In this document: positions 1-64,000 of the stretch, piece after piece
Numbering within the stretch: position 1 is the first letter of the stretch
Layout of the letters: every line of letters begins with the position of its first letter
Origin: Planctomycetes bacterium syqfu
Lineage (GTDB): Bacteria; Planctomycetota; Phycisphaerae; Phycisphaerales; Phycisphaeraceae
Reading direction: 5' to 3'
Assembly: GCA_020974905.1 (NCBI GenBank)
Contig: CP087563.1
Location: 3,658,001-3,722,000, forward strand
Length of the DNA: 64,000 nucleotides
Notes under the pieces: generated by a model
Database searches by the model: none
The model's input: the letters and a program-made list of their open reading frames with translations, nothing else
Told to the model about the DNA's origin: nothing
Position numbers and translations under genes: made by a program

Positions 1-3000
1 CTCATCGATTGCAGTTGATCGGTAAACTGATCATAAACGAATAAATCTTCATCCAGATTGACATCCCAATCAAAATAGTTATTTGACCAACTTGTAAAGG
101 CAATGAATTGTCCATTATCACTGATTGCCATCCTGCCATAGGGATAGGAATTACCCTGCACCCCATTGACAGTCAGCATTTTGATTTGGTCTGTCTGCAA
201 ATCGTAAATGAAGACATCTGATATCTCGTTGTTATCGTTGTCAACCAGATTGGTTCGGTTGCTGATAAAGATGGCATAACGTCCATTACCACTGATAACC
301 GGATCCAAACTCCAACCATTGGATGACATTAGGGTATTGGTTCGACTTAACCGTCGCGTCTGGCCGGTCAAACGATCATGCACAAAGACATCATCGTTGG
401 TATTGTCCTCATCATCAGTCAGATTGTTGGCAAAGCTGGAGAAGATCACATAGCGACCATCATCACTGATACCAGGATTACTACTGGCAAAATTTCCCTG
501 TTCACCTTCGGATGAAACGGACACCATCTGTGTTACGCCAGTCTGCATGTCATAGACAAAGATATCCGAACTGACTCCTTGATCATTCGCCACCAGATTG
601 GTTGCAACACTGGAAAACGTCACAAAGCGTCCATCACCACTGATTTGGGGTGAACGAGAAACATCGTTGGCGGGTTGCCCATCGATACCGCGACTGATCA
701 AAGTCATTTGATCGGTGAATTGATCATAGACATACACACTTCCAATACCGCTGGTATCATCGTCTGTTAAATTGGATGCATAACTTGTAAACGCGATGTA
801 TCGACCATCATCACTGATTGATGGCGAGGAACTGGACGCTGTCGCGGTTTGGCCGTCCAGACCAATCGATACGCGTTTGATTTGATTGGTATATAAATCG
901 CGTACATAGACCTCTGGCAGGTTTTGCAAGTTGCCTTCATCCAGATTGGAAGAGTAAGTTTCAAAAACGACATAGCGTCCGTTACCACTGATCTGGCTGT
1001 TATATGAACCTGTATCAGCAAATTCACCATCAGAAGTCTGTGCAACAAAACTGACGTCAAAACCATCGTAGGCCGAATTGATCGCTGCCACCTGTTCGTA
1101 TCCGACCGGTGTGATCTGGTTCACCGCATAGGTCCCGGGGATCAGGTTGGTGAAGCTGTAGCTGCCATCGGTTCCGGAAGTCGTCCAGCGTTCGCCTTCA
1201 CCTTCATCCCAGAGCTGATTGCTGTTGGCATCGGTCCAGTCCAGTTGCTGATCGTTGTCATCATCCAAGAAGACGGTGATCCCTGCCAGGGCCGTTTCAC
1301 CGGTCTGCTTCACACCATCACCATCAAGATCATGCCAAGTGGTTCCGTTGATTGAGACAGGTCGGTACAAACCGGCATCGGCATTGCTGTGATCATCTGC
1401 AATCCCCAGTTCGATGACGGCGGTGCGTCCGGTATCGCGATGGGCATCACTGTCTAAAGCGTCTGAAACGATGTCCGCATTAAGCAAGGTCCACTCATAA
1501 CCCTCAGGCTTAATGAACTCAACGATGTATTGGCCGGTAACCAGATTGTCAAAACGATAGGCACCTTGCGGGTCGGTCGTTGTGGTTGCCAGCGGATTGC
1601 CATTCGCATCGAGCAGGTTGACGGTGATGTCATTGACACCGGCTTCAGACTCATCCTGTTGCCCGTTGCCGTTGACATCAAGCCAAACAAGATCACCGAT
1701 GCTCGATGCTTCTCCGACGTGGATTGTCGTTGCTATTCCAAATTGTGCATTGGCTTGTGAAATGGTTCGGAAATAGATGGTGTAATCCTGTCCTGCTTCC
1801 AGGCCGGCGCTGTCGAAGACAGGGTTAAGTCCCACTTCATCTCCGCGTTGTGCTTGCTCACCGGTTTCACCATAGATGCCATCACCATCCAGATCCCAGA
1901 CGTGGTCGGACGGCTCGTCAATGGCATCAACGGACCAGCCATTAAGCGTGACCGTCAAGCCGTAGTCCACTTCGTAGGGTCCGTCGGTATGCGGGGTAGC
2001 CAGTACGTCAAGAATCTGCAGTTGTGCATCATCCTCAACGGTTCCTGCCGGTGTGGTGACTTGCAGGGAAATGGTGACCTGTTGGCCATCCGTTGGTAAA
2101 TCCAACAAGGCTAACTGCTCCCAGGTCAGTGTCGGAGCGACACCCGTTGCATCATCAAATTGGCCATCGTTATCCAGATCCCATGCATAGGACACATTAT
2201 TGTCATACACAACCGAGGCTGATCCATCGAGCGTCAAAGAATGGCTTTCAGCAATCTGATAATCATCACCTGCATTGGCAATGGATACGAACGTCATGCC
2301 TGCATCGACATCAGCTAGATGCTGACCATTGGCCAACTGAATCACAGCGGTGTTGCCAGCTTGAGCGTCCACATCCGAATCCAATGCATCATCGCCCATG
2401 TCTTGTGATGTATAACGGTAACCTTGGGCCAAGGCCACATGAATCTGGTAGTCATCACCGTAGAGATCACTAAACGTGTATGTTCCCTGATCATCAGTGG
2501 TGGTGGTCTGGAGGACTGATCCCTGATCATCAAGGAGCGTGACTGTTTGCCCGGTCATGACCGGTTCATTTTCATCCTGCAGTCCGTTGGCGTTGCGATC
2601 ATGCCAAGCCAGACCAGTAATGGAACTGTAAGGCAGATAACCAAAATCGATGCCGATCACATCCTCAAATTCCCCCACCGTGACTATCTGTGCATCCTGT
2701 CCCAGCTGATAGATGAAGATGTCGGATTGGTTATTGGTGTCATCATCAACCAGGTTACTTGCTAACGAGTTGAAGACAATGACCTGACCGCCATGACTGA
2801 TCACTGGGTTGTAACTGTGATGATTGCCTTGTTGGTCAAGGATCAAACGTTGCGTGGTGCCTTGAGCCAGATCGTAAATAAAGATATCCGATTTGCCGTT
2901 GGTATCCCCATCAACCAGATTCCTTGCCATACTGCGATAGATGACATACTGGCCATCGGGCGAGAAGACCGCAGAGTCGCTTGAACCGTTCGCTTGCGTG

Positions 3001-6000
3001 CCATCGGTTGCGGTACTGATACGGGTTGTATCTCCGGTGAACATGTCGTGCATGAAGATGTCGGCTTGCCCATTGGTATCAGCGTCGACCAGATTATCCG
3101 CTGAGGAGTAGAAGGTCACGTATCGACCGTCAGAACTGATGTTCGGATCGTAGGCATGATAATTGGCCTGTGTTCCATCAGATGCAACATTGACACGTTG
3201 GGTCAAACCGGTTTGTCGATCATAGACAAAGATATCGGCCATCTCATTGGTATCATCAGCAACCAGATTACTGGCCAATGAATTGAAAATGACATAGCGT
3301 CCATCACCACTGATGGCTGGATTACCGTAACCGTAATTTTTCTGCGTGTCGTCCAACGCGACATTCAGATAAGTCAGCTCAGCGGTTTGCTGATCATAGA
3401 CATAGAGTTTGTCGCTACCGTAATCGCTCATGTCTGAAAGGGTATTACCCGTATCAGCAAAGACGATGTATCGCCCGTCTCCACTGATCCTGCCATCATG
3501 GCTTTGACGGTTGGTCTGGGTACCATCAAGCAGCACATTGACGCGCGTCGTGGTGTCATTGAGTCGATCGTAGACGAAGATATCCTGATAACCATTGGTA
3601 TCACCCTCAACCAGATTGTCCGCTGAACTCTGATAGGTGATGTACCGGCCATCATCACTGACCGATGGGTTGTAGCTGTCACCATTGCCAAATTCACCGG
3701 TCGGTGTGAGACTGACCGCCTGGAGTGTGTTGGTTTGGTTATCGAAGACAAAGACGTCGCGTGCGTCGTTGTCATCCCCAGCCAACAGATTATTCGCATC
3801 ACTCTGGAAGACGACGAAGCGACCATCTGCACTGACCTGTGCAACACCGCTGGCCTTGTTGCCTAACAAGCCCTGATAGGTGTGAATCAGATCCAGTTGA
3901 TCCTGCTCATTGGGAGAAGTGAGTTGGTGATGTGCGGGTGTGATCTGTTTGACGTTGTAATCACCGGGCAAAACGTTGTTGAAGGTGTAAACACCATCCT
4001 GGTCAGTAAGTGTCCAGCGTTCGCCTTCGCCTTCATCCCACAGCCCGTTGCTATTGGCGTCGGTCCAATCCAGTGTGTTGTTGGCATTGGTGTCCAGATA
4101 GACAGTGACGCCTTGAAGTTGGGTGTCCGTTCCCAGATCATAACTGCCATTTTGCACCAGCTCACTGAAGGCTGTACCGGTGATACTGCCATAGGGAATT
4201 GGCGTGATTGCGACGCCCAGGTCGGTGAGTTGCTGGCCGATGCCAAGCGTGATGACTTCGCTTCGCCCTGTCAGTGGATCGACATCACTGTCATAGGCTT
4301 CGACATCCCCCTGATTCATTGCCGAAATCATGTAGCCTTGGGGTGGTGTGATGACTAATTCGTATTGGCCTTGTGCCAATCTGTAGATGGTCAGGTAATG
4401 GCTGGTGGAAGTCTTGGCAATGTTGTAGTAGCTGACATCAACGCGATTCAATTCCACGCGTGTATCGGGCATGGATGTCTCACCATCATCAAAGATACCG
4501 TTGGCGTTGGCATCAAGCCAGACCAGAATTCTGGCTGAACCGTTGGGATACAGCCCCACATCCACATGGTCAACCTGCTGACCGTCAACGATGCTGATCA
4601 CATGGCTGTAACCTGTCTGCTGATCAATATCACTGTCGATCTCATCATATTGATTGCTGTAAATGTTGGTGTCCAGGAATTCCCGATCCTCAGGCAGCGG
4701 GAAGTAAATCTGGTAATCACCGTCGTTCAACTGCCCAAAGACATAGCGACCTTGCGCATCGGTCACAGTACTGGCAAGCACATTGCCATCCGTATCGTGA
4801 AGCTCAACTGTCATACCCGACAGCAACAGGTCATTTTCCCCCAGTAAGCCATTGTTCCCATAGCCACTGTCATCCCAGACCGTGCCGGAGATCGAACCGT
4901 TGGCATAAAATCCAGCATCCAGATGATTGACGATGGTCATGTCAGCCATGGTGAAGGTTGCTGTCAAGCCGGTCAACGGATCAACATCGCTGTCAATGGT
5001 GTCATCATCACCTGCATCCTGCAAGGTCAAATGCAAGCCATTGGCCGCAACAAATTGCAGACGGTAATCCCCCGCCGCCATGCCGGTAAAGCTGTACATG
5101 CCCGAGCTATCCGTGACGGTTGTGGCAACGATGTTCTCCTGGTCATCCAGCAGATTCACGGTCATCCCAGGCAGCGCGTTCTCGGTCTCATCCCAGATAC
5201 CATCAAGATCCGAATCGTCCCATGCATAAGATGAAATGGAGCGTCCGTGCCCGTAAATGACTGCGGTGTATCCCTGAAGAGTTGGTCCAGATGTCCATGT
5301 GGCCAACAGGTCGTCAAAGCCATCACCGTTAAAATCACCCGCATCGGTGCAAGTGACATTCGATTTGAACATTGCACCCATCAGTGAACCGTCAAACAAA
5401 CCTGTCAGTTGCACATCGCCCTGCAAACCACCGGGAACTCCGTAGATCATGTAGTAACCACTGGCATTTCCCGATGCGTAGCATTTCATCAACAGGTCAT
5501 TGATGCCGTCCCCATTAAAGTCTCCGGCAGAGATAATGCCTATCCCCGCACGATCACCAATTTCAATACCATGGATCACCGCGCCGACGCGTTGATCCTG
5601 ATCCAGTTGCGGACCTTGCACATCACCATTGAGTCCGGACGTGGTGCCATAAATGATGTAGGTCACACCGGGACTCGATGCCTGGGACAAGTTGTCATAG
5701 GCGCTGATATGGATGGCCAGATCATCCAGGCCATCACCATTCAAGTCCCCGATAGAACGGACCTGCATGGTGAAATGCGATCCATCATTGATGACATCGT
5801 ATTGCAAATCTGATGCATCCAGATCATTGATGAGAACCTGTGAATCGAACCCACCTGACTGACCGTAAAGCAAAACAACATCATGAACGTCTTCGAGATA
5901 AATCAAACGTTCTCGTGAAAGCAACAGGTCATCCAAACCGTCACCATTGAAATCACCAGCAGCAGCCACCATGCCCGAACCGGCATTGCGGAATTGCGTT

Positions 6001-9000
6001 CCGGGGACTGCCTGCGTGCCAACATCGGTCAGTGGAATCTGGCCGTCGAACTTGCTGGCACTACCATAGATCAGGTAAACCACATCCCCATCGTTATCAT
6101 CCAGGAACCGACCGTCGCTGACGATGGCAAAGTCAGCCAACCCGTCACCGTTGACATCACCTACGCCTGCAACCTGATGGTAACCATAACCATTGTATTC
6201 CTCACCACGGAAGACCGCGCCGGACAATGTACCTGCAGCGATGTCAGCCAGGTCGATATCACCGTGTAACCCTTCAGACGATCCGTAGAGTAGATAGTAA
6301 CTACCTTCACCCGTTCCCAGGGGCTCATGCTCAAGGACACTAATGATCAGGTCATCATAACCATCGCCATTGATGTCGCCGACTCCAGCAATCTCTTGCT
6401 TAAGGTTATCCAATACGTTGACACCGGGGAAGGTTGCACCTTCAAAACCCTCGTCATCAAGATGGGAAAGCGAATAGTCATCAGCAGTGAGTGTGTCTGA
6501 ACCATAGACCAGATACGTCTTGCCAGCAAAGCTGTTAATGCCAAGATAATAATCGGCGATGGAAACTAAAAAGTCATCAAAACCATCACCATTAAAATCA
6601 CCGGCGTTTGTGATATGTCTGTTTCTGTGGTTGTTGTAAGTCTGATCTTCGATCAAGACACCATCAAACTGGCCATCAGCAAGCTCATCCAAATCATGGA
6701 AACCCACAAGCGTGCCAACGTCCGAGAGGATGATCATCCCTGCATCCAGGTCCGTCAAGTTCTCTTGGGCGCCCAGGGTAAAGGGATCAATTGCAAATGT
6801 GAAGCGATCCACATCACTGTCAACAGAGGGATCCGCAGTAGCATGTTGTATTGTGAACAGGTGGTTTTCGGGCAAATCAATTTCGATGGCATATTCATTC
6901 GTGGATAAACGGTCGAAGGTGTATTGGCCCGCATCATCCGTCACTGTCGTCTGGATCAGACGACCGTAGTAAGTGTCGTAGAGATTGACCGTCATCCCAG
7001 CCAATCCGGCTTCGTCATCATCCTGCACGCCGTCCTTGTTGGCATCATTCCAAACCGTACCGCTGATGGTACTTTCGATAATCAGGCCAGCATCAATATT
7101 GCTCTGCGCCTCACCAATCCCAACGGTAAAATTCGGTGTCCATCCGAATACCGGATCCACATCACTGCCGACATTCTCATGGGGATATGAATTCCAATGC
7201 TGCTGCGTGTAGGTATAGCCGTCGGGTAATTGCACACGCATGTTATAGGTGTCAGCAAAAACCTCTTCGAAGAAATAGTGTCCATCCTGATCGGTCACAG
7301 TGGTGTAATCGCCGACGACAACAGTCACGCCTGCCATGACCGGTTCGTCATCGTCCATCCAACCATCACCGTTGAGATCTTCCCAAATAACACCTTCAAC
7401 TGATCCAACGCCGCGATAGGTAAAGTCAACCCCCACAAGATACTCACCTAATTCCAGACTCACGCGATGAACACCAAAGTCGGGCTTGTAGACAAACAGG
7501 TCCATCACGCCGTTGGTATCGTTGGGGACGAGATTGGACGCTGGTGCCTGGAAGCTGACGATGCTTGCATCATCACTGATGGCTGGTGCGTAGGAAAAAT
7601 CGTTGGCCTGCTGCCCGTCATCACTGACATTGACATGCCAGCGTTCATTGGTCTGGGTATCGATGATGACCAGGTTGCTATAAGCACTACCCGCCCCCTC
7701 AAACAATTCTGAATGCGACGAACTTAAAGCAATAAAGCGACCATCATCCGAAATGTCATAGGGTATACCACCGCTTGAAATGGTCCCGTCCGGTTGCGTC
7801 GAGATCAATTGCAATTGATTGGACTGTAAATCGTAAAGGTATGCAGCTGCCGAAGGATTGGTCTGGCCTGCAATCAAATTATCAGCATAGGAATAGAAAA
7901 CGACATACTGACCATTGTCACTGAACTGCGCAAAACGAGAATCATCATTGGCGTCCTGGCCGTCGGTGGTTGAACTGACGCGTGTACTTGTGCCTGATTG
8001 CCTGTCATAGACAAAGACATCTGAATAGCCGTTGGTGTCATCGTCCACGATGTCCGGGGCATTGGTCACGAACGTGAAGTACCGTGCATCGTCACTGATG
8101 CTGACATCGGAAATCCCATGATTGCGGTAATCGTCCGTTTGATGCACATCGATCAATTCCAAGTTGCCGGTCTGCTGATCGTAGAGATAGATGACGGGCA
8201 CGTTGTACCAGGTCCGTTCGTCAAAACGCGTTGCACCACTGCGGAAGACGATGTATCGGCCATCGGAACTGATGTCGGGGTCCCAACTGTTTGCATTGCT
8301 TTGCGTACCGTCAGCAAGTTCACTCACGCGTTTGGTTTGCTGCGTCTGTGTGTCGTAAACAAAGATATCCTGAAAACCGTTGGTATCGTCGTCGACCAGA
8401 TTGGTTGCTGAACTCTGATAGGTGATGTAGCGGCCATCCGCACTGATCTTGGGTTCGTAGCTATCCGCATCGCCTTGCGTACCATCACTGGCAACACTGA
8501 TGCGTGTGATGGTGTCGGTCATGCGATCCCAGAGAAAGACATCTTGAGCTTCATTGGTATCGCCATCAACCAGGTTCGTCGCTGAGCTGGCGAAGGTGAC
8601 GTAACGGCCATCACCACTGACATCGGATGAAAAGCTGATATCATCGCCCTGCTCGCCTGTTGCAGACACACTGATATTGGTCAGATGATGACTTTGCCCG
8701 GGTGTGATCTGTGTATAGCCATCCGGTGTCACCTGGCGGACAACGTAGTCACCTGCTTGAAGGTTGTCGAAATGGTAATGCCCAAAGTAATCCGAGACGG
8801 TCCAGCGTTCGCCTTCGCCCTCATCCCAGTATTCATTGGCATTCAGATCGGTCCAATCCAGTTGGCCGTTGTCGTTGGTATCCAGGTAAACCGTCACCCC
8901 ACTGATTGTTTGATCGGTGAAGTTCTCAACGCCATCTGCATTGACATCGTCATAGAGCGTGCCTGACAGGCTGCCCAATTCAATCAGACCGATATCCAGG

Positions 9001-12000
9001 TCGGCGTGCTCCATGCCTTGTGTGATTGTGATGGTTTGACTGAGTAATGTATCAGGATCAATGTCACTATCCAGCGTTTGATCATCCCCTTGGTTTGCCT
9101 GTGTCAAGCTATAACCATTGGGCAGAACCAACTGAATCTGGTAATCCATTTCATCCAGATCGCTGAAGCTGTAATACCCCTGGGCGTCAGTGGTGGTTGT
9201 CGCTAACTGCGTTCCCTGCGTGTTGAGCAGGTTGACCGTCACATTTGCAAGACCGTCCTCACCGTCATCCTGAATCCCATCCAGATCCGAATCGATCCAG
9301 ACACGATCTCCACGCGCGATGGGGGGATGTACATCAGACCAGCACCCAGATCGGTGATGACCTGGCCATCGGTCAACGTCAGGTACATGGTGTTGGTCGT
9401 GCGATCAAAATCGCTGTCAATGCTGTCATCATCACCTTGATCCTGATAGGTGAGCATCTTGCCATAGGGGGGCGTAATGGTGAGTTGATAATCACCGGGC
9501 GCCAGATCATTGAAGTCGATGGTTTTGTTACCCATCACCATGGTGGTCACGGTACGCTGACCATCGACTCGGCTGAGTGTGAAACGCGTGCCTGAGGCAG
9601 GTGGCTCATTGTGGTTCACACCGTCGGTAAAATAATCCCACCACACATCAATCTCAATACGGCCCGCAGGAGCAAAACCGCCATCGATAGAGTCTGTCGG
9701 TTGAGATGCAGACAGGACGATCAATTCGGTTCGACCATCAATCGGGCTTGCATCGCTGTCGGTTTGCTCATCGCCTGATCGGTATAACGTGTAGTTACGG
9801 TCAGCCTGTGAAGGGAAACTGACGACATAACTACCGGACCGCAATCCTGAGAATTGATAAGCACCGTTGGCATCGCTTGTAGTCGTTTGCAGCAGGTTGT
9901 CATTTTCGTCATAAAGCTCAACGGTGAAGCCTTGAAGCAATGGGTCATCATCATCGCGTTGGCCATCGAGATAGAGATCTTCCCAAACCACGCCTGAAAG
10001 CGACAATGACTGATATAATCCAGCATCCACATGGTCAATCATCTGATCGCGGTCAACATGGATCCGTGATGACAGACCGTGTTGTATATCCATATCGCTG
10101 TCGTTTGTATCGTCTTCCCCCTGGTCGACTGGACTGAACTGATATGCTTGGGGAGCAATGACCTGCACGTAATAATCACCGGGAACCAACAAATCAAATT
10201 GATACGCGCCTTGCTGATCTGTCAGTGTGGTCCGCAAAAGCTGTTGATTCTCATCCAGGAGATTAACGGTGATATTTTCAAAACCTGACTCTTGAGGATC
10301 CTGTATGCCGTCAGCATTCTCATCAAACCAGACATAATCCGAAATGGACCCCGGGGGGATTTGCTGCATCGTAAAATCAAGATCAGTCATCATCTGGTCT
10401 TCACTGACGTTGATTCGGTAAACGCCCCACTCCTGCCTGTAGACATAGGTATCAACACTCAGGTTGTTATCCTTGTCCGAAAGATCCCTGTCATCTGTCG
10501 TGAATGCGACAACATTGCCATCCGCTGTCACATGACTGTTGATGGCATTGCCATTGGTTACGCCGGTCGGCAATGTACTGACAAGCTCGACGGTCTGATC
10601 AATGGTGTCATAAAGGAAGACCCCCATCTTTGTGCCTTGGTAGCCTTCGACCAGATTCTTGGCATTACTGGCATAAACCACATAACGTCCGTCAGCAGAA
10701 ATCGACGGCTTCTTGTTATTACCCCGGGCAGGTTCTCCCGCGGCATTCACACTGAGGAGTTGCAGTTGCGTACTCTGCATGTTGTAACGGAAAACGTTGT
10801 AGATCTGAAAACCTGGCTTGTCATAGGTGCCTTGAATCAAATTTTGAGCCAAAGATTGAAACACAACATATCGACCATCATCACTGATCACAGGGCTGCT
10901 GCTGGAATCGTTAGCTTGAACACCTTCATTGGAAACAGATATCCGTTTGGTCAAACCCGCCTGAAAGTCATGCACAAAAACGTCATGGGTGCTATTGGTA
11001 TCACCATCAACGAGATTGGGTGAGTAGGACGAAAACGCCATCAAACTGCCATCGCCACTCAAAGATAAATGACCAACACCTTGTTTCTGAACCTGATCAT
11101 CATTGGTCAGATCCACAAATGACATCTCTCCTGCCTTCATGTCGTAAAGAAAAGCAACTTGGTAATCCTCATTTGCCGGGAAATCAAACGCATCAGACAT
11201 GGCAATAAAGGCAACAAACTGACCATCAGCACTGATCGTGGGCGCATAACAATCATCCTGTCCTTCTGTACCATCAGGCATCTTGTTGATGCGTATGGTC
11301 TGACCGGTGAGTCTGTCATGGACAAACACATCCTTAAAACCATTCGTATCATTCTCAACCAGATTGGTTGCCAGACTGGAAAATGTGACGAACCGACCAT
11401 CATCGCTGATTTCCGAATCCTCACTGTCAGCATCACCTTGTTCCCCCAAACTGCTGAGGCTGATACGCTCAAGGGTTCCAAGCAATCTGTCATAGACAAA
11501 TACATCGTAGGAATCATTGGTATCCGAGGGGACAAGACTGTCATCTGATGAGGAGAAAGTCACATACCGACCATCTGCACTCATACTCTCAAATGGCTTG
11601 CTGGTGTTATCCGTGCCATCCCCATGGGCATAGCTGATCAGATCAATCCAGGGAACCGGGCCAGGTTGCGTTGCTTCAAGCAAATGCCCTTGTGCACGCA
11701 CGACGTGATCTTGAGCTTCAACGGAGTTCATCACGTAAACGCCATCGACATCCGTTAAAACCCATCGCTCACCTTCACCCTGATCCCAATAGGTGTTGGC
11801 GTTCAGATCGGTCCAATCCAGTTGCCCATTGTCATTGTCATCCAGATAGACCACCACCTCAGCAAACTTCTGATCCGTGTGGTCGAACTGACCGTTGCCA
11901 TCGACATCCCGGTAAGCAACACCTGAAAGTGTCCCGCCAGATAACAACACCCGTGACTCGAGAGCTTCGATATGATGCGCGGAAACTGGATGACGAGACG

Positions 12001-12064
12001 ACTGTTTGAGAACCGCGTGATACCACTTACGGATCATCTTGGTTGCGCGATTGGCAAGAGACAT
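1..12064 (-). CDS. Giant multi-domain exported protein (LEPR-XLL, SdrD-B, beta-propeller, FG-GAP), 3' partial, one frameshift
   Basis: The frame is open from the ATG at 12064 (preceded by a GGGGGG Shine-Dalgarno-like run) to position 1, apart from one shift at 9321-9326, giving at least about 4,020 residues. The N-terminus carries IEALESRVLLSG, the LEPR-XLL motif of planctomycete surface or exported proteins. Then follow SdrD B-like domains (DxxxDGxxDxxExGxxxxxVxL), a six- to seven-bladed TolB/PD40-like propeller built from SxDGRYVxFxSxAxNLVxxDTN blades (about 11640-10430), more SdrD-B domains, propeller 2 (about 8670-7440), SdrD-B, seven FG-GAP repeats (xDFNGDGxDDLL, about 6640-5290), SdrD-B, propeller 3 (about 3890-2690), two PKD-like domains (about 2330-1750), SdrD-B and propeller 4 (1060 to the edge). 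The many acidic loops suggest calcium binding. Function is unknown; an adhesive or structural surface role is inferred. The minus-strand neighbour on the right is unrelated. Start 12112 is also possible but lacks a Shine-Dalgarno. Confidence 0.85.
1185..11860 (-). repeat. Four copies of an SdrD-B variant module preceding each propeller
   Basis: Near-identical DNA and protein modules lie at about 11755-11860, 8800-8905, 4010-4115 and 1185-1290. Each encodes a variant of YLDxNDNGxLDWTDxNxN followed by WDxGEGERW and a short linker before a beta-propeller. The copies share the nucleotide core ggtccaatccagt (ggtccagtccagt in the last). This shows that the giant gene grew by duplication of a [B-domain plus propeller] unit. 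Confidence 0.8.
9321..9326 (-). other. Apparent frameshift in G6 (coding C6) homopolymer of the giant gene
   Basis: Upstream of this tract the reading frame encodes SdrD-B sequence ending ...MYIPP. Downstream the same frame quickly becomes nonsense and stops at 9239. Shifting by one base resumes IARGDRVWIDSDLDGIQDDG, a typical SdrD-B start, and that frame stays open for 9.3 kb. Seven instead of six C residues on the coding strand would restore one gene. A sequencing indel, a true mutation or slippage are all possible. Confidence 0.85.
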
Positions 12065-12434
12065 GTTATCCCCCCTAGAACAAAGCGATATCAAATCAAA
12101 AGATTGACGCATCCTACTTTAAAAATGATCCAAGTTCAATCATATATTGGCATGAGAATTCGGTTGCGTCGTTCCCCAAGTCATCATCCACAACACCTTT
12201 TTCAGACCATCTAAATGAGCAAATGGGATGAATAACAAACAACCATGTGCATCTACACTCGGTCGTTTGAATTTGGAAATGGGCTGTGCAACCCTAGGAA
12301 GAACCGACGAATCACCTGAAGAAAACGACATTTTTCAGCAAAGCACTATCAAAAGCGCTGCAATTTCCGATATCCCCGACATTCTCGATCCTGAGAATTA
12401 CACCATCAAAGGCATTTGATTAATCCATAAAAAA

Positions 12435-12473
12435 CCGCTTGCGTGTTAATGTTTGGCAACAACACGGAAGCGG
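12435..12473 (+). repeat. Inverted repeat just upstream of the rep fragment
   Basis: CCGCTTGCGTGTT (12435-12447) and AACACGGAAGCGG (12461-12473) form a 13-bp stem with one mismatch and a 13-nt loop, 13 nt before the ATG of the rep remnant. It could be part of a rolling-circle origin or a regulatory hairpin. The rest of 12065-12486 shows only unconvincing small frames. Confidence 0.4.
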
Positions 12474-12486
12474 TGGAGATAACGCT

Positions 12487-13048
12487 ATGAATCTTTACAC
12501 ACAAACCAGCACCGACAACCCAACCGGCGGGAATGCCGAGCGCTCGCCGGCGGTTGGCGGCTCGTCTAAGCCGTCGACCGTCCCTGATTCGGTTTGTCCC
12601 CTCTGTAATACGGGGGGGGGCAAAGTTACATGAAGCGGAAATCGGTATCGACTGGCTGCGTTTCACCCTCCCCTATTTTCGACTTCATCAAATCACAAAT
12701 AGACTGGCAAAATACCTTGGCAGCTATTTCAGCAAGCCCGGATTCTGGGGTTATCGTGAGCAGTACAAGTTTTCATCCACAGCAACAGTCAATTTCACAG
12801 ACGCAAGCCGTGAATGCTGCGTTGATTTGAATGGTGAAACCTGCAAGCAGCTTGGCCACGATGCCATCATGGAAATACTGTCATGGGCTTATCAGCAGTT
12901 CGCCCAGGCTAAACGAATTGATATTCGATTGGATTTCAGAGGCCAGTGCATTGGTTTGATTGATCAGATTCACCAGTCATGCGAGCAGAAGGAGCTTTGC
13001 CGATGCCGTCGGTGGTTGCCATTGATCCCACGGACTGCTGATGCTTGA
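12487..13048 (+). pseudogene. Replication initiation factor (Rep_trans/RstA-like) remnant, frameshifted and 3' truncated
   Basis: The ATG at 12487 follows a GGAG Shine-Dalgarno and opens a Ser/Thr/Pro-rich leader ending in CPLC. The frame then shifts at a G9 tract (12612-12620). In the next frame comes EAEIGIDWLRFTLPYF, then PGFWGYREQYKFSS, DLNGETCKQLG and AQAKRIDIRLDFRG, the layout of replication initiation factors of filamentous-phage and rolling-circle elements (family PF02486-like, from memory). The frame ends at 13048, soon after the RIDIRLDFRG motif, where sequence from a tyrosine integrase gene takes over, so roughly the C-terminal half is missing. It is therefore non-functional as read. 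The link to a filamentous phage or plasmid-type integrated element is inferred from the family. Confidence 0.6.
12612..12620 (+). other. G9 homopolymer frameshift in the rep remnant
   Basis: With nine G residues the leader frame reads CNTGGGKVT and stops. With eight it would continue CNTGGAKLHEAEIGIDW into the Rep domain. This is either a sequencing or assembly indel, or a slippage-prone tract. Confidence 0.65.
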
Positions 13049-13709
13049 GGGAACTGGGTCGGAGGATTATCTGCTCCCTCACCTGCGACTACTCTCAAAC
13101 CCCTATACGCAGTTCAAACGCTTTGTGAAAAAAGCTGGCCTAGTACCTTGGCCAAAGCTTTGGCAGAACCTTCGTTCCACCCGTGAAACCGAGTTGATGG
13201 AGAACAAGGATTTCTCATTGCAAGCTGTCTGCCAGTGGATTGGCAATTCGCCTGTCGTGGCATTGAAGCATTACGCCCAAGTCCGCGAGCATAAATTTCA
13301 CATCGCAACAGGTAGTGAAGATGAAAAGGCGTTGCAAAAAGCGCTGCAAAATGAGGCTGGCGCGCTGCAAAGCGCTGCATTTCAGATAAAAGAAAAAGAG
13401 TCGCCCAATTTGGACGACTCTCCTATTTCGTTACTCTGCAATCTTTTACAGAGTGTCACACCTGAATACGCTGTAGTCAAAGTGCGTTCCAATGGGCCGT
13501 ACAAGACACGAACAATCGTCAAATTGTTCGAGAAAATTGCAAATTTTCAAAAGCGCGATGCAAAATGCGATGCATATCTTATATTTTCACGTAAATCATT
13601 ACATATAAACGTTTTACGTTATGCAGTCGCCAGCTTTTTCTACGTTTGCCACACTCGTCACAGGTTCGCCCGTGTCGCGTTCCCGCACGCTTGGCAACCA
13701 ATCCCTTAG
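13041..13709 (+). pseudogene. Tyrosine integrase C-terminal fragment
   Basis: From about 13085 the frame encodes HLRLLSNPYTQFKRF, then PWPKLWQNLRSTRETEL and CQWIGNSPVVALKHYAQV. These match the end of phage-type tyrosine recombinases, including the box II arginine region and the tyrosine nucleophile (HYAQV). The N-terminal arm-binding and core domains and the first catalytic arginine are absent. The fragment begins directly at the end of the rep remnant, so a deletion probably fused two genes of one mobile element. The tail after KEKESPNLDD is rich in charged residues and unconserved. No Shine-Dalgarno supports the ATG at 13041. A working recombinase is unlikely. Confidence 0.65.
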
Positions 13710-13961
13710 CCGTCTTTCCAAACGCGGGAGATTGGGCCGTGTGCCAAACTGACAACCAATTCACCGAGGATCGTTTCCAGAAGCAACATGCTATTCTCAA
13801 CTGGAAACGCTCTCTGCAGCCTTGGATTGCCAGCAGTGGTGAATTATAGCATATCTACCATACACGACAAGGTTTGAATCGAAGGTTCAACACAGAATCC
13901 CGCAATGCAAACCGCCAGCTTCTATGTTCAACCCATAGGTTCTTTGAGGTATACTACCGAT
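13710..13961. other. Short intergenic gap
   Basis: No convincing gene, tRNA or repeat is seen between the integrase remnant and the toxin-antitoxin pair. Confidence 0.5.
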
Positions 13962-14261
13962 ATGGAATTACCCATCGTAATCAACCAAGCAGCCATCAAA
14001 ACCATCTGCACACATTACGGTGTTCAGAAGCTATCGTTATTCGGTTCGGCCATTCATGGTGATTTCGGACCGGACAGCGACGTGGACCTGCTGGTTGAAT
14101 TTCAGCCAGATCAACAAGTCGGCTATTTCCGGCTCACCGAATTGCAGCTTGCACTTGAGGATGTAATCGGTCGGAAGGTTGATCTGCGAACGCCGGGGGA
14201 ACTGAGCCGCTACTTCCGCGAGCAAGTCATGCAGGAGGCAGTCATCCAATATGCTGCCTGA
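13962..14261 (+). CDS. mntA: MNT-type nucleotidyltransferase antitoxin (MntA-like)
   Basis: This 99-residue protein is a minimal nucleotidyltransferase. The signature GSAIHGDFGPDSDVDLLVEF gives the GSxxxG...DxD catalytic metal-binding motif at about residues 25-44. In the characterised family, MntA neutralises its partner HepT by transferring AMP groups to a tyrosine near the HEPN active site. The start at 13962 (MELPIV) is preferred over an upstream ATG at 13905, because it gives the usual family length. The gene overlaps the next one by 11 nt in the classic antitoxin-toxin order. The pair sits between an integrase remnant and a transposase, as expected for a mobile stability module. Confidence 0.9.
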   Translation: MELPIVINQAAIKTICTHYGVQKLSLFGSAIHGDFGPDSDVDLLVEFQPDQQVGYFRLTELQLALEDVIGRKVDLRTPGELSRYFREQVMQEAVIQYAA

Positions 14262-14586
14262 GCAAGATCGCATCCGAATCCAACATATGCTTGATGCTAC
14301 CAAACAGGCGATGGCGTTTGCTGATGGGCTTAGCCAGCAGGAACTCGTCAACGACTTGAAGACCACCTTCGCGTTGGTCAAGTGTATTGAGATCATTGGC
14401 GAAGCAGCAACCCACGTTTCCGACGAAACCCAGCAATCCCTTCCTGGTGTGCCGTGGCGAATTGCCAAAGCGATGCGGAACCGTTTGGTTCACGTTTACT
14501 TCGATGTGGACATCAACATCCTCTGGTCAACTGTCGCCAACGATTTGCCCGGCCTTGTCATCGTGCTTGAAAAAGCATTGGCATAA
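14251..14586 (+). CDS. hepT: HEPN-family RNase toxin (HepT/DUF86-like)
   Basis: This 111-residue all-alpha HEPN protein carries RNRLVHVY at about residues 76-83, which fits the R-X4-H-X-Y motif of HepT toxins. R and H form the ribonuclease site and Y is the residue AMPylated by MntA in studied homologues. A GGAGG lies 12 nt before the ATG, inside the end of mntA, so translation is probably coupled. It should act in the cytoplasm as a growth-arresting RNase when MntA is lost. It appears intact. Confidence 0.88.
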   Translation: MLPEQDRIRIQHMLDATKQAMAFADGLSQQELVNDLKTTFALVKCIEIIGEAATHVSDETQQSLPGVPWRIAKAMRNRLVHVYFDVDINILWSTVANDLPGLVIVLEKALA

Positions 14587-14640
14587 ACACGCCAGCAATC
14601 ATCAACTGTCCAATCACGCCTCTACTCCCGGGGGACTTTC

Positions 14641-15885
14641 ATGCCTTGGTTTACCAGTACGTCGACTTTGAAGATTATTGATTCCGTGGCCATCGTCATT
14701 GCACAAGCTTACCAGTCAGCACGATGCCGGTTGTCATCCAATGCTTCTTCGACACTGCGACTGATCATGGAACGGGATGAATTGCTGACCGAAGTTGAAT
14801 GGCTCAAACGCGAACTCGAAATTCTGCGTGGGCAACGGGCGAATTTGCTTCCCAGAAAACGGCCTGAGTATTCGGTGGAACAACGCTTGGCCATCTTGCA
14901 ATTGATGCGGCAGCGGGGTTGGAGTATTGCCATCGTTTGTAAGCGATTTGTGCTTCATCCGCAATCGATACGCAAATGGATTCGCGTGGCTGAGAAAGGT
15001 GATTCGTCAGGCGCATTGTTTCCCAAGGTGCGATGGAATCGGATTGATGATGCTGTGCGGTGGGCAGTACATGAGTTGCGTCGGCTTTGCCCTGAACCAG
15101 AAATGGGCACGCGAACTATCGCACGGCATTTGATTCGTGCAGGCATTCAGATCAGTCGGCGATCTGTGCAACGGATATTGTGTGAAGAAAAACCACCGTC
15201 ACCGAAGAAAGCCAGGAAAAGCAGGCCACCAATGAATCCACCGGTTGGTGCTGAACCACACGGTTTACTGACACCGGGCAATCGCAACGATGTTTGGCAC
15301 ATGGATATGATGAGCCTGAAAGTACTGTGGATTCATTACACGGTTGCTGCGATTCTGGATGGTGAGACGCGGCGATTGTTGTGCCTGCATGTTTACAGGA
15401 AAAGGCCCAACACGCAGCAGTTACTTCGACTCGTTGGTAAGACTTCAACACAATACGGAACGCCCCGGCGTTTGATCACTGACCATGGCAGCGAATTTCA
15501 AAAGCAGTTCAAGGAAGGCTTGAATGAACTGAGCATTAAACACATTCGAGGCCCTGTTCGCACGCCTTGCTTTAACGGGAAGATCGAACGCTTCTTTCGA
15601 ACCCTACGAATCTGGCAACGCTCAACATGGTTACTGCCCAACCAACCGAATTTGCAGAAGCGACTGGATTGCTTCCAACTTTGGTATAACCAGAAACGGT
15701 ACCATCAATCGCTTTGCGGCTTGACGCCCGATGAAGCGTGGGACGGTTTTGAACCCGATGAACCAATCCCAATCCAGTCAGCAGATTGGCCTTCCCATCC
15801 TCATATCCGCATTCAACGCAACCGATTCAAAGATGACGCACATTTGCCTGTGATCAAAATCACAGTCACACGTCAAGCTGCTTGA
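14641..15885 (+). CDS. DDE integrase-core transposase
   Basis: The 414-residue protein has an N-terminal HTH (YSVEQRLAILQLMRQRGWS... VLHPQSIRKWI) and a second HTH region (MGTRTIARHLIRAGIQISRRSVQRIL). An RNase H-like integrase core follows, with catalytic residues in WHMDMMSL (D), LITDHGSEF (D) and FNGKIERFFRTLRIW (E). The layout resembles IS3/IS481-type orfs and many free-standing planctomycete integrase-core proteins. I could not find convincing terminal inverted repeats or a target duplication, so the element ends are not defined. Its right side (15886-16070) leads straight into the truncated cysK, so element movement may have caused that break. It appears intact. Confidence 0.85.
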   Translation: MPWFTSTSTLKIIDSVAIVIAQAYQSARCRLSSNASSTLRLIMERDELLTEVEWLKRELEILRGQRANLLPRKRPEYSVEQRLAILQLMRQRGWSIAIVCKRFVLHPQSIRKWIRVAEKGDSSGALFPKVRWNRIDDAVRWAVHELRRLCPEPEMGTRTIARHLIRAGIQISRRSVQRILCEEKPPSPKKARKSRPPMNPPVGAEPHGLLTPGNRNDVWHMDMMSLKVLWIHYTVAAILDGETRRLLCLHVYRKRPNTQQLLRLVGKTSTQYGTPRRLITDHGSEFQKQFKEGLNELSIKHIRGPVRTPCFNGKIERFFRTLRIWQRSTWLLPNQPNLQKRLDCFQLWYNQKRYHQSLCGLTPDEAWDGFEPDEPIPIQSADWPSHPHIRIQRNRFKDDAHLPVIKITVTRQAA

Positions 15886-16015
15886 ATGTAACCCACAACC
15901 GATATTGACTTGCCAAAGAACAATGCGTTTTTGCGCGATCAATACGCGCTATCTGTAAATTTCAGTGCTATGATCAAGTGCCAGAGGTTTTGTTCAGCGA
16001 GCAAAATCCGAACAG

Positions 16016-16726
16016 TTATCGAGTGATATTCTTTTGCGCCGCTACACCGTTAAGCGTCTGACGGATCACCGGTGAATCTTCTGGCTCGACCGCGATCGCT
16101 ACGAAATCTTCCCGGCCTCGACCACGGAAGTGGCGCGTTACACCGGTGATCGTTCCGCCCGTACCTACGCCGGCGACGATCATGTCCACCTTGCCAGCAG
16201 TGTCATTCCATATTTCCGCGCCGGTTGTCTGTTCGTGAATATCGGGGTTGGCCGGATTGTCGAACTGCTGGGGCATCCATGCGTTGTCGGTACGCGTGAC
16301 GAGTTCGCCCGCCTTGCCGATCGCACCTTTCATGCCCTCCGACGCCGGGGTGAGAACCAGATCGGCCCCGAGTGCTCGCAACAGGCCGCGACGCTCCATG
16401 CTCATCGAATCGGGCATCGTCAGTGTCAGCTTGTAGCCTTTGGCCGCGCACACGAATGCCAGCGCGATGCCCGTGTTCCCGCTGGTCGGCTCGATGATGT
16501 GCGTGTCCTTGTTGATCGTGCCCGTCTGCTCGGCGGCCTCGATCATCGCCCGCCCGATGCGGTCCTTCACGCTCGCCATCGGGTTGAAGTACTCGCACTT
16601 GACCAGCACCGTCGCGCCCTCGGGCACCACACGGTTGAGCTTCACGAGCGGCGTGTTGTACGTCGTCTGGATCATGTTCGCGTATGTTTTGCCGTGCAGC
16701 AGTGTCGTTCCAGGTGCTTCGGTCAT
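16016..16726 (-). pseudogene. cysK: Cysteine synthase A, C-terminally truncated
   Basis: The protein matches O-acetylserine sulfhydrylase. The PLP lysine is in [11 protein letters not shown] (K54), the substrate loop is TSGNTG (81-86), and the phosphate-binding GTGGT is at 188-192. It follows the family up to VEPEDSPVI and then switches to an unrelated tail, [15 protein letters not shown], and stops at 236 residues. The family is about 300-320 residues, so the last quarter, including C-terminal parts of the PLP-binding fold, is lost. The junction at about 16070 coincides with the change from GC-rich sequence (right) to moderate GC (left). The enzyme is probably inactive. It makes cysteine from O-acetylserine and sulfide when complete. 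Confidence 0.85.
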
Positions 16727-16951
16727 GCTGGTGGTCCTTCATGTTCAGTCGTTGTCGATCCGGCGTGAGAGTCCTGATTGCGGTTGTACTCGGCGTCACC
16801 GTCCACTTTGAGTGCCAATACACTGCTTAGCTTGTGCATCAACCCAATACAGCGTGTCGCGCACGTTCCGTTTAACACCCTACATGTGCTGAGACGGATG
16901 AACTCCAACAAACGTTACGCATGTGGGTGCGACTTTATCAGATTTGCCCAT

Positions 16952-17467
16952 TCAGGGCCAGCCATCGAGGCCGTGAGCGTGGCTGTAGGCCTTCCACGCC
17001 CAGGCCGCGAGCGCCCAAATCACCAATATCATCAGGACAAAGGGCGGATAGACGCGGTAGCGTAAGTGGCTGTACACAGGCTGTCCCGTAAGAGCAACGA
17101 ACACGCCGCTCGTCGCCGTCACCATGGTGAGCAGGGCCAGAACAAAGCCCATCGGTTGAACGTAGAAGCTTGCCACAAGGTTGCCCCGCACGAACCATGC
17201 AAAACTTGTCGTCATGCCGCAATCAGGACCTGGGATGCCCGTGGTCCGGTAGAACGAACAAGGCGAGAGGCCGAGTTGGAGGTGCGTTTCGACGCCCTTC
17301 CGCGCGGGGGTGATGCTCGCTGCCGTTACGAGAACCATCAGGCAACCCAACGCAAGGACCAACGCAATGAGTCTTCCGCGAAAACTCAGCCGAGGGCTTG
17401 CGCCGTCATTGCCAAACGGCATGCCTGACGCACCATTCTTGTCCAGTCGTCCACGGGTTGAGTCCAT
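16952..17467 (-). CDS. DUF2752 membrane protein
   Basis: This 171-residue protein has about three hydrophobic segments (LIALVLALGCLMVLVTAA, FVLALLTMVTATSGVFVAL, PPFVLMILVIWALAAWAW). The motif CSFYRTTGIPGPDCGMTTSF is the cysteine-containing signature of DUF2752 proteins of unknown function. It lies 37 bp downstream of the P-type ATPase stop in the same direction and shares its high GC, so the two may be co-transcribed. No biochemical role is known for the family. The start codon is uncertain, since the first 25 residues look unconserved. Confidence 0.75.
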   Translation of the reverse strand: MDSTRGRLDKNGASGMPFGNDGASPRLSFRGRLIALVLALGCLMVLVTAASITPARKGVETHLQLGLSPCSFYRTTGIPGPDCGMTTSFAWFVRGNLVASFYVQPMGFVLALLTMVTATSGVFVALTGQPVYSHLRYRVYPPFVLMILVIWALAAWAWKAYSHAHGLDGWP

Positions 17468-17504
17468 GATCGGCTCACGGTATCTGATTGATGACGGATG
17501 GACT

Positions 17505-19667
17505 TCAGTCCCGAAGCAACCGCAGGGCGTTGAACACGACCAGCAACGTCGCGCCGGTGTCGGCGGCGATGGCCATCCACAGCGACGCCAAACCGACAGC
17601 AGCCAGCACGATGAACAGGAACTTCAAGCCCAGGGCGAAGGCGATGTTGGTCTTGATGTTTCGTAACGTGCGGCGGGAATGCCGGATGAGCCAGGAGACC
17701 TTCAGCAGGTCGTCCGACATCAGGGCGATGTCGGCGGTTTCGATGGCGGCGTCGGTGCCCATGCCACCCATGGCGATACCGATGTTCGCCGCCGCCAGGG
17801 CGGGGGCATCGTTGATGCCATCGCCCACCATCGCCACATGGCCGTGCTCAGCGACGAGCGCTTCGACGGCCTTGACCTTGTCTTCGGGAAGCAGTTGTGC
17901 GCGATACTCATCCACACCCGTGGCGGCGGTGACCGCCTTAGCCGTCCCTTCGTTGTCGCCGGTGAGCATGACCACCCTGCGTATGCCGGCGGCTCGGAGC
18001 AAACGCACAGCCTCGGGGGCATCATCGCGGACGCGATCGGCGATGCTGATCAGGCCGCAGACGTGCTGGTCATTGCCAATCGCCACGACGGTATGGCCGT
18101 CATCCTCCAACGCGACGGCCCGGTCGTGGACTTGCGGCGTCTCTTGGCCTCGGTCGTGCATCATGCGATGGCTGCCGATCCAGAAGAGTCGGCCATCAAT
18201 CTCGCCTTCGCCTCCCTTGCCCCGGATGGCGCGATAGCTCTGGGCGGGCTCAATTGAGACAGACTGGCCTTCGGCTTTCCTCAGGACCGCCCGCGCCAGC
18301 GGGTGTTCGCTGTGCGCTTCCAGTGCCGCCGCCCGCGCCAGCAGTTCTTCTGGGGTATGGCCGTTCAGCGGCACGACTTGCTGGACCTCCGGTTGGCCGT
18401 GGGTCAGCGTGCCTGTCTTGTCCATCGCCAGCACACGCAGGCGTCCGGCGGCTTCCATGTAGACTCCGCCCTTGACCAGGACGCCGTGGCGCGCCGCCGA
18501 GGTCAGCGCTGAGACGATGCTGACCGGCGTGGAGATCACCAAGGCGCAGGGGCAGGCAATCACCAGGATGACCAAGCCACGATAGCCCCACAGGGACCAC
18601 GCACCCAGCCCCAGCACAGGCGGCAGGACCGCCAGCGCCACCGCCAGCAGCATCATCGCCGGCGTATACCAGCGGGCAAATCCGTCGACCCATTGTTGTG
18701 CCGGAGCGCGGCGCGACTGGGCTTCCTGCACCATGTGAATAATGCGTGCCAGCGTCGTATCGTTCGCCGTCTTGGTCGAACGAAACTCCATCGCCCCGTC
18801 TTCGTTGATGGTCCCGGCAAACACCTCATCGCCCGGTGACTTGGGGACCGGCATGGATTCACCGGTGATGGCAGCCTGATTGACGGTGGATTCGCCCTTG
18901 GTGACCAGGCCGTCCAAGGGAATCTTCTCGCCTGGCCGAACTAGGACGGTCACGCCTACCGGGACATCTTCGACGGGCTTTTCCATGATGTCGCCGTCAT
19001 GCGGGCATACATACCGGGCCTGTGTGGGTGACAGGTCCAGCAGTGCCCCGATGGCGTTGCGGGCGCGCTCGACGCTCCAATGCTCCAGCAGCAGCGACAC
19101 CGCAAAGAGAAACGCCACCGTCGCCGCCTCGAACCACTCGCCGATCAGGAGCGCGCCAATGACGGCGATGACCATCAGCAGATTCATGTCCGGCTGCAAT
19201 CGTCGGGCCGACTGGATCGCCTTGGGCGCGACGAACCACGCCCCCGTCGCGACGGAGGCGACGTACAAGAGGATCGATATCAAGGGGTAAGCGTGCGATG
19301 GCTCGTGCCCGCCGGTCAAAGCGTCCATCATGCTGCCGTGGATGAATCCGTGCGTGACGAAGCCGGTGGCGAGAAAGCCGCCACTCAAAGCGGTCAGGAT
19401 GAGCCGGCCATGACGTGACCAGAAGCTCTCTGGTGTCACGGCGTTTCGTTGTGCCCAAGGCACGGCCTTCATGCCGGTGGCATTAACGGCCGAGACGATC
19501 ACGTCCGACGTGACGACCTCAGGGTCGAACTCAACGGACATCCGACCGTTGACCACATCGAATGACAGGTTGCCCACGCCGTCCCGCCGGCCGACCTCTC
19601 GTTGAAGGATGGCGACCTCCTCCGAGCAGTCCAGGCCGTGTATCTTGTAGTCCGTTCGCTGTGACAT
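17505..19667 (-). CDS. Heavy-metal P1B-type ATPase (Zn/Cd/Pb exporter)
   Basis: This is a 720-residue P-type pump. An N-terminal HMA-like domain carries GLDCSEE instead of the usual CxxC. Membrane helices flank the actuator motif ITGESMPV. IACPCALVISTP supplies the CPC metal site, DKTGTLTHG the phosphorylated aspartate, SEHPLARAV the HP nucleotide motif, and GDGINDAPALA the hinge. In the last helices, LGLKFLFI and AADTGATLLVVFNALRLL carry the Lys and Asp typical of ZntA-like Zn2+/Cd2+/Pb2+ exporters, so this specificity is inferred. The protein should sit in the inner membrane and expel metal from the cytoplasm. It looks complete. It is GC-rich, unlike the flanking islands, and sits downstream of the chimeric ABC ATPase gene. 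Confidence 0.93.
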   Translation of the reverse strand: MSQRTDYKIHGLDCSEEVAILQREVGRRDGVGNLSFDVVNGRMSVEFDPEVVTSDVIVSAVNATGMKAVPWAQRNAVTPESFWSRHGRLILTALSGGFLATGFVTHGFIHGSMMDALTGGHEPSHAYPLISILLYVASVATGAWFVAPKAIQSARRLQPDMNLLMVIAVIGALLIGEWFEAATVAFLFAVSLLLEHWSVERARNAIGALLDLSPTQARYVCPHDGDIMEKPVEDVPVGVTVLVRPGEKIPLDGLVTKGESTVNQAAITGESMPVPKSPGDEVFAGTINEDGAMEFRSTKTANDTTLARIIHMVQEAQSRRAPAQQWVDGFARWYTPAMMLLAVALAVLPPVLGLGAWSLWGYRGLVILVIACPCALVISTPVSIVSALTSAARHGVLVKGGVYMEAAGRLRVLAMDKTGTLTHGQPEVQQVVPLNGHTPEELLARAAALEAHSEHPLARAVLRKAEGQSVSIEPAQSYRAIRGKGGEGEIDGRLFWIGSHRMMHDRGQETPQVHDRAVALEDDGHTVVAIGNDQHVCGLISIADRVRDDAPEAVRLLRAAGIRRVVMLTGDNEGTAKAVTAATGVDEYRAQLLPEDKVKAVEALVAEHGHVAMVGDGINDAPALAAANIGIAMGGMGTDAAIETADIALMSDDLLKVSWLIRHSRRTLRNIKTNIAFALGLKFLFIVLAAVGLASLWMAIAADTGATLLVVFNALRLLRD

Positions 19668-19806
19668 GCATTACACCTCGATTGTTGTTCGCAACTCGCC
19701 GCGCGTACATTGACCAAAGCATCTGGTCGAAACACGGCCAGACGCGGTCGTCATGGCGGCACAACATCGTATGGCTCGTGCGCCATCAGCCCAAGCATCC
19801 GAGTCG

Positions 19807-20766
19807 TCATCGACTGCAACCGGCGAGGCGTGCCGCGTGCGGCGCAGAAGCCGAACCATCCGAGCAACACTCTTCGACAATCTGCCCGTGTCGCAGGCGA
19901 ACGATGCGTTGAGCCAGACCGCCCAGGTCCGGATCGTGTGTGGCGACCACGAGCGTCCGCCCCTCGCGATGCAGCCGCTGGAAGATATCCACGACCCGAT
20001 CGGCGTTGCTCTCGTCAAGATTCCCCGTCGGTTCATCGGCGAGGATGATCTTCGGATCGTTGATCAACGCTCGCGCAATGCAGACCCGCTGCTGTTCGCC
20101 GCCGGACAGTTGCGACGGCAGGTGATCGGCGCGGTCGGCCATCTGAACACGCTCCAAAGCGTGCCTCGCCTCGTCTTGGTCCACCATTGAATGATAGTAT
20201 TGAGCGAGCATGACATTCTCGACGGCCGTCAGATAACTGACTAGGTGGAACTGCTGGAAGATCAAGCCGATGTTCTCCCGTCGAAAGGTCGCGGCTTCAT
20301 CGACATCAAGCTGCGAGAGGTCTTGGCCCACGACGTGAACGCGGCCGTCGGTCGGTCGATCCAGCCCGTCCAGCAGGTTCAGCAACGTGGTCTTGCCCGA
20401 GCCGGACGGTCCCATGAGGGCGATCCATTCACCGAGACCGATGGTCAGGTCGATCAGGTAGATCGGAGTGAGTAGATCAAGCGTGCTGGCATCAAACTGC
20501 TCTTGTTCCCGCTCGGGACGAGGCATCCACTCCAGAATGGCGAGCGGAAGATCAACGCAATCATCCGACGCCGAGGCGACGAACTGACCATCTGACTCCG
20601 TGGTTCGAATCCCCACGTCGTCGCATCCATCGACCGGATGCGCCGGCTCAATCGCCGCATGGCCGTCCGGACCAATACACAGCACGTTGCCGGCGGCGGG
20701 CAACACCATCGCCGCGATCAGCAGCATGACCGTGAGAAATGACCGTGATGTGGCGACAGACGACAT
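19807..20766 (-). CDS. Chimeric protein: secreted-protein N-terminus fused to a LolD-type ABC ATPase
   Basis: From the ATG at 20766 the first about 95 residues begin with a signal peptide (RSFLTVMLLIAAMVLPAAG), followed by VLCIGPDGHAAIEPAH and further Cys residues, like small exported planctomycete proteins. At about YLIDLTIGLGEW the sequence becomes an ABC ATPase of the MacB/LolD class: Walker A GPSGSGKTT, Q-loop FQQFH, signature LSGGEQQRV, Walker B IILADEPT and H-loop ATHD. The ATPase lacks its own first beta-strands. An export signal on a cytoplasmic ATPase makes no sense, so the fusion probably arose by deletion or recombination, and the product is unlikely to function normally. No permease gene is adjacent. 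An in-frame extension to 21039 exists but has no support. Confidence 0.7.
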   Translation of the reverse strand: MSSVATSRSFLTVMLLIAAMVLPAAGNVLCIGPDGHAAIEPAHPVDGCDDVGIRTTESDGQFVASASDDCVDLPLAILEWMPRPEREQEQFDASTLDLLTPIYLIDLTIGLGEWIALMGPSGSGKTTLLNLLDGLDRPTDGRVHVVGQDLSQLDVDEAATFRRENIGLIFQQFHLVSYLTAVENVMLAQYYHSMVDQDEARHALERVQMADRADHLPSQLSGGEQQRVCIARALINDPKIILADEPTGNLDESNADRVVDIFQRLHREGRTLVVATHDPDLGGLAQRIVRLRHGQIVEECCSDGSASAPHAARLAGCSR

Positions 20767-20991
20767 CAGGCGAAATTGTAGCCGCGATCTTTGGCCTGGA
20801 CAAATCCCGCATTGTGGACTGGTTTGTCTGTTGCTCGAGGGATGACCAGCCGGATGTCGCCACAGGTCGCGAATAAATTGCAAATTTTGACCGGGCGTGC
20901 ACCACAAAAAAAGCATACCGGCCTTGTCGAACACGGTTGCGCACACACTATTGCGATTTCCGCTCGAATTCCGAGCGGCCCCACGGTTAAC

Positions 20992-21027
20992 GGAAAACGC
21001 CGATGCAACAACGCATCGGCGTTTTCC
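20992..21027. terminator. Perfect 15-bp hairpin, probable bidirectional terminator
   Basis: GGAAAACGCCGATGC (20992-21006), loop AACAAC, GCATCGGCGTTTTCC (21013-21027), followed by TTTTC on the plus strand. The A/T tracts inside the stem are typical of bidirectional intrinsic terminators. No complete gene now ends at it, so it may be a leftover from a lost neighbour. Confidence 0.75.
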
Positions 21028-21585
21028 TTTTCTATACACTGTCGCAACAGAAGTTATAACACCGCCCTATTTCGACCTTGTCTCTGGTGTCTCTAACCTG
21101 ATAAACAGCATTTTGGGGTTGTGACCACTCCTGAGCGATTTTTGCTCGAAATGTCTCCCAACCTAGGCCAGAGACATAGGCACGGGTTATGAGAGGGTTT
21201 TGATTACATAGATGGTTACGGTATGCAGTTTTATCACTGGTTCCTGACTTATAGTACACATACTCATTTCAACGTTTATTACTATCCGAATGCAACAATG
21301 TTGACGGGCTTGCATATGAACTTCAAACGGGTGCATTGTCTCTGGAAGCAGGAACACATGCAGGTGCCTAAAAAAGAGCGTTAAAGGCAGCTTTTGCCAG
21401 ACACTTCCATTATTATTTGTATCCGTCATAAACCGACGCGTCCCGATCATGTGTGTGGTTATGACTTCGTGACGTATCACGCGGAGTATTCGATTCTTTC
21501 ACAATAACTAGTACAAAGATCGAGAGGGGATCAAAGTGACCTTCGATACATGGTCAATTACTAATTTCTACGAAAGATCCGTTCA
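21028..21585. other. Gene-free stretch between GC-rich segment and PEP-enzyme fragment
   Basis: About 560 bp with only short, unconserved-looking frames. It marks the passage from the GC-rich metal-pump segment to AT-richer DNA. No RNA gene or clear repeat was recognised. Confidence 0.5.
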
Positions 21586-22209
21586 TCATAAAGTAGCATC
21601 AAAAGCTTCCCGCCAATACTTCGTTAATAATGCCGCACAAGACAATGACTGCACACCCAACCCTAATAATTGTTTGGCTATAGTAAAGCTAGGTCGCAAG
21701 TCTAACCCGAGAGTATATGGTATATTAGCATCGGAGCAAGCATCAACCACACTCGCAATCAAGTCTTCAACAGGACCTACAATCCGATCACTTGGCAACC
21801 GCTCCTCATTCGGCAAATCCCGATTCCAAGCCATAGTGTATTGTGTTAAATCGTTTAAACCAATCTGTACATACTCAACAACCTCCAACAACTCATCAAT
21901 TCGTATAGCTGCAGCAGGCGTTTCTACTGTAACACCTATGCGCATAGCATTCTTCCCCCATCTTTTTCGTATTCGTCGAATTTCTGCTGCGCTCGTTACC
22001 ATAGGAAATACTACGATAAATTGTGTTAGGTCAACATTTTTGAACGTGTTCAAAATACTTTTGTGCCAAATATCATCGGCTTCTAGCATACGGATTCCTC
22101 TAGCCCCAAGGTAATCATGTACACTACTATCTATTTCACCAACTTGACAATTTAGCAATTCTGACTCGCACACACGCACAGGAACTGGGAGTAAATTAGG
22201 CATAGTCAT
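21586..22209 (-). CDS. Partial PEP-utilising enzyme (PtsI/PPDK C-terminal barrel-like)
   Basis: The 207-residue product matches the C-terminal PEP-binding barrel of enzyme I and PPDK-type proteins: LGARGIRM, VVFPMVTSAAEIRRI, IGVTVETPAAAIRIDEL, then VQIGLNDLTQYTMAWNRD. The position of the catalytic cysteine (GMCGE in enzyme I) reads YTLGLDL, so the residue is missing. The swivelling phospho-histidine and N-terminal domains are also absent. The ATG at 22209 follows GGAAAG and is chosen over a TTG at 22224. Either it is a broken gene, or a stand-alone domain with a different role. It ends 30 bp from the serine recombinase remnant on the other strand. Confidence 0.6.
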   Translation of the reverse strand: MTMPNLLPVPVRVCESELLNCQVGEIDSSVHDYLGARGIRMLEADDIWHKSILNTFKNVDLTQFIVVFPMVTSAAEIRRIRKRWGKNAMRIGVTVETPAAAIRIDELLEVVEYVQIGLNDLTQYTMAWNRDLPNEERLPSDRIVGPVEDLIASVVDACSDANIPYTLGLDLRPSFTIAKQLLGLGVQSLSCAALLTKYWREAFDATL

Positions 22210-22239
22210 GATCTTTCCAATCAAGGAATCTGTACTATC

Positions 22240-22856
22240 ATCAACACACCTTCAACGGCAAGAACAGCCGCAACTTCTACCGGTACTACCGTTGCACCCA
22301 CGCGATCAAGAGCGGCCACGACGAGTGCCCTGTCGGCACCGTGCCGGCCGCGGAGATCGAACGCCTTGTGATCGACGAGATTCGCAGTTTGACCAAAGAC
22401 GAAGCCCTGTTGGCACAGGTGCTAAATGACGCCCAATCGTCTGTCAAAGCGGAACTCGCCAGCGTCAAGAAGGAACGGACCGAGCAACGCAAAGAACGCA
22501 CGCGCCATCACAATGAATTGCAGGACTTGGTCATCAATGGCATGACCACGCCCGATGTCACCCGCCGCATCGCAGAATTAAACGAACTCTTGGCATCTGA
22601 CGATCAGCGACTGACGCAACTGGACATCAAGATCGGCGAACTGGAATGCCAGACGATCACCAAGGAGCAGGCCAAGGCCGTCTTCAGCGACTTCGACACC
22701 TTGTGGGAAAACCTGATCCCGCGTGAACAGGCTAGGTTACTTAAGCTCCTGATTTCCAAGGTGGAATTCGACGGCAAAGCTGGCACCGTCTCCGTCACCT
22801 TACACCCCACCAGCATTCACTCACTGATCAGCCGCAAACTGGAGGACGCAGCATGA
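22240..22856 (+). pseudogene. Large serine recombinase, C-terminal part only
   Basis: The frame from about 22245 encodes TFNGKNSRNFYRYYRCTHAIKSGHDECP, the end of the recombinase zinc ribbon. A long coiled coil follows (KAELASVKKERTEQRKERTRHHNELQ) and then LWENLIPREQARLLKLLISKVEF, the standard C-terminal tail of large serine recombinases. The catalytic serine domain and most of the recombinase domain are missing, and no start codon with a Shine-Dalgarno exists at the left break. It could be the disabled integrase of the adjacent island or prophage. It overlaps the next gene by 4 nt (ATGA). Confidence 0.75.
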
Positions 22857-23263
22857 CCACCGTCACCCGAGAGTTTCACTATGGCATCAAATCCAAACGC
22901 AAGAGGATCAAACTTGGCCCAGCCCCCAAGGAACCCAAGCTGCCACCCCGCATCCCCCGCGTGTCCAAGCTCATGGCCCTGGCCATCCGCTTCGACCACA
23001 TACTGAACAAAGGCATCATCCACGACCAGTCCGAACTCGCGCGCCTGGCTCACGTCACCCAACCACGTATGACACAGATCATGAACCTTCTCCACCTGGC
23101 CCCTGACATCCAGGAAGCCATCCTGCATCTGCCGCCAGTGAAGTCCGGCAAAGATCCGATCAAAGAACGCGATCTAAGACCGATCAATAGGTTGGTGAAC
23201 TGGACGGAGCAAAGAGAAGCCTGGGATCAATACGCATCAAGATCAAACCAATGTGTGGCATAG
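22853..23263 (+). CDS. Small HTH protein accompanying serine recombinase
   Basis: This 136-residue basic protein starts within the stop of the recombinase remnant, so the two are translationally coupled. The core DQSELARLAHVTQPRMTQIMNLLHLAPDIQEAILHLP is a ParB/KorB-like helix-turn-helix. The same two-gene arrangement is common next to planctomycete serine recombinases, so a role in recombination control or directionality is inferred. The N-terminus is rich in Lys, Arg and Pro. It appears intact although its partner is broken. Confidence 0.7.
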   Translation: MTTVTREFHYGIKSKRKRIKLGPAPKEPKLPPRIPRVSKLMALAIRFDHILNKGIIHDQSELARLAHVTQPRMTQIMNLLHLAPDIQEAILHLPPVKSGKDPIKERDLRPINRLVNWTEQREAWDQYASRSNQCVA

Positions 23264-23412
23264 ATTTAAATATGGCCGCTCTTTTCAAAATCATTTTGCA
23301 AAACATTAAATGATCTCAAATATCACTTACTTAATGCTATCTCACAATTTTCATCCAGTAATCAAACCGACAAATTGCTAACTTCGTCACGTCAGCAAAA
23401 AGAATGGCAACA

Positions 23413-25290
23413 TCAATTCTTTTTCCTCTTTGCAAACTTCTTTTCAACTTGCAGTTTAAAATTATTTTTTGATATACCAGGTGATGATATAATAAAATGT
23501 GGAATATTTTCAAATTCAAAATACTGAACTTTGGGCTTTTTATTTTGACTCGATATCTTCCCGGAAAATTCCTCTTTTGTGCAGTACTTTCTTAAATATG
23601 GTATCAAATCAGGATCTATTAATGGATACACCGCATTGGGTCCACATATCACACCATGCTGATCCAAAGGCAAGGACCACAAAGAACTAAACCCTCCCCT
23701 TTTTTTTCTTTGATGCAATTCCAAAATACTAAATTCACCGATACACTTACAAAAATTCTTATCCTTGGAAGTGGCATTATGCTCCCATATATAGGCAGAA
23801 CGCCGTTTAACTGATTCAAAAATATCATCTGTTCCAACGCTAAGTATATCAGAAGCAAATCTCTGTTGGACCAATTCCGCCTCAGCCATTCTCATACGAG
23901 CCACTTTTTTCATTGTCTTATTCATACTTCCACAAGCTATAACAAAGGGCTTGCGTAAATCCCAGACAATCCATTCAAGCTCACATTTGTCAGCACCTCT
24001 AAAGAGAGGAAAAACTACAGTATCCTCACCCAAATCAGGCTTTTTCTTTTCTGTTCGTCCTTCAACAAACAACAGCCTTTCGGCCTTAGGGGCAATCTTG
24101 TCGGAATCTTCGTTTTTTCTAGGTACCAGATCGCATTCAGGAGTGATTAAAATGTAATACTTTTTATTTTTGATATATATATCACCAAATTCTGGACGAC
24201 TGTTTATCACAGACTTATTTCTGTCATATAGCAAATCGGCATGAAGCTGGTGTAATTGATGTCCTTCAACAGTTGCTGGTGCTGAAGTCCCATCCTCTTC
24301 CAATAGCAACTTAACCAAAGCAATTATTGTTTTTCTCAACGTATCATTGGATTGCAGATTATAAGCAAAAAGTTGAAAAATTAAACCTCGAAAATGCTCT
24401 TCAGACTTTACCTGTCTATCTTCGGGTAATTCCGATAGCGGATTTGCAAAAGCTCTAAACTCTGCGGGGCCAATCCCATATAATCGACGAGCAACATTTT
24501 TTGCATTTTCACTCGCTTCACATGCAAACTGCTGAATTAAATTAAAATAATTTGAAGAAAATGACTGAGATTTTAACAGCCCATCAAGTATAACAAGAAG
24601 GTTTATTTCTGCTGTTTCCTCTTCTAAGAAAGTTTTGTCAAAATACGTATAATTTGCTGCTACATAACCTGACTCTTCCAGTATTTTTGAACGCTCATAT
24701 TCATCAGGGTGACCATCTTCCGCTCTAGACATCAATATCGCAATAGGAAAACGCTCACTAACAGCCTGATCCTTTTCAAGATCCGTAACAATTGACTCCA
24801 ATAATTGCGCAGCATCCTTCCCTGCATCATCAGGATTACTTGAAATCCGATAATCAAGAAAATACAGTTTCCTGTCACGCGGAATGCTTTCTGCAAGACT
24901 GCTGAATTTTTCAACAGTTATATTTAATTTCTCTAACAACAGAACAAGCTTCTCCAATGCCCCGCCAACTCCCGAATCTGTTTTCAATGCGCTTGTTAGG
25001 TGTGTAGCATTTTCCTGTTCTAGAAATTCAGTTAATTTAGCAAGTGTTTCATCATCAGGAATATCTTCAATTTTTCCTGTCTTGTCAGATAATATTTGCT
25101 CAATAGCTAACTTCAAATCATGATCTTCCAATCTTTCTACAACACCAATAAATTGGGTCCAATGTTTTGCTGTTACTACTTCAGATAACTGATCATCAAA
25201 AACTACGGCTTGTGTAATTCCCGCATCTTGAATTTGCCTTACAACACTGTCTCTCAATTTTGATAAATAATCGGGATCTTTGAGTTTCAT
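23413..25290 (-). CDS. Divergent receiver-domain protein, last gene of candidate defence operon
   Basis: This 625-residue protein is not assigned to a named family. Its first 230 residues show an expanded response-regulator receiver pattern: VVFDDQ (acidic pair D32/D33), an about 100-residue helical insertion, then LYFLDYRI (candidate phospho-acceptor D146), IAILMSRA (S188) and YTYFDKTFL (K219). These are the Asp-Asp, Asp, Ser/Thr and Lys positions of receiver domains in order. The remaining 390 residues have no recognised fold. A core YYILITPECDLVPRK is followed by KPFVIACGSMNKTMKK and a basic C-terminus ending KKFAKRKKN. It lies 14 bp after the two-GHKL protein, so the pair may form a phosphorelay. 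An effector role for the C-terminal part is a guess. Confidence 0.6.
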   Translation of the reverse strand: MKLKDPDYLSKLRDSVVRQIQDAGITQAVVFDDQLSEVVTAKHWTQFIGVVERLEDHDLKLAIEQILSDKTGKIEDIPDDETLAKLTEFLEQENATHLTSALKTDSGVGGALEKLVLLLEKLNITVEKFSSLAESIPRDRKLYFLDYRISSNPDDAGKDAAQLLESIVTDLEKDQAVSERFPIAILMSRAEDGHPDEYERSKILEESGYVAANYTYFDKTFLEEETAEINLLVILDGLLKSQSFSSNYFNLIQQFACEASENAKNVARRLYGIGPAEFRAFANPLSELPEDRQVKSEEHFRGLIFQLFAYNLQSNDTLRKTIIALVKLLLEEDGTSAPATVEGHQLHQLHADLLYDRNKSVINSRPEFGDIYIKNKKYYILITPECDLVPRKNEDSDKIAPKAERLLFVEGRTEKKKPDLGEDTVVFPLFRGADKCELEWIVWDLRKPFVIACGSMNKTMKKVARMRMAEAELVQQRFASDILSVGTDDIFESVKRRSAYIWEHNATSKDKNFCKCIGEFSILELHQRKKRGGFSSLWSLPLDQHGVICGPNAVYPLIDPDLIPYLRKYCTKEEFSGKISSQNKKPKVQYFEFENIPHFIISSPGISKNNFKLQVEKKFAKRKKN

Positions 25291-25304
25291 ATCACCCCCT
25301 TAAA

Positions 25305-27722
25305 TTATGAACTGGTAGCGTTTGACATATCTATGACAAAAGTTGTCAGTCGCTTCCATTTGTTTTTTATCTTTCCATCAAGAAAAATTGATATCTTGTT
25401 AAACTCACATAATTCTTTTGCTATGTATAAACCAAGCCCTCTACCATCATCGCGTTTTGATGCAAATCGTTCAAAAATCCATTCTGCATCATTTTGACTA
25501 ATTCCAATACCATTATCCGAAAATGTCACAGTCTTACTGCGTGTGTCAATGCAAACCGTAATTGTTGGATCGAAAAACTCATCTGGATGTTTTCGCTGAC
25601 TTTCTTGAAGCCAAAAAATTGAATTTCTCAGCAAATTTCCTAATACTTGTCGCAAATGTCCTTCAACAGCATACACATCAAAATCTTCGCCATTTTTTTC
25701 TGGTATAACTTTTAATTTTATTCCATGCCGTTTAAACCTGCGATTTGACATATCGCAAGCTAGCTTCACAAGACGATGAACTGAAATATTAGTACGACGC
25801 CTTCTTCTTTTCGCAGGCGCTGGAGAAAATGACGCTATTTGTGCTCTAAGTGACTTAAACACAGAAATAAAATGTGAAATAGATTGCCCTAAATCAGTAT
25901 CACGTCCTGATGCTTTCAGCAATACTGGAAGCTCCATAATCGCTTCTGACAATTCAGCCTCCAAATCATGTGCCGCTTCTTCAGCAGCTTGGCCTGTAGC
26001 AGCTAATTCGAAAACAACAAGACGTTGTTCCTGCCTAGACTCTAAAGCTGTTTGAGTATTGTCAGCGATTGCCCGTATTTGATTAATGGCTTTTACAAGC
26101 CGATCTTTCGCTTCCGCCGCCTTTTCTCTATCACCTTTTCTTGCAGCATCTAATAAATTATCTGATGCAATCGCAAGTTCATCTTGCGCGACTTGACTTT
26201 GCTCCCTTAGACTTTCCAAATCGTCAGCTTGCGGACGATTCATAATATCCATATCAACCGTAAATCGTTTTACAAGCTCCTTTAAAAGACCGACAAACTG
26301 TCGAGTCACATCATTATCGATCAATCCTTGTCTATTTGCTTGATCACGTAGATTGGGATTGAGAGCACGTGAAATCCTTACGCATCCCACAATCTGTATT
26401 CGGTTTACTCTATATCCCCTCCCTCGCAAAGCAGTAGAGTCAAGCTCTAACCAATCATCATATGGCTCAGCTACTCCTCTAGCACCATCCCTAATTCCAA
26501 CACCTACTTGTCCATATGGCATAACTCGTACGCCATCACGGTACAGTTTCAATCCACCGCACCACTCATCAAGCCACCCCTTAAATTCTTTGCGTGTAGC
26601 AATTCCGGGAATGGCTGACAATTGACGTCTGTTATAGTGATACAATTCAACTTCAAATGGTCCTATCAATCTTGCAATTTCATCATCAATTGATGTGAAG
26701 TCTAAAGCAGTTTCTGTTCGCGAATCTGTTTTCACAACACCCACAGAACTTGTAAAAGTCAAATTTGTATTCATCAAAAACTTACCATTTCGCTGAATAC
26801 TCATTTGACACTTCATGGTATTATGAGCTGCTTCAAGATATGATTGACCTATACGCGGAACATACACTTGCTGCCCATTCCAAACAACATTAATTTTCCT
26901 TGTCATTTGTTTTTTGAATGGGTCCATTAATTTAGACACAAATCGGTTCGCGACGTCACAAGTTTTGTCATGATCCCAACATGACTTGAGCCCTGTAATT
27001 CTAACTATGGTTCCAGGAGATCGATCATACTTTTGTATTGACCTGCTATACAAATCAACTGGGACGTCATTTGCATTAATTAAGTTACTTGTAGAAAAAT
27101 TATCCCAATTAATTTTTAAAATATTAGCAGATTTTCTATTTGATTGCACTGCTACAATTTCTAATTGAGATCCTAGCCGCATGGCTGACAACCGACCTAT
27201 GCCCTTTTCACCCGTTGGTGGCTGGCCATTAGGGTAATTTACTCCAGATTCTATATATTTTTTATGCTGAAGGTATCTATGCAAAGTACCTACAGTCAAA
27301 TAATTATCATCAAGTTCCTCTAATGACATGCCATGACCCGAATCAATTACTTCAATTTTATTAAAATCGCCGAGAACGATAAACAAATCATCGCTAGTAA
27401 TTTCTTCAGGTATATTGTTACTTAAAAGTGATACAATAACATCACAGTCACCTTCCCGTACTCTCTTATTAAAATATACTTTCTTTACAAAATCAGTAAT
27501 TTCACATCGATCTATTATGGCATCTTCATCGCAAAATTCTTTCCGAAGGAGATCGATAAGCATGCTGGGCAAATAATATTCTACATTCACCAAAACAATT
27601 GAAGACCCAGCATCAAAACCGTTCTTAACTAACTCGTAAACAGCAATATCATCCGAGCTGATTAGTTCTGCTCCTAAATGCTCTAGCACGCGTGCAGCAA
27701 ATTTAAAATGAGCTTTAGCCAT
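25305..27722 (-). CDS. Soluble protein with two GHKL ATPase domains (HSP90/MORC-like plus histidine-kinase-like)
   Basis: This 805-residue protein has an N-terminal Bergerat-fold ATPase: N-box YELVKNGFDA (E30, N34, D37), G1 IDSGHGMS, G2 GEKGIGRLSAM. A transducer-like region contains NPNLRDQANRQGL. A coiled coil (about 465-560) leads to EEAAHDLEAELSEAI, which may hold the phospho-histidine helix. The C-terminus is a second, kinase-type ATPase: N-box QVLGNLLRNSI, G1 FSDNGIGIS, G2 DDGRGLGLYIAKEL. There are no membrane segments, so the protein is cytoplasmic. The first half resembles HSP90/MutL-like proteins of conflict systems and the second a histidine kinase. It is followed 14 bp later by the receiver-like protein, its likely partner. 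Spacing to the PP-loop gene upstream is 12 bp. Confidence 0.75.
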   Translation of the reverse strand: MAKAHFKFAARVLEHLGAELISSDDIAVYELVKNGFDAGSSIVLVNVEYYLPSMLIDLLRKEFCDEDAIIDRCEITDFVKKVYFNKRVREGDCDVIVSLLSNNIPEEITSDDLFIVLGDFNKIEVIDSGHGMSLEELDDNYLTVGTLHRYLQHKKYIESGVNYPNGQPPTGEKGIGRLSAMRLGSQLEIVAVQSNRKSANILKINWDNFSTSNLINANDVPVDLYSRSIQKYDRSPGTIVRITGLKSCWDHDKTCDVANRFVSKLMDPFKKQMTRKINVVWNGQQVYVPRIGQSYLEAAHNTMKCQMSIQRNGKFLMNTNLTFTSSVGVVKTDSRTETALDFTSIDDEIARLIGPFEVELYHYNRRQLSAIPGIATRKEFKGWLDEWCGGLKLYRDGVRVMPYGQVGVGIRDGARGVAEPYDDWLELDSTALRGRGYRVNRIQIVGCVRISRALNPNLRDQANRQGLIDNDVTRQFVGLLKELVKRFTVDMDIMNRPQADDLESLREQSQVAQDELAIASDNLLDAARKGDREKAAEAKDRLVKAINQIRAIADNTQTALESRQEQRLVVFELAATGQAAEEAAHDLEAELSEAIMELPVLLKASGRDTDLGQSISHFISVFKSLRAQIASFSPAPAKRRRRRTNISVHRLVKLACDMSNRRFKRHGIKLKVIPEKNGEDFDVYAVEGHLRQVLGNLLRNSIFWLQESQRKHPDEFFDPTITVCIDTRSKTVTFSDNGIGISQNDAEWIFERFASKRDDGRGLGLYIAKELCEFNKISIFLDGKIKNKWKRLTTFVIDMSNATSS

Positions 27723-27734
27723 AACAATATCGCT

Positions 27735-28559
27735 TTATATATGACAAAATGAACACGGCAGCATATCTTCGTCTTCATCTTCGTCTTGACCAAGAATGTG
27801 AAGTAATTTTTTGCTATTATTTGTTGAATTGGCCTTTTTCAGTGATTCAACACGCTGTAAATAACGAGCCCAAATGTCGGCCTGTCGGTCTGGGTCTTCT
27901 AAATCCTCAAGGCATTCGCCATCATTCCATGTATGCCTTCCTTCTCCGGCTTTACGGCGAGAATCTTCTTCATATTTTTTAGCGAGCTTAAATAATTCAG
28001 GATGATTTTTCAATAACCCAAGCCATTCACGCTTTTGCTGATAAAAACAAAAATAGCATCCTGAACGACTCCGCCATGAGTAATAGTCTGGAAAACCAAT
28101 ACCGCTCTCATCTAAGACTCGATGAATATCATCAAGTGTCATTCCTTCATCAATAAATGGATACACCGGATGAATGTTTGTTTTCGAAGGACGATATCCC
28201 GCCCGATCCTCATCGGCCCGAATACCAATGTACATGTGAACTTCATCATCGCCTATGTATTCTTCAAATGGTCGAATCTTAAGCATTTTGGTGCACCATC
28301 TCATCTGAGATGATGGCAAGTAACCACCATATATTTCAAGCCAATGATCAAATGTCCGCTCAGAGTGCAAACGAACAATTTCCTTCCCCAAATACGCTTC
28401 AAGCTTTTCTAAGTAAGTATACGTTTCTGGCAACTCTTTATCTGTGTCGGAAAAAACGTACTCCATATCTTGAACTTTATCACGCATCATAATGGCAAGT
28501 GCGGTGCTATCCTTGCCACCAGACAATGAACAAATATGTCGGACTCGGGTCTCGGTCAT
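27735..28559 (-). CDS. PAPS-reductase/DndC-like PP-loop ATP pyrophosphatase
   Basis: This 274-residue protein has the PP-loop SLSGGKDSTALA near the N-terminus and the family core MRWCTKMLKIRPFEEYI. Cysteines in RWC, SGCYFC and a C-terminal PCSFC could hold an iron-sulfur cluster, as in DndC. In phosphorothioation systems DndC-type enzymes adenylate DNA for sulfur insertion; in metabolism the family reduces PAPS. The genetic setting between two ATPases and DUF4007 points to DNA or nucleic-acid modification or sensing, not sulfate assimilation. No DndA, DndD or DndE is nearby. The gene overlaps the upstream ATPase by 4 nt (ATGA) and looks complete. Confidence 0.85.
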   Translation of the reverse strand: MTETRVRHICSLSGGKDSTALAIMMRDKVQDMEYVFSDTDKELPETYTYLEKLEAYLGKEIVRLHSERTFDHWLEIYGGYLPSSQMRWCTKMLKIRPFEEYIGDDEVHMYIGIRADEDRAGYRPSKTNIHPVYPFIDEGMTLDDIHRVLDESGIGFPDYYSWRSRSGCYFCFYQQKREWLGLLKNHPELFKLAKKYEEDSRRKAGEGRHTWNDGECLEDLEDPDRQADIWARYLQRVESLKKANSTNNSKKLLHILGQDEDEDEDMLPCSFCHI

Positions 28560-31500
28560 TTTTTGCCTCCTCGCTTGTCCGTTTCACTATTATTGGGGGC
28601 CAGCAATCTACGTACTACACGCGCGAGTGCAGCAATGGCAATTGTTGTATCAGACGCCTTTAATGCTTCTTTTTCAATAGCCTTTTCAATTTCAGGTAAT
28701 CTCTTTGCATTTTCAGTATCAATATGAACTACATGATCGAATTGTCCAAATTCTGTACTTGTTAATGCAAAACGTAACGATTGTGTATTTGATGATGCAT
28801 CGGTTGGACGACCTGATACTGTGGCTGACAAGAGATTAATTCTTCTAACAAATTGCTGCAAACGTACATTAAAATGAGCACGATCTACATCTCGCCATTT
28901 TGCAAGGGGTCTCTCCGCAATAAACGATGCTACACCCTCTATCCAGTTATCACTATCAACATCGTCGGAGATACGATCCACTAGCATTTTAAGATCACGT
29001 TCAGCAGTATAATCAGAAAGATCACTAGCAATAGCTTGAAGATACGGCTGGATAGAGTCGGGATCTGAAGTCGATAAACCAAACGCATCTGCAATTGCTA
29101 CTCTGACAGTTGTTACTAAATTCGGATAAGCAGATCGAAGTTCGGTAAATGCTGTTTTTATGCATTCAGCAAAATAATGTACATCTTTTTTTCTGACTTT
29201 TGTATTTTGTTTTGATTCAAACGTCTCAATACCACATGCACGAGGAAGTTGTTCAAAGATTAACACATCAGGTTCAGTAGCTTGTGTAAATGCATCCCTA
29301 ATTGCTGATGTTATCCCAGATACATCAGATGTAGATATGGTGTAATCCGGTAATTGATTGATAAATCTAATCATCGGACGTGCAATTTGTAGCATTCTCT
29401 TTTTGCCAGAGGGGCCTTCACCAGTGTTACCAAGTACTAGCTTCTCAAGCTGTTCAAAGACTTGACTTCGTATACCAGACACCCTCCAACGCCGTATAGA
29501 AAACAAGTCTGGAGATTTTACCAACCGTTCCATAATAGCTGGTGTTAACTTGGGGCAGAAGCATCCATCTTCGTACAATGCAACATCTTGATCCCGAATC
29601 AATAGAGCAGAACATATTAAAATTGGTATAGGCCCCTCACGAAGACCATATGGGGGAGATTTTAGCAAATCAATTAACCCTTCAATGGACTGACGGGAAT
29701 CACTTGCACTATCAAAATATTCGTCAATCTGTTCAATGATCTGACGCCCCTCATGATGCTTGGTTGGCTTGCGGAATGCCCATTGTCCCCGCACCTTGCG
29801 ATGAATCTGCAATCCTTCATTACCTAATAAAGATCGATACACACTTCTTTCTGGTGGATTACCAATATCTGCCAAACCAAGCTCTTCTTGATCAGCACTT
29901 GTGATCATTCTCTCAATGAGATTACGCCTTGCGGCGGCTGCAGAACTAGATAATTCACGGCGATTAATTATTTCATTATCTATTTGAGGTGCAGCATCAA
30001 ATACAATATCACAAATATTTGAAAGCTCTTCATTGAGACTACGACTAGATCGAATGTCAACCTCTTGGCCAAGTCGATACCATTTCCCAGGTATTCTACT
30101 ACTTGCTCCAAGTAAACCATTTACAATCTCATCCAACGCACCAAAAACTGCAAGCTGTCTTGCATGAAGTTCTCTACGAGCTGTTGAATCGTTATCAATT
30201 TCGGGCGTATTATCATTGACCCAACGTATTGCTCCAAGCTCTAATGCAAGTTCTGATAATGGTCCGCTAGAATCAAGCAATCTAATTATTGTACGATCTT
30301 CAATCTTCATAATTGCATCTAGAGCACGACGATATTCATCATGACTAGAAGGAACTACAATAACAATTCTACCATCTTGATGTGATGATTCTTGAAAACG
30401 TGCAAGTTGTGCAACTGAAGAGAATGACACTTCAAAAAACCGCAACGTACCACTGTTAAACGAATGTCTTCTCGCCAATAAGGGAGATAACTGGTAATAG
30501 TCCTGCAGTAAAAGTGCAACAGAACCAGTTTCACGAAGGCTTTCTCGACCTTCCGCCAACCTTGCCTCTACATCGACATCGCTTCCCTCCCACAACACAT
30601 AACTACTGTTAAAGCGTCGATAAACAATTACGGATGCAGATTCTAATTCATGTAATGCAGAAGTAATTTCTTTTGATGTAAATTGGCCATTAAGTGCGTG
30701 TTCTAAAACTTCAATCGAAGCTTTCACATTCGTCCATCTAGACGCAATCGCTAAAACAGCAATGGTTCGTAAAACAGAAATTGCACTACGACTCAATTGA
30801 GGATGACGTGACTCAGCTTCTAGCGCCTCAGCCCATCTTTTTGCATCAGGAGTATTAAGAAGCGCGTTTCCTAAAGATGAAACCAAATAACGGAACAAAT
30901 CTTCGACGGTAAATAAGCCATTGTCGCAACTGCGATGACGAATTACTGACTGAAGCGACTGCGGTTCCTCCGATAACAAAAAGCTAAATGCTGAACGTTC
31001 ATTTTGACCAACACGTCTAAATAATGGCCCTAAAAGCACCGCTACTATTGGATGCATGGGTGCACATGATTTCAGTAACTCAACACCATCACGAAGTTGT
31101 AGGCCGGCTGGGGCAATTCCAAATTCCCATAGATCTGATGCCAAATTACGTACTTGTGAAATATTCCGCTGCAAAATATCGATTTCTTGAATTTCACAAA
31201 TACGTTCCCAGGCAGATGCTACAAATCGAAGAAGTTGAGTTGCTGGTTCTTCAAAAGCAACATCTTCAAAACGCCCCCGAATTTTCTCCCACTCAATCCT
31301 ATCTGACGCAGTAAGGTTATTGGCATATACCTGAAAATCCTGGTGCAATGTCGTGATAACAACCAAATCACCTCGACTACGGGCAGCTAATTCCGCTAAT
31401 TGTTGAAGCAGAAAAACGTCAGAAGCCTGTGGGTGATCTGCTGCAAACTCTAAAAGCTTGCCCATTTCATCAATCAATAGCAGTAAAGGCCCCGATTTGC

Positions 31501-32074
31501 TTCCCCTGCGAGTTCGGGGAACAATAACCTGCTCTAAAAAAGACAGTAATTTTGAACTATCAATATTTTTTTCATTACTAATATCTTGTTCAAAATCACG
31601 GAGATGTCGAGCACACGTTGCATTTAATTGAAGTATGCCATATTGCTTCGCTTCTACCAATCCCCTTACTAAAGCCTTACTTATTGGCTCATTAGCTGCG
31701 GAAACTCGAATAGCAGCCAAGCCATATCGAAACCTGCTAGTAGAGAATATTTCTGCTGCCAAATCCGGGTTAGACTTATGCAGCATTTTCACAGCGGAAG
31801 AAGTTAAATCATTCCCCTTAGGCCCTAAAAGATGTGATAGAAATAGAAGAAATGCCGACTTGCCTGTACCGTAAGAGCCGGTAAGTGTCCAAACTGTTGA
31901 ACCGCCTTCGCTAATTCTTGATGCAATACGTTCAATAGCACGACTTGCATTTGATGTCAATACATAACGATCAATTGCATCTTGATTAGTAGCATCACGC
32001 TCAATATGTACTGATCGCAAAAATGTAGATGATTGGTGTTTTTTTACGTCTTGTGATTTACGTACAGTCGGCAA
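28556..32074 (-). CDS. Large P-loop ATPase of candidate defence operon
   Basis: This 1172-residue protein has Walker A GSYGTGKS (66-73) and Walker B LLLLIDEMGK (about 197-206), followed by a sensor-like strand VVITTLHQDF. The ATPase core occupies about the first 350 residues. The rest is long, helical and unassigned. Overall size and an N-terminal GSYGTGKSAFLL motif recall the BrxC/PglY class of BREX systems, but this is a resemblance seen by eye, not a family assignment. It overlaps DUF4007 by 17 nt upstream and the PP-loop gene by 4 nt downstream, which implies a fixed stoichiometric unit. A DNA-sensing or remodelling role is inferred. Confidence 0.7.
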   Translation of the reverse strand: MPTVRKSQDVKKHQSSTFLRSVHIERDATNQDAIDRYVLTSNASRAIERIASRISEGGSTVWTLTGSYGTGKSAFLLFLSHLLGPKGNDLTSSAVKMLHKSNPDLAAEIFSTSRFRYGLAAIRVSAANEPISKALVRGLVEAKQYGILQLNATCARHLRDFEQDISNEKNIDSSKLLSFLEQVIVPRTRRGSKSGPLLLLIDEMGKLLEFAADHPQASDVFLLQQLAELAARSRGDLVVITTLHQDFQVYANNLTASDRIEWEKIRGRFEDVAFEEPATQLLRFVASAWERICEIQEIDILQRNISQVRNLASDLWEFGIAPAGLQLRDGVELLKSCAPMHPIVAVLLGPLFRRVGQNERSAFSFLLSEEPQSLQSVIRHRSCDNGLFTVEDLFRYLVSSLGNALLNTPDAKRWAEALEAESRHPQLSRSAISVLRTIAVLAIASRWTNVKASIEVLEHALNGQFTSKEITSALHELESASVIVYRRFNSSYVLWEGSDVDVEARLAEGRESLRETGSVALLLQDYYQLSPLLARRHSFNSGTLRFFEVSFSSVAQLARFQESSHQDGRIVIVVPSSHDEYRRALDAIMKIEDRTIIRLLDSSGPLSELALELGAIRWVNDNTPEIDNDSTARRELHARQLAVFGALDEIVNGLLGASSRIPGKWYRLGQEVDIRSSRSLNEELSNICDIVFDAAPQIDNEIINRRELSSSAAAARRNLIERMITSADQEELGLADIGNPPERSVYRSLLGNEGLQIHRKVRGQWAFRKPTKHHEGRQIIEQIDEYFDSASDSRQSIEGLIDLLKSPPYGLREGPIPILICSALLIRDQDVALYEDGCFCPKLTPAIMERLVKSPDLFSIRRWRVSGIRSQVFEQLEKLVLGNTGEGPSGKKRMLQIARPMIRFINQLPDYTISTSDVSGITSAIRDAFTQATEPDVLIFEQLPRACGIETFESKQNTKVRKKDVHYFAECIKTAFTELRSAYPNLVTTVRVAIADAFGLSTSDPDSIQPYLQAIASDLSDYTAERDLKMLVDRISDDVDSDNWIEGVASFIAERPLAKWRDVDRAHFNVRLQQFVRRINLLSATVSGRPTDASSNTQSLRFALTSTEFGQFDHVVHIDTENAKRLPEIEKAIEKEALKASDTTIAIAALARVVRRLLAPNNSETDKRGGKK

Positions 32075-33056
32075 CGCTTGCCTCCTCGTAATATTTCATT
32101 AGCAATTGTAGCGACACTGGAAATTCAGCATGACGAATTAGCTGCCGAACGCCAGCTGTACTATCAAAACCAATTGACCCCTCGGTAATTTCATAAATTG
32201 ATTCTAACATCCCAACACATGCATTTTCCGTTAACCGAAAAACTTGACCAGGACTGCCCGGCTGATAGGTCACTTGCTCAAAAGAGAGGGTGTCTGATCC
32301 CAATGCTGTTGCTTGCCAAAATTCGCAAAGAGCGTATGCAAAAATAAGCGGGGATAATCCTAATCGTTTTCCTCGCTCTAAAACAAGACGATCGGATTCT
32401 GGCTCACGACGCAACAACTTTAGATCCGTTAAAGGGGAATCATATGTTTCCTCTTTGGATATACGTCTGTCAGGAGCTACTGAAATATAACTACGTACAA
32501 AACACGCAAAATCACGTTCAATTGTTGATCGACTTGGCAGTTTTTTTGTCCGACCTTCTGCCCAACGAAGTAGTTCATCAACCACGTCTTCCTGCGAAAA
32601 AGACGTTTGCCTGAGTTCATTAAATACCCAATACCAAGTAGTTGGTGATGCTAGCTGCCCAGATAGGTACTCGTCGCTATTACGTGAACATAGTTGCCAA
32701 TGAATCAACCATGTCGTTGCAGGATCCTCAAGATAGGGATCAAGACCATTCTCTGCAAATAATAATTTCCCTAATTCAGTGGGCTTGTATCTCCCACCAC
32801 GCCTGTCTACGCGATCACTTTCAATGACCCCTGTTCGTGTTGCCCAATGGCGAATAGACCTCACCATATTTTTACCAACGCCAAGAACAACAACGGCTTC
32901 ATCTCGACCAAAAATCGAGGGATCCCTGAGCACTTGCCGAACGGCTTTAGTTAACCAAGCAAATCGTAGCGGAAAACTCTCATGGCCCGAAAAGTTGACT
33001 GACTGGATGGATGTGTTTGATTCCATCCAGTCAGTGTAACGACTCACCATTTTCAT
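32058..33056 (-). CDS. DUF4007 family protein, first gene of candidate defence operon
   Basis: This protein of about 332 residues has the DUF4007 signature NFSGHESFPLRFAWLTKAV followed by LGVGKNMVRSIRHWA. The family is best known from loci with PAPS-reductase-like proteins and is thought to bind DNA through a winged-helix-like fold. That role is inference. The ATG at 33056 is preferred because GGGGGA lies 7 nt upstream. A GTG at 33086 and an ATG at 33026 are alternatives, the latter buried in a perfect inverted repeat. It is the first gene of the operon, and its end overlaps the large ATPase gene. Confidence 0.82.
   Translation of the reverse strand: MKMVSRYTDWMESNTSIQSVNFSGHESFPLRFAWLTKAVRQVLRDPSIFGRDEAVVVLGVGKNMVRSIRHWATRTGVIESDRVDRRGGRYKPTELGKLLFAENGLDPYLEDPATTWLIHWQLCSRNSDEYLSGQLASPTTWYWVFNELRQTSFSQEDVVDELLRWAEGRTKKLPSRSTIERDFACFVRSYISVAPDRRISKEETYDSPLTDLKLLRREPESDRLVLERGKRLGLSPLIFAYALCEFWQATALGSDTLSFEQVTYQPGSPGQVFRLTENACVGMLESIYEITEGSIGFDSTAGVRQLIRHAEFPVSLQLLMKYYEEASVADCT
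32998..33035. promoter_or_regulatory. Perfect 14-bp inverted repeat over the start region of the DUF4007 gene
   Basis: ACTGACTGGATGGA (32998-33011) and TCCATCCAGTCAGT (33022-33035) are exact reverse complements separated by 10 nt. In the mRNA this forms a stable hairpin starting about 7 codons after the chosen ATG and covering an alternative ATG at 33026. It could be an operator for an autoregulatory DNA-binding protein or a translation-control hairpin for the operon. Confidence 0.7.
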
Positions 33057-33158
33057 GTCTAGATCCCCCGAATATCGTTTCCCCACGTGTCGTAATTTAT
33101 TATGAGAAAAAACGTAATGAAAAACAAGATCTGCTTCAAGTTCTCCATCAAAATCCCT

Positions 33159-33186
33159 TAATTAAGAATGTCACGTTTTGCATCAA
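33159..33186 (-). promoter_or_regulatory. Possible promoter of the defence operon
   Basis: Reading leftward, TTGATG (33186-33181) and TAATTA (33164-33159) are separated by 16 nt in AT-rich DNA about 100 bp upstream of the first gene. The match to a sigma-70-type promoter is weak. Confidence 0.25.
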
Positions 33187-33210
33187 TGCTAGCCATTAAT
33201 CAAATTCTGA

Positions 33211-33241
33211 AAAATAACCCAGCCTGCAATTCGACTGGGTT
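33211..33241 (-). terminator. Intrinsic terminator after the AT-hook protein gene
   Basis: Leftward, AACCCAG (33241-33235) pairs with CTGGGTT (33222-33216) around a 12-nt loop and is followed by ATTTTTC. It separates the phage-side genes from the defence operon. Confidence 0.65.
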
Positions 33242-33276
33242 ACCAATGGGCTTGCAGATTTATCTAAGTCATTTAA

Positions 33277-33729
33277 TCACTTGGCAGTATAGGCGCTGCC
33301 GCGTTGCCCCCTGATGTTCTTGCGGGTGATCTTGCCATCCTTGACCAGTTTGCCCAAGGCATTGTCAGCCTTGCCGTTTCGCCCTTCCTTTGTCCATTGC
33401 TCATTGACCTGAGCGGTGGTGCAGCCGGCATTAGCTTTGACGAAAGCCAGCACCGATTCGTCGCCAGAAACCGCAAACGTCTTGCGGGTACGCTTGCTGG
33501 TCTTTTTGCCTGCCTTCTTCTTGGGGGCCTTTGCAACCTTGGTTTTCTTACCAGTTCCAGCAGGACGACCACGACGTGGCTTGGCAGAAGATGCCACAGG
33601 AACGGCATCAATCCCCAATTGCTTAAAAGTCAGATCAATCGCCTCGATAGCTTTGACATGACTATCACGTTCGTCTTGAAGTTTCTTGACAAGCTTGAGC
33701 AGTTCGGTTGCTGCGGCTGTTTTAGCCAT
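33277..33729 (-). CDS. Basic AT-hook/winged-helix DNA-binding protein
   Basis: The 150-residue product starts MAKTAAATELLKLVKKLQDERD, with AGGAGA upstream. It has a short N-terminal coiled coil, a central Lys/Arg-rich linker with the AT-hook motif PRRGRPAG, and a C-terminal small winged-helix-like domain (DESVLAFVKANAGCTTAQVNEQW... GKLVKDGKITRKNIRGQRGSAY). Proteins of this design occur in planctomycetes and their mobile elements and are thought to be nucleoid-associated. It may silence or bridge the AT-rich defence operon next door, but this is only suggested by position. An in-frame extension to 33789 lacks support. A terminator follows at 33211-33241. Confidence 0.7.
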   Translation of the reverse strand: MAKTAAATELLKLVKKLQDERDSHVKAIEAIDLTFKQLGIDAVPVASSAKPRRGRPAGTGKKTKVAKAPKKKAGKKTSKRTRKTFAVSGDESVLAFVKANAGCTTAQVNEQWTKEGRNGKADNALGKLVKDGKITRKNIRGQRGSAYTAK

Positions 33730-33853
33730 AAGAAGGTGTCTCCTAAAAATACATAATTTGTCTGATTCAACAAAAGAAGTTTCGAGCACTAATTACTCAC
33801 TATTAGTATAACCAATTTGCTGACTAACTAGCAGTGAACTGTACATTGTAATG

Positions 33854-34165
33854 TCAGGATAAAACCAGTTCCCGAATACATGCAGCCCTTCTGCGTACTG
33901 TTTCCATCGAAACATCCATCAATTTTTCGAAGTCAGCATTGAGCATACATGGTACACCACAGGCCAAACTGTCTTCATTGACTACGAAATAAATGATGCC
34001 CCCTGCCCAACAATTCACCTTACCTTGCAGTGGTTTTTCACTCGCACGAAGCATCCGCAAGGTCTTATGTGCCTGTTTCTGCTTGGCGGGATCAGGACAT
34101 GCCGCAAAATACTGATCTATCAATACGCCGCATTCAGCCTCAAATTCCGGAGTGATCGCATTCAT
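33854..34165 (-). CDS. DUF6398-like small protein
   Basis: The 103-residue protein contains KVNCWAGGIIYFVVNEDSLACG, which resembles the WAAGI core of DUF6398 proteins, and a C-terminal helix-turn-helix-like stretch (MDVSMETVRRRAACIRELV). A TAGGAG Shine-Dalgarno precedes the ATG. The function is unknown; a DNA-binding regulator is possible. It lies between the phage tail genes and the AT-hook gene, all read leftward. Confidence 0.5.
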   Translation of the reverse strand: MNAITPEFEAECGVLIDQYFAACPDPAKQKQAHKTLRMLRASEKPLQGKVNCWAGGIIYFVVNEDSLACGVPCMLNADFEKLMDVSMETVRRRAACIRELVLS

Positions 34166-34309
34166 TTGTTAACTCCTACTGTCAGTCAGATTGTGATGCA
34201 GGAATGAATAATGGCGAGACATTCTATTATGCATTGGCTGGGTGTCTTGTGATGTCGAATTTAAAAAAATCATCAATTTATTGCTGTTTTTGTGATGTAT
34301 CCATGCGTT

Positions 34310-34675
34310 TCACGCAACTAAAATTTTATGCAGCAACCATCTCCACCAGACGCGCGGCAAACCTGCCCAACCGGCACGGTTCATCGTGGCCATGCGGGAT
34401 TTGCAACTGGTGCAGGGACGAACCAGGCCAAACGTGATGACTTGGATGAACATCGACAGCCATGTGCCAGGTGGCAAGATGCGACTGGGCTTTGGCGTTG
34501 GCACGTCAGTCCATTTGCCCAGTGGGCATTTGGCAACAGGTAAACTTGTGCGAGATTTGAGATCGACACCGTCGACATCGCAGTTGCATTTGCGATCCGG
34601 ATAGGACAAACAACCGACAGCGTGTTCGCATTGACGGCAGATGGATCGGCGCGTGGTGATGAAGTCGGTGGACAT
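34310..34675 (-). CDS. Cys-rich small phage protein
   Basis: This 121-residue protein has a clear AGGAGA Shine-Dalgarno. The first half has many cysteines (CRQCEHAVGC, KCNCD, AKCPLGKW), and a CxxC pair (PCTSC) lies near the C-terminus, suggesting zinc or iron-sulfur binding. It is the last gene of the leftward tail cluster and sits 8 bp after the 257-residue Cys-rich protein. No function is recognised; a tail-tip or virion-associated role is inferred from position only. Confidence 0.6.
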   Translation of the reverse strand: MSTDFITTRRSICRQCEHAVGCLSYPDRKCNCDVDGVDLKSRTSLPVAKCPLGKWTDVPTPKPSRILPPGTWLSMFIQVITFGLVRPCTSCKSRMATMNRAGWAGLPRVWWRWLLHKILVA

Positions 34676-34683
34676 GGGTTCTC

Positions 34684-35457
34684 CTAGATTCCAGGGGTTG
34701 AGTCTTGGCAGGTTCCATCGCCATTGGAGTCGCCGACGATGCAGTTGCCTTCTTCGTCCATGCAGGATGTTTCATCGAGGACTTCGATTTGCAGTTGGAC
34801 GCGAGCGGGATTGGAATACACATCCCAGATGTTGGTGCAGATGCTGTGATTGTGCAGTTCGTCGCTGAGGATCGATGCGCTGCGGCAGGTGCCGGGTGCG
34901 GAGGGGATGCAGGCGGCGAAGATACGACCGCAGCTGTCTTCCGAATCTTCGTTGGCATAGCCATCGACCGTAACGTACCAACGTGTGGTGCCATCGCCAT
35001 CGCCATCGCAACCGGCAAGTACCATGGCATCCACATAACTGCCACAAGCTGCCCCCGGAAGTTCAATACCATAACCTTGCCAACGCGGGCCAGTGATGGT
35101 GTCGCTTTCGCAGTTGGGTTGCGGGTGACCGCCGATCATGCCGGAGTGACCGCAGCCTGGACAATATGGTGGGTTCCATGCTCCGCAGCTAAACGGGATT
35201 TCGATGGTGTTGCCCATAAAAGCGGGATCGGTGCAGCAGCAACGTTCGTGGGTGTTGCCGTAGTCAATCAATTGCCAGGTGATGCGAATACGGGATTGAT
35301 TGGTGAAGCAGCACGGGCCACAGGCGCATGCGTTGGCCAATACCGGTTTCTGGCCACAGCATTTGCCGCAGATCATAAAGAGGCCATCCTCCGTCAAACC
35401 CAATTCACCTGAGCCGGATTTGAGCGGGTCAATGTCAAACTCACCGTTACTCCCCAT
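34684..35457 (-). CDS. Extremely Cys-rich tail-region protein
   Basis: The 257-residue product contains 23 cysteines, often in clusters (CGKCCGQ, ACACGPCC, RCCC, YCPGCGHSG). GGAGG precedes the ATG at 35457, inside the end of the upstream gene, which fixes the start. Acidic stretches DGDGDGTTR and DSNGDGT could bind calcium. Such cysteine density suggests metal clusters or disulfides in a secreted or virion part. No family is recognised. Gene position after the tape measure suggests a distal tail protein. Confidence 0.6.
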   Translation of the reverse strand: MGSNGEFDIDPLKSGSGELGLTEDGLFMICGKCCGQKPVLANACACGPCCFTNQSRIRITWQLIDYGNTHERCCCTDPAFMGNTIEIPFSCGAWNPPYCPGCGHSGMIGGHPQPNCESDTITGPRWQGYGIELPGAACGSYVDAMVLAGCDGDGDGTTRWYVTVDGYANEDSEDSCGRIFAACIPSAPGTCRSASILSDELHNHSICTNIWDVYSNPARVQLQIEVLDETSCMDEEGNCIVGDSNGDGTCQDSTPGI

Positions 35458-36358
35458 CGTCACATACCTCCACAGCCAAGGCTTCATTGGCGTCATACAG
35501 GATGAACTCACGTGCCCCGTCATAGGGATTGGTGACGTAGTAGCCGCTGCCGATGATGCCATCACCGGTGACTGGTGCAGTGACGAGTTTGCCTGCAGCG
35601 GGACGTTGTTTGAGGGGCGTCATTTCCTCACCGAGGATTGTGCCATCCTCTTCTTCGTCGTAAGCATCGATGGTTTTGACGAAGTAGGTGCGATCACACT
35701 GCGTCGTCGCGTCGCCATCGGTTGAACCACCGTCCTGCCAGACTTTGCAGGGAATCATTGCCGTGGTGTCGACCAAGCTGGGCACACCGAGTTTGACGAT
35801 GGCCCAGCATGGTTCGCCGATGGGCACATCGGGTTGGCTCCAGAGAATCTGTGTGCTGCCGGTTGCCGACGATGCCATGATCGCCGGGAATCCCACTGGT
35901 GCTTTGGCAAATTGATGGGTTTCATCGGTGATGATGATCCGCACCTGACACACGCCTTGAATCATCGCCCGGCCAACCTGTCCCGCACGGATCGGTTCAA
36001 GCAGGATGGCGTGTTTGTCCATCGCCACGTGGGTATCAAGCTCAGGGAACACACCGCTGAAGACAATCTGATCGACAAAGCTGCCTTCCATATCCATGAT
36101 CGTTTGTGGCTCGTGTACCGAGTCTTCGATGCCAAGGATGAAGTAACGCCAACAATCCATGGGCGAATCGTTCTTCACCCAGATCACCCCGCCTTGCCCC
36201 CGGCCCCCGGAAGCACCGGAAGACTGCATGGATTGTTCAAGTTTCTGGCGTGGCTTGATTCGCTGCTGAAAATCCGTCGCCGCATCAATGAACGCGTTGT
36301 ATGTATTTGCCGGAATCACAAGAGGATCGCCGGTACTGACTTTTTTCATGGTGCTCAT
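35447..36358 (-). CDS. Tail-region protein of unknown function
   Basis: This 303-residue protein begins MSTMKKVSTGDPLVIPANTYNAFIDAATDF, followed by a Gly/Ser-rich linker (SSGASGGRGQGG) and a mostly beta-strand body. It resembles proteins seen downstream of tape-measure genes in planctomycete prophages, but I cannot name a family. The linker coincides with a copy of a dispersed GC-rich repeat (36197-36213). It overlaps the next gene by 11 nt, so the two are coupled. Confidence 0.6.
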   Translation of the reverse strand: MSTMKKVSTGDPLVIPANTYNAFIDAATDFQQRIKPRQKLEQSMQSSGASGGRGQGGVIWVKNDSPMDCWRYFILGIEDSVHEPQTIMDMEGSFVDQIVFSGVFPELDTHVAMDKHAILLEPIRAGQVGRAMIQGVCQVRIIITDETHQFAKAPVGFPAIMASSATGSTQILWSQPDVPIGEPCWAIVKLGVPSLVDTTAMIPCKVWQDGGSTDGDATTQCDRTYFVKTIDAYDEEEDGTILGEEMTPLKQRPAAGKLVTAPVTGDGIIGSGYYVTNPYDGAREFILYDANEALAVEVCDDGE

Positions 36359-36384
36359 GTTTAAGGTTCCGAGGGGTGGGCTGA

Positions 36385-36400
36385 CTTCCGGGGGCGGGGG
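36385..36400 (+). repeat. Dispersed 16-mer CTTCCGGGGGCGGGGG, copy 1
   Basis: This exact copy lies in the short gap between two tail genes. A one-base-longer variant is at 36197-36213 (reverse), a 15-nt match at 47694-47708 (reverse) and a looser one at 59808-59821. Confidence 0.7.
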
Positions 36401-37270
36401 TCAAGAACCGATGTCCAGCAGGCTGAAGTCGGCATCTTCATAGACCTGTTCGACATAAGCTGCTACTGGACGTTTGACCATGGCCATCGCATCCATGTCC
36501 TCAACATCCGCGTAACGTACCCACAGGTATTCCCAACCTTTCTTGGCGATACCACTGATGCTGCCAATGGTGATGCCGGTTTTGTTGGGGGATGCTGCGA
36601 AGCGGAAAGTGATTTCCCAATCTGCACCGCCAGACGTGCCTTCAGCAGATTCCGTACCATGCAACGTGCCGGAAGCGCCAAGGAACAAACACTCACCCGC
36701 AGCCAACCCACGGAACGTCGCGTTGTTGACTTTGCCGGTGAGTTGGAAGAGCGTGCCTTTGTACTCCGGCGTTACCTGCTCCACAGTGAGATAATGCGTC
36801 TCCGAGAAGTTGTAGATGGGCACCGTGATGTCGACGCCCTGGACTTCCGCATTGCCATTGGTGTTGGACACGCCAATTGCACCATGGAAGTCAGGCGCAG
36901 ACGGAATCGATGAATCGGCATACGAACCCACAGTGTCCAAGGACTGGGTGATATGTTGTGTGCCACCCATGGTGTCGAAGCTGTAGGTGTACTCCCCGCT
37001 CCCTGGGTCTGGTGCCGAACTACCTCCACTCGAAGTTGACGTGGCTTCAGCGTATCGAACGCTGGCATCCCAGTACTCTTCACTGATCGGTTCGATCTGC
37101 ACCGATTGTCTGGGCAAGCCGTCATAGGTTTCAGGGGCAAAGTTTTCGACAGCAGACTTGATCGCCAGATCATCGTCGCTGCCACTGGCAATGTAAGTCA
37201 GTGTCACCTGAGCATTGTTGCCCGTTGTGCTCTGGCGACTGTCATATTTTTCTGCAACGGTAATAGGCAT
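36401..37270 (-). CDS. Phage tail protein, beta-rich
   Basis: This 289-residue protein starts MPITVAEKYDSRQSTTGNN. It has mainly predicted beta-strands with a Gly/Ser/Pro-rich loop (STSSGGSSAPDPGSG) and ends VYEDADFSLLDIGS. It follows the tape measure directly (17-bp gap), where distal tail or baseplate hub proteins lie in siphoviruses. No specific family is recognised. It looks complete. Confidence 0.6.
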   Translation of the reverse strand: MPITVAEKYDSRQSTTGNNAQVTLTYIASGSDDDLAIKSAVENFAPETYDGLPRQSVQIEPISEEYWDASVRYAEATSTSSGGSSAPDPGSGEYTYSFDTMGGTQHITQSLDTVGSYADSSIPSAPDFHGAIGVSNTNGNAEVQGVDITVPIYNFSETHYLTVEQVTPEYKGTLFQLTGKVNNATFRGLAAGECLFLGASGTLHGTESAEGTSGGADWEITFRFAASPNKTGITIGSISGIAKKGWEYLWVRYADVEDMDAMAMVKRPVAAYVEQVYEDADFSLLDIGS

Positions 37271-37287
37271 GAGTTACTCCGGGTGAA

Positions 37288-39660
37288 TCAACTGAAGGAG
37301 AGAGACGATGAACCACCGCCACCGCTCTGCACTTCGTTGTAGAGTTTCTTAACGTAACGGGCAGTTTCTTCGCTGGATGCTGCTGTGCGTTGGGCAATGG
37401 ACTGGTTCGTCATCAAACCTTGCAAGGCAGCGGAATTGAACGTGCCACGTGATTGTTGGTTGGGACTCAGCGTTCCGATCTGCCCACCCAGTTCGGCGAG
37501 TTTTTTCTTGAGGGTGTCGATCAGGTTGTCAGGCGATGCGGGTTGAGCTTGATCACCCGACTGTGCGTTCTGCTTCGCTTGAGCGGCCTGTTGTAGTAAC
37601 TGTTGATATTCAGCACGTGTCTTTTCCAGATCGTCGAGCGCAGTAGCCATCTGTTTTTCGTACTGGGTTTGGCGAGTCTTGTTCCCCGCAGCCTGTTCCT
37701 GATCAATCAGATTCTGCTGGGTTTGGCGTTCGTGATCAATGCGTGCAAGGTCTGAATCATATTGCCGTTTATTCTCAGCCAGTGCTGTGTCGCGTTGCCT
37801 GCTGATGTTGGCCTTATCCGCGTTGGCATTGGTGCGAGCGATGTTGATCGCCATGTCGACGTTGTAGTCCTTGTCGAACAGGCCGGTCAGATGATGCATC
37901 CCTTCCTCGACCTTGAGTTGGGCTGATCGAAACGTCGACTGCAAGCCTGCCGTCATCGTGGTCCAGGCATCGGAGAGGAATGATGTGGTTTGAACCCACA
38001 GGATGCGCAGGCCGTGCCAGGCATCCACCAACACCTTGGTCACCTTATAAAAGGCTTGGCTGGCAACGTTGACGATGGTGTACTTGAAGCTGTACCAAAG
38101 CGATTCCACCTGGTAGATGCCACGCTGCCATTCGATTTTCAATGCCTGCCAGAGAATCTTGGCTGCCAAACTTAAATCACCGGCAGCCAATGCGTCGCGG
38201 ATGCCTTGCCAGGCAATCAATGCACTATCCTTGAGATCATTGAAGCGATCACTCAACCAATTAAGTGTCTTGGACGCAATATCCGTCATGCTCAATATGG
38301 CAATGCCGATCCCTGCCGCAGCGACGATCACCAAGCCCATGGGTGAGATCAGTGCGCCCAGCACCGTGAGCAATGTACCAATCACACCCACACTACCGGT
38401 GATGATGCTCGACAAGCCGCCGAATATGAACGCGACTGCCTGAGCTGCGACGCCGGTGGTCATCAGGATTACACCCACAGCAGCGATCCCGGCAATCACC
38501 AGAGCAGCGGATCGAACAAGCGACTGATTCTTACTGAGCAGATCAATCACCACGCCCGCATATTTGGAAACGATGGCCGCTGCTTTGGCCACGGGTTCGC
38601 TCAATGCTTCGCCCATAATGCCCAGCACGATGATCCCAGCTTGCTTGATGCGGTTAAATGCATGGGTGAGTGTTTTGCTGAGTTTGGCATAAGCCTTGTC
38701 CGCCAGGCCCGCGCGGCTTTGCATCGCGTCCAAGTCGGATTCAAAGCCTTTTAGATTGTTCAATGCAGGCACGATACCACGCAAAGCAGCCGAATCCGGG
38801 AACAGTTTCGCCAACGCATCGGGCGGGAGCTTAGCGAGTTTTTCCATGACACCATGCAAGCCCTCGGTCTTGAGTGTTGTGGTGTTCATCTCAAAACCAA
38901 GCTCGTGTGCCAACTTGGTTGCTTCGGCGCTGGGCTTGAGGAAGCTGCGGAGAATGCCGTTCACCGAGTCGATGGCCGTGGTGGTGCGCAGGCCATTGCG
39001 TGTCAATGTTGCGATCATCGCGCCCAGTTCATCAAGCGGTAATCCTGCGCTGGCAGCAGTGGAGGCCACCATACCGATCTGCGGTGCCAGTTCCGCAAAC
39101 GTCGTTTTGCCGCGCTGCACAATGCCGAACAACCAGTCGGACACGTCGCCCGCTTGTTCAGCTGCCAAGCCATAGCTGTTGAGCACCGTGGTAATCGCAT
39201 CGGCTGCCGTGCGGGTGTCGGTAAGTCCGGCTTTGGCAGACTTGGCTGCAACACCCAACACGTCCAATGCCTTGGCCGGGGCAATGGAGGCCGACAGGAT
39301 GTCGTACAAACCACCGGATAGCGCCTCTGTCGATTCCCCAAAGCTCACCGCCATTTCACGGATGCCCTTGGTGAAACCGTCCATGTATTTTTCAGCATCA
39401 CTATCCGAGAGCATGGTGGCGACGGTGGCCATCTGCTGCTGAAAATCCGCGTAGATTTTCAGGCCAGAAAGCAGAGGCACCGCCGCCACGACAGACACGG
39501 CGGTGAGTCGCTTGCCGATCTCGCCCACAGACTTGCCAAAGGCTTTGACGCGCTTCTGGGCCTTGTCGAGTCCACGCACCAACTTGCTGTCCTGCGTGGT
39601 CAGCTCAATGTACGCAGCCCCGGCACGAATGTTCCGACTATTGGCAATACCTGGCGACAT
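37288..39660 (-). CDS. Phage tail tape measure protein (TP901 type)
   Basis: At 790 residues this is the longest tail gene, so the tail is fairly short to medium. The N-terminus has the TP901 core (ADFQQQMATVATMLSDSDAEKYMDGF ... AFGESTEALSGGLYD in pattern) with the helix-rich region TAADAITTVLNSYGLAAEQAGDVSDW. Two hydrophobic segments (RSAALVIAGIAAVGVILMTTG and LGALISPMGLVIVAAAGIGIAIL) fit the usual membrane-inserting region. A long Gln/Lys-rich coiled coil (about 610-720) precedes the C-terminus. It sets tail length and helps DNA entry. The lipoprotein gene lies just upstream. Confidence 0.9.
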   Translation of the reverse strand: MSPGIANSRNIRAGAAYIELTTQDSKLVRGLDKAQKRVKAFGKSVGEIGKRLTAVSVVAAVPLLSGLKIYADFQQQMATVATMLSDSDAEKYMDGFTKGIREMAVSFGESTEALSGGLYDILSASIAPAKALDVLGVAAKSAKAGLTDTRTAADAITTVLNSYGLAAEQAGDVSDWLFGIVQRGKTTFAELAPQIGMVASTAASAGLPLDELGAMIATLTRNGLRTTTAIDSVNGILRSFLKPSAEATKLAHELGFEMNTTTLKTEGLHGVMEKLAKLPPDALAKLFPDSAALRGIVPALNNLKGFESDLDAMQSRAGLADKAYAKLSKTLTHAFNRIKQAGIIVLGIMGEALSEPVAKAAAIVSKYAGVVIDLLSKNQSLVRSAALVIAGIAAVGVILMTTGVAAQAVAFIFGGLSSIITGSVGVIGTLLTVLGALISPMGLVIVAAAGIGIAILSMTDIASKTLNWLSDRFNDLKDSALIAWQGIRDALAAGDLSLAAKILWQALKIEWQRGIYQVESLWYSFKYTIVNVASQAFYKVTKVLVDAWHGLRILWVQTTSFLSDAWTTMTAGLQSTFRSAQLKVEEGMHHLTGLFDKDYNVDMAINIARTNANADKANISRQRDTALAENKRQYDSDLARIDHERQTQQNLIDQEQAAGNKTRQTQYEKQMATALDDLEKTRAEYQQLLQQAAQAKQNAQSGDQAQPASPDNLIDTLKKKLAELGGQIGTLSPNQQSRGTFNSAALQGLMTNQSIAQRTAASSEETARYVKKLYNEVQSGGGGSSSLSFS

Positions 39661-39715
39661 AAAATAGTTCCGGCAAACGAAGGATCAGAAAAAGACACAA
39701 CAGACGGACGAACGA

Positions 39716-40180
39716 CTACGCGGCAGCCACAGCCGCTGGAGTTGTGGTCTTTCGCCCTTCGTCCAGGCCCTTGTTGAAGGAGTCCTCCTTTTCCTTGCGG
39801 AGTTTGCCAGAGCCCAGGAACAGGCCGAGTAAACCCGAAGCAGCAGGCAGCAACGGGCCGAGCATGGGGACGCCAGCGACGGTCGGGCCGACCTGGTCCA
39901 GCGCGGATAGGGAGAGCTGATTCACCATGTTGCGGATCTCGTTGGCATGTTCGATGTTGGATTTCCACTGGCTGCCAGCCGTTTGCATGTGCTGATACCA
40001 GAGTTGGTATTCACTCTCGGCCTCATTGAGCGTGATGTTGCTGGCCAGGCCCGTCTGCTGCTGGATGGTGTTGGGCGTTTTGACGTGAATCATGTCACCC
40101 ATGTCACAGCCTGCAAAACTCAGCAGGCCCAGTACAACAAACATGAGGATGAACAGAAAGATCAGGTGGTTGGTTTTCAT
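39716..40180 (-). CDS. Prophage lipoprotein
   Basis: The 154-residue product starts with a textbook lipoprotein signal: MKTNHLIFLFILMFVVLGLLSFAGC, where LSFAGC is the lipobox. The mature part is helical, with a second hydrophobic stretch (VPMLGPLLPAASGLLGLFLG) and a charged C-terminus. It sits between a tail chaperone gene and the tape measure, overlapping the former by 4 nt. Phage lipoproteins in other systems block superinfection or act in outer-membrane lysis. Either role is possible here; neither is shown by the sequence. Confidence 0.7.
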   Translation of the reverse strand: MKTNHLIFLFILMFVVLGLLSFAGCDMGDMIHVKTPNTIQQQTGLASNITLNEAESEYQLWYQHMQTAGSQWKSNIEHANEIRNMVNQLSLSALDQVGPTVAGVPMLGPLLPAASGLLGLFLGSGKLRKEKEDSFNKGLDEGRKTTTPAAVAAA

Positions 40181-40464
40181 AATGATTGTTTCCTTGAAGG
40201 GATAAAGGTTCTTTTGAGCAAGGCCATAGCATCGTTGGTGTCCAAGGGGATCACAGACGATGCTTGGCTTTGGGTAAACGGATCAAAGTCCGCTGCCTTA
40301 AACGTGTGGGAACGATTGAACGTCAGCAGATTGGCAAGCAGTGCCATCAGGTTGGACGTGTGTTGCCAATCCTGTTTCTGGCGGGACTGGGCCATCTCGT
40401 AGAGTTCACGCAACGTAAACGGATCGGGATGGACGCCCAGAATGCCTGCCAGTTGCCAGATCAT
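40177..40464 (-). CDS. Tail assembly chaperone-like protein
   Basis: This 95-residue protein contains VHPDPFTLRELYEMAQSRQ, followed by WQHTSNLMALLANL and an FDPF motif. This resembles the short second tail chaperone found before tape measure genes (G/T-type pairs of lambda-like phages). It overlaps both neighbours by 4 nt. No slippery frameshift site was established between it and the preceding gene. Confidence 0.65.
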   Translation of the reverse strand: MIWQLAGILGVHPDPFTLRELYEMAQSRQKQDWQHTSNLMALLANLLTFNRSHTFKAADFDPFTQSQASSVIPLDTNDAMALLKRTFIPSRKQSL

Positions 40465-40919
40465 GTCTTGGCAGGTTGCAGAAGGTGTTCGAGTTGCTGT
40501 TGGAGTTCCGGACTGTCCAGTTGGGCACTGGCGATTTCCAGCGCTTTTTCCTCGACCTGGCGAAGCTTGCTTAGTGCCTTCTTGAGCACGGTTCGCTTCG
40601 CTGCGGGGAAAAAATCTGCCAACTCCTGGAGCAATGCCGTGGTGGCATGATCGATCACGTCACCGGCCAATGCCTGGCCGAACTGTTCGTCCGTGATGTT
40701 GGCCGATTGGGCTTGCTGCTGGCAGATGGCGTACAACACATCGCAGAGCATGATCGGATCGGTGGACAGTTTTTCCAGCAGATGGGATTTACTGTCCAGT
40801 ACATCCAGCAGATTGACACCAACGAGGGCTTGGACACGCTTGATGGTGGCCACCGTGATCTGCACGGTCCATACGCGGCCATCAGAACTTCCGGGGGCGG
40901 GGGCTTTGAAGGTATGCAT
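40461..40919 (-). CDS. Tail assembly protein upstream of the tape measure
   Basis: The 152-residue protein MHTFKAPAPGSSDGRVWTVQITV continues into a helical body (VQALVGVNLLDVLD). The start ATG at 40919 overlaps the tail tube stop by one base. The first codons contain an exact copy of the dispersed GC-rich 16-mer (40888-40903), read as KAPAPGS. By order (tail tube, this gene, small chaperone, tape measure) it matches the first tail assembly chaperone. Confidence 0.65.
   Translation of the reverse strand: MHTFKAPAPGSSDGRVWTVQITVATIKRVQALVGVNLLDVLDSKSHLLEKLSTDPIMLCDVLYAICQQQAQSANITDEQFGQALAGDVIDHATTALLQELADFFPAAKRTVLKKALSKLRQVEEKALEIASAQLDSPELQQQLEHLLQPAKT
40888..40903 (+). repeat. Dispersed 16-mer CTTCCGGGGGCGGGGG, copy 2
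   Basis: Exact copy inside the start of the tail assembly gene, read there as Ala-Pro-Ala-Pro-Gly-Ser on the other strand. Confidence 0.7.
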
Positions 40920-41143
40920 TAGCTGCCACCTCCATCCACCCAAGTTGGGGCGCGGGTGACATACGTTGGCTTGACGGTCACATTGACCGTGATCGCTTCT
41001 TCGAGCGGTTCGTTGCGGGTGAAATTGGTGACAGAGAAGTCAGCATCGAGACCACTGCCGCCTTCACCATCAAGGACAGCCATGGCAATGGGTGTGTTGT
41101 TAAAGTAGGCGTTCTTGATTGCGGTGAAGCCTGAATCTTCGGT
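40919..41143 (-). CDS. Tail tube protein, exon 2 (after group II intron)
   Basis: The exon encodes the last 74 residues, from TEDSGFTAIKNAYFNNTPIAM to the end at VDGGGS. It continues exon 1 in phase 0 and completes a 142-residue phage major tail tube protein. The frame extends upstream into intron sequence only by chance. The final TAPTWVDG-type C-terminus with PTYVTRAPTWV is typical of tail tube subunits. Splicing is needed for expression. Confidence 0.85.
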   Translation of the reverse strand, partial: TEDSGFTAIKNAYFNNTPIAMAVLDGEGGSGLDADFSVTNFTRNEPLEEAITVNVTVKPTYVTRAPTWVDGGGS

Positions 41144-41182
41144 GTGGTGTAGGCCAAGGAGTTGCACCCTGACCCCAACCCC

Positions 41183-41216
41183 AAACCGGGCGTGCAAGTT
41201 TCCAAGCACCCGGCTT
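41183..41216 (-). ncRNA. Group II intron domain V
   Basis: This 34-nt hairpin (minus strand) has the AGC triad near its 5' side (AAGCCGGG), a GAAA-capped tip and the complementary CCCGGTTT. Two U-U mismatches are predicted in the upper stem, which is unusual for this most conserved domain. Confidence 0.75.
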
Positions 41217-41234
41217 TCCCGATATTTCTTGACA

Positions 41235-42902
41235 TTATTTTGCATAGGTCTTTTCCTTGTGACAAGACAGACACAGGGTCTGCATGTTTTCCAGATAACT
41301 TGCCTGTACAAAGCTGGCAAAGCTTTCAACGGGTTTGATATGGTCGGCCTGTGAGGTTGCTGTGGTGATCGGCTTGCCGCATTGGCTGCATATCATGCCG
41401 TCACGTGCCAGGGCCTGATGCTTCAGGTCCATACCGCCGGGTCTGTTCTTTTCGTGGATATAGCGTTCGCCATCCACTTCAGAATCAGATTCGTAGTCGC
41501 CGTTGCCCGGTACATAAGGTTCGGGGCCACCTTGGTCCCATGCCATGCGTATGTCGCGGAATTTCGCGAGTGTGCATGTTGAGAACATTCCAATGTAGTT
41601 TCCGAATGTGTACCCGCGAATGCACTTGGCAGTGGATATGTCCTGCTTGCGGCATATCGCTTTGACGGCTATCCAGTAGGCGTGATGGTCTAACAAGGAC
41701 GACACGACTGAATAGTTGTGGGCAATCTTGTAATAGTGTGCCCATCCCCGTACAACTGCCGAGCCCCGGATCATGCGGACGGCAATCGACTCCTGTTGGG
41801 GTCGATGCCGAATCGCTTTCGCCAGGCTTCGCTTGGCATTGGCCACTGCTTCCAGCGGAACCTTGATCTTCGCAGCGTGGTGGCCACGTCTGACAACACC
41901 CATTTCCAAGCGGAAACTAAGAAATTCAAAACCCTCGCGGACATGCGTGATGTGCGTCTTTTCCTCCGAGAGTCGCAGGCCGCAGTTGACGGCAAGGAAC
42001 TCACGGATTTCCTCACGGAGATTCTCGGCATAACGCTTTGAAGCCCGCGTGATGAACACACACCAATCATCGGCATAGCGGACAAACCGAAGGTTCGGCT
42101 CCCGGTTATACCATGCTCGCCGACTGGCCAGATTGTGTGAACCCTTTGCATGCAGGAACCAGTCCAGCTTGTTCAGGACCACGTTGGCCAGTAGCGGTGA
42201 GACGACACCGCCTTGAGGCACGCCTTTCTCAGTGGGATGGACGATACCCTCAATTTCCACGCCTGATTTAAGGAACAGACGAATCAGATTGAGGAATTTG
42301 TTATCCATCACCTTTTCCCGCAAGGCATGGAGTATTGCCTTGTGCGAGATCTCATCGAAACACGCCTTCACATCGCCTTCGATCACCCATGTGAACTGAC
42401 GGTTCATCAGGTGTTTGCATCGAAAGATGGCATGATGCGTGCTTCTGTTGGGCCGAAACCCGTAGGAATCGTCATGGAATTCGACTTCAAAGATTGGTTC
42501 GAGTGCCATACGGACAGTCTCTTGCACAATCTTGTCCCGCAGGCAGGGAATCCCAAGCTTACGCGGTTTCCCGTTGGGCTTGATGATCACACTGCGCCGC
42601 AGGGGCTGAGGACGATAGGTTCCATGTTTCAATTCCAACCGAAGTGCTTCCAGTTCCTTGGTCAGTGTTCTTTCAAACACGGACACGGTGATACCGTCAA
42701 CACCCGGCGCTTTGCCTCGGGAACGTGTCATCACGCGAGCACAGGCTTCTGCGATCCATTGCGGATGATGCAGCAGGTCCATCAGGTTCCGAACCCGGCC
42801 ATCGTACGAATTGACCGGAAACAGAGGTGATCCTGATTCCCTGTGTTGCTTGTGCATACGTGACTGTTCCCACAGTCTTCTCTGGACTTCTTTCACGTTC
42901 AT
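41235..42902 (-). CDS. ltrA: Group II intron reverse transcriptase/maturase with HNH endonuclease
   Basis: This is a 555-residue protein. RT motifs include KAPGVDGI, YRPQPLRRSVIIKPNGKPRK (pattern), the GVPQGGVVSPLLANVVLN box and the catalytic YADD (FVRYADDWCVF). A maturase X domain (WAHYYKIAHNYS region) follows, then a C-terminal HNH domain (CSQCGKPI... ADHIKPV... LCLSCHKEKT). The ATG at 42902 follows GGAAGGG; a TTG at 42917 is less likely. The protein helps the intron splice and retrohome. The stop lies 19 nt before domain V, as expected for a domain IV ORF. Confidence 0.95.
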   Translation of the reverse strand: MNVKEVQRRLWEQSRMHKQHRESGSPLFPVNSYDGRVRNLMDLLHHPQWIAEACARVMTRSRGKAPGVDGITVSVFERTLTKELEALRLELKHGTYRPQPLRRSVIIKPNGKPRKLGIPCLRDKIVQETVRMALEPIFEVEFHDDSYGFRPNRSTHHAIFRCKHLMNRQFTWVIEGDVKACFDEISHKAILHALREKVMDNKFLNLIRLFLKSGVEIEGIVHPTEKGVPQGGVVSPLLANVVLNKLDWFLHAKGSHNLASRRAWYNREPNLRFVRYADDWCVFITRASKRYAENLREEIREFLAVNCGLRLSEEKTHITHVREGFEFLSFRLEMGVVRRGHHAAKIKVPLEAVANAKRSLAKAIRHRPQQESIAVRMIRGSAVVRGWAHYYKIAHNYSVVSSLLDHHAYWIAVKAICRKQDISTAKCIRGYTFGNYIGMFSTCTLAKFRDIRMAWDQGGPEPYVPGNGDYESDSEVDGERYIHEKNRPGGMDLKHQALARDGMICSQCGKPITTATSQADHIKPVESFASFVQASYLENMQTLCLSCHKEKTYAK

Positions 42903-43625
42903 CGGAAACCCTTCCAATTGTTAAACCTTTCCGTCGTCCAGAACGAAACATCCTGCCTCCCTTCGCCATGTGGACGGCTTTCCCGTCCTCGGACTACTAC
43001 GGAGGCTCCGCCACTTGGTCGCCTCGTCGGTGTGGATTCAATCAATTCCATAGGGATCAACCTATCCGTGTGAGCACCGTTTGCCGGACCGTCCGGCGTT
43101 CTACTCGACCAAGCTTCACTGGTTCCTTTGCTGACACAATTCGCTTTCGCGTAGGCTCCGACTCTTGAGACACCCAACAGCGTTCCGCTGCTCCTCCAAA
43201 CACCGCCAGATAGTTGACCACTCTGACGACTACGGAACTCTTGCGAGTTCGTCAGGGCAAACGACTGGGACTATATCGTTTGTCCGTTTGGATCATTCCC
43301 TATTCCGGGAGCAACCCCGGACGGCTTCTGTGTTATCAGGAATGAGGACATGTTTTTCCGAAGGTGCAAGTCAGTTTCCTAATTAAGTAGCCATACGAAA
43401 ACACTACCTTGAGAGACTCCAACGGCTAAGAAGCCTTGCCTGTGTCTCCCGTTGTCCGGGGAGCTCTTTTGCCGAACCGGCTCACACATTCCGGTCGACT
43501 TACCCCGTAGGTACGGTGGACGGCCAAACGTCCACGGTGTGCGATCACACATTGTCAAGCAAAGTATCTCGTGCTGTTGATTGCTTGTTGCCAAGCACTC
43601 AAGCAGCGCGATACATCAGTCGCAC

Positions 43626-43829
43626 GTCCCAGGCCATCGTGAATTCAACACTGCCATTCTTGAGTGTTGCGATGGTGGCACGCCAACCATTACTGGCTCT
43701 TGTCGTCACATCGGATTCGCCGGTTTCCAGGTTGAGCGTAACGTCCTTGACGTTTGTCAACTCAGATGTCGCGGATGCTCCGGCCGCGCCGTGGTATAGC
43801 TTAGCCTGCATCCCTAAACGGATGGACAT
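43626..43829 (-). CDS. Tail tube protein, exon 1
   Basis: The exon encodes the first 68 residues (MSIRLGMQAKLYHG ... EFTMAWD) with an AGGAG Shine-Dalgarno upstream. The motif LTNVKDVTLNLETGESDVTTR is typical of the TP901-1/lambda-like major tail tube fold. Without splicing the frame runs only eight residues into the intron before a stop. Joined to exon 2 it gives a 142-residue tube subunit that polymerises around the tape measure. Confidence 0.85.
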
Positions 43830-43865
43830 AAAAAATCTCCTGTTATGAAGGGTTATTTGGGTGTT

Positions 43866-44261
43866 TTATCGAATCGAGCCTGCCCAAAATCGGGGCAGAC
43901 GCGGTAAGTTTTTTTGTAGTGCTGGCCCCATGAACGGCCTCTTTCTAAAGTTGCCACCACGGAAGCGACCACCGAATTCATGGGCCATCGCCGAGGGGCC
44001 AACGTGGGCGAATCCGGGGCCGATCAACACTCGGTCGCTGCCTTCTCTGGCATACACGATGGCACGCCGCAGTTGGCCATGTCTTGTACGCGGTGGTGAA
44101 CCGGGTGGTGCATAGCGTTTACTCCTTCGAATGCTACGCCGTGCTGTCAGCCGAATTGCTGCACCGGCATGGCCCAGACTTTGGAAACTCGCCTGGTTCA
44201 TTTTTTGCCGGATCAATTTTCGGTTCAGACCGTCGTATGGTTTAAAGTAAACTCTGAGCAT
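43866..44261 (-). CDS. HK97 gp10-like head-tail connector protein
   Basis: This is a 131-residue, very basic protein. Residues in the middle, RRSKRYAPPGSPPRTRHGQLRRAI (pattern), then VGPSAMAHEFGGRF, match the minor tail/head-tail component type (HK97 gp10 or phage virion morphogenesis families). The tyrosine-proline motif and H-E-F-G are usual in those families. It is located between the tail terminator candidate and the tail tube gene, as expected. Confidence 0.75.
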   Translation of the reverse strand: MLRVYFKPYDGLNRKLIRQKMNQASFQSLGHAGAAIRLTARRSIRRSKRYAPPGSPPRTRHGQLRRAIVYAREGSDRVLIGPGFAHVGPSAMAHEFGGRFRGGNFRKRPFMGPALQKNLPRLPRFWAGSIR

Positions 44262-44266
44262 GGTGG

Positions 44267-44704
44267 TTACTTTGTGATCCGATACGTCAACGTCAGTACA
44301 GATGTGAACACCCGTTGATTGGCAAGGTGATCCGAATCATAGATGGGAACATTCTCTACCTTGATCCAGATCGCATACGGCATGTCGGTCAACGGTTGTC
44401 GTTGCAGGTAGTCGGCGATCTGCTCAACCAATCCGCTCAGCCCATGTACTGCCGTGTCGATTTCATCTTGCGGCACAGTGAGTTTCTGCTGGATGCCGAT
44501 ATCGACCTGACAGTCGTATTGACTGAGCTTGCGTGTGATGCTTTGAACCTGCACGCCGCGTGGCACGACACTGACGGTCAACTCCCGCAGTTGCGAGAGA
44601 TCATGGATCGGTAACACCTGTCTCTTGGCATTGGTGACGATCTCCGATTGATTGAGTTGCGATGTGACTGCATCAGCCAAATCAATGGTCATTTGCATAT
44701 TCAT
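44267..44704 (-). CDS. Tail terminator-like protein
   Basis: The 145-residue protein starts MNMQMTIDLADAVTSQLNQSE and ends LTLTYRITK. The alpha-beta pattern and gene position (between a connector and the tube gene) fit lambda gpU-like tail terminators. No strict motif exists for the family, so the assignment rests mainly on order and size. It overlaps the neighbouring small membrane protein gene by 4 nt. Confidence 0.55.
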   Translation of the reverse strand: MNMQMTIDLADAVTSQLNQSEIVTNAKRQVLPIHDLSQLRELTVSVVPRGVQVQSITRKLSQYDCQVDIGIQQKLTVPQDEIDTAVHGLSGLVEQIADYLQRQPLTDMPYAIWIKVENVPIYDSDHLANQRVFTSVLTLTYRITK

Positions 44705-44934
44705 CCTCGAAGTAAACTAAAAAGTATGTTCACCAAACTCGTCACACCGGCACCGGCGATCAGCCACATCCAACGAGCATGACGAATCGTGTTTTGTTCC
44801 AGGCGATCCAGACGAATGTTGATGCCCGGTTCACCATTGCCACGGATGGCATGATCGAGCCGATCAAGTTTGTTGTGCAGTTCATCAAACTGACTGCAAT
44901 TGGAATCGCATGCGTGATGCGCTGGATTGGTCAT
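44701..44934 (-). CDS. Small coiled-coil membrane protein, possible holin
   Basis: The 77-residue protein MTNPAHHACDSNCSQ has a coiled coil (FDELHNKLDRLDHAIRGN... LDRLEQNT) and one C-terminal membrane segment (WMWLIAGAGVTSLVNILFSLL). This topology occurs in phage holin-like and XhlA-type proteins. Its place inside the head-tail connector cluster is unusual for a holin. The start 44934 is preferred over 45006 because it overlaps the upstream stop by 4 nt. Confidence 0.6.
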   Translation of the reverse strand: MTNPAHHACDSNCSQFDELHNKLDRLDHAIRGNGEPGINIRLDRLEQNTIRHARWMWLIAGAGVTSLVNILFSLLRG

Positions 44935-45296
44935 GTATTTGCGTCTCCCAATAGTCGGGTGTGAATGCGTAAAGTGGTGTGGTACGGATCGCAGTAGCGG
45001 TAGCAACCGTCGTCACCGAAATTGGTGATCTCGTATTGCTTGTCATCCATCGTCAGGATGTCGCCGGGTGTAGGCTCGAACTCTGCCGGGAAGTCATCAG
45101 CATTGATCAAAAAATCCCACATGCTCGACTCGATGGTCACGCCACCGACTGTGGATTTTTCGTACTTACTGATGCCCGGCGAAGCATGGATGGTGTACGA
45201 GGAGTCGCCTTGTTTGTAGGCGACTTCCTGCGTACACCATCCCGCCCTCACCCTGGCGAGCCACTGCATGCCTTCTTTCATGTAGTCTCTGGCCAT
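44931..45296 (-). CDS. Head-tail joining protein
   Basis: This 121-residue protein contains PTPGDILTMDDKQYEITNFGDDGCYRYCD, which resembles the OB/SH3-like core of head-closure or stopper proteins (PGDxxxxxGxxYEV pattern). It lies between the decoration protein and the connectors. The start MARDYMKEGMQWL is near the 5' limit of the frame. No better-defined family was recognised. Confidence 0.6.
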   Translation of the reverse strand: MARDYMKEGMQWLARVRAGWCTQEVAYKQGDSSYTIHASPGISKYEKSTVGGVTIESSMWDFLINADDFPAEFEPTPGDILTMDDKQYEITNFGDDGCYRYCDPYHTTLRIHTRLLGDANT

Positions 45297-45309
45297 GCAT
45301 CCCCCGGAA

Positions 45310-45642
45310 CTATGCGGTTAACTTCACACGAACGATGGCATCGTTGTCACCGGCATTAGCCACGGCTTTGCCCATGTACTTGCCTTCGATTTCAGTGGGT
45401 GTCACGTACTTGTTGGCCGAGTCCCAGTAAAGCTTGGTGCCGGTGGTGATGGCCATACCTGGGCCACCGATCTTGGGGACATCGAAGATGCCGGTCACCG
45501 ACAGACTGCCGAGGATGTTGGCAGCGATGTCGAGTTTGGCAATCCCCACCAAGTCTTCCTGGACAACGACGTCACCTGCGGCCACGTCAACGGCTGGTGT
45601 GTAATCGATACTGTCACCTTTGTGAACGAATGTTGCGATCAT
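45310..45642 (-). CDS. DUF2190 capsid decoration-like protein
   Basis: This 110-residue beta-rich protein starts MIATFVHKGDSIDYTPAVDVAAGDVV. The pattern VHKGDSIDYTP then DLVGIAKLDIAAN and LYWD matches DUF2190, a family next to capsid genes in many prophages and thought to decorate the head. It follows the capsid gene by 81 bp. Confidence 0.8.
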   Translation of the reverse strand: MIATFVHKGDSIDYTPAVDVAAGDVVVQEDLVGIAKLDIAANILGSLSVTGIFDVPKIGGPGMAITTGTKLYWDSANKYVTPTEIEGKYMGKAVANAGDNDAIVRVKLTA

Positions 45643-45723
45643 GTAAGAAATACTCCTGCAAAAAGAAAAAAATCAAAAACAGCTTGTTTTCAAGGGGAAA
45701 AATACGGATACTTCCTGTAAGGA

Positions 45724-47796
45724 TTACGCCTCGCCCTTGAATTTCACCGCGCCGCGATGGTCCTGTTCACGCACGCCAAAATCGATATACCCCCTAAACT
45801 GAACCCCGAGCGTTGAAAAATCGGCGTCGGTTTTTTCGACGGTGGGACGGTCGACACCATTGAGGAAGGCGACTTCAATAGCCGACAGTCGATTCGGATC
45901 TGCCAACAGGTACCAGGCCTTATTCGACGCATTGGTGAAGCTGGTGTTGGAGAGGTAGACGCTGGACACCACATCGAACTTACCCGCATGTGGATTCGTT
46001 GCGGGCTTGGCTTTGTTGGTCGTGGTGGTCTCGTTGAGCTGCAGGCTCTTCATCAGCATTTCGGCGGCCACCTTGAGTCCCGGTGGCACGAGCAGCAGCG
46101 ACGGCATGATGCCAAGTGGCTTACCGTTGGGTTTGACCTGCTGAGCAAAGAGGATTTCGGCTGCGGTGAGCCCATCGATGGACAGCGCGGTGTCGGCACC
46201 CTCGCTGTAGTTGTTGTGATCCGTGTGGAAGAACGCTTTGCCATCGGCCTGCGTGGGGTTACGCAACCACAAGCTCCACACCGCTTCGGCGATGGACTCG
46301 GCAGCGCCCATGCCGATCTGGCGGGGAATGTCGGTGAAGGCGCCCAGGTCATCGTTGATGATCATCTGCCGGGTCAGCGCGAACATGATGCCGTGCGTGT
46401 CGGCCTTCTGCCCGAACTGCTGCTCGTCCAGTTGCCCATGCTTGATCTCACCGTCGGGGCCGACCTGCTGGAACTTGAAGGAACCCGTCATGCGATAACG
46501 CGTGTGTTCCTTAAAATCGTTGACACTGGCGATCTTGGCGATGCGCCGCCAGGCATCTTCGACGTAGTTGTAGCCTTCCAGCAGCATCTTGTTGGCAATG
46601 TTGCTTAAAACACCGGGCAAGGACGCACTGCTGAAGGCGGCTTGCAACCAGCCGGTGGCATCGCGACGGAACCGGGGCAACTGCTGGCCACATGCCATTT
46701 CGCAGAATTCCTGCACGCCGATCCCGCGCAGCTTGTCGGCAGCTTCGAGGACGGGTTCGGCATACAACGCCTGCACCCGACTGCTGGGCAGACCACTGGC
46801 CATGAGGGCGACGGCTTCGAACACTTGAGGATTGTTTGGACGCTGGGCACCCGAACTTTGGATGGCCATCGGAACCTGCGGGCGCGACGCGCGGAGGACA
46901 TGCAGTTCAGTCTTGGTCACATCCCAACCTTCCTCGATGGCCTGTGCCTCAATGTCCGGATGCTTGCCTTCGCAGGTACTGCGGATTGCCTGGATGCGAC
47001 GGGTTTCCTCAGCCATCTGTTTGCGCATTTGCATCATCGGTGCATCCGAGACATCTTCCGTTGCACGCGCGGCGATGGCGGGAGGACTCGTGGGCGTCGG
47101 GGAATCCGAGGTCGGGGCTTTGGATGGCGTGTTTTCGGTGGTCGGAGGTGTGACCGGCGCGTGATCAGCAACGGTGGTGGTGGCGGACTGTTGCTGGGCG
47201 GTGGTTGCTTGGCTTTGTGTACCATGCGGCATAGACGATTGCTCCTTGCTGTTGGCTGCGATGCGGGCAGACGTAGACGAGTCTGCCCCGTTATCGACGA
47301 ATGAGATTTCCTTGAGGATGGCTTTGCGGACGACGTGGATTGGCCCGTCAAAAGTTCGGCCATTGACGGTGACGTTCTGACCGTTGGGAATGAACTGGGC
47401 ATCAATCACGGCAGCGCCGATGCTGGCCTGCCAGGGGAAACCGTTCTGACCACTGCGGATCACGTCACGCGCCCAACTGGTGTCACGACTGACGAGGCCC
47501 TCGGCAACGAGGGAACCGTTTTCCACGGCGACGCGCTGCGTGTGGCCCACGCCCTGACGCGATTGGTGATCCAGCCGAACCGGAATGTCCTGACGGTCAA
47601 TGGCCAGACCCTCAAGATCCACCACGACGGGATGAGGAAAGCCTTCGATCCGCATCAGTCCGCCGGTATAAGCGACCATTTTGAACTGCGGCACCCCGCC
47701 CCCGGAAGTTTTCTCTCCAGCGGCTTCGATGGTTAGTGGGCAGATGAACGAAAATTGGTCAGGCAGTTGTTGGGTTGGCGACAGTGTCATCGTCAT
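45724..47796 (-). CDS. Fused prohead protease, scaffold and major capsid protein
   Basis: The 690-residue polyprotein has three parts. Residues 1-180 are an HK97-type prohead protease with VRLDHQSR (His) and WQASIGA (Ser) catalytic motifs. Residues about 185-260 are a Thr/Pro/Ala-rich linker that may act as a scaffold. The rest is a Mu gpT-like major capsid (LTRQMIINDDLGAFTDIPRQ, FFHTDHNNYS, LLLVPPGLKVAAEMLM). Self-cleavage presumably frees the capsid. The start overlaps the portal gene by 38 nt. A 15-nt copy of the dispersed GC-rich repeat (47694-47708) encodes TSGGG in the protease part. Confidence 0.88.
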   Translation of the reverse strand: MTMTLSPTQQLPDQFSFICPLTIEAAGEKTSGGGVPQFKMVAYTGGLMRIEGFPHPVVVDLEGLAIDRQDIPVRLDHQSRQGVGHTQRVAVENGSLVAEGLVSRDTSWARDVIRSGQNGFPWQASIGAAVIDAQFIPNGQNVTVNGRTFDGPIHVVRKAILKEISFVDNGADSSTSARIAANSKEQSSMPHGTQSQATTAQQQSATTTVADHAPVTPPTTENTPSKAPTSDSPTPTSPPAIAARATEDVSDAPMMQMRKQMAEETRRIQAIRSTCEGKHPDIEAQAIEEGWDVTKTELHVLRASRPQVPMAIQSSGAQRPNNPQVFEAVALMASGLPSSRVQALYAEPVLEAADKLRGIGVQEFCEMACGQQLPRFRRDATGWLQAAFSSASLPGVLSNIANKMLLEGYNYVEDAWRRIAKIASVNDFKEHTRYRMTGSFKFQQVGPDGEIKHGQLDEQQFGQKADTHGIMFALTRQMIINDDLGAFTDIPRQIGMGAAESIAEAVWSLWLRNPTQADGKAFFHTDHNNYSEGADTALSIDGLTAAEILFAQQVKPNGKPLGIMPSLLLVPPGLKVAAEMLMKSLQLNETTTTNKAKPATNPHAGKFDVVSSVYLSNTSFTNASNKAWYLLADPNRLSAIEVAFLNGVDRPTVEKTDADFSTLGVQFRGYIDFGVREQDHRGAVKFKGEA

Positions 47797-49255
47797 GTAC
47801 GTTGGTCTCCTGAGAAGATGAAGAAGAAGGTTGAGTAGGCTGACTCTCCGATGTCGTCAGCCCCAGTGTTTGCATGAGTCGGGTTTCCTTGGCACGTTGG
47901 CGAAGCTCGGTTTCCCAGTCCTTACCCTGACGGGCATACTCAGCAGCCAATGTGGTGGTGTGACTTGTCAAACGTTTGGCTTGAGCATTGGCCTCCTTGG
48001 CCGGATCAACATGCTCGGTTCCATCAAAGAACCACCCCCGCCCCCGGAAGCTTAAGAGTTGGTGTTTTGAATTGAGTGACCGTAAAACACCGAACTCCGG
48101 CGTGAGTATGGCCTCGCGTATCCAGGCATTGAAGATTTGATCCAACACGATTTCTGCTAGATGCATCTGTTCCACGCGAATGGATTTGTAGTAGGTCTGA
48201 TGGTCGAGTCGGCCAGAGGCATAGTTGTAGCCCGACGAGTTGCAGGCGGCGATGTTGTAGGGAAGGTTCAGGCAACGCGCGATCTCATTGAGAATCTCGC
48301 GTTTGAACTCTGCATAGGTGGTTGCCGGTTGCTGTGAATCGATCTGTCCCAAACGCCAACCATCAGGCAGCACCGTAGCCATGCGTTTTTCCAGATTGAC
48401 GATATCCATCGGATCAAGCGGTTGGGCTTCACCATTGGCAGGTGAGTCGGTGTACAGCACCGCAGCAAAATCCGCAGCGGTTTCGGCAGCGGCAATCACA
48501 GCCAATGTGTAACGTCGAAGTTGAGCAAACAAAGGAAGTGCAGGAGTAATCTCCGGAATCCCACGATGCTGTTCGGGGCGATCGGCACGGAACCAGTGGA
48601 TCACGGAAGCCGCAGGCACTTCGTCATACTGCGACATCCACGTGGAGTAATTGCCCAAGCCGCCCGGGTGCTGACGCAGGATGGAGTAAAACTGCGGGTT
48701 GCCAAATGAGTCAAGAATCACGCCGTCCACATCGTTGCGTGTCGGCAACATGACCGACGATGGCGACGCGACACGGTCGGCTTCGACCAATTGCAGGTCC
48801 AAAGCTACCGGTGAATCGACGTTGGGATTGAAATTCAAAACACCGAACGCTTCACCGTCTGTGCTCTTGGCCATACGCATCGTGCGGAGCTTGGCGGCCA
48901 GGTTGACGGCCTTGCTCCACTGGGCAAAGGCATCTTCGATCTGACGGTTAAGTGCGTCGTTAGTGGTAAGCAACTGCAGACGCGGCCCCGTACCGATGCA
49001 ATCGTTGGCCATGGTTAGCACAATGCCTTTGGCGTAACTGTTATTGGCCACTTCGTACCGGGCACGCTCACGCAGTTTCTTGCGGATGTCTGCCGATGCT
49101 GCACAGTCTGCCGACATCGCATCAGCCATTGCCCAGTGCCGGGCATTTTCAGCCGTGGTCTGCGCCGCGTCGTAACGCGCTCGTACCACGTTGGTCACCG
49201 GCTGTTGGCGTTGCACCTGCGGTTTGGATTTTTTGAACCAGTTACGAATGTGCAT
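47759..49255 (-). CDS. Phage portal protein, lambda family
   Basis: The 498-residue protein has the lambda-type portal core: an N-terminal ADAMSADCAASADIRKKLRERAR region, NNSYAKGIVLTMANDCIGTGPRL, a clip/stem region with LVEADRV, and EFKREILNEIARCLNLPYN. Twelve copies should form the DNA gate in the capsid vertex. The C-terminus is Ser/Gln/Thr-rich. An exact copy of the dispersed 16-mer (48035-48050) encodes FRGRGW near residue 405. It directly follows the joiner gene (1-nt overlap). Confidence 0.92.
   Translation of the reverse strand: MHIRNWFKKSKPQVQRQQPVTNVVRARYDAAQTTAENARHWAMADAMSADCAASADIRKKLRERARYEVANNSYAKGIVLTMANDCIGTGPRLQLLTTNDALNRQIEDAFAQWSKAVNLAAKLRTMRMAKSTDGEAFGVLNFNPNVDSPVALDLQLVEADRVASPSSVMLPTRNDVDGVILDSFGNPQFYSILRQHPGGLGNYSTWMSQYDEVPAASVIHWFRADRPEQHRGIPEITPALPLFAQLRRYTLAVIAAAETAADFAAVLYTDSPANGEAQPLDPMDIVNLEKRMATVLPDGWRLGQIDSQQPATTYAEFKREILNEIARCLNLPYNIAACNSSGYNYASGRLDHQTYYKSIRVEQMHLAEIVLDQIFNAWIREAILTPEFGVLRSLNSKHQLLSFRGRGWFFDGTEHVDPAKEANAQAKRLTSHTTTLAAEYARQGKDWETELRQRAKETRLMQTLGLTTSESQPTQPSSSSSQETNVHDDDTVANPTTA
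48035..48050 (-). repeat. Dispersed 16-mer CTTCCGGGGGCGGGGG, copy 3
   Basis: Exact copy on the minus strand within the portal gene, read as Ser-Phe-Arg-Gly-Arg-Gly-Trp. Confidence 0.7.
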
Positions 49256-49452
49256 TAAACCGTGCCCCCGGGGTTGATCTTGAAAATCTTCACACCCAGT
49301 CCTTTGGATTGGGCAGCCCTCTTCGATGCCAGGTAGCGATCCACGGCGATCTGGTCTTTGAGCGAATGCTGCTTGATGTGCTGACCGTCAACCGACACTT
49401 CAGCCGGTGCAGATGCGTTTTCTTCGATGTTGTTTTCAATGGAGTCGGTCAT
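49255..49452 (-). CDS. gpW-like head-tail joiner
   Basis: This 65-residue protein, MTDSIENNIEENASAPAEVS, ends DRYLASKRAAQSKGLGVKIFKINPGGTV. Size and place between the large terminase and the portal match the lambda gpW slot; sequence support is weak. The ATG at 49452 follows GGAGTG. About 200 bp between it and the terminase stop (49453-49653) hold no convincing gene. Confidence 0.6.
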   Translation of the reverse strand: MTDSIENNIEENASAPAEVSVDGQHIKQHSLKDQIAVDRYLASKRAAQSKGLGVKIFKINPGGTV

Positions 49453-49653
49453 GTTGGTCACTCCGAAAAAAAATCGTCCCTCTATAAAGTTATTACCCGC
49501 CGAACAGGTGAGTTCGCGCGCGACCTTTAAAAAAAGTGGCTTTTTCCGCAGAAAGTATGTTTCGAGAAAGGTTTTCGGAGCCAATCCAAGCACAGAGCAG
49601 ATGAACAAGATCATCAGAAGCTGTGTTGCGAATTCTGTTGAAAAAAGTGTGGC

Positions 49654-52416
49654 CTATTTGTTTCGCTGCAAGTCTGACAGCTTGACACGTTGCCTGGACC
49701 GCACCGTTCGAGACTCCACTCCCGGAAGCGAGACGCCTTGAATCGACGCAGCTACTGCACAACCGACGAGACAGTCCAGCCAGTGGTTGTCAGGGCGCGT
49801 GGCACGGAGTTTCCACTCATCAACGGTACGGCCTTGGGCTTGAGATTTAACGCGGTACTCTGCTGTGAGGTGATCAGCGATGAGCCGATGAGATTTGTCA
49901 TCGTGGCCAAACAGAGATAGGCATCCCGGATCACCCATCGATACTGATAGACGTGCATGCACGAAGGTCTTCCAGTAATTGGTGTCAATCAGTGCGTGGC
50001 GCACCTGACGCTTGCCCACGGTATTGGGGATTCGCCAATGCAATCCAACACGATCCCCACGCTTACGTTTGTATTCGCTGAAGGGAATACTCGACGCGCC
50101 GACATATCGCCCGTGACTGGGTAACAGCAATCCTGCATGCTGGCTCTGCCGACAGAATTGATACACCACATCAGTGGACTGCCCCCAGTTAGCATCGATC
50201 AGGCATCGGTCGATACGCATCTCCGCGCCGTCATCCCTGTGATAGGTAGCTGCTAATTTCTCAGCGGTAAGGATGTCGAGTCCCGCATAGATTTGTCCCT
50301 CAAGTCCAGCACCCGGTGCAGCACGGCTGATCGTGGATCGAATGTCACGCAGTGTGTAATAAGCGCGTTTCTGCTCTGGCCATGTGCCGTAATCGACAAT
50401 GTAGCCGGTAAAATTATCCTCCCAGCCGCAGAGCATCCAGAACAGAACCTTCTGCTGCACATCGATGAACATCGTCAGGTGGTTGCATACTTGGGGAATC
50501 ACATTCCGGGGGTGGCCATTGGTCTTGGCAGCAATGGCGTTGGCCCCTAGCATCTCCTCGCCTATGGCTTCGACAATTGGTTCGTTCTGATATTCCGCAA
50601 AGAAAGCTGCTTCGTCACGCAACCGTAAGTTCATCGCATGCTGCAAGGCTGATAGTTCGTCTTCATTGAAACGCTCTGGCCAGGCGACAATGCTGCCAGT
50701 GTCCATGGCTTCACGATTGTGTCTGTAAAACTCTGTCGCCAGCGAACCATCACCATCGTTGCGCAGACTGTCAGCACGAATCTCAGCGTATTGGGCCCAG
50801 AGCTTGTCAGTTTCCGGGGCTGGAAAGGCATACACCATCTTGGTGCGTTCACCTTGCCACTCGGGATGTTTGTCCCGATCCAGGATGTTGTCAGCCATAT
50901 CACCAGGCCGGATTACCGTGCAGGCCATGAGTCCAGCGATCTTTTTGCCGGGGCCAGCCATGCCCAATACGTCACCAGCTAAGATGGCTTCGCGTCGTTG
51001 ACTTTGCGAGGGTGACCATGCGGACTCGGTGGTTTGCGGATCATCTACCAACACCAGTTGCGGGCGCACAACCTGCCCATCGGCTCGGGCATAGTTTTGA
51101 CCACGAATGTCACTTCCCTTCATGCCACTGGATGAAATGACAATACCCGACGACAGGCTGCCTTCGATCACCGGCAACACCACGCGATCCGACGACCAGT
51201 CGATGCGCGTAGGCACGCCTTGGTATTTTTGGCCCTTTTGACGATTAGTGATCCGTTCAAGACAGCGGATCGGATACGTGACCTCCGGAAAATCTTCATG
51301 CAGCAGCGGATTCGTCTCCAGCCAGATCTTGATGTTTTCCAGCAGGTCACGGGCACGTTCGGCACTGGCAGCCACCAGGCAGATGAAGGGAGACGCACCG
51401 ATTAACGCCGCCCACAACACAGCAGTCTGACACAGTACCGTGTTGTGCGTGGGCACCATTTTGCGCCCGGCCAGGTATAGGTGTGACGGCGAGTCCACCT
51501 GGATACACCGAACCGGCACCGACTCGGTTGGCGTGATCGACACGATATATCGCTCGGCAGTCAAGGCTTTCAGATCAAACTGAAGATTCTCATCGCATCC
51601 TTGCAACGGATTGACGCGCGGCACGCGATAACGTTTATTGGATATGTACACCCGATTTGCCATGTATTCGGTGGTAAGTGTCAGTGGATTTTTTCGACTG
51701 TACCGATCATTCACTGTCCAGAGATGTTCTGCATCGCAGACGATTTCCTCACCATCGCTGATCCGGACGCGATAACACGGATGATCATGCATCACTTCGG
51801 TGGCATGAGTCACCCGACACATTCGCCCCTGCTCATCGAACAGGGTGTCACCGACTTTGACATCGCCCATGGTGGTCCAGCCGCTGGCCGTGACCAACGG
51901 TGTATCCAAGGCCAAGGCTTTACCTGATCCGCGAGGCATGGCCATGGCAAACAAACCGCCGGTGCGCACGGCTTTCTCGATCTTCTCAATTACACGAAGG
52001 TGGTCGTCGGACCACTGTAAATAGAACACTTCAGCAAAATACGTCTCGCAGAACCCACGGAAAGATGCGATTGCTTGAGCTTTACGATCTGGATTAACGA
52101 CTGTTGGAATTTCGCCGATGTCCTGAGCTGATCGTACGGCCTCAGCTGCGCGTTCAGCCTTGCGTGCTTTTTGCTCTTCATAACTCAAAGGCCCGGTCTT
52201 GGGCTTGGCATATTCCAGCGTCAACCATGCGGCATACCGAAACAGATCCACTGTCTGCGGATTGGATGGATCACTGATGCTGTAACCGGCGCGGTTGCGA
52301 TGACGACGCAATTGGAATTCCGTCAACGAGTCTACGTTGGGCAGATCAACGGCGTTGACAATACGCAGTAAATCTGCTGGCCGGAGTTGGCGTGGGTTGA
52401 ATGACTTCTTACTCAT
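49654..52416 (-). CDS. Large terminase subunit (GpA type) interrupted by an intein
   Basis: The precursor is 920 residues from the ATG at 52416 (GGAGGT upstream). N-extein: ...FAMAMPRGSGK. C-extein: TVLCQTAVLWAALIG. Together these form the Walker A motif PRGSGKT. The C-extein continues with the ATPase (QLVLVDDPQ as Walker B) and a nuclease domain with DANWGQSTDVV and later acidic residues, giving a 761-residue mature GpA-like packaging motor. It cuts concatemers and drives DNA into the portal. Until the intein splices, the ATP site is split, so packaging depends on splicing. It overlaps the small subunit gene by 8 nt. Confidence 0.92.
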   Translation of the reverse strand: MSKKSFNPRQLRPADLLRIVNAVDLPNVDSLTEFQLRRHRNRAGYSISDPSNPQTVDLFRYAAWLTLEYAKPKTGPLSYEEQKARKAERAAEAVRSAQDIGEIPTVVNPDRKAQAIASFRGFCETYFAEVFYLQWSDDHLRVIEKIEKAVRTGGLFAMAMPRGSGKALALDTPLVTASGWTTMGDVKVGDTLFDEQGRMCRVTHATEVMHDHPCYRVRISDGEEIVCDAEHLWTVNDRYSRKNPLTLTTEYMANRVYISNKRYRVPRVNPLQGCDENLQFDLKALTAERYIVSITPTESVPVRCIQVDSPSHLYLAGRKMVPTHNTVLCQTAVLWAALIGASPFICLVAASAERARDLLENIKIWLETNPLLHEDFPEVTYPIRCLERITNRQKGQKYQGVPTRIDWSSDRVVLPVIEGSLSSGIVISSSGMKGSDIRGQNYARADGQVVRPQLVLVDDPQTTESAWSPSQSQRREAILAGDVLGMAGPGKKIAGLMACTVIRPGDMADNILDRDKHPEWQGERTKMVYAFPAPETDKLWAQYAEIRADSLRNDGDGSLATEFYRHNREAMDTGSIVAWPERFNEDELSALQHAMNLRLRDEAAFFAEYQNEPIVEAIGEEMLGANAIAAKTNGHPRNVIPQVCNHLTMFIDVQQKVLFWMLCGWEDNFTGYIVDYGTWPEQKRAYYTLRDIRSTISRAAPGAGLEGQIYAGLDILTAEKLAATYHRDDGAEMRIDRCLIDANWGQSTDVVYQFCRQSQHAGLLLPSHGRYVGASSIPFSEYKRKRGDRVGLHWRIPNTVGKRQVRHALIDTNYWKTFVHARLSVSMGDPGCLSLFGHDDKSHRLIADHLTAEYRVKSQAQGRTVDEWKLRATRPDNHWLDCLVGCAVAASIQGVSLPGVESRTVRSRQRVKLSDLQRNK
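51442..51918 (-). mobile_element. Class 3-type mini-intein in terminase Walker A motif
   Basis: These 159 residues sit between GSGK and T. It begins ALALDTPLVTASGWTTMGDV (Ala at position 1, not Cys or Ser), has block B IVCDAEHLWTV with Trp after His, block F PVRCIQVDSPSHLYLAG with Cys, and block G VPTHN followed by Thr at +1. Trp, Cys and Thr are the marker set of class 3 inteins, which start splicing from the block F Cys. No homing endonuclease domain is present, so it is a mini-intein. Confidence 0.88.
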
Positions 52417-52630
52417 CGTCGACCTCCATCTCCGGTCTAGCCAGGAACGCGACGTAGTCAATCAGGCTGAAGGTGCCATCGGCTCGTAGTAACTGGCCAT
52501 CCTCAACCACCTGCTGAATCTGCTCTTCATCGATCCTGCGATTGAACGCCTTGGACAGAATCTGAGCCGCTTGCGGCACGGTGACCACCGTCATTCTCAA
52601 TGTTTTTGGACTATCTGTAGGTTGTGTCAT
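52409..52630 (-). CDS. Possible small terminase subunit
   Basis: This 73-residue acidic protein starts MTQPTDSPKTLRMTVVTVPQAAQILSK. The stretch VPQAAQILSKAFNRRIDEEQI then DGTFSLIDYVAFLAR looks like a small winged-helix or HTH unit such as the DNA-binding part of Nu1-type subunits. It sits right before the large subunit with an 8-nt overlap. An in-frame extension upstream to 52777 is not supported. Confidence 0.55.
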   Translation of the reverse strand: MTQPTDSPKTLRMTVVTVPQAAQILSKAFNRRIDEEQIQQVVEDGQLLRADGTFSLIDYVAFLARPEMEVDDE

Positions 52631-52743
52631 CAGAATTAAAAAACACCTTAAAAATAAGGGTAAAAGTCGCATTGATGCCTTGTAATCCGTTTCGAATGAT
52701 GGCTCAATGTGTCTGTTACGCGAGCATGAAAGGAACCAAAGCG

Positions 52744-52938
52744 ATGGCCAAGAAAACCACCAAACGTAAACAGGCATACAAGGATGCGACGGTTAACGAA
52801 ATCGCTCAACGCATCCTTGGCATTGACACCTTGGAAACGCGCAAGCGTGATTCACTCGATTTCCACGACGTTGCCGTATGGAGCATCAAAGAAGCACTGG
52901 AAGCTGCCTTTGAGGCCGGACGCAAAGCAGATCATTAA
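52744..52938 (+). CDS. DUF6900-like small protein
   Basis: This 64-residue protein, MAKKTTKRKQAYKDATVNE, has the core LGIDTLETRKRDSLDFHDVAVWSIK followed by ALEAAFEAGRKA. The LETRxxDSLDFHDVAVW block is the mark of DUF6900, found on plasmids and phages. The function is unknown. It is the first gene of a plus-strand cluster divergent from the terminase genes. Confidence 0.75.
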   Translation: MAKKTTKRKQAYKDATVNEIAQRILGIDTLETRKRDSLDFHDVAVWSIKEALEAAFEAGRKADH

Positions 52939-52963
52939 CCCCACGCATAGGAGAAACACATAC

Positions 52964-53224
52964 ATGCGAATCACACGAATTGAGTTTGCAGGACGAACAG
53001 GCATCTTCGCCATCATCAAACGCCCACATGAAGCCAAGCAGATCGAGGTTGAACTGTTGCAGCCCAAGAAGGAAGGTACCCACTGGGTGAAGGCCGATGA
53101 TGAAGACGAACTCTTCTCGATGGCCGCTTTCCTGCAACAAATACTCGATGGCTACGAAGGAACGATGGAAGAAGCTTCCTGCTACTACAACGCACTGATG
53201 TCTATCAGCGATATCGGAATTTGA
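52964..53224 (+). CDS. Small conserved-looking phage protein
   Basis: The 86-residue product MRITRIEFAGRTGIFAIIKR has an AGGAG Shine-Dalgarno 10 nt before the ATG, which fixes the start (a longer frame from 52784 only overlaps the previous gene). Acidic and aromatic stretches (DDEDELFSMAAFLQQILDGYEG) suggest a small alpha-beta fold. No family is recognised. Confidence 0.6.
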   Translation: MRITRIEFAGRTGIFAIIKRPHEAKQIEVELLQPKKEGTHWVKADDEDELFSMAAFLQQILDGYEGTMEEASCYYNALMSISDIGI

Positions 53225-53236
53225 GGAGCCATCACA

Positions 53237-53479
53237 ATGGCAACGAAAAAACAAACGGCGTCTGACGCTTACATCCAACATCGCAAAGACATCACCAGAC
53301 TGATGCTCTGGCTTGAACTCGAACTGGAAAAACACCGAGTCAACGCCAAAGGCCAACCAGACAACTGGAGTTTTTCTGGTGACCTTCAACTCACTCGAAA
53401 ACAATTGATAGACGCACTGGCCTCTATCTCCCACAGCGAACAACATGAAATCGAAGACCTGCTCAGCGAAAGTCGCTGA
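53237..53479 (+). CDS. Small hypothetical phage protein
   Basis: This 80-residue, mostly helical, charged protein, MATKKQTASDAYIQHRKDIT, includes a repeated LELELEKHR helix. It is preceded by GAGGAG and is 12 bp from the previous stop, in one transcription unit with its neighbours. No function is recognised. Confidence 0.55.
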   Translation: MATKKQTASDAYIQHRKDITRLMLWLELELEKHRVNAKGQPDNWSFSGDLQLTRKQLIDALASISHSEQHEIEDLLSESR

Positions 53480-53518
53480 GCATTTTTGTTTACACATTTT
53501 CACAAGGACAAAATCACC

Positions 53519-54073
53519 ATGAAACAAGAAGATATTCAACTCGGCGTCACATACCTCGTCGGCCTCGCAGGCAAACAGGTTCCGGTGCAAATCACCGAAA
53601 ACCATCCTTCGGGCACCGGCTGGTTGGGCAAGACAATCAAGACGGGCAAGCAGATCACAATCCGATCTGCCCAACGGATTCACAAAAAGGCCAGCGACGA
53701 TAAACAGGTGTGCAACACGGCTAACCCCAAGGCCAAGCAAAGCAAGACGACAACAGATACCAAGGCCACTCCGAAACGCGACACCGCCAACCCCCGAAAG
53801 AGTGACGCTACGGGGGAGGAGCAGGACACTAAGCCCATGAGTTTGATCGACGCAGCGGCCCACATTCTGGCTCAAGACAATCAGGAGCCTTTGCGATGCA
53901 AGGACATCGTTGAACAAGTCATTGAAAAAAAGCTTTGGCAACCAGGCAAGGGACTGACCCCAGCCAACACACTTCATGCCGCCATCACCCGGGAGATCAA
54001 AACCAAGGGCAAAGACAGCCGATTCGCCAAGCCTGAACGCGGCCAATACACAGCAAACATGAAAGGGGCTTGA
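53519..54073 (+). CDS. HARE-HTH domain protein
   Basis: This 184-residue protein, MKQEDIQLGVTYLVGLAGKQ, has an N-terminal SH3-like beta region (VPVQITENHPSGTGWLGKT), a long basic Lys/Thr-rich linker, and a C-terminal HARE-HTH winged helix (SLIDAAAHILAQDNQEPLRC... NTLHAAITREIKTKG... RGQYT). HARE-HTH domains occur in chromatin and restriction proteins and in RNA polymerase delta. A role in phage DNA or transcription control is inferred. The ATG at 53519 is chosen because of AAGGAC upstream. Confidence 0.75.
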   Translation: MKQEDIQLGVTYLVGLAGKQVPVQITENHPSGTGWLGKTIKTGKQITIRSAQRIHKKASDDKQVCNTANPKAKQSKTTTDTKATPKRDTANPRKSDATGEEQDTKPMSLIDAAAHILAQDNQEPLRCKDIVEQVIEKKLWQPGKGLTPANTLHAAITREIKTKGKDSRFAKPERGQYTANMKGA

Positions 54074-54076
54074 ACT

Positions 54077-54433
54077 GTGCCACGCAGCAAACGCCAACGC
54101 AATGTGACCTTCCACGTGCAAGAGGATTACCTGGAGATGCGTGTCACCTTCGCGCACCAACCGGACCGCAACTACGTCCACCGATGCACGCGCGACGTTT
54201 TCCGAGAAGTTGCTTACGCCATTGAAGACCATGCCGCAGGCGGCACCACGCTTGAGCAAATCGTCCATGTTATTGATGCACCCTACACACAAGTCAACGT
54301 GGCGCTGGCATTCATGAAGGTGCGAGGATGCGTCGAAATCCGACACCGTCGCACTTTCCCGGCATCGGACATTGTGTATGAAGATGCCATGATCGAGTTC
54401 ATGCATATGGCTCAATGCGCGGAAAATCACTGA
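54077..54433 (+). CDS. Small putative DNA-binding protein
   Basis: This 118-residue basic protein with a GTG start is 3 nt after the HARE-HTH gene. TTLEQIVHVIDAPYTQVNVALAFMKVRGCVEIRHRRTF has the look of a winged helix with a basic wing. It ends the plus-strand cluster, just before a strong terminator. No family is recognised. Confidence 0.6.
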   Translation: MPRSKRQRNVTFHVQEDYLEMRVTFAHQPDRNYVHRCTRDVFREVAYAIEDHAAGGTTLEQIVHVIDAPYTQVNVALAFMKVRGCVEIRHRRTFPASDIVYEDAMIEFMHMAQCAENH

Positions 54434-54457
54434 CTGCATATCAACACCACTTTCTAG

Positions 54458-54481
54458 CCCCGACATCCGTCGGGGTTTTTT
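54458..54481 (+). terminator. Strong intrinsic terminator of the plus-strand cluster
   Basis: CCCCGAC-ATCC-GTCGGGG followed by TTTTTT, 25 nt after the stop of the last plus-strand gene. Confidence 0.93.
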
Positions 54482-54579
54482 CGTGAACTTTTTGTGAATC
54501 AATATTGGAGGTTGGCAACGCTCCGATATAATGATTGGATCAATTGGAGTATGGATACGTTTGTTCGCTGATTGAGTTG

Positions 54580-55950
54580 TCAGGCTTTTGAGTCGGGCGA
54601 CTGTTTGGCGGCAATTCGTTTGGCTTTCTTGCCGGTAAACTCCTCCCACCGTTTGACAATGACATCTGCGTATAACGGATCGATTTCCATCAGGAAGGCG
54701 TGACGTCCGGTCTGCTCACAACCCATGAGAGTAGAACCGCTGCCACCGAACAAATCGAGGACGTTGTCGCCAGGTTTGGACGAATATTGAATGCAGCGAA
54801 CAGCTAATTCGACGGGTTTCTCCGTCAAATGCACCATGGCCTGTGGGTTTACCTTTTTTACATGCCACAAGTCTGTAGCATTGTTAGGACCATAGAACTG
54901 ATGGCCCGCGCCCTCTTTCCATCCATAAAAACAAATCTCGAAAGCACCCATAAAGTCTTTGCGTGTAAGGACTGGATGCTGTTTATCCCAGATAATTCCC
55001 TGGGAAAAATACAAACCTGCGGCTTTGATGGGGGCGGGATAGTTACCGAGATTGGCATAGCCTCCCCAGATAAAAAATGAGCCACCGGGCTTGAGCACGC
55101 GCGACGCATTGGCGAACCATGCCAAGAGCATCTTGTCGAAATCTTCATCACTGACAAAGTCGTTTGCCAACGGACGATCCTTGGCTCGCATTTTTTGCTT
55201 GGCCTTTTTCCTGTCGGTGGCACCGCGTGCTTTGTCAAAACTTTGGTGATGCAGGTGGGCTTTCTTGTCCCCGAATGAACTGTTGCCAGCCGCGATGGCG
55301 GTGCTGCTGCGTGGCTCAACCCGGACATTATATGGAGGATCCATACTAACTAAATCAATGGTTTTGCCATCCAACAAATGGTCCAAATCTTCCTTCGAAC
55401 TGCTGTCGCCACACATCAAACGATGGTTACCCAGCACCCAAATGTCACCAGGCTGCGTGGTCGCGGCATCCGGTGGTTCGGGGATGGAATCCGGATCAGT
55501 CAAGCCTTCCGATACACCTTGGGCTTCGGTCATGAGCTTGCCCAATTCCTCTTCGTCGAAGAACAAAATGTCCATGTCGAATCCACCCTCGCGTAACTCG
55601 TTGAGCTCAATGGGCAAGATCGACATATCCCATTCGGCGATTTCCCCGGTGCGATTGTCAGCCAGTCGGTATGCACGAACTTGCTCCGGCGTCAGATCGG
55701 TAGCGACATGCACCGGCACCTTGGCAAGGCCGAGTTTTGTCGCGGCTTTCCAGCGCGTGTGGCCTGCGATGATCACACCGTCTTCGTCGACGACGATGGG
55801 TTGCCTGAACCCAAACTCCGCCAGCGAACCCGCTACGGCGTCCACCGCCTTGTCGTTGATGCGTGGGTTGCGCTCGTAGGGTTTGACGTCCTCGATTTTG
55901 CGAAGCTCGACTTTGAAATTGGAAATGACGATGTCCTGAGTCGTGGTCAT
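54580..55950 (-). CDS. ParB-domain DNA methyltransferase (DPPY, beta class)
   Basis: The 456-residue protein has an N-terminal ParB/Srx-like domain (EDVKPYERNPRINDKAVDAV, GVIIAGHTRWKAA) and a C-terminal amino-methyltransferase with DPPYNV and then FGGSGSTLMGCEQTGR, so the order is catalytic motif before SAM motif. It should methylate N6-adenine or N4-cytosine. The type is common on phages and may protect phage DNA from restriction. AAAGGAC precedes the ATG at 55950. No restriction partner is nearby. Confidence 0.9.
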   Translation of the reverse strand: MTTTQDIVISNFKVELRKIEDVKPYERNPRINDKAVDAVAGSLAEFGFRQPIVVDEDGVIIAGHTRWKAATKLGLAKVPVHVATDLTPEQVRAYRLADNRTGEIAEWDMSILPIELNELREGGFDMDILFFDEEELGKLMTEAQGVSEGLTDPDSIPEPPDAATTQPGDIWVLGNHRLMCGDSSSKEDLDHLLDGKTIDLVSMDPPYNVRVEPRSSTAIAAGNSSFGDKKAHLHHQSFDKARGATDRKKAKQKMRAKDRPLANDFVSDEDFDKMLLAWFANASRVLKPGGSFFIWGGYANLGNYPAPIKAAGLYFSQGIIWDKQHPVLTRKDFMGAFEICFYGWKEGAGHQFYGPNNATDLWHVKKVNPQAMVHLTEKPVELAVRCIQYSSKPGDNVLDLFGGSGSTLMGCEQTGRHAFLMEIDPLYADVIVKRWEEFTGKKAKRIAAKQSPDSKA

Positions 55951-56226
55951 AAAAGTCCTTTAAAATAGTGTTTTTTTGCTTAAAAATTTTGCGGCGCGTT
56001 TTTCGGCAAGTCTGTCTAATAACGTGGCTGGTTCCCGCGACATCACAAAGGCTGATTCCCGCCAAGTACCTATTTAAATCGGCCCTGATTGGCCTCTGTG
56101 GCCGACCTCGGCCTTGATGCCATCAACGCTACGTCCGTTGCTCAAATGCCATAAACGCCAACGTGTGGCGATGTGTGGTAAACGTGATTTAAATATATTT
56201 TCATTGTGCGATACTTGACGCGAGGC

Positions 56227-56263
56227 ACTGTTCTATCTGCGATAAAAACGCAGATAGAACAGT
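56227..56263. promoter_or_regulatory. Perfect 15-bp inverted repeat
   Basis: ACTGTTCTATCTGCG (56227-56241), loop ATAAAAA, CGCAGATAGAACAGT (56249-56263). It shares the half-site CTATCTGCG with the next hairpin. It could be an operator pair or a terminator. Confidence 0.7.
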
Positions 56264-56285
56264 TGGTAATTACCTCATCGCATGG

Positions 56286-56310
56286 CTATCTGCGCCATTG
56301 GCGCAGATAG
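56286..56310. promoter_or_regulatory. Perfect 11-bp inverted repeat with shared core
   Basis: CTATCTGCGCC (56286-56296), ATT, GGCGCAGATAG (56300-56310), at the 3' end of the 87-residue Cys-rich protein gene. The repeated CTATCTGCG core appears four times in 85 bp. Confidence 0.65.
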
Positions 56311-56311
56311 A

Positions 56312-56575
56312 TCACGACGCCGTTTGATTGATACTTGTGCAGCTGGCGTTGCGGCGTGGACCACGCGTATGCTGAGCACACCAACCCGTTGATAGCATGG
56401 GTGGCCAAGTTGCTCGGTAGAACGATTTGCCATCATGGCCAAGACGGGGCTTGGGTGCATGATAATGACAAGTCCCATGGATCGGATTTTTCGTATGATC
56501 ACTTTTCATATCTTCACCATGACTATCGCTGTTAGGCACGAAGCACATACAATTAAGACAACATAAATCACTCAT
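56312..56575 (-). CDS. Small Cys-rich phage protein
   Basis: This is an 87-residue protein. It starts MSDLCCLNCMCFVPNSD and has GTCHYHAPKPRLGHDGKSFY then WPPMLSTGWCAQHT. The Cys and His pattern (CxxCxC... CHYH... C..H) suggests zinc binding. AAAGGAT lies 10 nt before the ATG. Function is unknown. Confidence 0.55.
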   Translation of the reverse strand: MSDLCCLNCMCFVPNSDSHGEDMKSDHTKNPIHGTCHYHAPKPRLGHDGKSFYRATWPPMLSTGWCAQHTRGPRRNASCTSINQTAS

Positions 56576-56637
56576 TAAACATATCCTTTACATATTTTGG
56601 TTCATATCTCGATACATACTTTGATTGGAAGGTCTGT

Positions 56638-56970
56638 TTACTTCACAGATTCGATGGTCACTGGCCCAGGCGTATTGCTGGTGCCGACATACAGCACATC
56701 ATCAGACGTTGGTTTGTATTGGCGAGTGCGCTGGGCAGCTTCATTGATCTTTGAAGCCAGATCCGGATATTCCTTGGCAAGCCAGGAAGCCGGTGCGTAG
56801 ATGTGCCCCTCATATGCCAACTGCCGTTTACAGTCGTGGATGAGGCAGAGTGCCATGATGAATTCATCACCGAAGACTTCGGCAGGCATATACACTTCAC
56901 CATCCTCATCGAGGAACACGGTGTTGCGCCATGGCATGGTCGCGGATTTCATGGAGATAATTTGGAACAT
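56638..56970 (-). CDS. Hypothetical early phage protein
   Basis: This 110-residue protein, MFQIISMKSATMPWRNTVFL, contains EVYMPAEVFGDEFIMALCLIHDCKRQL. AAAGGAAAACC precedes the ATG at 56970, chosen over an upstream start at 57000. No family is recognised. Confidence 0.6.
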   Translation of the reverse strand: MFQIISMKSATMPWRNTVFLDEDGEVYMPAEVFGDEFIMALCLIHDCKRQLAYEGHIYAPASWLAKEYPDLASKINEAAQRTRQYKPTSDDVLYVGTSNTPGPVTIESVK

Positions 56971-57037
56971 GGTTTTCCTTTCAGATAGTTGTTTGGCCAA
57001 TAGGCCGTTGTGTTTTTTCTGTTGACGTTTTTGCTTT

Positions 57038-57101
57038 ACCCCCTTGCCTTACGGGGCTACGGGGGCGGTTTCAAAACGCCCCGTACCCCCGTAAGGGGGT
57101 T
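57038..57101. repeat. Large GC-rich imperfect hairpin
   Basis: CCCCCTT-GCC-TTACGGGGCTACGGGGGCG pairs with GCCCCGTACCCCCGTAAGGGGG around GTTTCAAAAC (minor bulges). It lies in the gene-free stretch 57001-57346 between two early genes and may be a transcription block, a replication-related structure or a REP-type palindrome. Confidence 0.6.
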
Positions 57102-57346
57102 AGAGTGCGCGAGTTCCGCCCCATAATGCCGGTCTTAAATTTTTGTAAGTTGTTTATTTTCAGCACTTGTAAATTCAAGAACGACCGGAACCAGGTCGCT
57201 TTTTGCGGCGCGCCGCACAAAGCGCCGCACAAAATCAAGACGTCGTTTGTAAATGTGATATTTTTCATGACTTAAAACTTTCAAGACCGGAACTGGAGGC
57301 GGAACTGGCCAAAATCAGCACTTTTCTCAGTGCCGGTCATAAGTCC

Positions 57347-59497
57347 TTATTTTTCGTTGCGGATTTGTCGCAGATATCGCTCGGAAACACCCGCTTTTTC
57401 GGCGATCTCCAGCAAGGGTGCGTCGGGGTTGTGGGCTATGACAGCGGCGACTAACTGGGCCTTGTCGCCGGTGTATCCAGGCCGGTTTTTGACGTATTGA
57501 ATCTTGGAGCCGTTGCGTATCTTGATGACGGATTCACGCTCAAGAGCAAGATCAAGCATCTCTCTAAACCGACGTTCGGAGAGTTGCAGACGTTGAGCTG
57601 CTTCATATTGAATGGAGCGTTTGGAACATGGATCGTTGATGGCGATGCACTCATCGATGAACTCATCCATCGTGACTTCAACCGCTTTCGTTTTAGGCTT
57701 GGCTGAACCGAGCAGCGCAGACGTGTCCACTTCCTCGGTGGGTACGAACAGCGGCCACTCCAGTCGCAGCGCCTTAGGTGGCATGGCTGGCCAACTGCGG
57801 ACAGCAGCTTCAAGCACGACGATGTCATCTTCTTCATGAGGCCGGATCACCAAGTGTGTATCAGCTGCGCGTGACTGACTGCCCGCACCTGCACCGACAT
57901 CGGTAACTGCTTTGCCCGACTGATTGCCCTTGCTGGTGTGGTGAATCATTGCAAACGCGCATTGCAGCTTGGCAGCATAGTGATCGATCCGGTTGTACAG
58001 ACTAGCAATGGCACCGTTGTCGTTCTCGTCTGTGTCCTGGGGCAGGGCACGGTAGAACGCATCAATGATGATGAGCTTGTATTGACCGGGCTCTATCTTG
58101 TCGAACATCGACCCCATGGCCACAAGGTCCTTGAGTTTGCCGCGATGACAGACGATGTCGATGTTGTCACTGAACAGATGATGCGACAGGTTCATCGCCT
58201 TGGTGATCTTCAGGTAACGATCCGTGATGGTTGGGACGTGCAGTTCGTTGTCGATGTGGAGGACCTGTCCCTGCTCAACATTCATGCCAAACCAGTCCAT
58301 ACCTGTTGCGATTGAGATGGCCAGGCCCGAGACGAGCAGACTCTTACCCATCTTCGGGCTGGCAATGATGTTCATAGTCTCACCTTCACGGAGCATGCCG
58401 TGGACGATGGGTTTATGCAGGCCGTTAAAGGTGGTGATTAAATCTTTGAGCCGAACGATTGGCAGCTTGTCATCAGACATTGACTCTGTATTTTTGCTGT
58501 TGGCACACTGATTGAGGATGCCGGTAAGATCGACATCGTTGTTCGATGCTGAATCGTCATTGCCATAACCAAGCTCGCTAAGTGCCCGAGCTGCAGCGGA
58601 GAAATCACCACCATGTTCCAGGAGTGTATAGACATGGAATGGTGAATAATATTTTTGTGCTTCAAACGGATGGGCATTGGTTGAGAAGACGGAGAACACA
58701 CCGTTTTTTAGCGTTGCTGAATGATTGACAGTTTTACCGGGCCGACGCCAATGCTCATTTTCACCGGGTTGATCCAATACCCAATCGTGCTTCAGTAACC
58801 ACTCACGCACGTCACCACGTTTGTTGAAATCATCACCAGGCCGGTCAATTCGCCATGTCGTATTGTGCGAAGACAATTCGCACATGTCTGAATTTTCCGC
58901 CGATGTGCGACTGATATTCGCACCTGTGGCCGATGATTCGAACTCATACTCGTTGAGCTGCCAAGCGGCGTCGAGCAACGTATCACGCTCAGTCTCCGTA
59001 AGGATAGGTAGATTGGCGATATCACCTTGGGTTACTTCATAGCCCGACGTCGGGACACACAGGAACAGGCCACCTTCACCACGGGTTTCGATCAAGGTTT
59101 GAACTGTGTCGCCGGTCTTACGCTGGGCCAGCTTGAGATTGCCGCTGACAGGTACGCTGCACTGATAGATCACATGGCTGCCACCCGATGGTGTCGATTC
59201 GATCACCAAACGCTCGCGTAGATCGTTGGGGATCGCCTTCAGCCATGCCGGTAATAATTCGCCACCACCGTCAAAGTCGATGATCTCCAGGTTGCCCGAT
59301 ACCTTGCCGCAGATGATGCACAGCCCGTCGTTCCATGGCCAGGAGGACAACTCAGCAGACGTGGGAATACGCTGCTGGAACTGCTTCCATTTACCGATGG
59401 CCGGACGTTTTTCCGCACGGATCGCTGGCAGGACACACAGGCCCGCATCCAAGTAGTTTTGAGCCACCTTGTTTAATTGTCCATCAGTCAGTTGCAC
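57347..59497 (-). CDS. Primase-polymerase/RecA-like helicase fusion
   Basis: The 716-residue protein has an N-terminal AEP-type primase-polymerase domain (VLPAIRAEKRPAIGKWKQF... LEIIDFDGGGEL with DxD; RGEGGLFLCVPTSGYE). A central RecA-like ATPase (NIIASPKMGKSLLVSGLA as Walker A; LIIIDAFYRALPQDTDEND as Walker B; AMIHHTSKG) follows, and C-terminal HTH segments (AAQRLQLSERRFREML; LLEIAEKAGVSERYLRQI). It probably primes and unwinds phage DNA. It is the main replication protein here. The gene overlaps the next upstream gene by 10 nt. Confidence 0.88.
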   Translation of the reverse strand: MQLTDGQLNKVAQNYLDAGLCVLPAIRAEKRPAIGKWKQFQQRIPTSAELSSWPWNDGLCIICGKVSGNLEIIDFDGGGELLPAWLKAIPNDLRERLVIESTPSGGSHVIYQCSVPVSGNLKLAQRKTGDTVQTLIETRGEGGLFLCVPTSGYEVTQGDIANLPILTETERDTLLDAAWQLNEYEFESSATGANISRTSAENSDMCELSSHNTTWRIDRPGDDFNKRGDVREWLLKHDWVLDQPGENEHWRRPGKTVNHSATLKNGVFSVFSTNAHPFEAQKYYSPFHVYTLLEHGGDFSAAARALSELGYGNDDSASNNDVDLTGILNQCANSKNTESMSDDKLPIVRLKDLITTFNGLHKPIVHGMLREGETMNIIASPKMGKSLLVSGLAISIATGMDWFGMNVEQGQVLHIDNELHVPTITDRYLKITKAMNLSHHLFSDNIDIVCHRGKLKDLVAMGSMFDKIEPGQYKLIIIDAFYRALPQDTDENDNGAIASLYNRIDHYAAKLQCAFAMIHHTSKGNQSGKAVTDVGAGAGSQSRAADTHLVIRPHEEDDIVVLEAAVRSWPAMPPKALRLEWPLFVPTEEVDTSALLGSAKPKTKAVEVTMDEFIDECIAINDPCSKRSIQYEAAQRLQLSERRFREMLDLALERESVIKIRNGSKIQYVKNRPGYTGDKAQLVAAVIAHNPDAPLLEIAEKAGVSERYLRQIRNEK

Positions 59498-59931
59498 GGC
59501 AATTCCTGTTTACGAAGCCGGGCTGGATTCATTAAGGCCCAATCCTTCCAGCCAATGATCTGTCGTCGCAACACATCAAGGTCGGCTGGTTCAGGTGGTG
59601 ATATCTTTCCGTTCCAAACAAAGCGGAGACTCTCAACCGTCATCAGTTCCGCATTGCCTTCAATGATTAACACACTGGCTGGCCCCAATCTGGTCATCTG
59701 CTTAAACAAAATCTCTTGGCCTTTGCAGATACCTTGGTGTTCCTTCCATTCGAGGAACAGCAGGTTGCCACAGATTTCCGTGACGGCGTCGATGTCGTTG
59801 AAGGCACTTCCGGGGGGCGGCCCGGGCAGACAGTCGGCAAACATTTCGATCTTGGGACGTTTCTTGAGATTGAAACATCCCTGCCGATCGCAATTCCAGA
59901 GCATGGGGTTGAAGCCGTTATCTAGTGACAT
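59488..59931 (-). CDS. PD-(D/E)XK nuclease-like early protein
   Basis: This 147-residue protein has FNDIDAVTEICGNLLFLEWKEHQGICKGQE, that is an acidic D followed by E-x-K, then a strand PASVLIIEG. This order fits VRR-NUC/Holliday-junction-resolvase-like folds. Two cysteines near the N-terminus (WNCDRQGCF) may bind metal. It overlaps the ParB-methyltransferase gene by 14 nt and lies among replication genes, so a recombination nuclease is plausible. Confidence 0.55.
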   Translation of the reverse strand: MSLDNGFNPMLWNCDRQGCFNLKKRPKIEMFADCLPGPPPGSAFNDIDAVTEICGNLLFLEWKEHQGICKGQEILFKQMTRLGPASVLIIEGNAELMTVESLRFVWNGKISPPEPADLDVLRRQIIGWKDWALMNPARLRKQELPCN

Positions 59932-61012
59932 GACACATGCTCCCCATATCCTTGAAAGCAGATGTGAACTTGCATACGTGGTTGCCCAGATACAGCACCG
60001 CCTGCCCCTGTAATGGCGTGGAGGTTTTATCCGGATGCCAGAAGCGAACGCGCCCAGCGGGAAAACACACTGCTGAGGCGACAGATAATAATGCCTGAAA
60101 CCAACGGGTTTCCGTAGCGTTGTTCACCAGAACGACAGCCTGCGTGACGTTTTGATCTTTGAACTCTTGAACAAGTTTTTCACAGAACTGCTGGATCAAT
60201 GGTTGAGCGTATGGTGGGTTCATGAATACCCGGCCACGCCAGTCCTGTTGCAAACCATCGTCTTCCGCTGTGTAAATGTGTTTTGCTTCGACAACTTGAT
60301 TAGCTGCAAGACTGGATGCAGGATCAAGATCGATCCCACCCATCGCAGAGGCTGCACGCCCGGTGTACGGTGTGGGTGTGTACCATTCATTATCACCGGA
60401 GTTGTTGGCCACATGGGGATTCTTGAGTTTGGTGTACTCTGCATGAATCGTTGTCTCGCCACGACGAAGCTGATCTTTCGTAACAGAATCAGCATGATCA
60501 GCGATGTAATTGGCCTTTGTGATATTTCCATGTGATATACCTGCCATGGCAGCCAGGTCACGCTTGGTGTCACTTTTGCCCAAATTTGGGCAAAAGTTCG
60601 AATTCAAATCTGTACGCCTTCCCTGATGTTTCTTGGCTTGAGTAGCCCATACTGGCTTTAGTTTCAAAGCCAATTCGGCACGCTGAAACGGAGTCAGATT
60701 CCGACGTCCAAATTGATGTTCAATAACCCATTGCTTGGCTTCATTGCGATCAGTAAAACTGACACCATGAAGTTCGTAATCAATGCTGTATCGATCACAG
60801 ATGGCCTTGCGATTGTGGCCATCCAGCAGAATGCATTGCTCAGCCCATACGATCAATGGATCGATGCAACCATCGCGTAAAAGGTTCTCTTCCAAGCCAG
60901 TGAGTTCTTCCTCCGTCAACGGTGGAATCAGACTTTGGAATTCATCGTCTATGGTGACACTCAAGGACGCATCGATGATTGCTGGATTGAGTTCAACAGA
61001 GGTTGTTGTCAT
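59918..61012 (-). CDS. ParB-domain fused to phage N6-adenine methyltransferase
   Basis: This is a 364-residue protein. The N-terminal part is ParB-like (LEENLLRDGCIDPLIVW, ILLDGHNRKAICD, RRNLTPFQRAELALKL) with an HTH (DLAAMAGISHGNITKANYIA). The C-terminal part is a Dam-type phage methyltransferase (NEWYTPTPYTGRA, GIDLDPASSLAAN, VFMNPPYAQPL). It should methylate adenine in a site chosen by the linked DNA-binding domain. It is the second ParB-methyltransferase of this prophage. Spacing to the helicase gene is 11 nt. Confidence 0.88.
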   Translation of the reverse strand: MTTTSVELNPAIIDASLSVTIDDEFQSLIPPLTEEELTGLEENLLRDGCIDPLIVWAEQCILLDGHNRKAICDRYSIDYELHGVSFTDRNEAKQWVIEHQFGRRNLTPFQRAELALKLKPVWATQAKKHQGRRTDLNSNFCPNLGKSDTKRDLAAMAGISHGNITKANYIADHADSVTKDQLRRGETTIHAEYTKLKNPHVANNSGDNEWYTPTPYTGRAASAMGGIDLDPASSLAANQVVEAKHIYTAEDDGLQQDWRGRVFMNPPYAQPLIQQFCEKLVQEFKDQNVTQAVVLVNNATETRWFQALLSVASAVCFPAGRVRFWHPDKTSTPLQGQAVLYLGNHVCKFTSAFKDMGSMCHVTR

Positions 61013-61023
61013 TGTCTAATCTT

Positions 61024-62772
61024 TCAAAAAGGGATTTCGTCGTCGTCAGGCCATTCGGTCCACGGTTGATCGGGCGACACCGTGCTGGCTACCGGTTCAC
61101 GTTCGTCACTGCCATCGATACGGGGTGGGATTGACCCCAATTCGTAATTGGTAATGCGGTCGAATTTTTCACCGGTGACTGATCGCACAGTGATAGATAA
61201 GGGTTGGGCCAACGCACCGTTCTCGGCCAACTCGACTGCCTGCTCCACTGTCTCGGGCATCGGTTCGTTTGATCGGGCCTGCCACCATGTGCTGGCTTTT
61301 TGCCAGGCGTAGCTGCCCTTGGGGTGCGCGACGCAGACCCACTCGCTGTGGTAATCGTTGAACCCGCATCGGTAATCGACGCGCAATGTCTTGGGATGTT
61401 CGGGTGGCGCACCACGCTTGGTGTGGATGCTGTAGTACACGGATGACACGTCGTAATCGGTTTTGGTGACTTCACCAGATAGCACACCAGCAGTCGAAGC
61501 GCTACTGTCATGTTTTTCCCGCTCAGGTGGTGGGAATTCATGACCACAATCCGGGCAGACGCTGTACGACGCATGGATCAATGCCTGGCAATTGGGACAC
61601 TCCTTAGCTGGTGCTTCGCTGCTGCTTTTCCGCTCCGACTTATCCTTGATCTGCAACGCATCGACGGGGCCATGTCGCAGGATATTGCCACCAAAGTCCA
61701 GCACCAGGCAGTTGGATTTGTTTGGGTGCAACCTGAATCCGCGACCTAACATTTGGTAATAAAGTCCCGGGGAATTGGTCGGACGCAGCAGTGCGACACA
61801 ATCGATGTTGGGCGCGTCGAAACCGGTCGTCAGCACATTGACGTTGACCAAGTACTTGAGTTCGCCTTCCTTGAATCGACGCAGGATGTCATCGCGGAAA
61901 ATGCCGGAACTATCGCCGCAGACGAACCCGCACTCATGGCCCATGTCGGCCAGAACACGTTGTACGTGCTGGGCATGCTGCACACTGGCTGCAAAGATCA
62001 ATACCGAATTGCGGTCACGTGTCTGCTCGACAATCTCTCGGCAAGCCGAATGCACGAGGGCATCGTCATCCATCAGTGCTTCGACTTCACCTGCGATAAA
62101 TTCGCCACCACGAATGTGTAAGTTGGATGTATCTGCCTTGCGTCGGCCAGCCTTAGTCTTAAGCGGACAGAGGTAGCCTTGAGCAATCAGTTCCCGAACA
62201 CCAACTTCATAACACACATGGTTGAGCAAGTGATCTGGCCCACAGATCGTGCCGCTGGTCATGCGGTATGGCGTTGCGGTCAACCCGATCAATCGCACAT
62301 TGGGATTAATCGCCTTGGCATCCTGTAAGAACTGCTGATACATGCCCTCGCCATTGGGCGGCAGCATGTGCGCTTCGTCGATCAGGATCAGATCAAACGA
62401 ATCCAGTTCTGCTGCCTTACGATACACCGACTGAATGCCGGCCACGATGATGGCATGATCGGTGTCCCGGCTTTTCAACCCCGCTGAGTAGCATCCGATC
62501 TGATGCCATAAGTCAGGGGCCATGGCATGCAGCTTGTCCACGGCCTGTTCAATCAATTCCTTGACATGAGCCAGGATCAAAACGCGACCATCCCACTGTG
62601 TGACCGCATCACGGCAGATCGTTGCCATCAGGGGCGTCTTGCCCCCAGCTGTCGGAATGACAACACAAGGATTGTCATCCCGACAGCGCAGATGCTCATA
62701 CACAGCATTGACCGCTTCGGCCTGATACGGGCGAAGTTGAATCACAGGTTGTTGTTCACAAGCCTGTATCAA
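61024..62772 (-). CDS. SF2 DEAD/DEAH helicase with zinc ribbon
   Basis: This 582-residue protein has LRPYQAEAVNAVYEHL (Q-motif region), IPTAGGKTPLM (Walker A), LILIDEAHML (DEAH), GLTATPYRM (motif III), then helicase C (VLTTGFDAPNIDCVALLRPT and GRGFRLHPNK). A zinc ribbon follows (CPNCQALIHASYSVCPDCGHEF). It likely unwinds or translocates on phage DNA. It overlaps the ParB-like gene by 4 nt. Confidence 0.9.
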   Translation of the reverse strand: MIQACEQQPVIQLRPYQAEAVNAVYEHLRCRDDNPCVVIPTAGGKTPLMATICRDAVTQWDGRVLILAHVKELIEQAVDKLHAMAPDLWHQIGCYSAGLKSRDTDHAIIVAGIQSVYRKAAELDSFDLILIDEAHMLPPNGEGMYQQFLQDAKAINPNVRLIGLTATPYRMTSGTICGPDHLLNHVCYEVGVRELIAQGYLCPLKTKAGRRKADTSNLHIRGGEFIAGEVEALMDDDALVHSACREIVEQTRDRNSVLIFAASVQHAQHVQRVLADMGHECGFVCGDSSGIFRDDILRRFKEGELKYLVNVNVLTTGFDAPNIDCVALLRPTNSPGLYYQMLGRGFRLHPNKSNCLVLDFGGNILRHGPVDALQIKDKSERKSSSEAPAKECPNCQALIHASYSVCPDCGHEFPPPEREKHDSSASTAGVLSGEVTKTDYDVSSVYYSIHTKRGAPPEHPKTLRVDYRCGFNDYHSEWVCVAHPKGSYAWQKASTWWQARSNEPMPETVEQAVELAENGALAQPLSITVRSVTGEKFDRITNYELGSIPPRIDGSDEREPVASTVSPDQPWTEWPDDDEIPF

Positions 62773-63602
62773 TCGATCACCTCCTCGGGCAACGGGAACT
62801 GCTCGACGGAAGCTGGGTAAATGCGGCTGGGATTTTCACCCTTGAGCCAGGCAGCCAGTACGCGCTCGACCTTGCCATAGCGTTGTGCACGTTGGCAATA
62901 CGATGTGCCACGACTGGTGATCAGGTATTGCCGCAGTTGAACGATGACGCTTTCATGGTTTGATGTCACAATGCCGGTGGCCAGCTTGCGACAAAAATCT
63001 CTGAGCATGGCATGGTCCACCGAATAGGTTGCCCGCGCAATGACTGAGCGTGTGGTGGCAGTGCACAAGCCCCGAGCAAATGCAACGACAGGCAAATGCT
63101 CCATGGCAAATTCAATCGCGTCATGATGAATACGCAACAGTTCAGAAGTTTCAGATGGAGACAGACTCGGCGGATTGCCAAAACCACCGAGCATGCTGCG
63201 GAGAATGGCCATGTGGTGATTGTTCACATCGCCGTTTTCACCTGCGATATTAAGAATGTCTGCCATCGAGCGGGTCTTGCCACAATCGATGGCCATCATC
63301 ACTTCCGAGTCCACATTGCGCCAGACATACATTTCCACGGTCACGCCGGACATGGTGATCGCCCACAGACGATGCTGGCCATCAAGCAAGGTGCCATTGG
63401 GATCAAAGGCAATACCCACATGAGTCAGTCGCCACTTGCCATCGGTCATGTCACGTGCCAGGCGATGGACATGTTTCTCGGATACTTTGCGATTGTTGGT
63501 GTTGGTGGTTTCGAGCCAGCGCAGTGCCATATCAGGTGTCACGTTGATGCGCTCGACGGTGGGAACGTTCTTTGTTGTTTGGGGTTGTTGAGTTGTGATC
63601 AT
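62769..63602 (-). CDS. ParB/DGQHR-domain protein
   Basis: This 277-residue protein has NRKVSEKHVHRLARDMTDGKW and GTLLDGQHRLWAI, the DGQHR form of the ParB/Srx fold. The rest is helical and unassigned, with a region VMMAIDCGKTRSMADIL. Proteins like it are common on phages and integrative elements, with unknown roles. It overlaps both neighbours by 4 nt, so the early genes form one operon. Confidence 0.75.
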   Translation of the reverse strand: MITTQQPQTTKNVPTVERINVTPDMALRWLETTNTNNRKVSEKHVHRLARDMTDGKWRLTHVGIAFDPNGTLLDGQHRLWAITMSGVTVEMYVWRNVDSEVMMAIDCGKTRSMADILNIAGENGDVNNHHMAILRSMLGGFGNPPSLSPSETSELLRIHHDAIEFAMEHLPVVAFARGLCTATTRSVIARATYSVDHAMLRDFCRKLATGIVTSNHESVIVQLRQYLITSRGTSYCQRAQRYGKVERVLAAWLKGENPSRIYPASVEQFPLPEEVID

Positions 63603-64000
63603 GCAGCGCCTTCTTTCTGTTCCTGGAGATATTGGTTTAAGGATGCGAGTAGTTGATGGGCATAATCCGCACCCATGGCCGAGACGATCGCGCGTGCACC
63701 ATAGGTTGGATCATGCGGGAGATTGAGATTGGTTTGAGCTAATGCGGGGCGTGATTGACGAATCGGATGATGTGCGTTGGAACTACGGGCACGGGGTTTG
63801 CGGTTGATATTGCCCGTTTTCATTCGAGCGACTGTGCCATGCTTTGTCTTGTAATTACGAGACTGAGGAGTTGATTTCTCACTGATACAATGTATCAGTG
63901 AGGTTCGGTGCCGGGTGACTGTTGGTTGTGACACTTGACACTGCTTTGCGATTTCTCGATCCGAATATTGAGACCATTCTTCATCTTCCAACATTGTCAG
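63599..64000 (-). CDS. ParB-type HTH protein, N-terminus outside window
   Basis: The frame is open to the right edge. The visible part begins LTMLEDEEWSQYSDREIAKQCQVSQPTVTRHR, the C-terminal HTH of the family whose N-terminus is a ParB domain. A basic Arg/Asn/Pro-rich linker follows (NINRKPRARSSNAHH), then a C-terminal helix (DYAHQLLASLNQYLQEQKEGAA). Since family members have a ParB domain before this HTH, the start inside the window (63994) is probably not the real one. Confidence 0.75.
   Translation of the reverse strand: MTMLEDEEWSQYSDREIAKQCQVSQPTVTRHRTSLIHCISEKSTPQSRNYKTKHGTVARMKTGNINRKPRARSSNAHHPIRQSRPALAQTNLNLPHDPTYGARAIVSAMGADYAHQLLASLNQYLQEQKEGAA

What the first reader, a model, noticed from the sequence alone, without database searches (positions are those of the whole stretch)
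51442..51918. Class 3-type mini-intein splitting the Walker A motif of the large terminase
Insertion between GSGK and T places the intein in the catalytic centre, so only spliced protein can package DNA. Ala at position 1, Trp in block B, Cys in block F and Thr at +1 fit class 3 inteins, which are rarer than Cys1 inteins. It has no homing endonuclease.
Basis: partly seen in the sequence, partly recalled or inferred. Interest (0 to 1): 0.7.

Follow-up and report, generated by a model that had tools for sequence, protein, structure and literature searches.

The report
Self-splicing insert in phage packaging motor
A bacterial chromosome carries twelve sister viruses, and in some of them the gene for the DNA-packaging motor is interrupted, exactly at its ATP-binding site, by a protein segment that should cut itself out; the sister copies show the site empty, occupied by a full mobile insert, and occupied by a shrunken one.

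Summary
Window 51442-51918 (-) encodes a 159-residue class 3 mini-intein lying exactly between Lys and Thr of the Walker A motif (PRGSGK|T) of a prophage large terminase (TerL). All class 3 residues are present: Ala1, His65, Trp67, Cys138, Thr157, His158, Asn159 and Thr+1. One correction: the Thr of the WCT signature is Thr157, not the +1 Thr. The best solved-structure matches are the class 3 DnaB inteins 6bs8, 6rix and 6riy, by sequence and by fold (Z about 21).

(1) The chromosome holds 12 syntenic prophages. Two TerLs carry the mini-intein, two carry a 346-residue version with a LAGLIDADG endonuclease domain, and eight have the site empty (six of these intact). (2) The mini-intein is a deletion derivative: the endonuclease is cut out in frame and its edges remain. 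(3) Intein synonymous divergence is lower than extein divergence, and trees of related phages conflict at one supported point, so the intein has moved between TerL alleles.

Class 3 inteins in TerL and the Lys|Thr P-loop site are both published, so this is a new member of a known kind. The three homing states side by side in one chromosome are the interesting part. Splicing and endonuclease activity are inferred, not shown.

The parts
49654..52461 (-). ORF of the intein-bearing terminase large subunit (935 aa from TTG; likely start ATG at 52416)
   Evidence: PHROG 15 terminase large subunit 1.6e-50, Pfam GpA_nuclease 1.6e-25
51442..51918 (-). class 3 mini-intein, 159 residues
51919..52416 (-). 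N-extein, ending in PRGSGK (Walker A, 51919-51936)
49654..51441 (-). C-extein with stop, beginning with the Walker A Thr (+1; 51439-51441); Walker B-like VLVDDP at 51037-51054, nuclease-like motifs at 50458-50472, 50182-50205 and 49771-49788
   Evidence: conserved columns of alignment A1; the motif names are from established knowledge
51916..51918 (-). Ala1 in place of the Cys/Ser/Thr1 nucleophile
51718..51726 (-). block B His65 (51724-51726) and Trp67 (51718-51720)
   Evidence: same numbers as His65 and Trp67 of MchDnaB1 in PMC7664689 (passages)
51562..51567 (-). scar where the endonuclease domain is missing, between Ala118 and Leu119
51505..51507 (-). block F Cys138, the class 3 nucleophile
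51442..51450 (-). block G Thr157-His158-Asn159
34330..64000 (.). part inside the window of the prophage shared by 12 sites in this chromosome (DNA similarity runs on to about window position 66,960): tape measure 37288-39660, capsid/protease 45724-47796, portal 47759-49255, TerL, methyltransferase 54580-55950, primase/helicase 57347-59497, ResIII helicase 61024-62772

Best explanation
This is a class 3 mini-intein that removes itself from the precursor of a prophage packaging ATPase. Inferred chemistry: Cys138 attacks the Lys-Ala1 bond at the N-terminal junction, assisted by His65, Trp67 and Thr157. The N-extein is passed to Thr+1, Asn159 cyclises, and the joined product has an intact PRGSGKT P-loop; unspliced precursor should not bind ATP properly. 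Shown here: the position, the residues, the class 3 family and fold, purifying selection, empty and endonuclease-bearing sister alleles, and loss of the endonuclease by an in-frame deletion. Inferred: splicing itself, endonuclease activity in the sister copies, and homing as the way the intein spread.
For: Exact insertion at K|T. Empty site in six intact sister TerLs. Solved class 3 inteins are the best sequence hits (6rix 1.3e-31, 6bs8 5.4e-31). AlphaFold model (mean pLDDT 84.7) aligns to 6riy (Z 21.5, 1.7 A, 130 residues) and 6bs8 (Z 21.3, 1.1 A, 125 residues), above the class 1 rows at 18.2 and lower. In an alignment of 15 short inteins that I chose (window plus 14 of the 16 listed; L059 and L099 left out), His65, Trp67, Cys138, Thr157, His158 and Asn159 are invariant and position 1 is Ala in 14, Gly in 1. 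dN/dS is 0.06 between the two mini-inteins and 0.06 between the two full ones; the endonuclease part alone is also 0.06. LAGLIDADG_3 matches in the sister copies: 8.4e-05 (over cut-off) and 0.001 (below it). Intein dS is below extein dS in 6 of 6 pairs: C2763-C2846 0.42 against 1.17, with 0 of 84 equally long extein blocks as low and 0 of 300 shuffles. Trees conflict: inteins L136 and L138 are sisters (100/99) while extein L136 is sister to L144 (100/100). The TerL model is most like phage large terminases (8dgc, T4 gp17 3ezk/3cpe, HK97 6z6d).
Against: No splicing data. Neither Pfam nor NCBIfam gives a match over cut-off for this segment: PT-HINT at E 0.036, rSAM_Rv_intein at 0.00043 with 19.3 of 700 bits. 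Z does not sort by class alone: the split class 3 intein 6zgq is at Z 15.8, below many class 1 rows. W against C5790 alone shows only a weak dS difference (0.45 against 0.64; 15 of 300 shuffles, 35 of 124 blocks), so homing between those two is not shown. The mini-inteins and their TerLs group alike in both trees, and in 167 of 253 pairs the intein is no more alike than the extein, which fits much plain descent. The TerL model is weak (pLDDT 63.8; TM-scores 0.15-0.44 for the terminase rows), and the TerL profile found no solved chain by sequence at E 0.01.
Confidence: 0.93

Rival explanations
1. A splicing-dead intein relic in a decayed prophage: the residues look right but the protein no longer splices and the TerL is useless.
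For: Two of the 12 sister TerLs are broken into pieces (C2684 and C3183), so decay does occur among these prophages.
Against: The window TerL is one open frame. Intein dN/dS is 0.06, all catalytic residues are intact, and the neighbouring capsid, portal and tape-measure genes are single open frames with family matches.
Confidence: 0.04
2. A regulatory switch: the intein is kept because its cysteine nucleophile makes TerL activation respond to redox stress, so packaging waits for a suitable host state.
For: PMC6195587 is titled 'Mycobacterial DnaB helicase intein as oxidative stress sensor' (title and start of abstract in listings only); a figure legend of PMC7664689 reports inhibition of MchDnaB1 N-cleavage by H2O2, and MchDnaB1 is among the closest solved relatives. 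The window intein holds five cysteines.
Against: Eight of 12 sister prophages do without any intein, so no switch is needed by this phage family. The state changes at least 17 times on the TerL tree, which looks like a selfish element. Not tested.
Confidence: 0.1
3. An ordinary terminase insertion or another Hint-fold domain (pretoxin-type, bacterial intein-like).
For: Weak PT-HINT match, E 0.036, below cut-off.
Against: Empty sister sites at the same residue, class 3 residues and THN|T end, and class 3 inteins as best structural matches.
Confidence: 0.01

Closest known systems
Class 3 DnaB inteins of M. smegmatis (6bs8) and M. chimaera MchDnaB1 (6rix, 6riy)
   Same: Ala1, His65, Trp67, block F Cys, THN end, Hint fold, endonuclease-free length (139 and 145 residues against 159); the aligned ends also read ALAL...VPTHN
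   Different: Host protein is a helicase, not a terminase; 50-51% identity over the structurally aligned residues
Mycobacteriophage TerL inteins (TerL1-a to -e, TerL6-f; PMC5050341, sections 9 and 10 read, other parts as passages)
   Same: Large terminase hosts; TerL1-a sits between the P-loop Lys and Thr; TerL1-c, -d and -e are treated as class 3; splicing shown in a reporter for five of seven sites, endonuclease cutting for two
   Different: Those are terminase_1 or terminase_6-like proteins of mycobacteriophages; here a GpA-nuclease type TerL of prophages in a planctomycete-like genome. Whether TerL1-a is class 3 was not seen in what I read. Gaia TerL (TerL1-e), among the best named-phage hits, is 44.6% identical and sits at Walker B
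Inteins in the same TerL family of Planctomycetota MAGs and uncultivated virus contigs (e.g. L048, L049, L128)
   Same: Same site, same class 3 ends; L128 is the same 159-residue mini-intein at 95%
   Different: Most carry 345-395-residue versions; L131/L132 carry a separate 145-residue form

Membership tests
Class 3 inteins | No Cys, Ser or Thr at position 1 | tested here: met
   Ala1
Class 3 inteins | Trp at B:12, Cys at F:4, Thr at G:5 (WCT) | tested here: met
   Trp67, Cys138, Thr157, by alignment; definition from passages of PMC3196547 and PMC5222942
Class 3 inteins | His B:10, His G:6, Asn G:7, Ser or Thr at +1 | tested here: met
   His65, His158, Asn159, Thr+1
Class 3 inteins | Nearest relatives are class 3 | tested here: met
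   6rix, 6bs8 and 6riy are the best three of six sequence hits and the best fold matches. No tree with class 1 outgroups was built
Class 3 inteins | Splicing through the block F Cys branched intermediate | not testable with these tools
   Needs expression and Cys138Ala
Mini-inteins | No homing endonuclease domain | tested here: met
   181 residues with both LAGLIDADG motifs absent relative to sisters
Phage terminase large subunit | P-loop ATPase plus RNase H-like nuclease, with packaging neighbours | tested here: met
   PHROG 15, GpA_nuclease, fold matches to large terminases from a moderate model, portal and capsid genes adjacent
P-loop K|T intein site (TerL1-a-like position) | Insertion between invariant Lys and Thr of Walker A | tested here: met

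The most novel reading that the evidence does not exclude
The chromosome is a live homing arena: full-length class 3 inteins in two prophages still encode an active endonuclease that can cut and convert empty P-loop sites of sister prophages in the same cell. Invasion, endonuclease loss and intein loss are then all under way at one site within one chromosome, alongside a recently mobile group II intron and a second P-loop intein (class 1 by its Cys1 start) in the helicase gene of the same phage family. The host must survive, or be protected from, up to eight uncut target sites.
Probability: 0.3. Interest if true: 0.65.

Novelty: new member of a known kind. Interest (0 to 1): 0.45.

Why it matters
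The intein itself is a well-placed example of a known class. What it adds is a natural series within one cell: six intact empty alleles, two full alleles and two mini alleles of one gene, with the same neighbours. That lets the homing cycle (invasion, endonuclease loss, intein loss) be studied without comparing distant species. It also raises a direct question: how does a chromosome tolerate an intact-looking homing endonuclease gene beside six intact empty sites that differ at 2 to 8 of 30 bases from the joined sites of the two carriers? It gives a class 3 mini-intein and its endonuclease-bearing sisters as matched material for splicing work.

Tried and rejected
Rejected: an ordinary terminase insertion (empty sites at the same residue); a pretoxin-type Hint domain (only a sub-cut-off match); clean recent transfer of the mini-intein between W and C5790 (dS difference weak, 15 of 300 shuffles).

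Looked for and not settled. Co-conversion tracts around the insertion site: windowed identity is mosaic throughout TerL, so no tract could be drawn. Whether the empty alleles C5708 and C3348, which fall inside the mini-intein clade, lost the intein by recombination with an empty allele: they share TVCC after the site with empty C2930 and C3134, but windows disagree. A close named phage: the intein-free TerL finds 105 phage records, the 15 listed at about 25-28% identity and including Mu-like Pseudomonas phages such as DMS3 (Mu-like is recalled); none covers 80% of the query. Counting bias: the TerL relatives came from intein-led scans and one TerL-led scan, each capped at 80 loci, so 23 of 101 with intein is no frequency. 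Rows dropped before the tree: two duplicate contigs (L275, L295), L050 (partial), L129 (no C end), empty ORFs of 600 residues or less, and ORFs without the motif. Among 61 genomes searched as relatives, own genome included, 3 have any match to the intein.

Searches for a report of the three states within one genome: 'intein + homing cycle + empty + paralog' (one review, listing only), 'intein + homing endonuclease + mini-intein + coexist + alleles' (one paper: PMC4071816, passages read; states coexist across halobacterial lineages), 'intein + prophages + same genome + terminase large subunit' (three papers, listing only), 'intein + planctomycet' (22 papers, 15 listed, listing only). Nothing I saw describes it, but I read none of these in full, and most subscription journals are not held.

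Full report
What is there. The minus-strand ORF at 49654-52461 encodes 935 residues. Residues ALALDTP...VPTHN, 159 in all, at 51442-51918, lie between PRGSGK and TVLC. The ORF is a terminase large subunit: PHROG 15 at 1.6e-50, the GpA endonuclease domain at 1.6e-25, and, for a model of the intein-free sister C3348, fold matches led by phage terminases (8dgc_E, T4 gp17, HK97), though that model is only moderate (mean pLDDT 63.8). The gene sits in a prophage with portal, capsid/protease, tape measure, methyltransferase and primase/helicase genes.

Class. The segment's best solved relatives are three class 3 inteins: 6rix (1.3e-31), 6bs8 (5.4e-31) and 6riy (6.8e-31), ahead of two gp41-1 entries at 2.7e-05 and 0.0018. 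Position 1 is Ala. His65 and Trp67 fall at the same numbers as in MchDnaB1, whose triad is Cys124-His65-Thr143 with Trp67 (PMC7664689, passages). The +1 Thr is itself typical of class 3, per PMC5222942. A model with 15 native residues on each side (mean pLDDT 84.7) aligns to 6riy at Z 21.5 and 6bs8 at Z 21.3, with class 1 inteins at 18.2 and below; 6riz at 18.3 is a gp41-1 intein engineered with class 3 residues. A split class 3 intein, 6zgq, is lower, at 15.8, so Z does not follow class alone.

Sister copies. A GpA-nuclease search of the window's own 7.38-Mb chromosome gives 14 matches. Twelve belong to one family of syntenic prophages; DNA similarity to the window copy spans about window 34,330-66,960 in most, ending near 64,440 in C2930. 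Of the other two, C344 is a distant TerL at 37-38% and C4181 has no TerL match at this level. Of the 12 TerLs, two have the 159-residue intein (window and C5790), two have a 346-residue intein (C2763, C2846), six are intact and empty (776, 776, 763, 777, 777, 773 residues), and two are broken and empty (C2684, C3183). The empty alleles read PRGSGK|TV (PRGTGK|TV in C2684), which shows directly where the insertion lies.

Origin of the mini form. The 346-residue inteins hold a LAGLIDADG domain: Pfam LAGLIDADG_3 at 8.4e-05, over cut-off, in C2763, and 0.001, below cut-off, in C2846. Both LAGLIDADG-type motifs, LGVWLGDG and LLQGMMDTDG, are present in both. The mini-intein aligns with them without interruption except for six residues (KRGRSE) and 181 residues removed between DPYA and LSASRRIV, leaving DLKA-LTAERYIV. 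TTG stands at both edges in the full forms and once in the mini form, which fits a short-repeat deletion (inference). The same 159-residue form at 95% is in virus contig L128, so the deletion is not an assembly quirk. A second short form of 145 residues occurs in L131 and L132.

Selection and movement. dN/dS is 0.06 for mini against mini, 0.06 for full against full, and 0.06 for the endonuclease part alone (187 codons). Intein dS is lower than extein dS in all six pairs of intein-bearing TerLs. For C2763-C2846 it is 0.42 against 1.17; no extein block of equal length is as low (0 of 84) and no shuffle matches (0 of 300). For the window and C5790 it is 0.45 against 0.64, with 35 of 124 blocks and 15 of 300 shuffles, which is weak. 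dS values above 1 are near saturation, so sizes are rough. On a tree of 101 TerLs (23 with intein) the state needs at least 17 changes, 15 forced by well-supported branches; shuffled labels need 20.6 on average, and only 5 to 10 of 500 shuffles are as low, so the state is also somewhat clustered. In trees of the 23 intein-bearing TerLs the inteins of L136 and L138 are sisters (100/99) while the TerL of L136 is sister to that of L144 (100/100) and that of L138 lies elsewhere, a clear case of intein transfer; other groupings agree, including mini with mini and full with full. Identity of inteins and exteins is correlated (Spearman 0.60, 253 pairs), and the intein is the more alike of the two in 86 of 253 pairs, so much of the history is also vertical.

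Mechanism. I take it that the precursor folds, the intein splices by the class 3 route, and the joined P-loop then works. [quoted passage not shown] For this intein nothing is measured.

Place among known things. Class 3 inteins, TerL inteins, and the Lys|Thr P-loop site are all published. The named-phage collection has 367 records with a match to this intein at E 1e-5. PHROG 15 itself appears to include an intein in its profile, since the isolated segment matches its positions 79-206. What I did not find in the searches listed under Tried and rejected is a single chromosome with empty, full and mini alleles side by side. That coexistence across lineages is known (PMC4071816, passages).

Score. 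The finding is correct and ordinary in kind; the setting is unusual and useful. Interest 0.45, new member of a known kind.

Noticed in passing
L057, L058, L060, L062-L066, L070, L154, L156-L158, L160-L162, L165, L166, L168-L170, L172, L174-L177, L180-L182: In 29 loci (21 distinct 150-base stretches; 9 from genome contigs whose titles name Rhodobacteraceae or genera recalled as such, 20 virus contigs), a P-loop class 3 intein in a terminase-like gene is encoded in two overlapping ORFs, the second in the +1 frame in 29 of 29, with ATG (28) or TTG (1) at the same codon and a purine-rich stretch shortly upstream. After that codon the second frame is the constrained one. Two further loci with another offset (L186, L202) were left out. 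This looks like a naturally split class 3 intein or a programmed frameshift; PMC7891396 (passages) reports the first natural one and calls them very rare. One search for split intein, terminase and overlap gave one paper, listing only.
   Followed up: partly
window 41144-42917 (-): Group II intron: Rfam RF00029 at 41144-41218 and a reverse transcriptase with HNH domain at 41235-42917. The RT is 98-99% identical in prophages W, C2763 and C2930, and this copy was not found in the other nine, pointing to recent movement.
   Followed up: partly
L007:16189-18984 (-): The ResIII helicase of sister prophage C2763 carries its own P-loop intein (PTG|CHAKG...HHN|SGKT, Cys1, hence class 1 by that residue) with LAGLIDADG matches; the window's helicase (61024-62772) lacks it, and Hom_end_hint finds no other place in the genome.
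   Followed up: partly
G000:C1:1064828-1067590 (inside L209 and L042): In prophage C1074 a divergent reverse transcriptase (38% to the window's) is in one open frame of 921 residues with the rear part of the tape measure protein.
   Followed up: no
window 27738-33086 (-): SspB, SspC and SspD matches (8.3e-91, 3.4e-295, 4.4e-106), a defence module (phosphorothioation-linked, recalled) beside the prophage edge.
   Followed up: no
L059:5281-7188: A Conexibacter intein has Cys at position 1 together with block F Cys, THN end and +1 Thr, after YDN rather than a P-loop.
   Followed up: no
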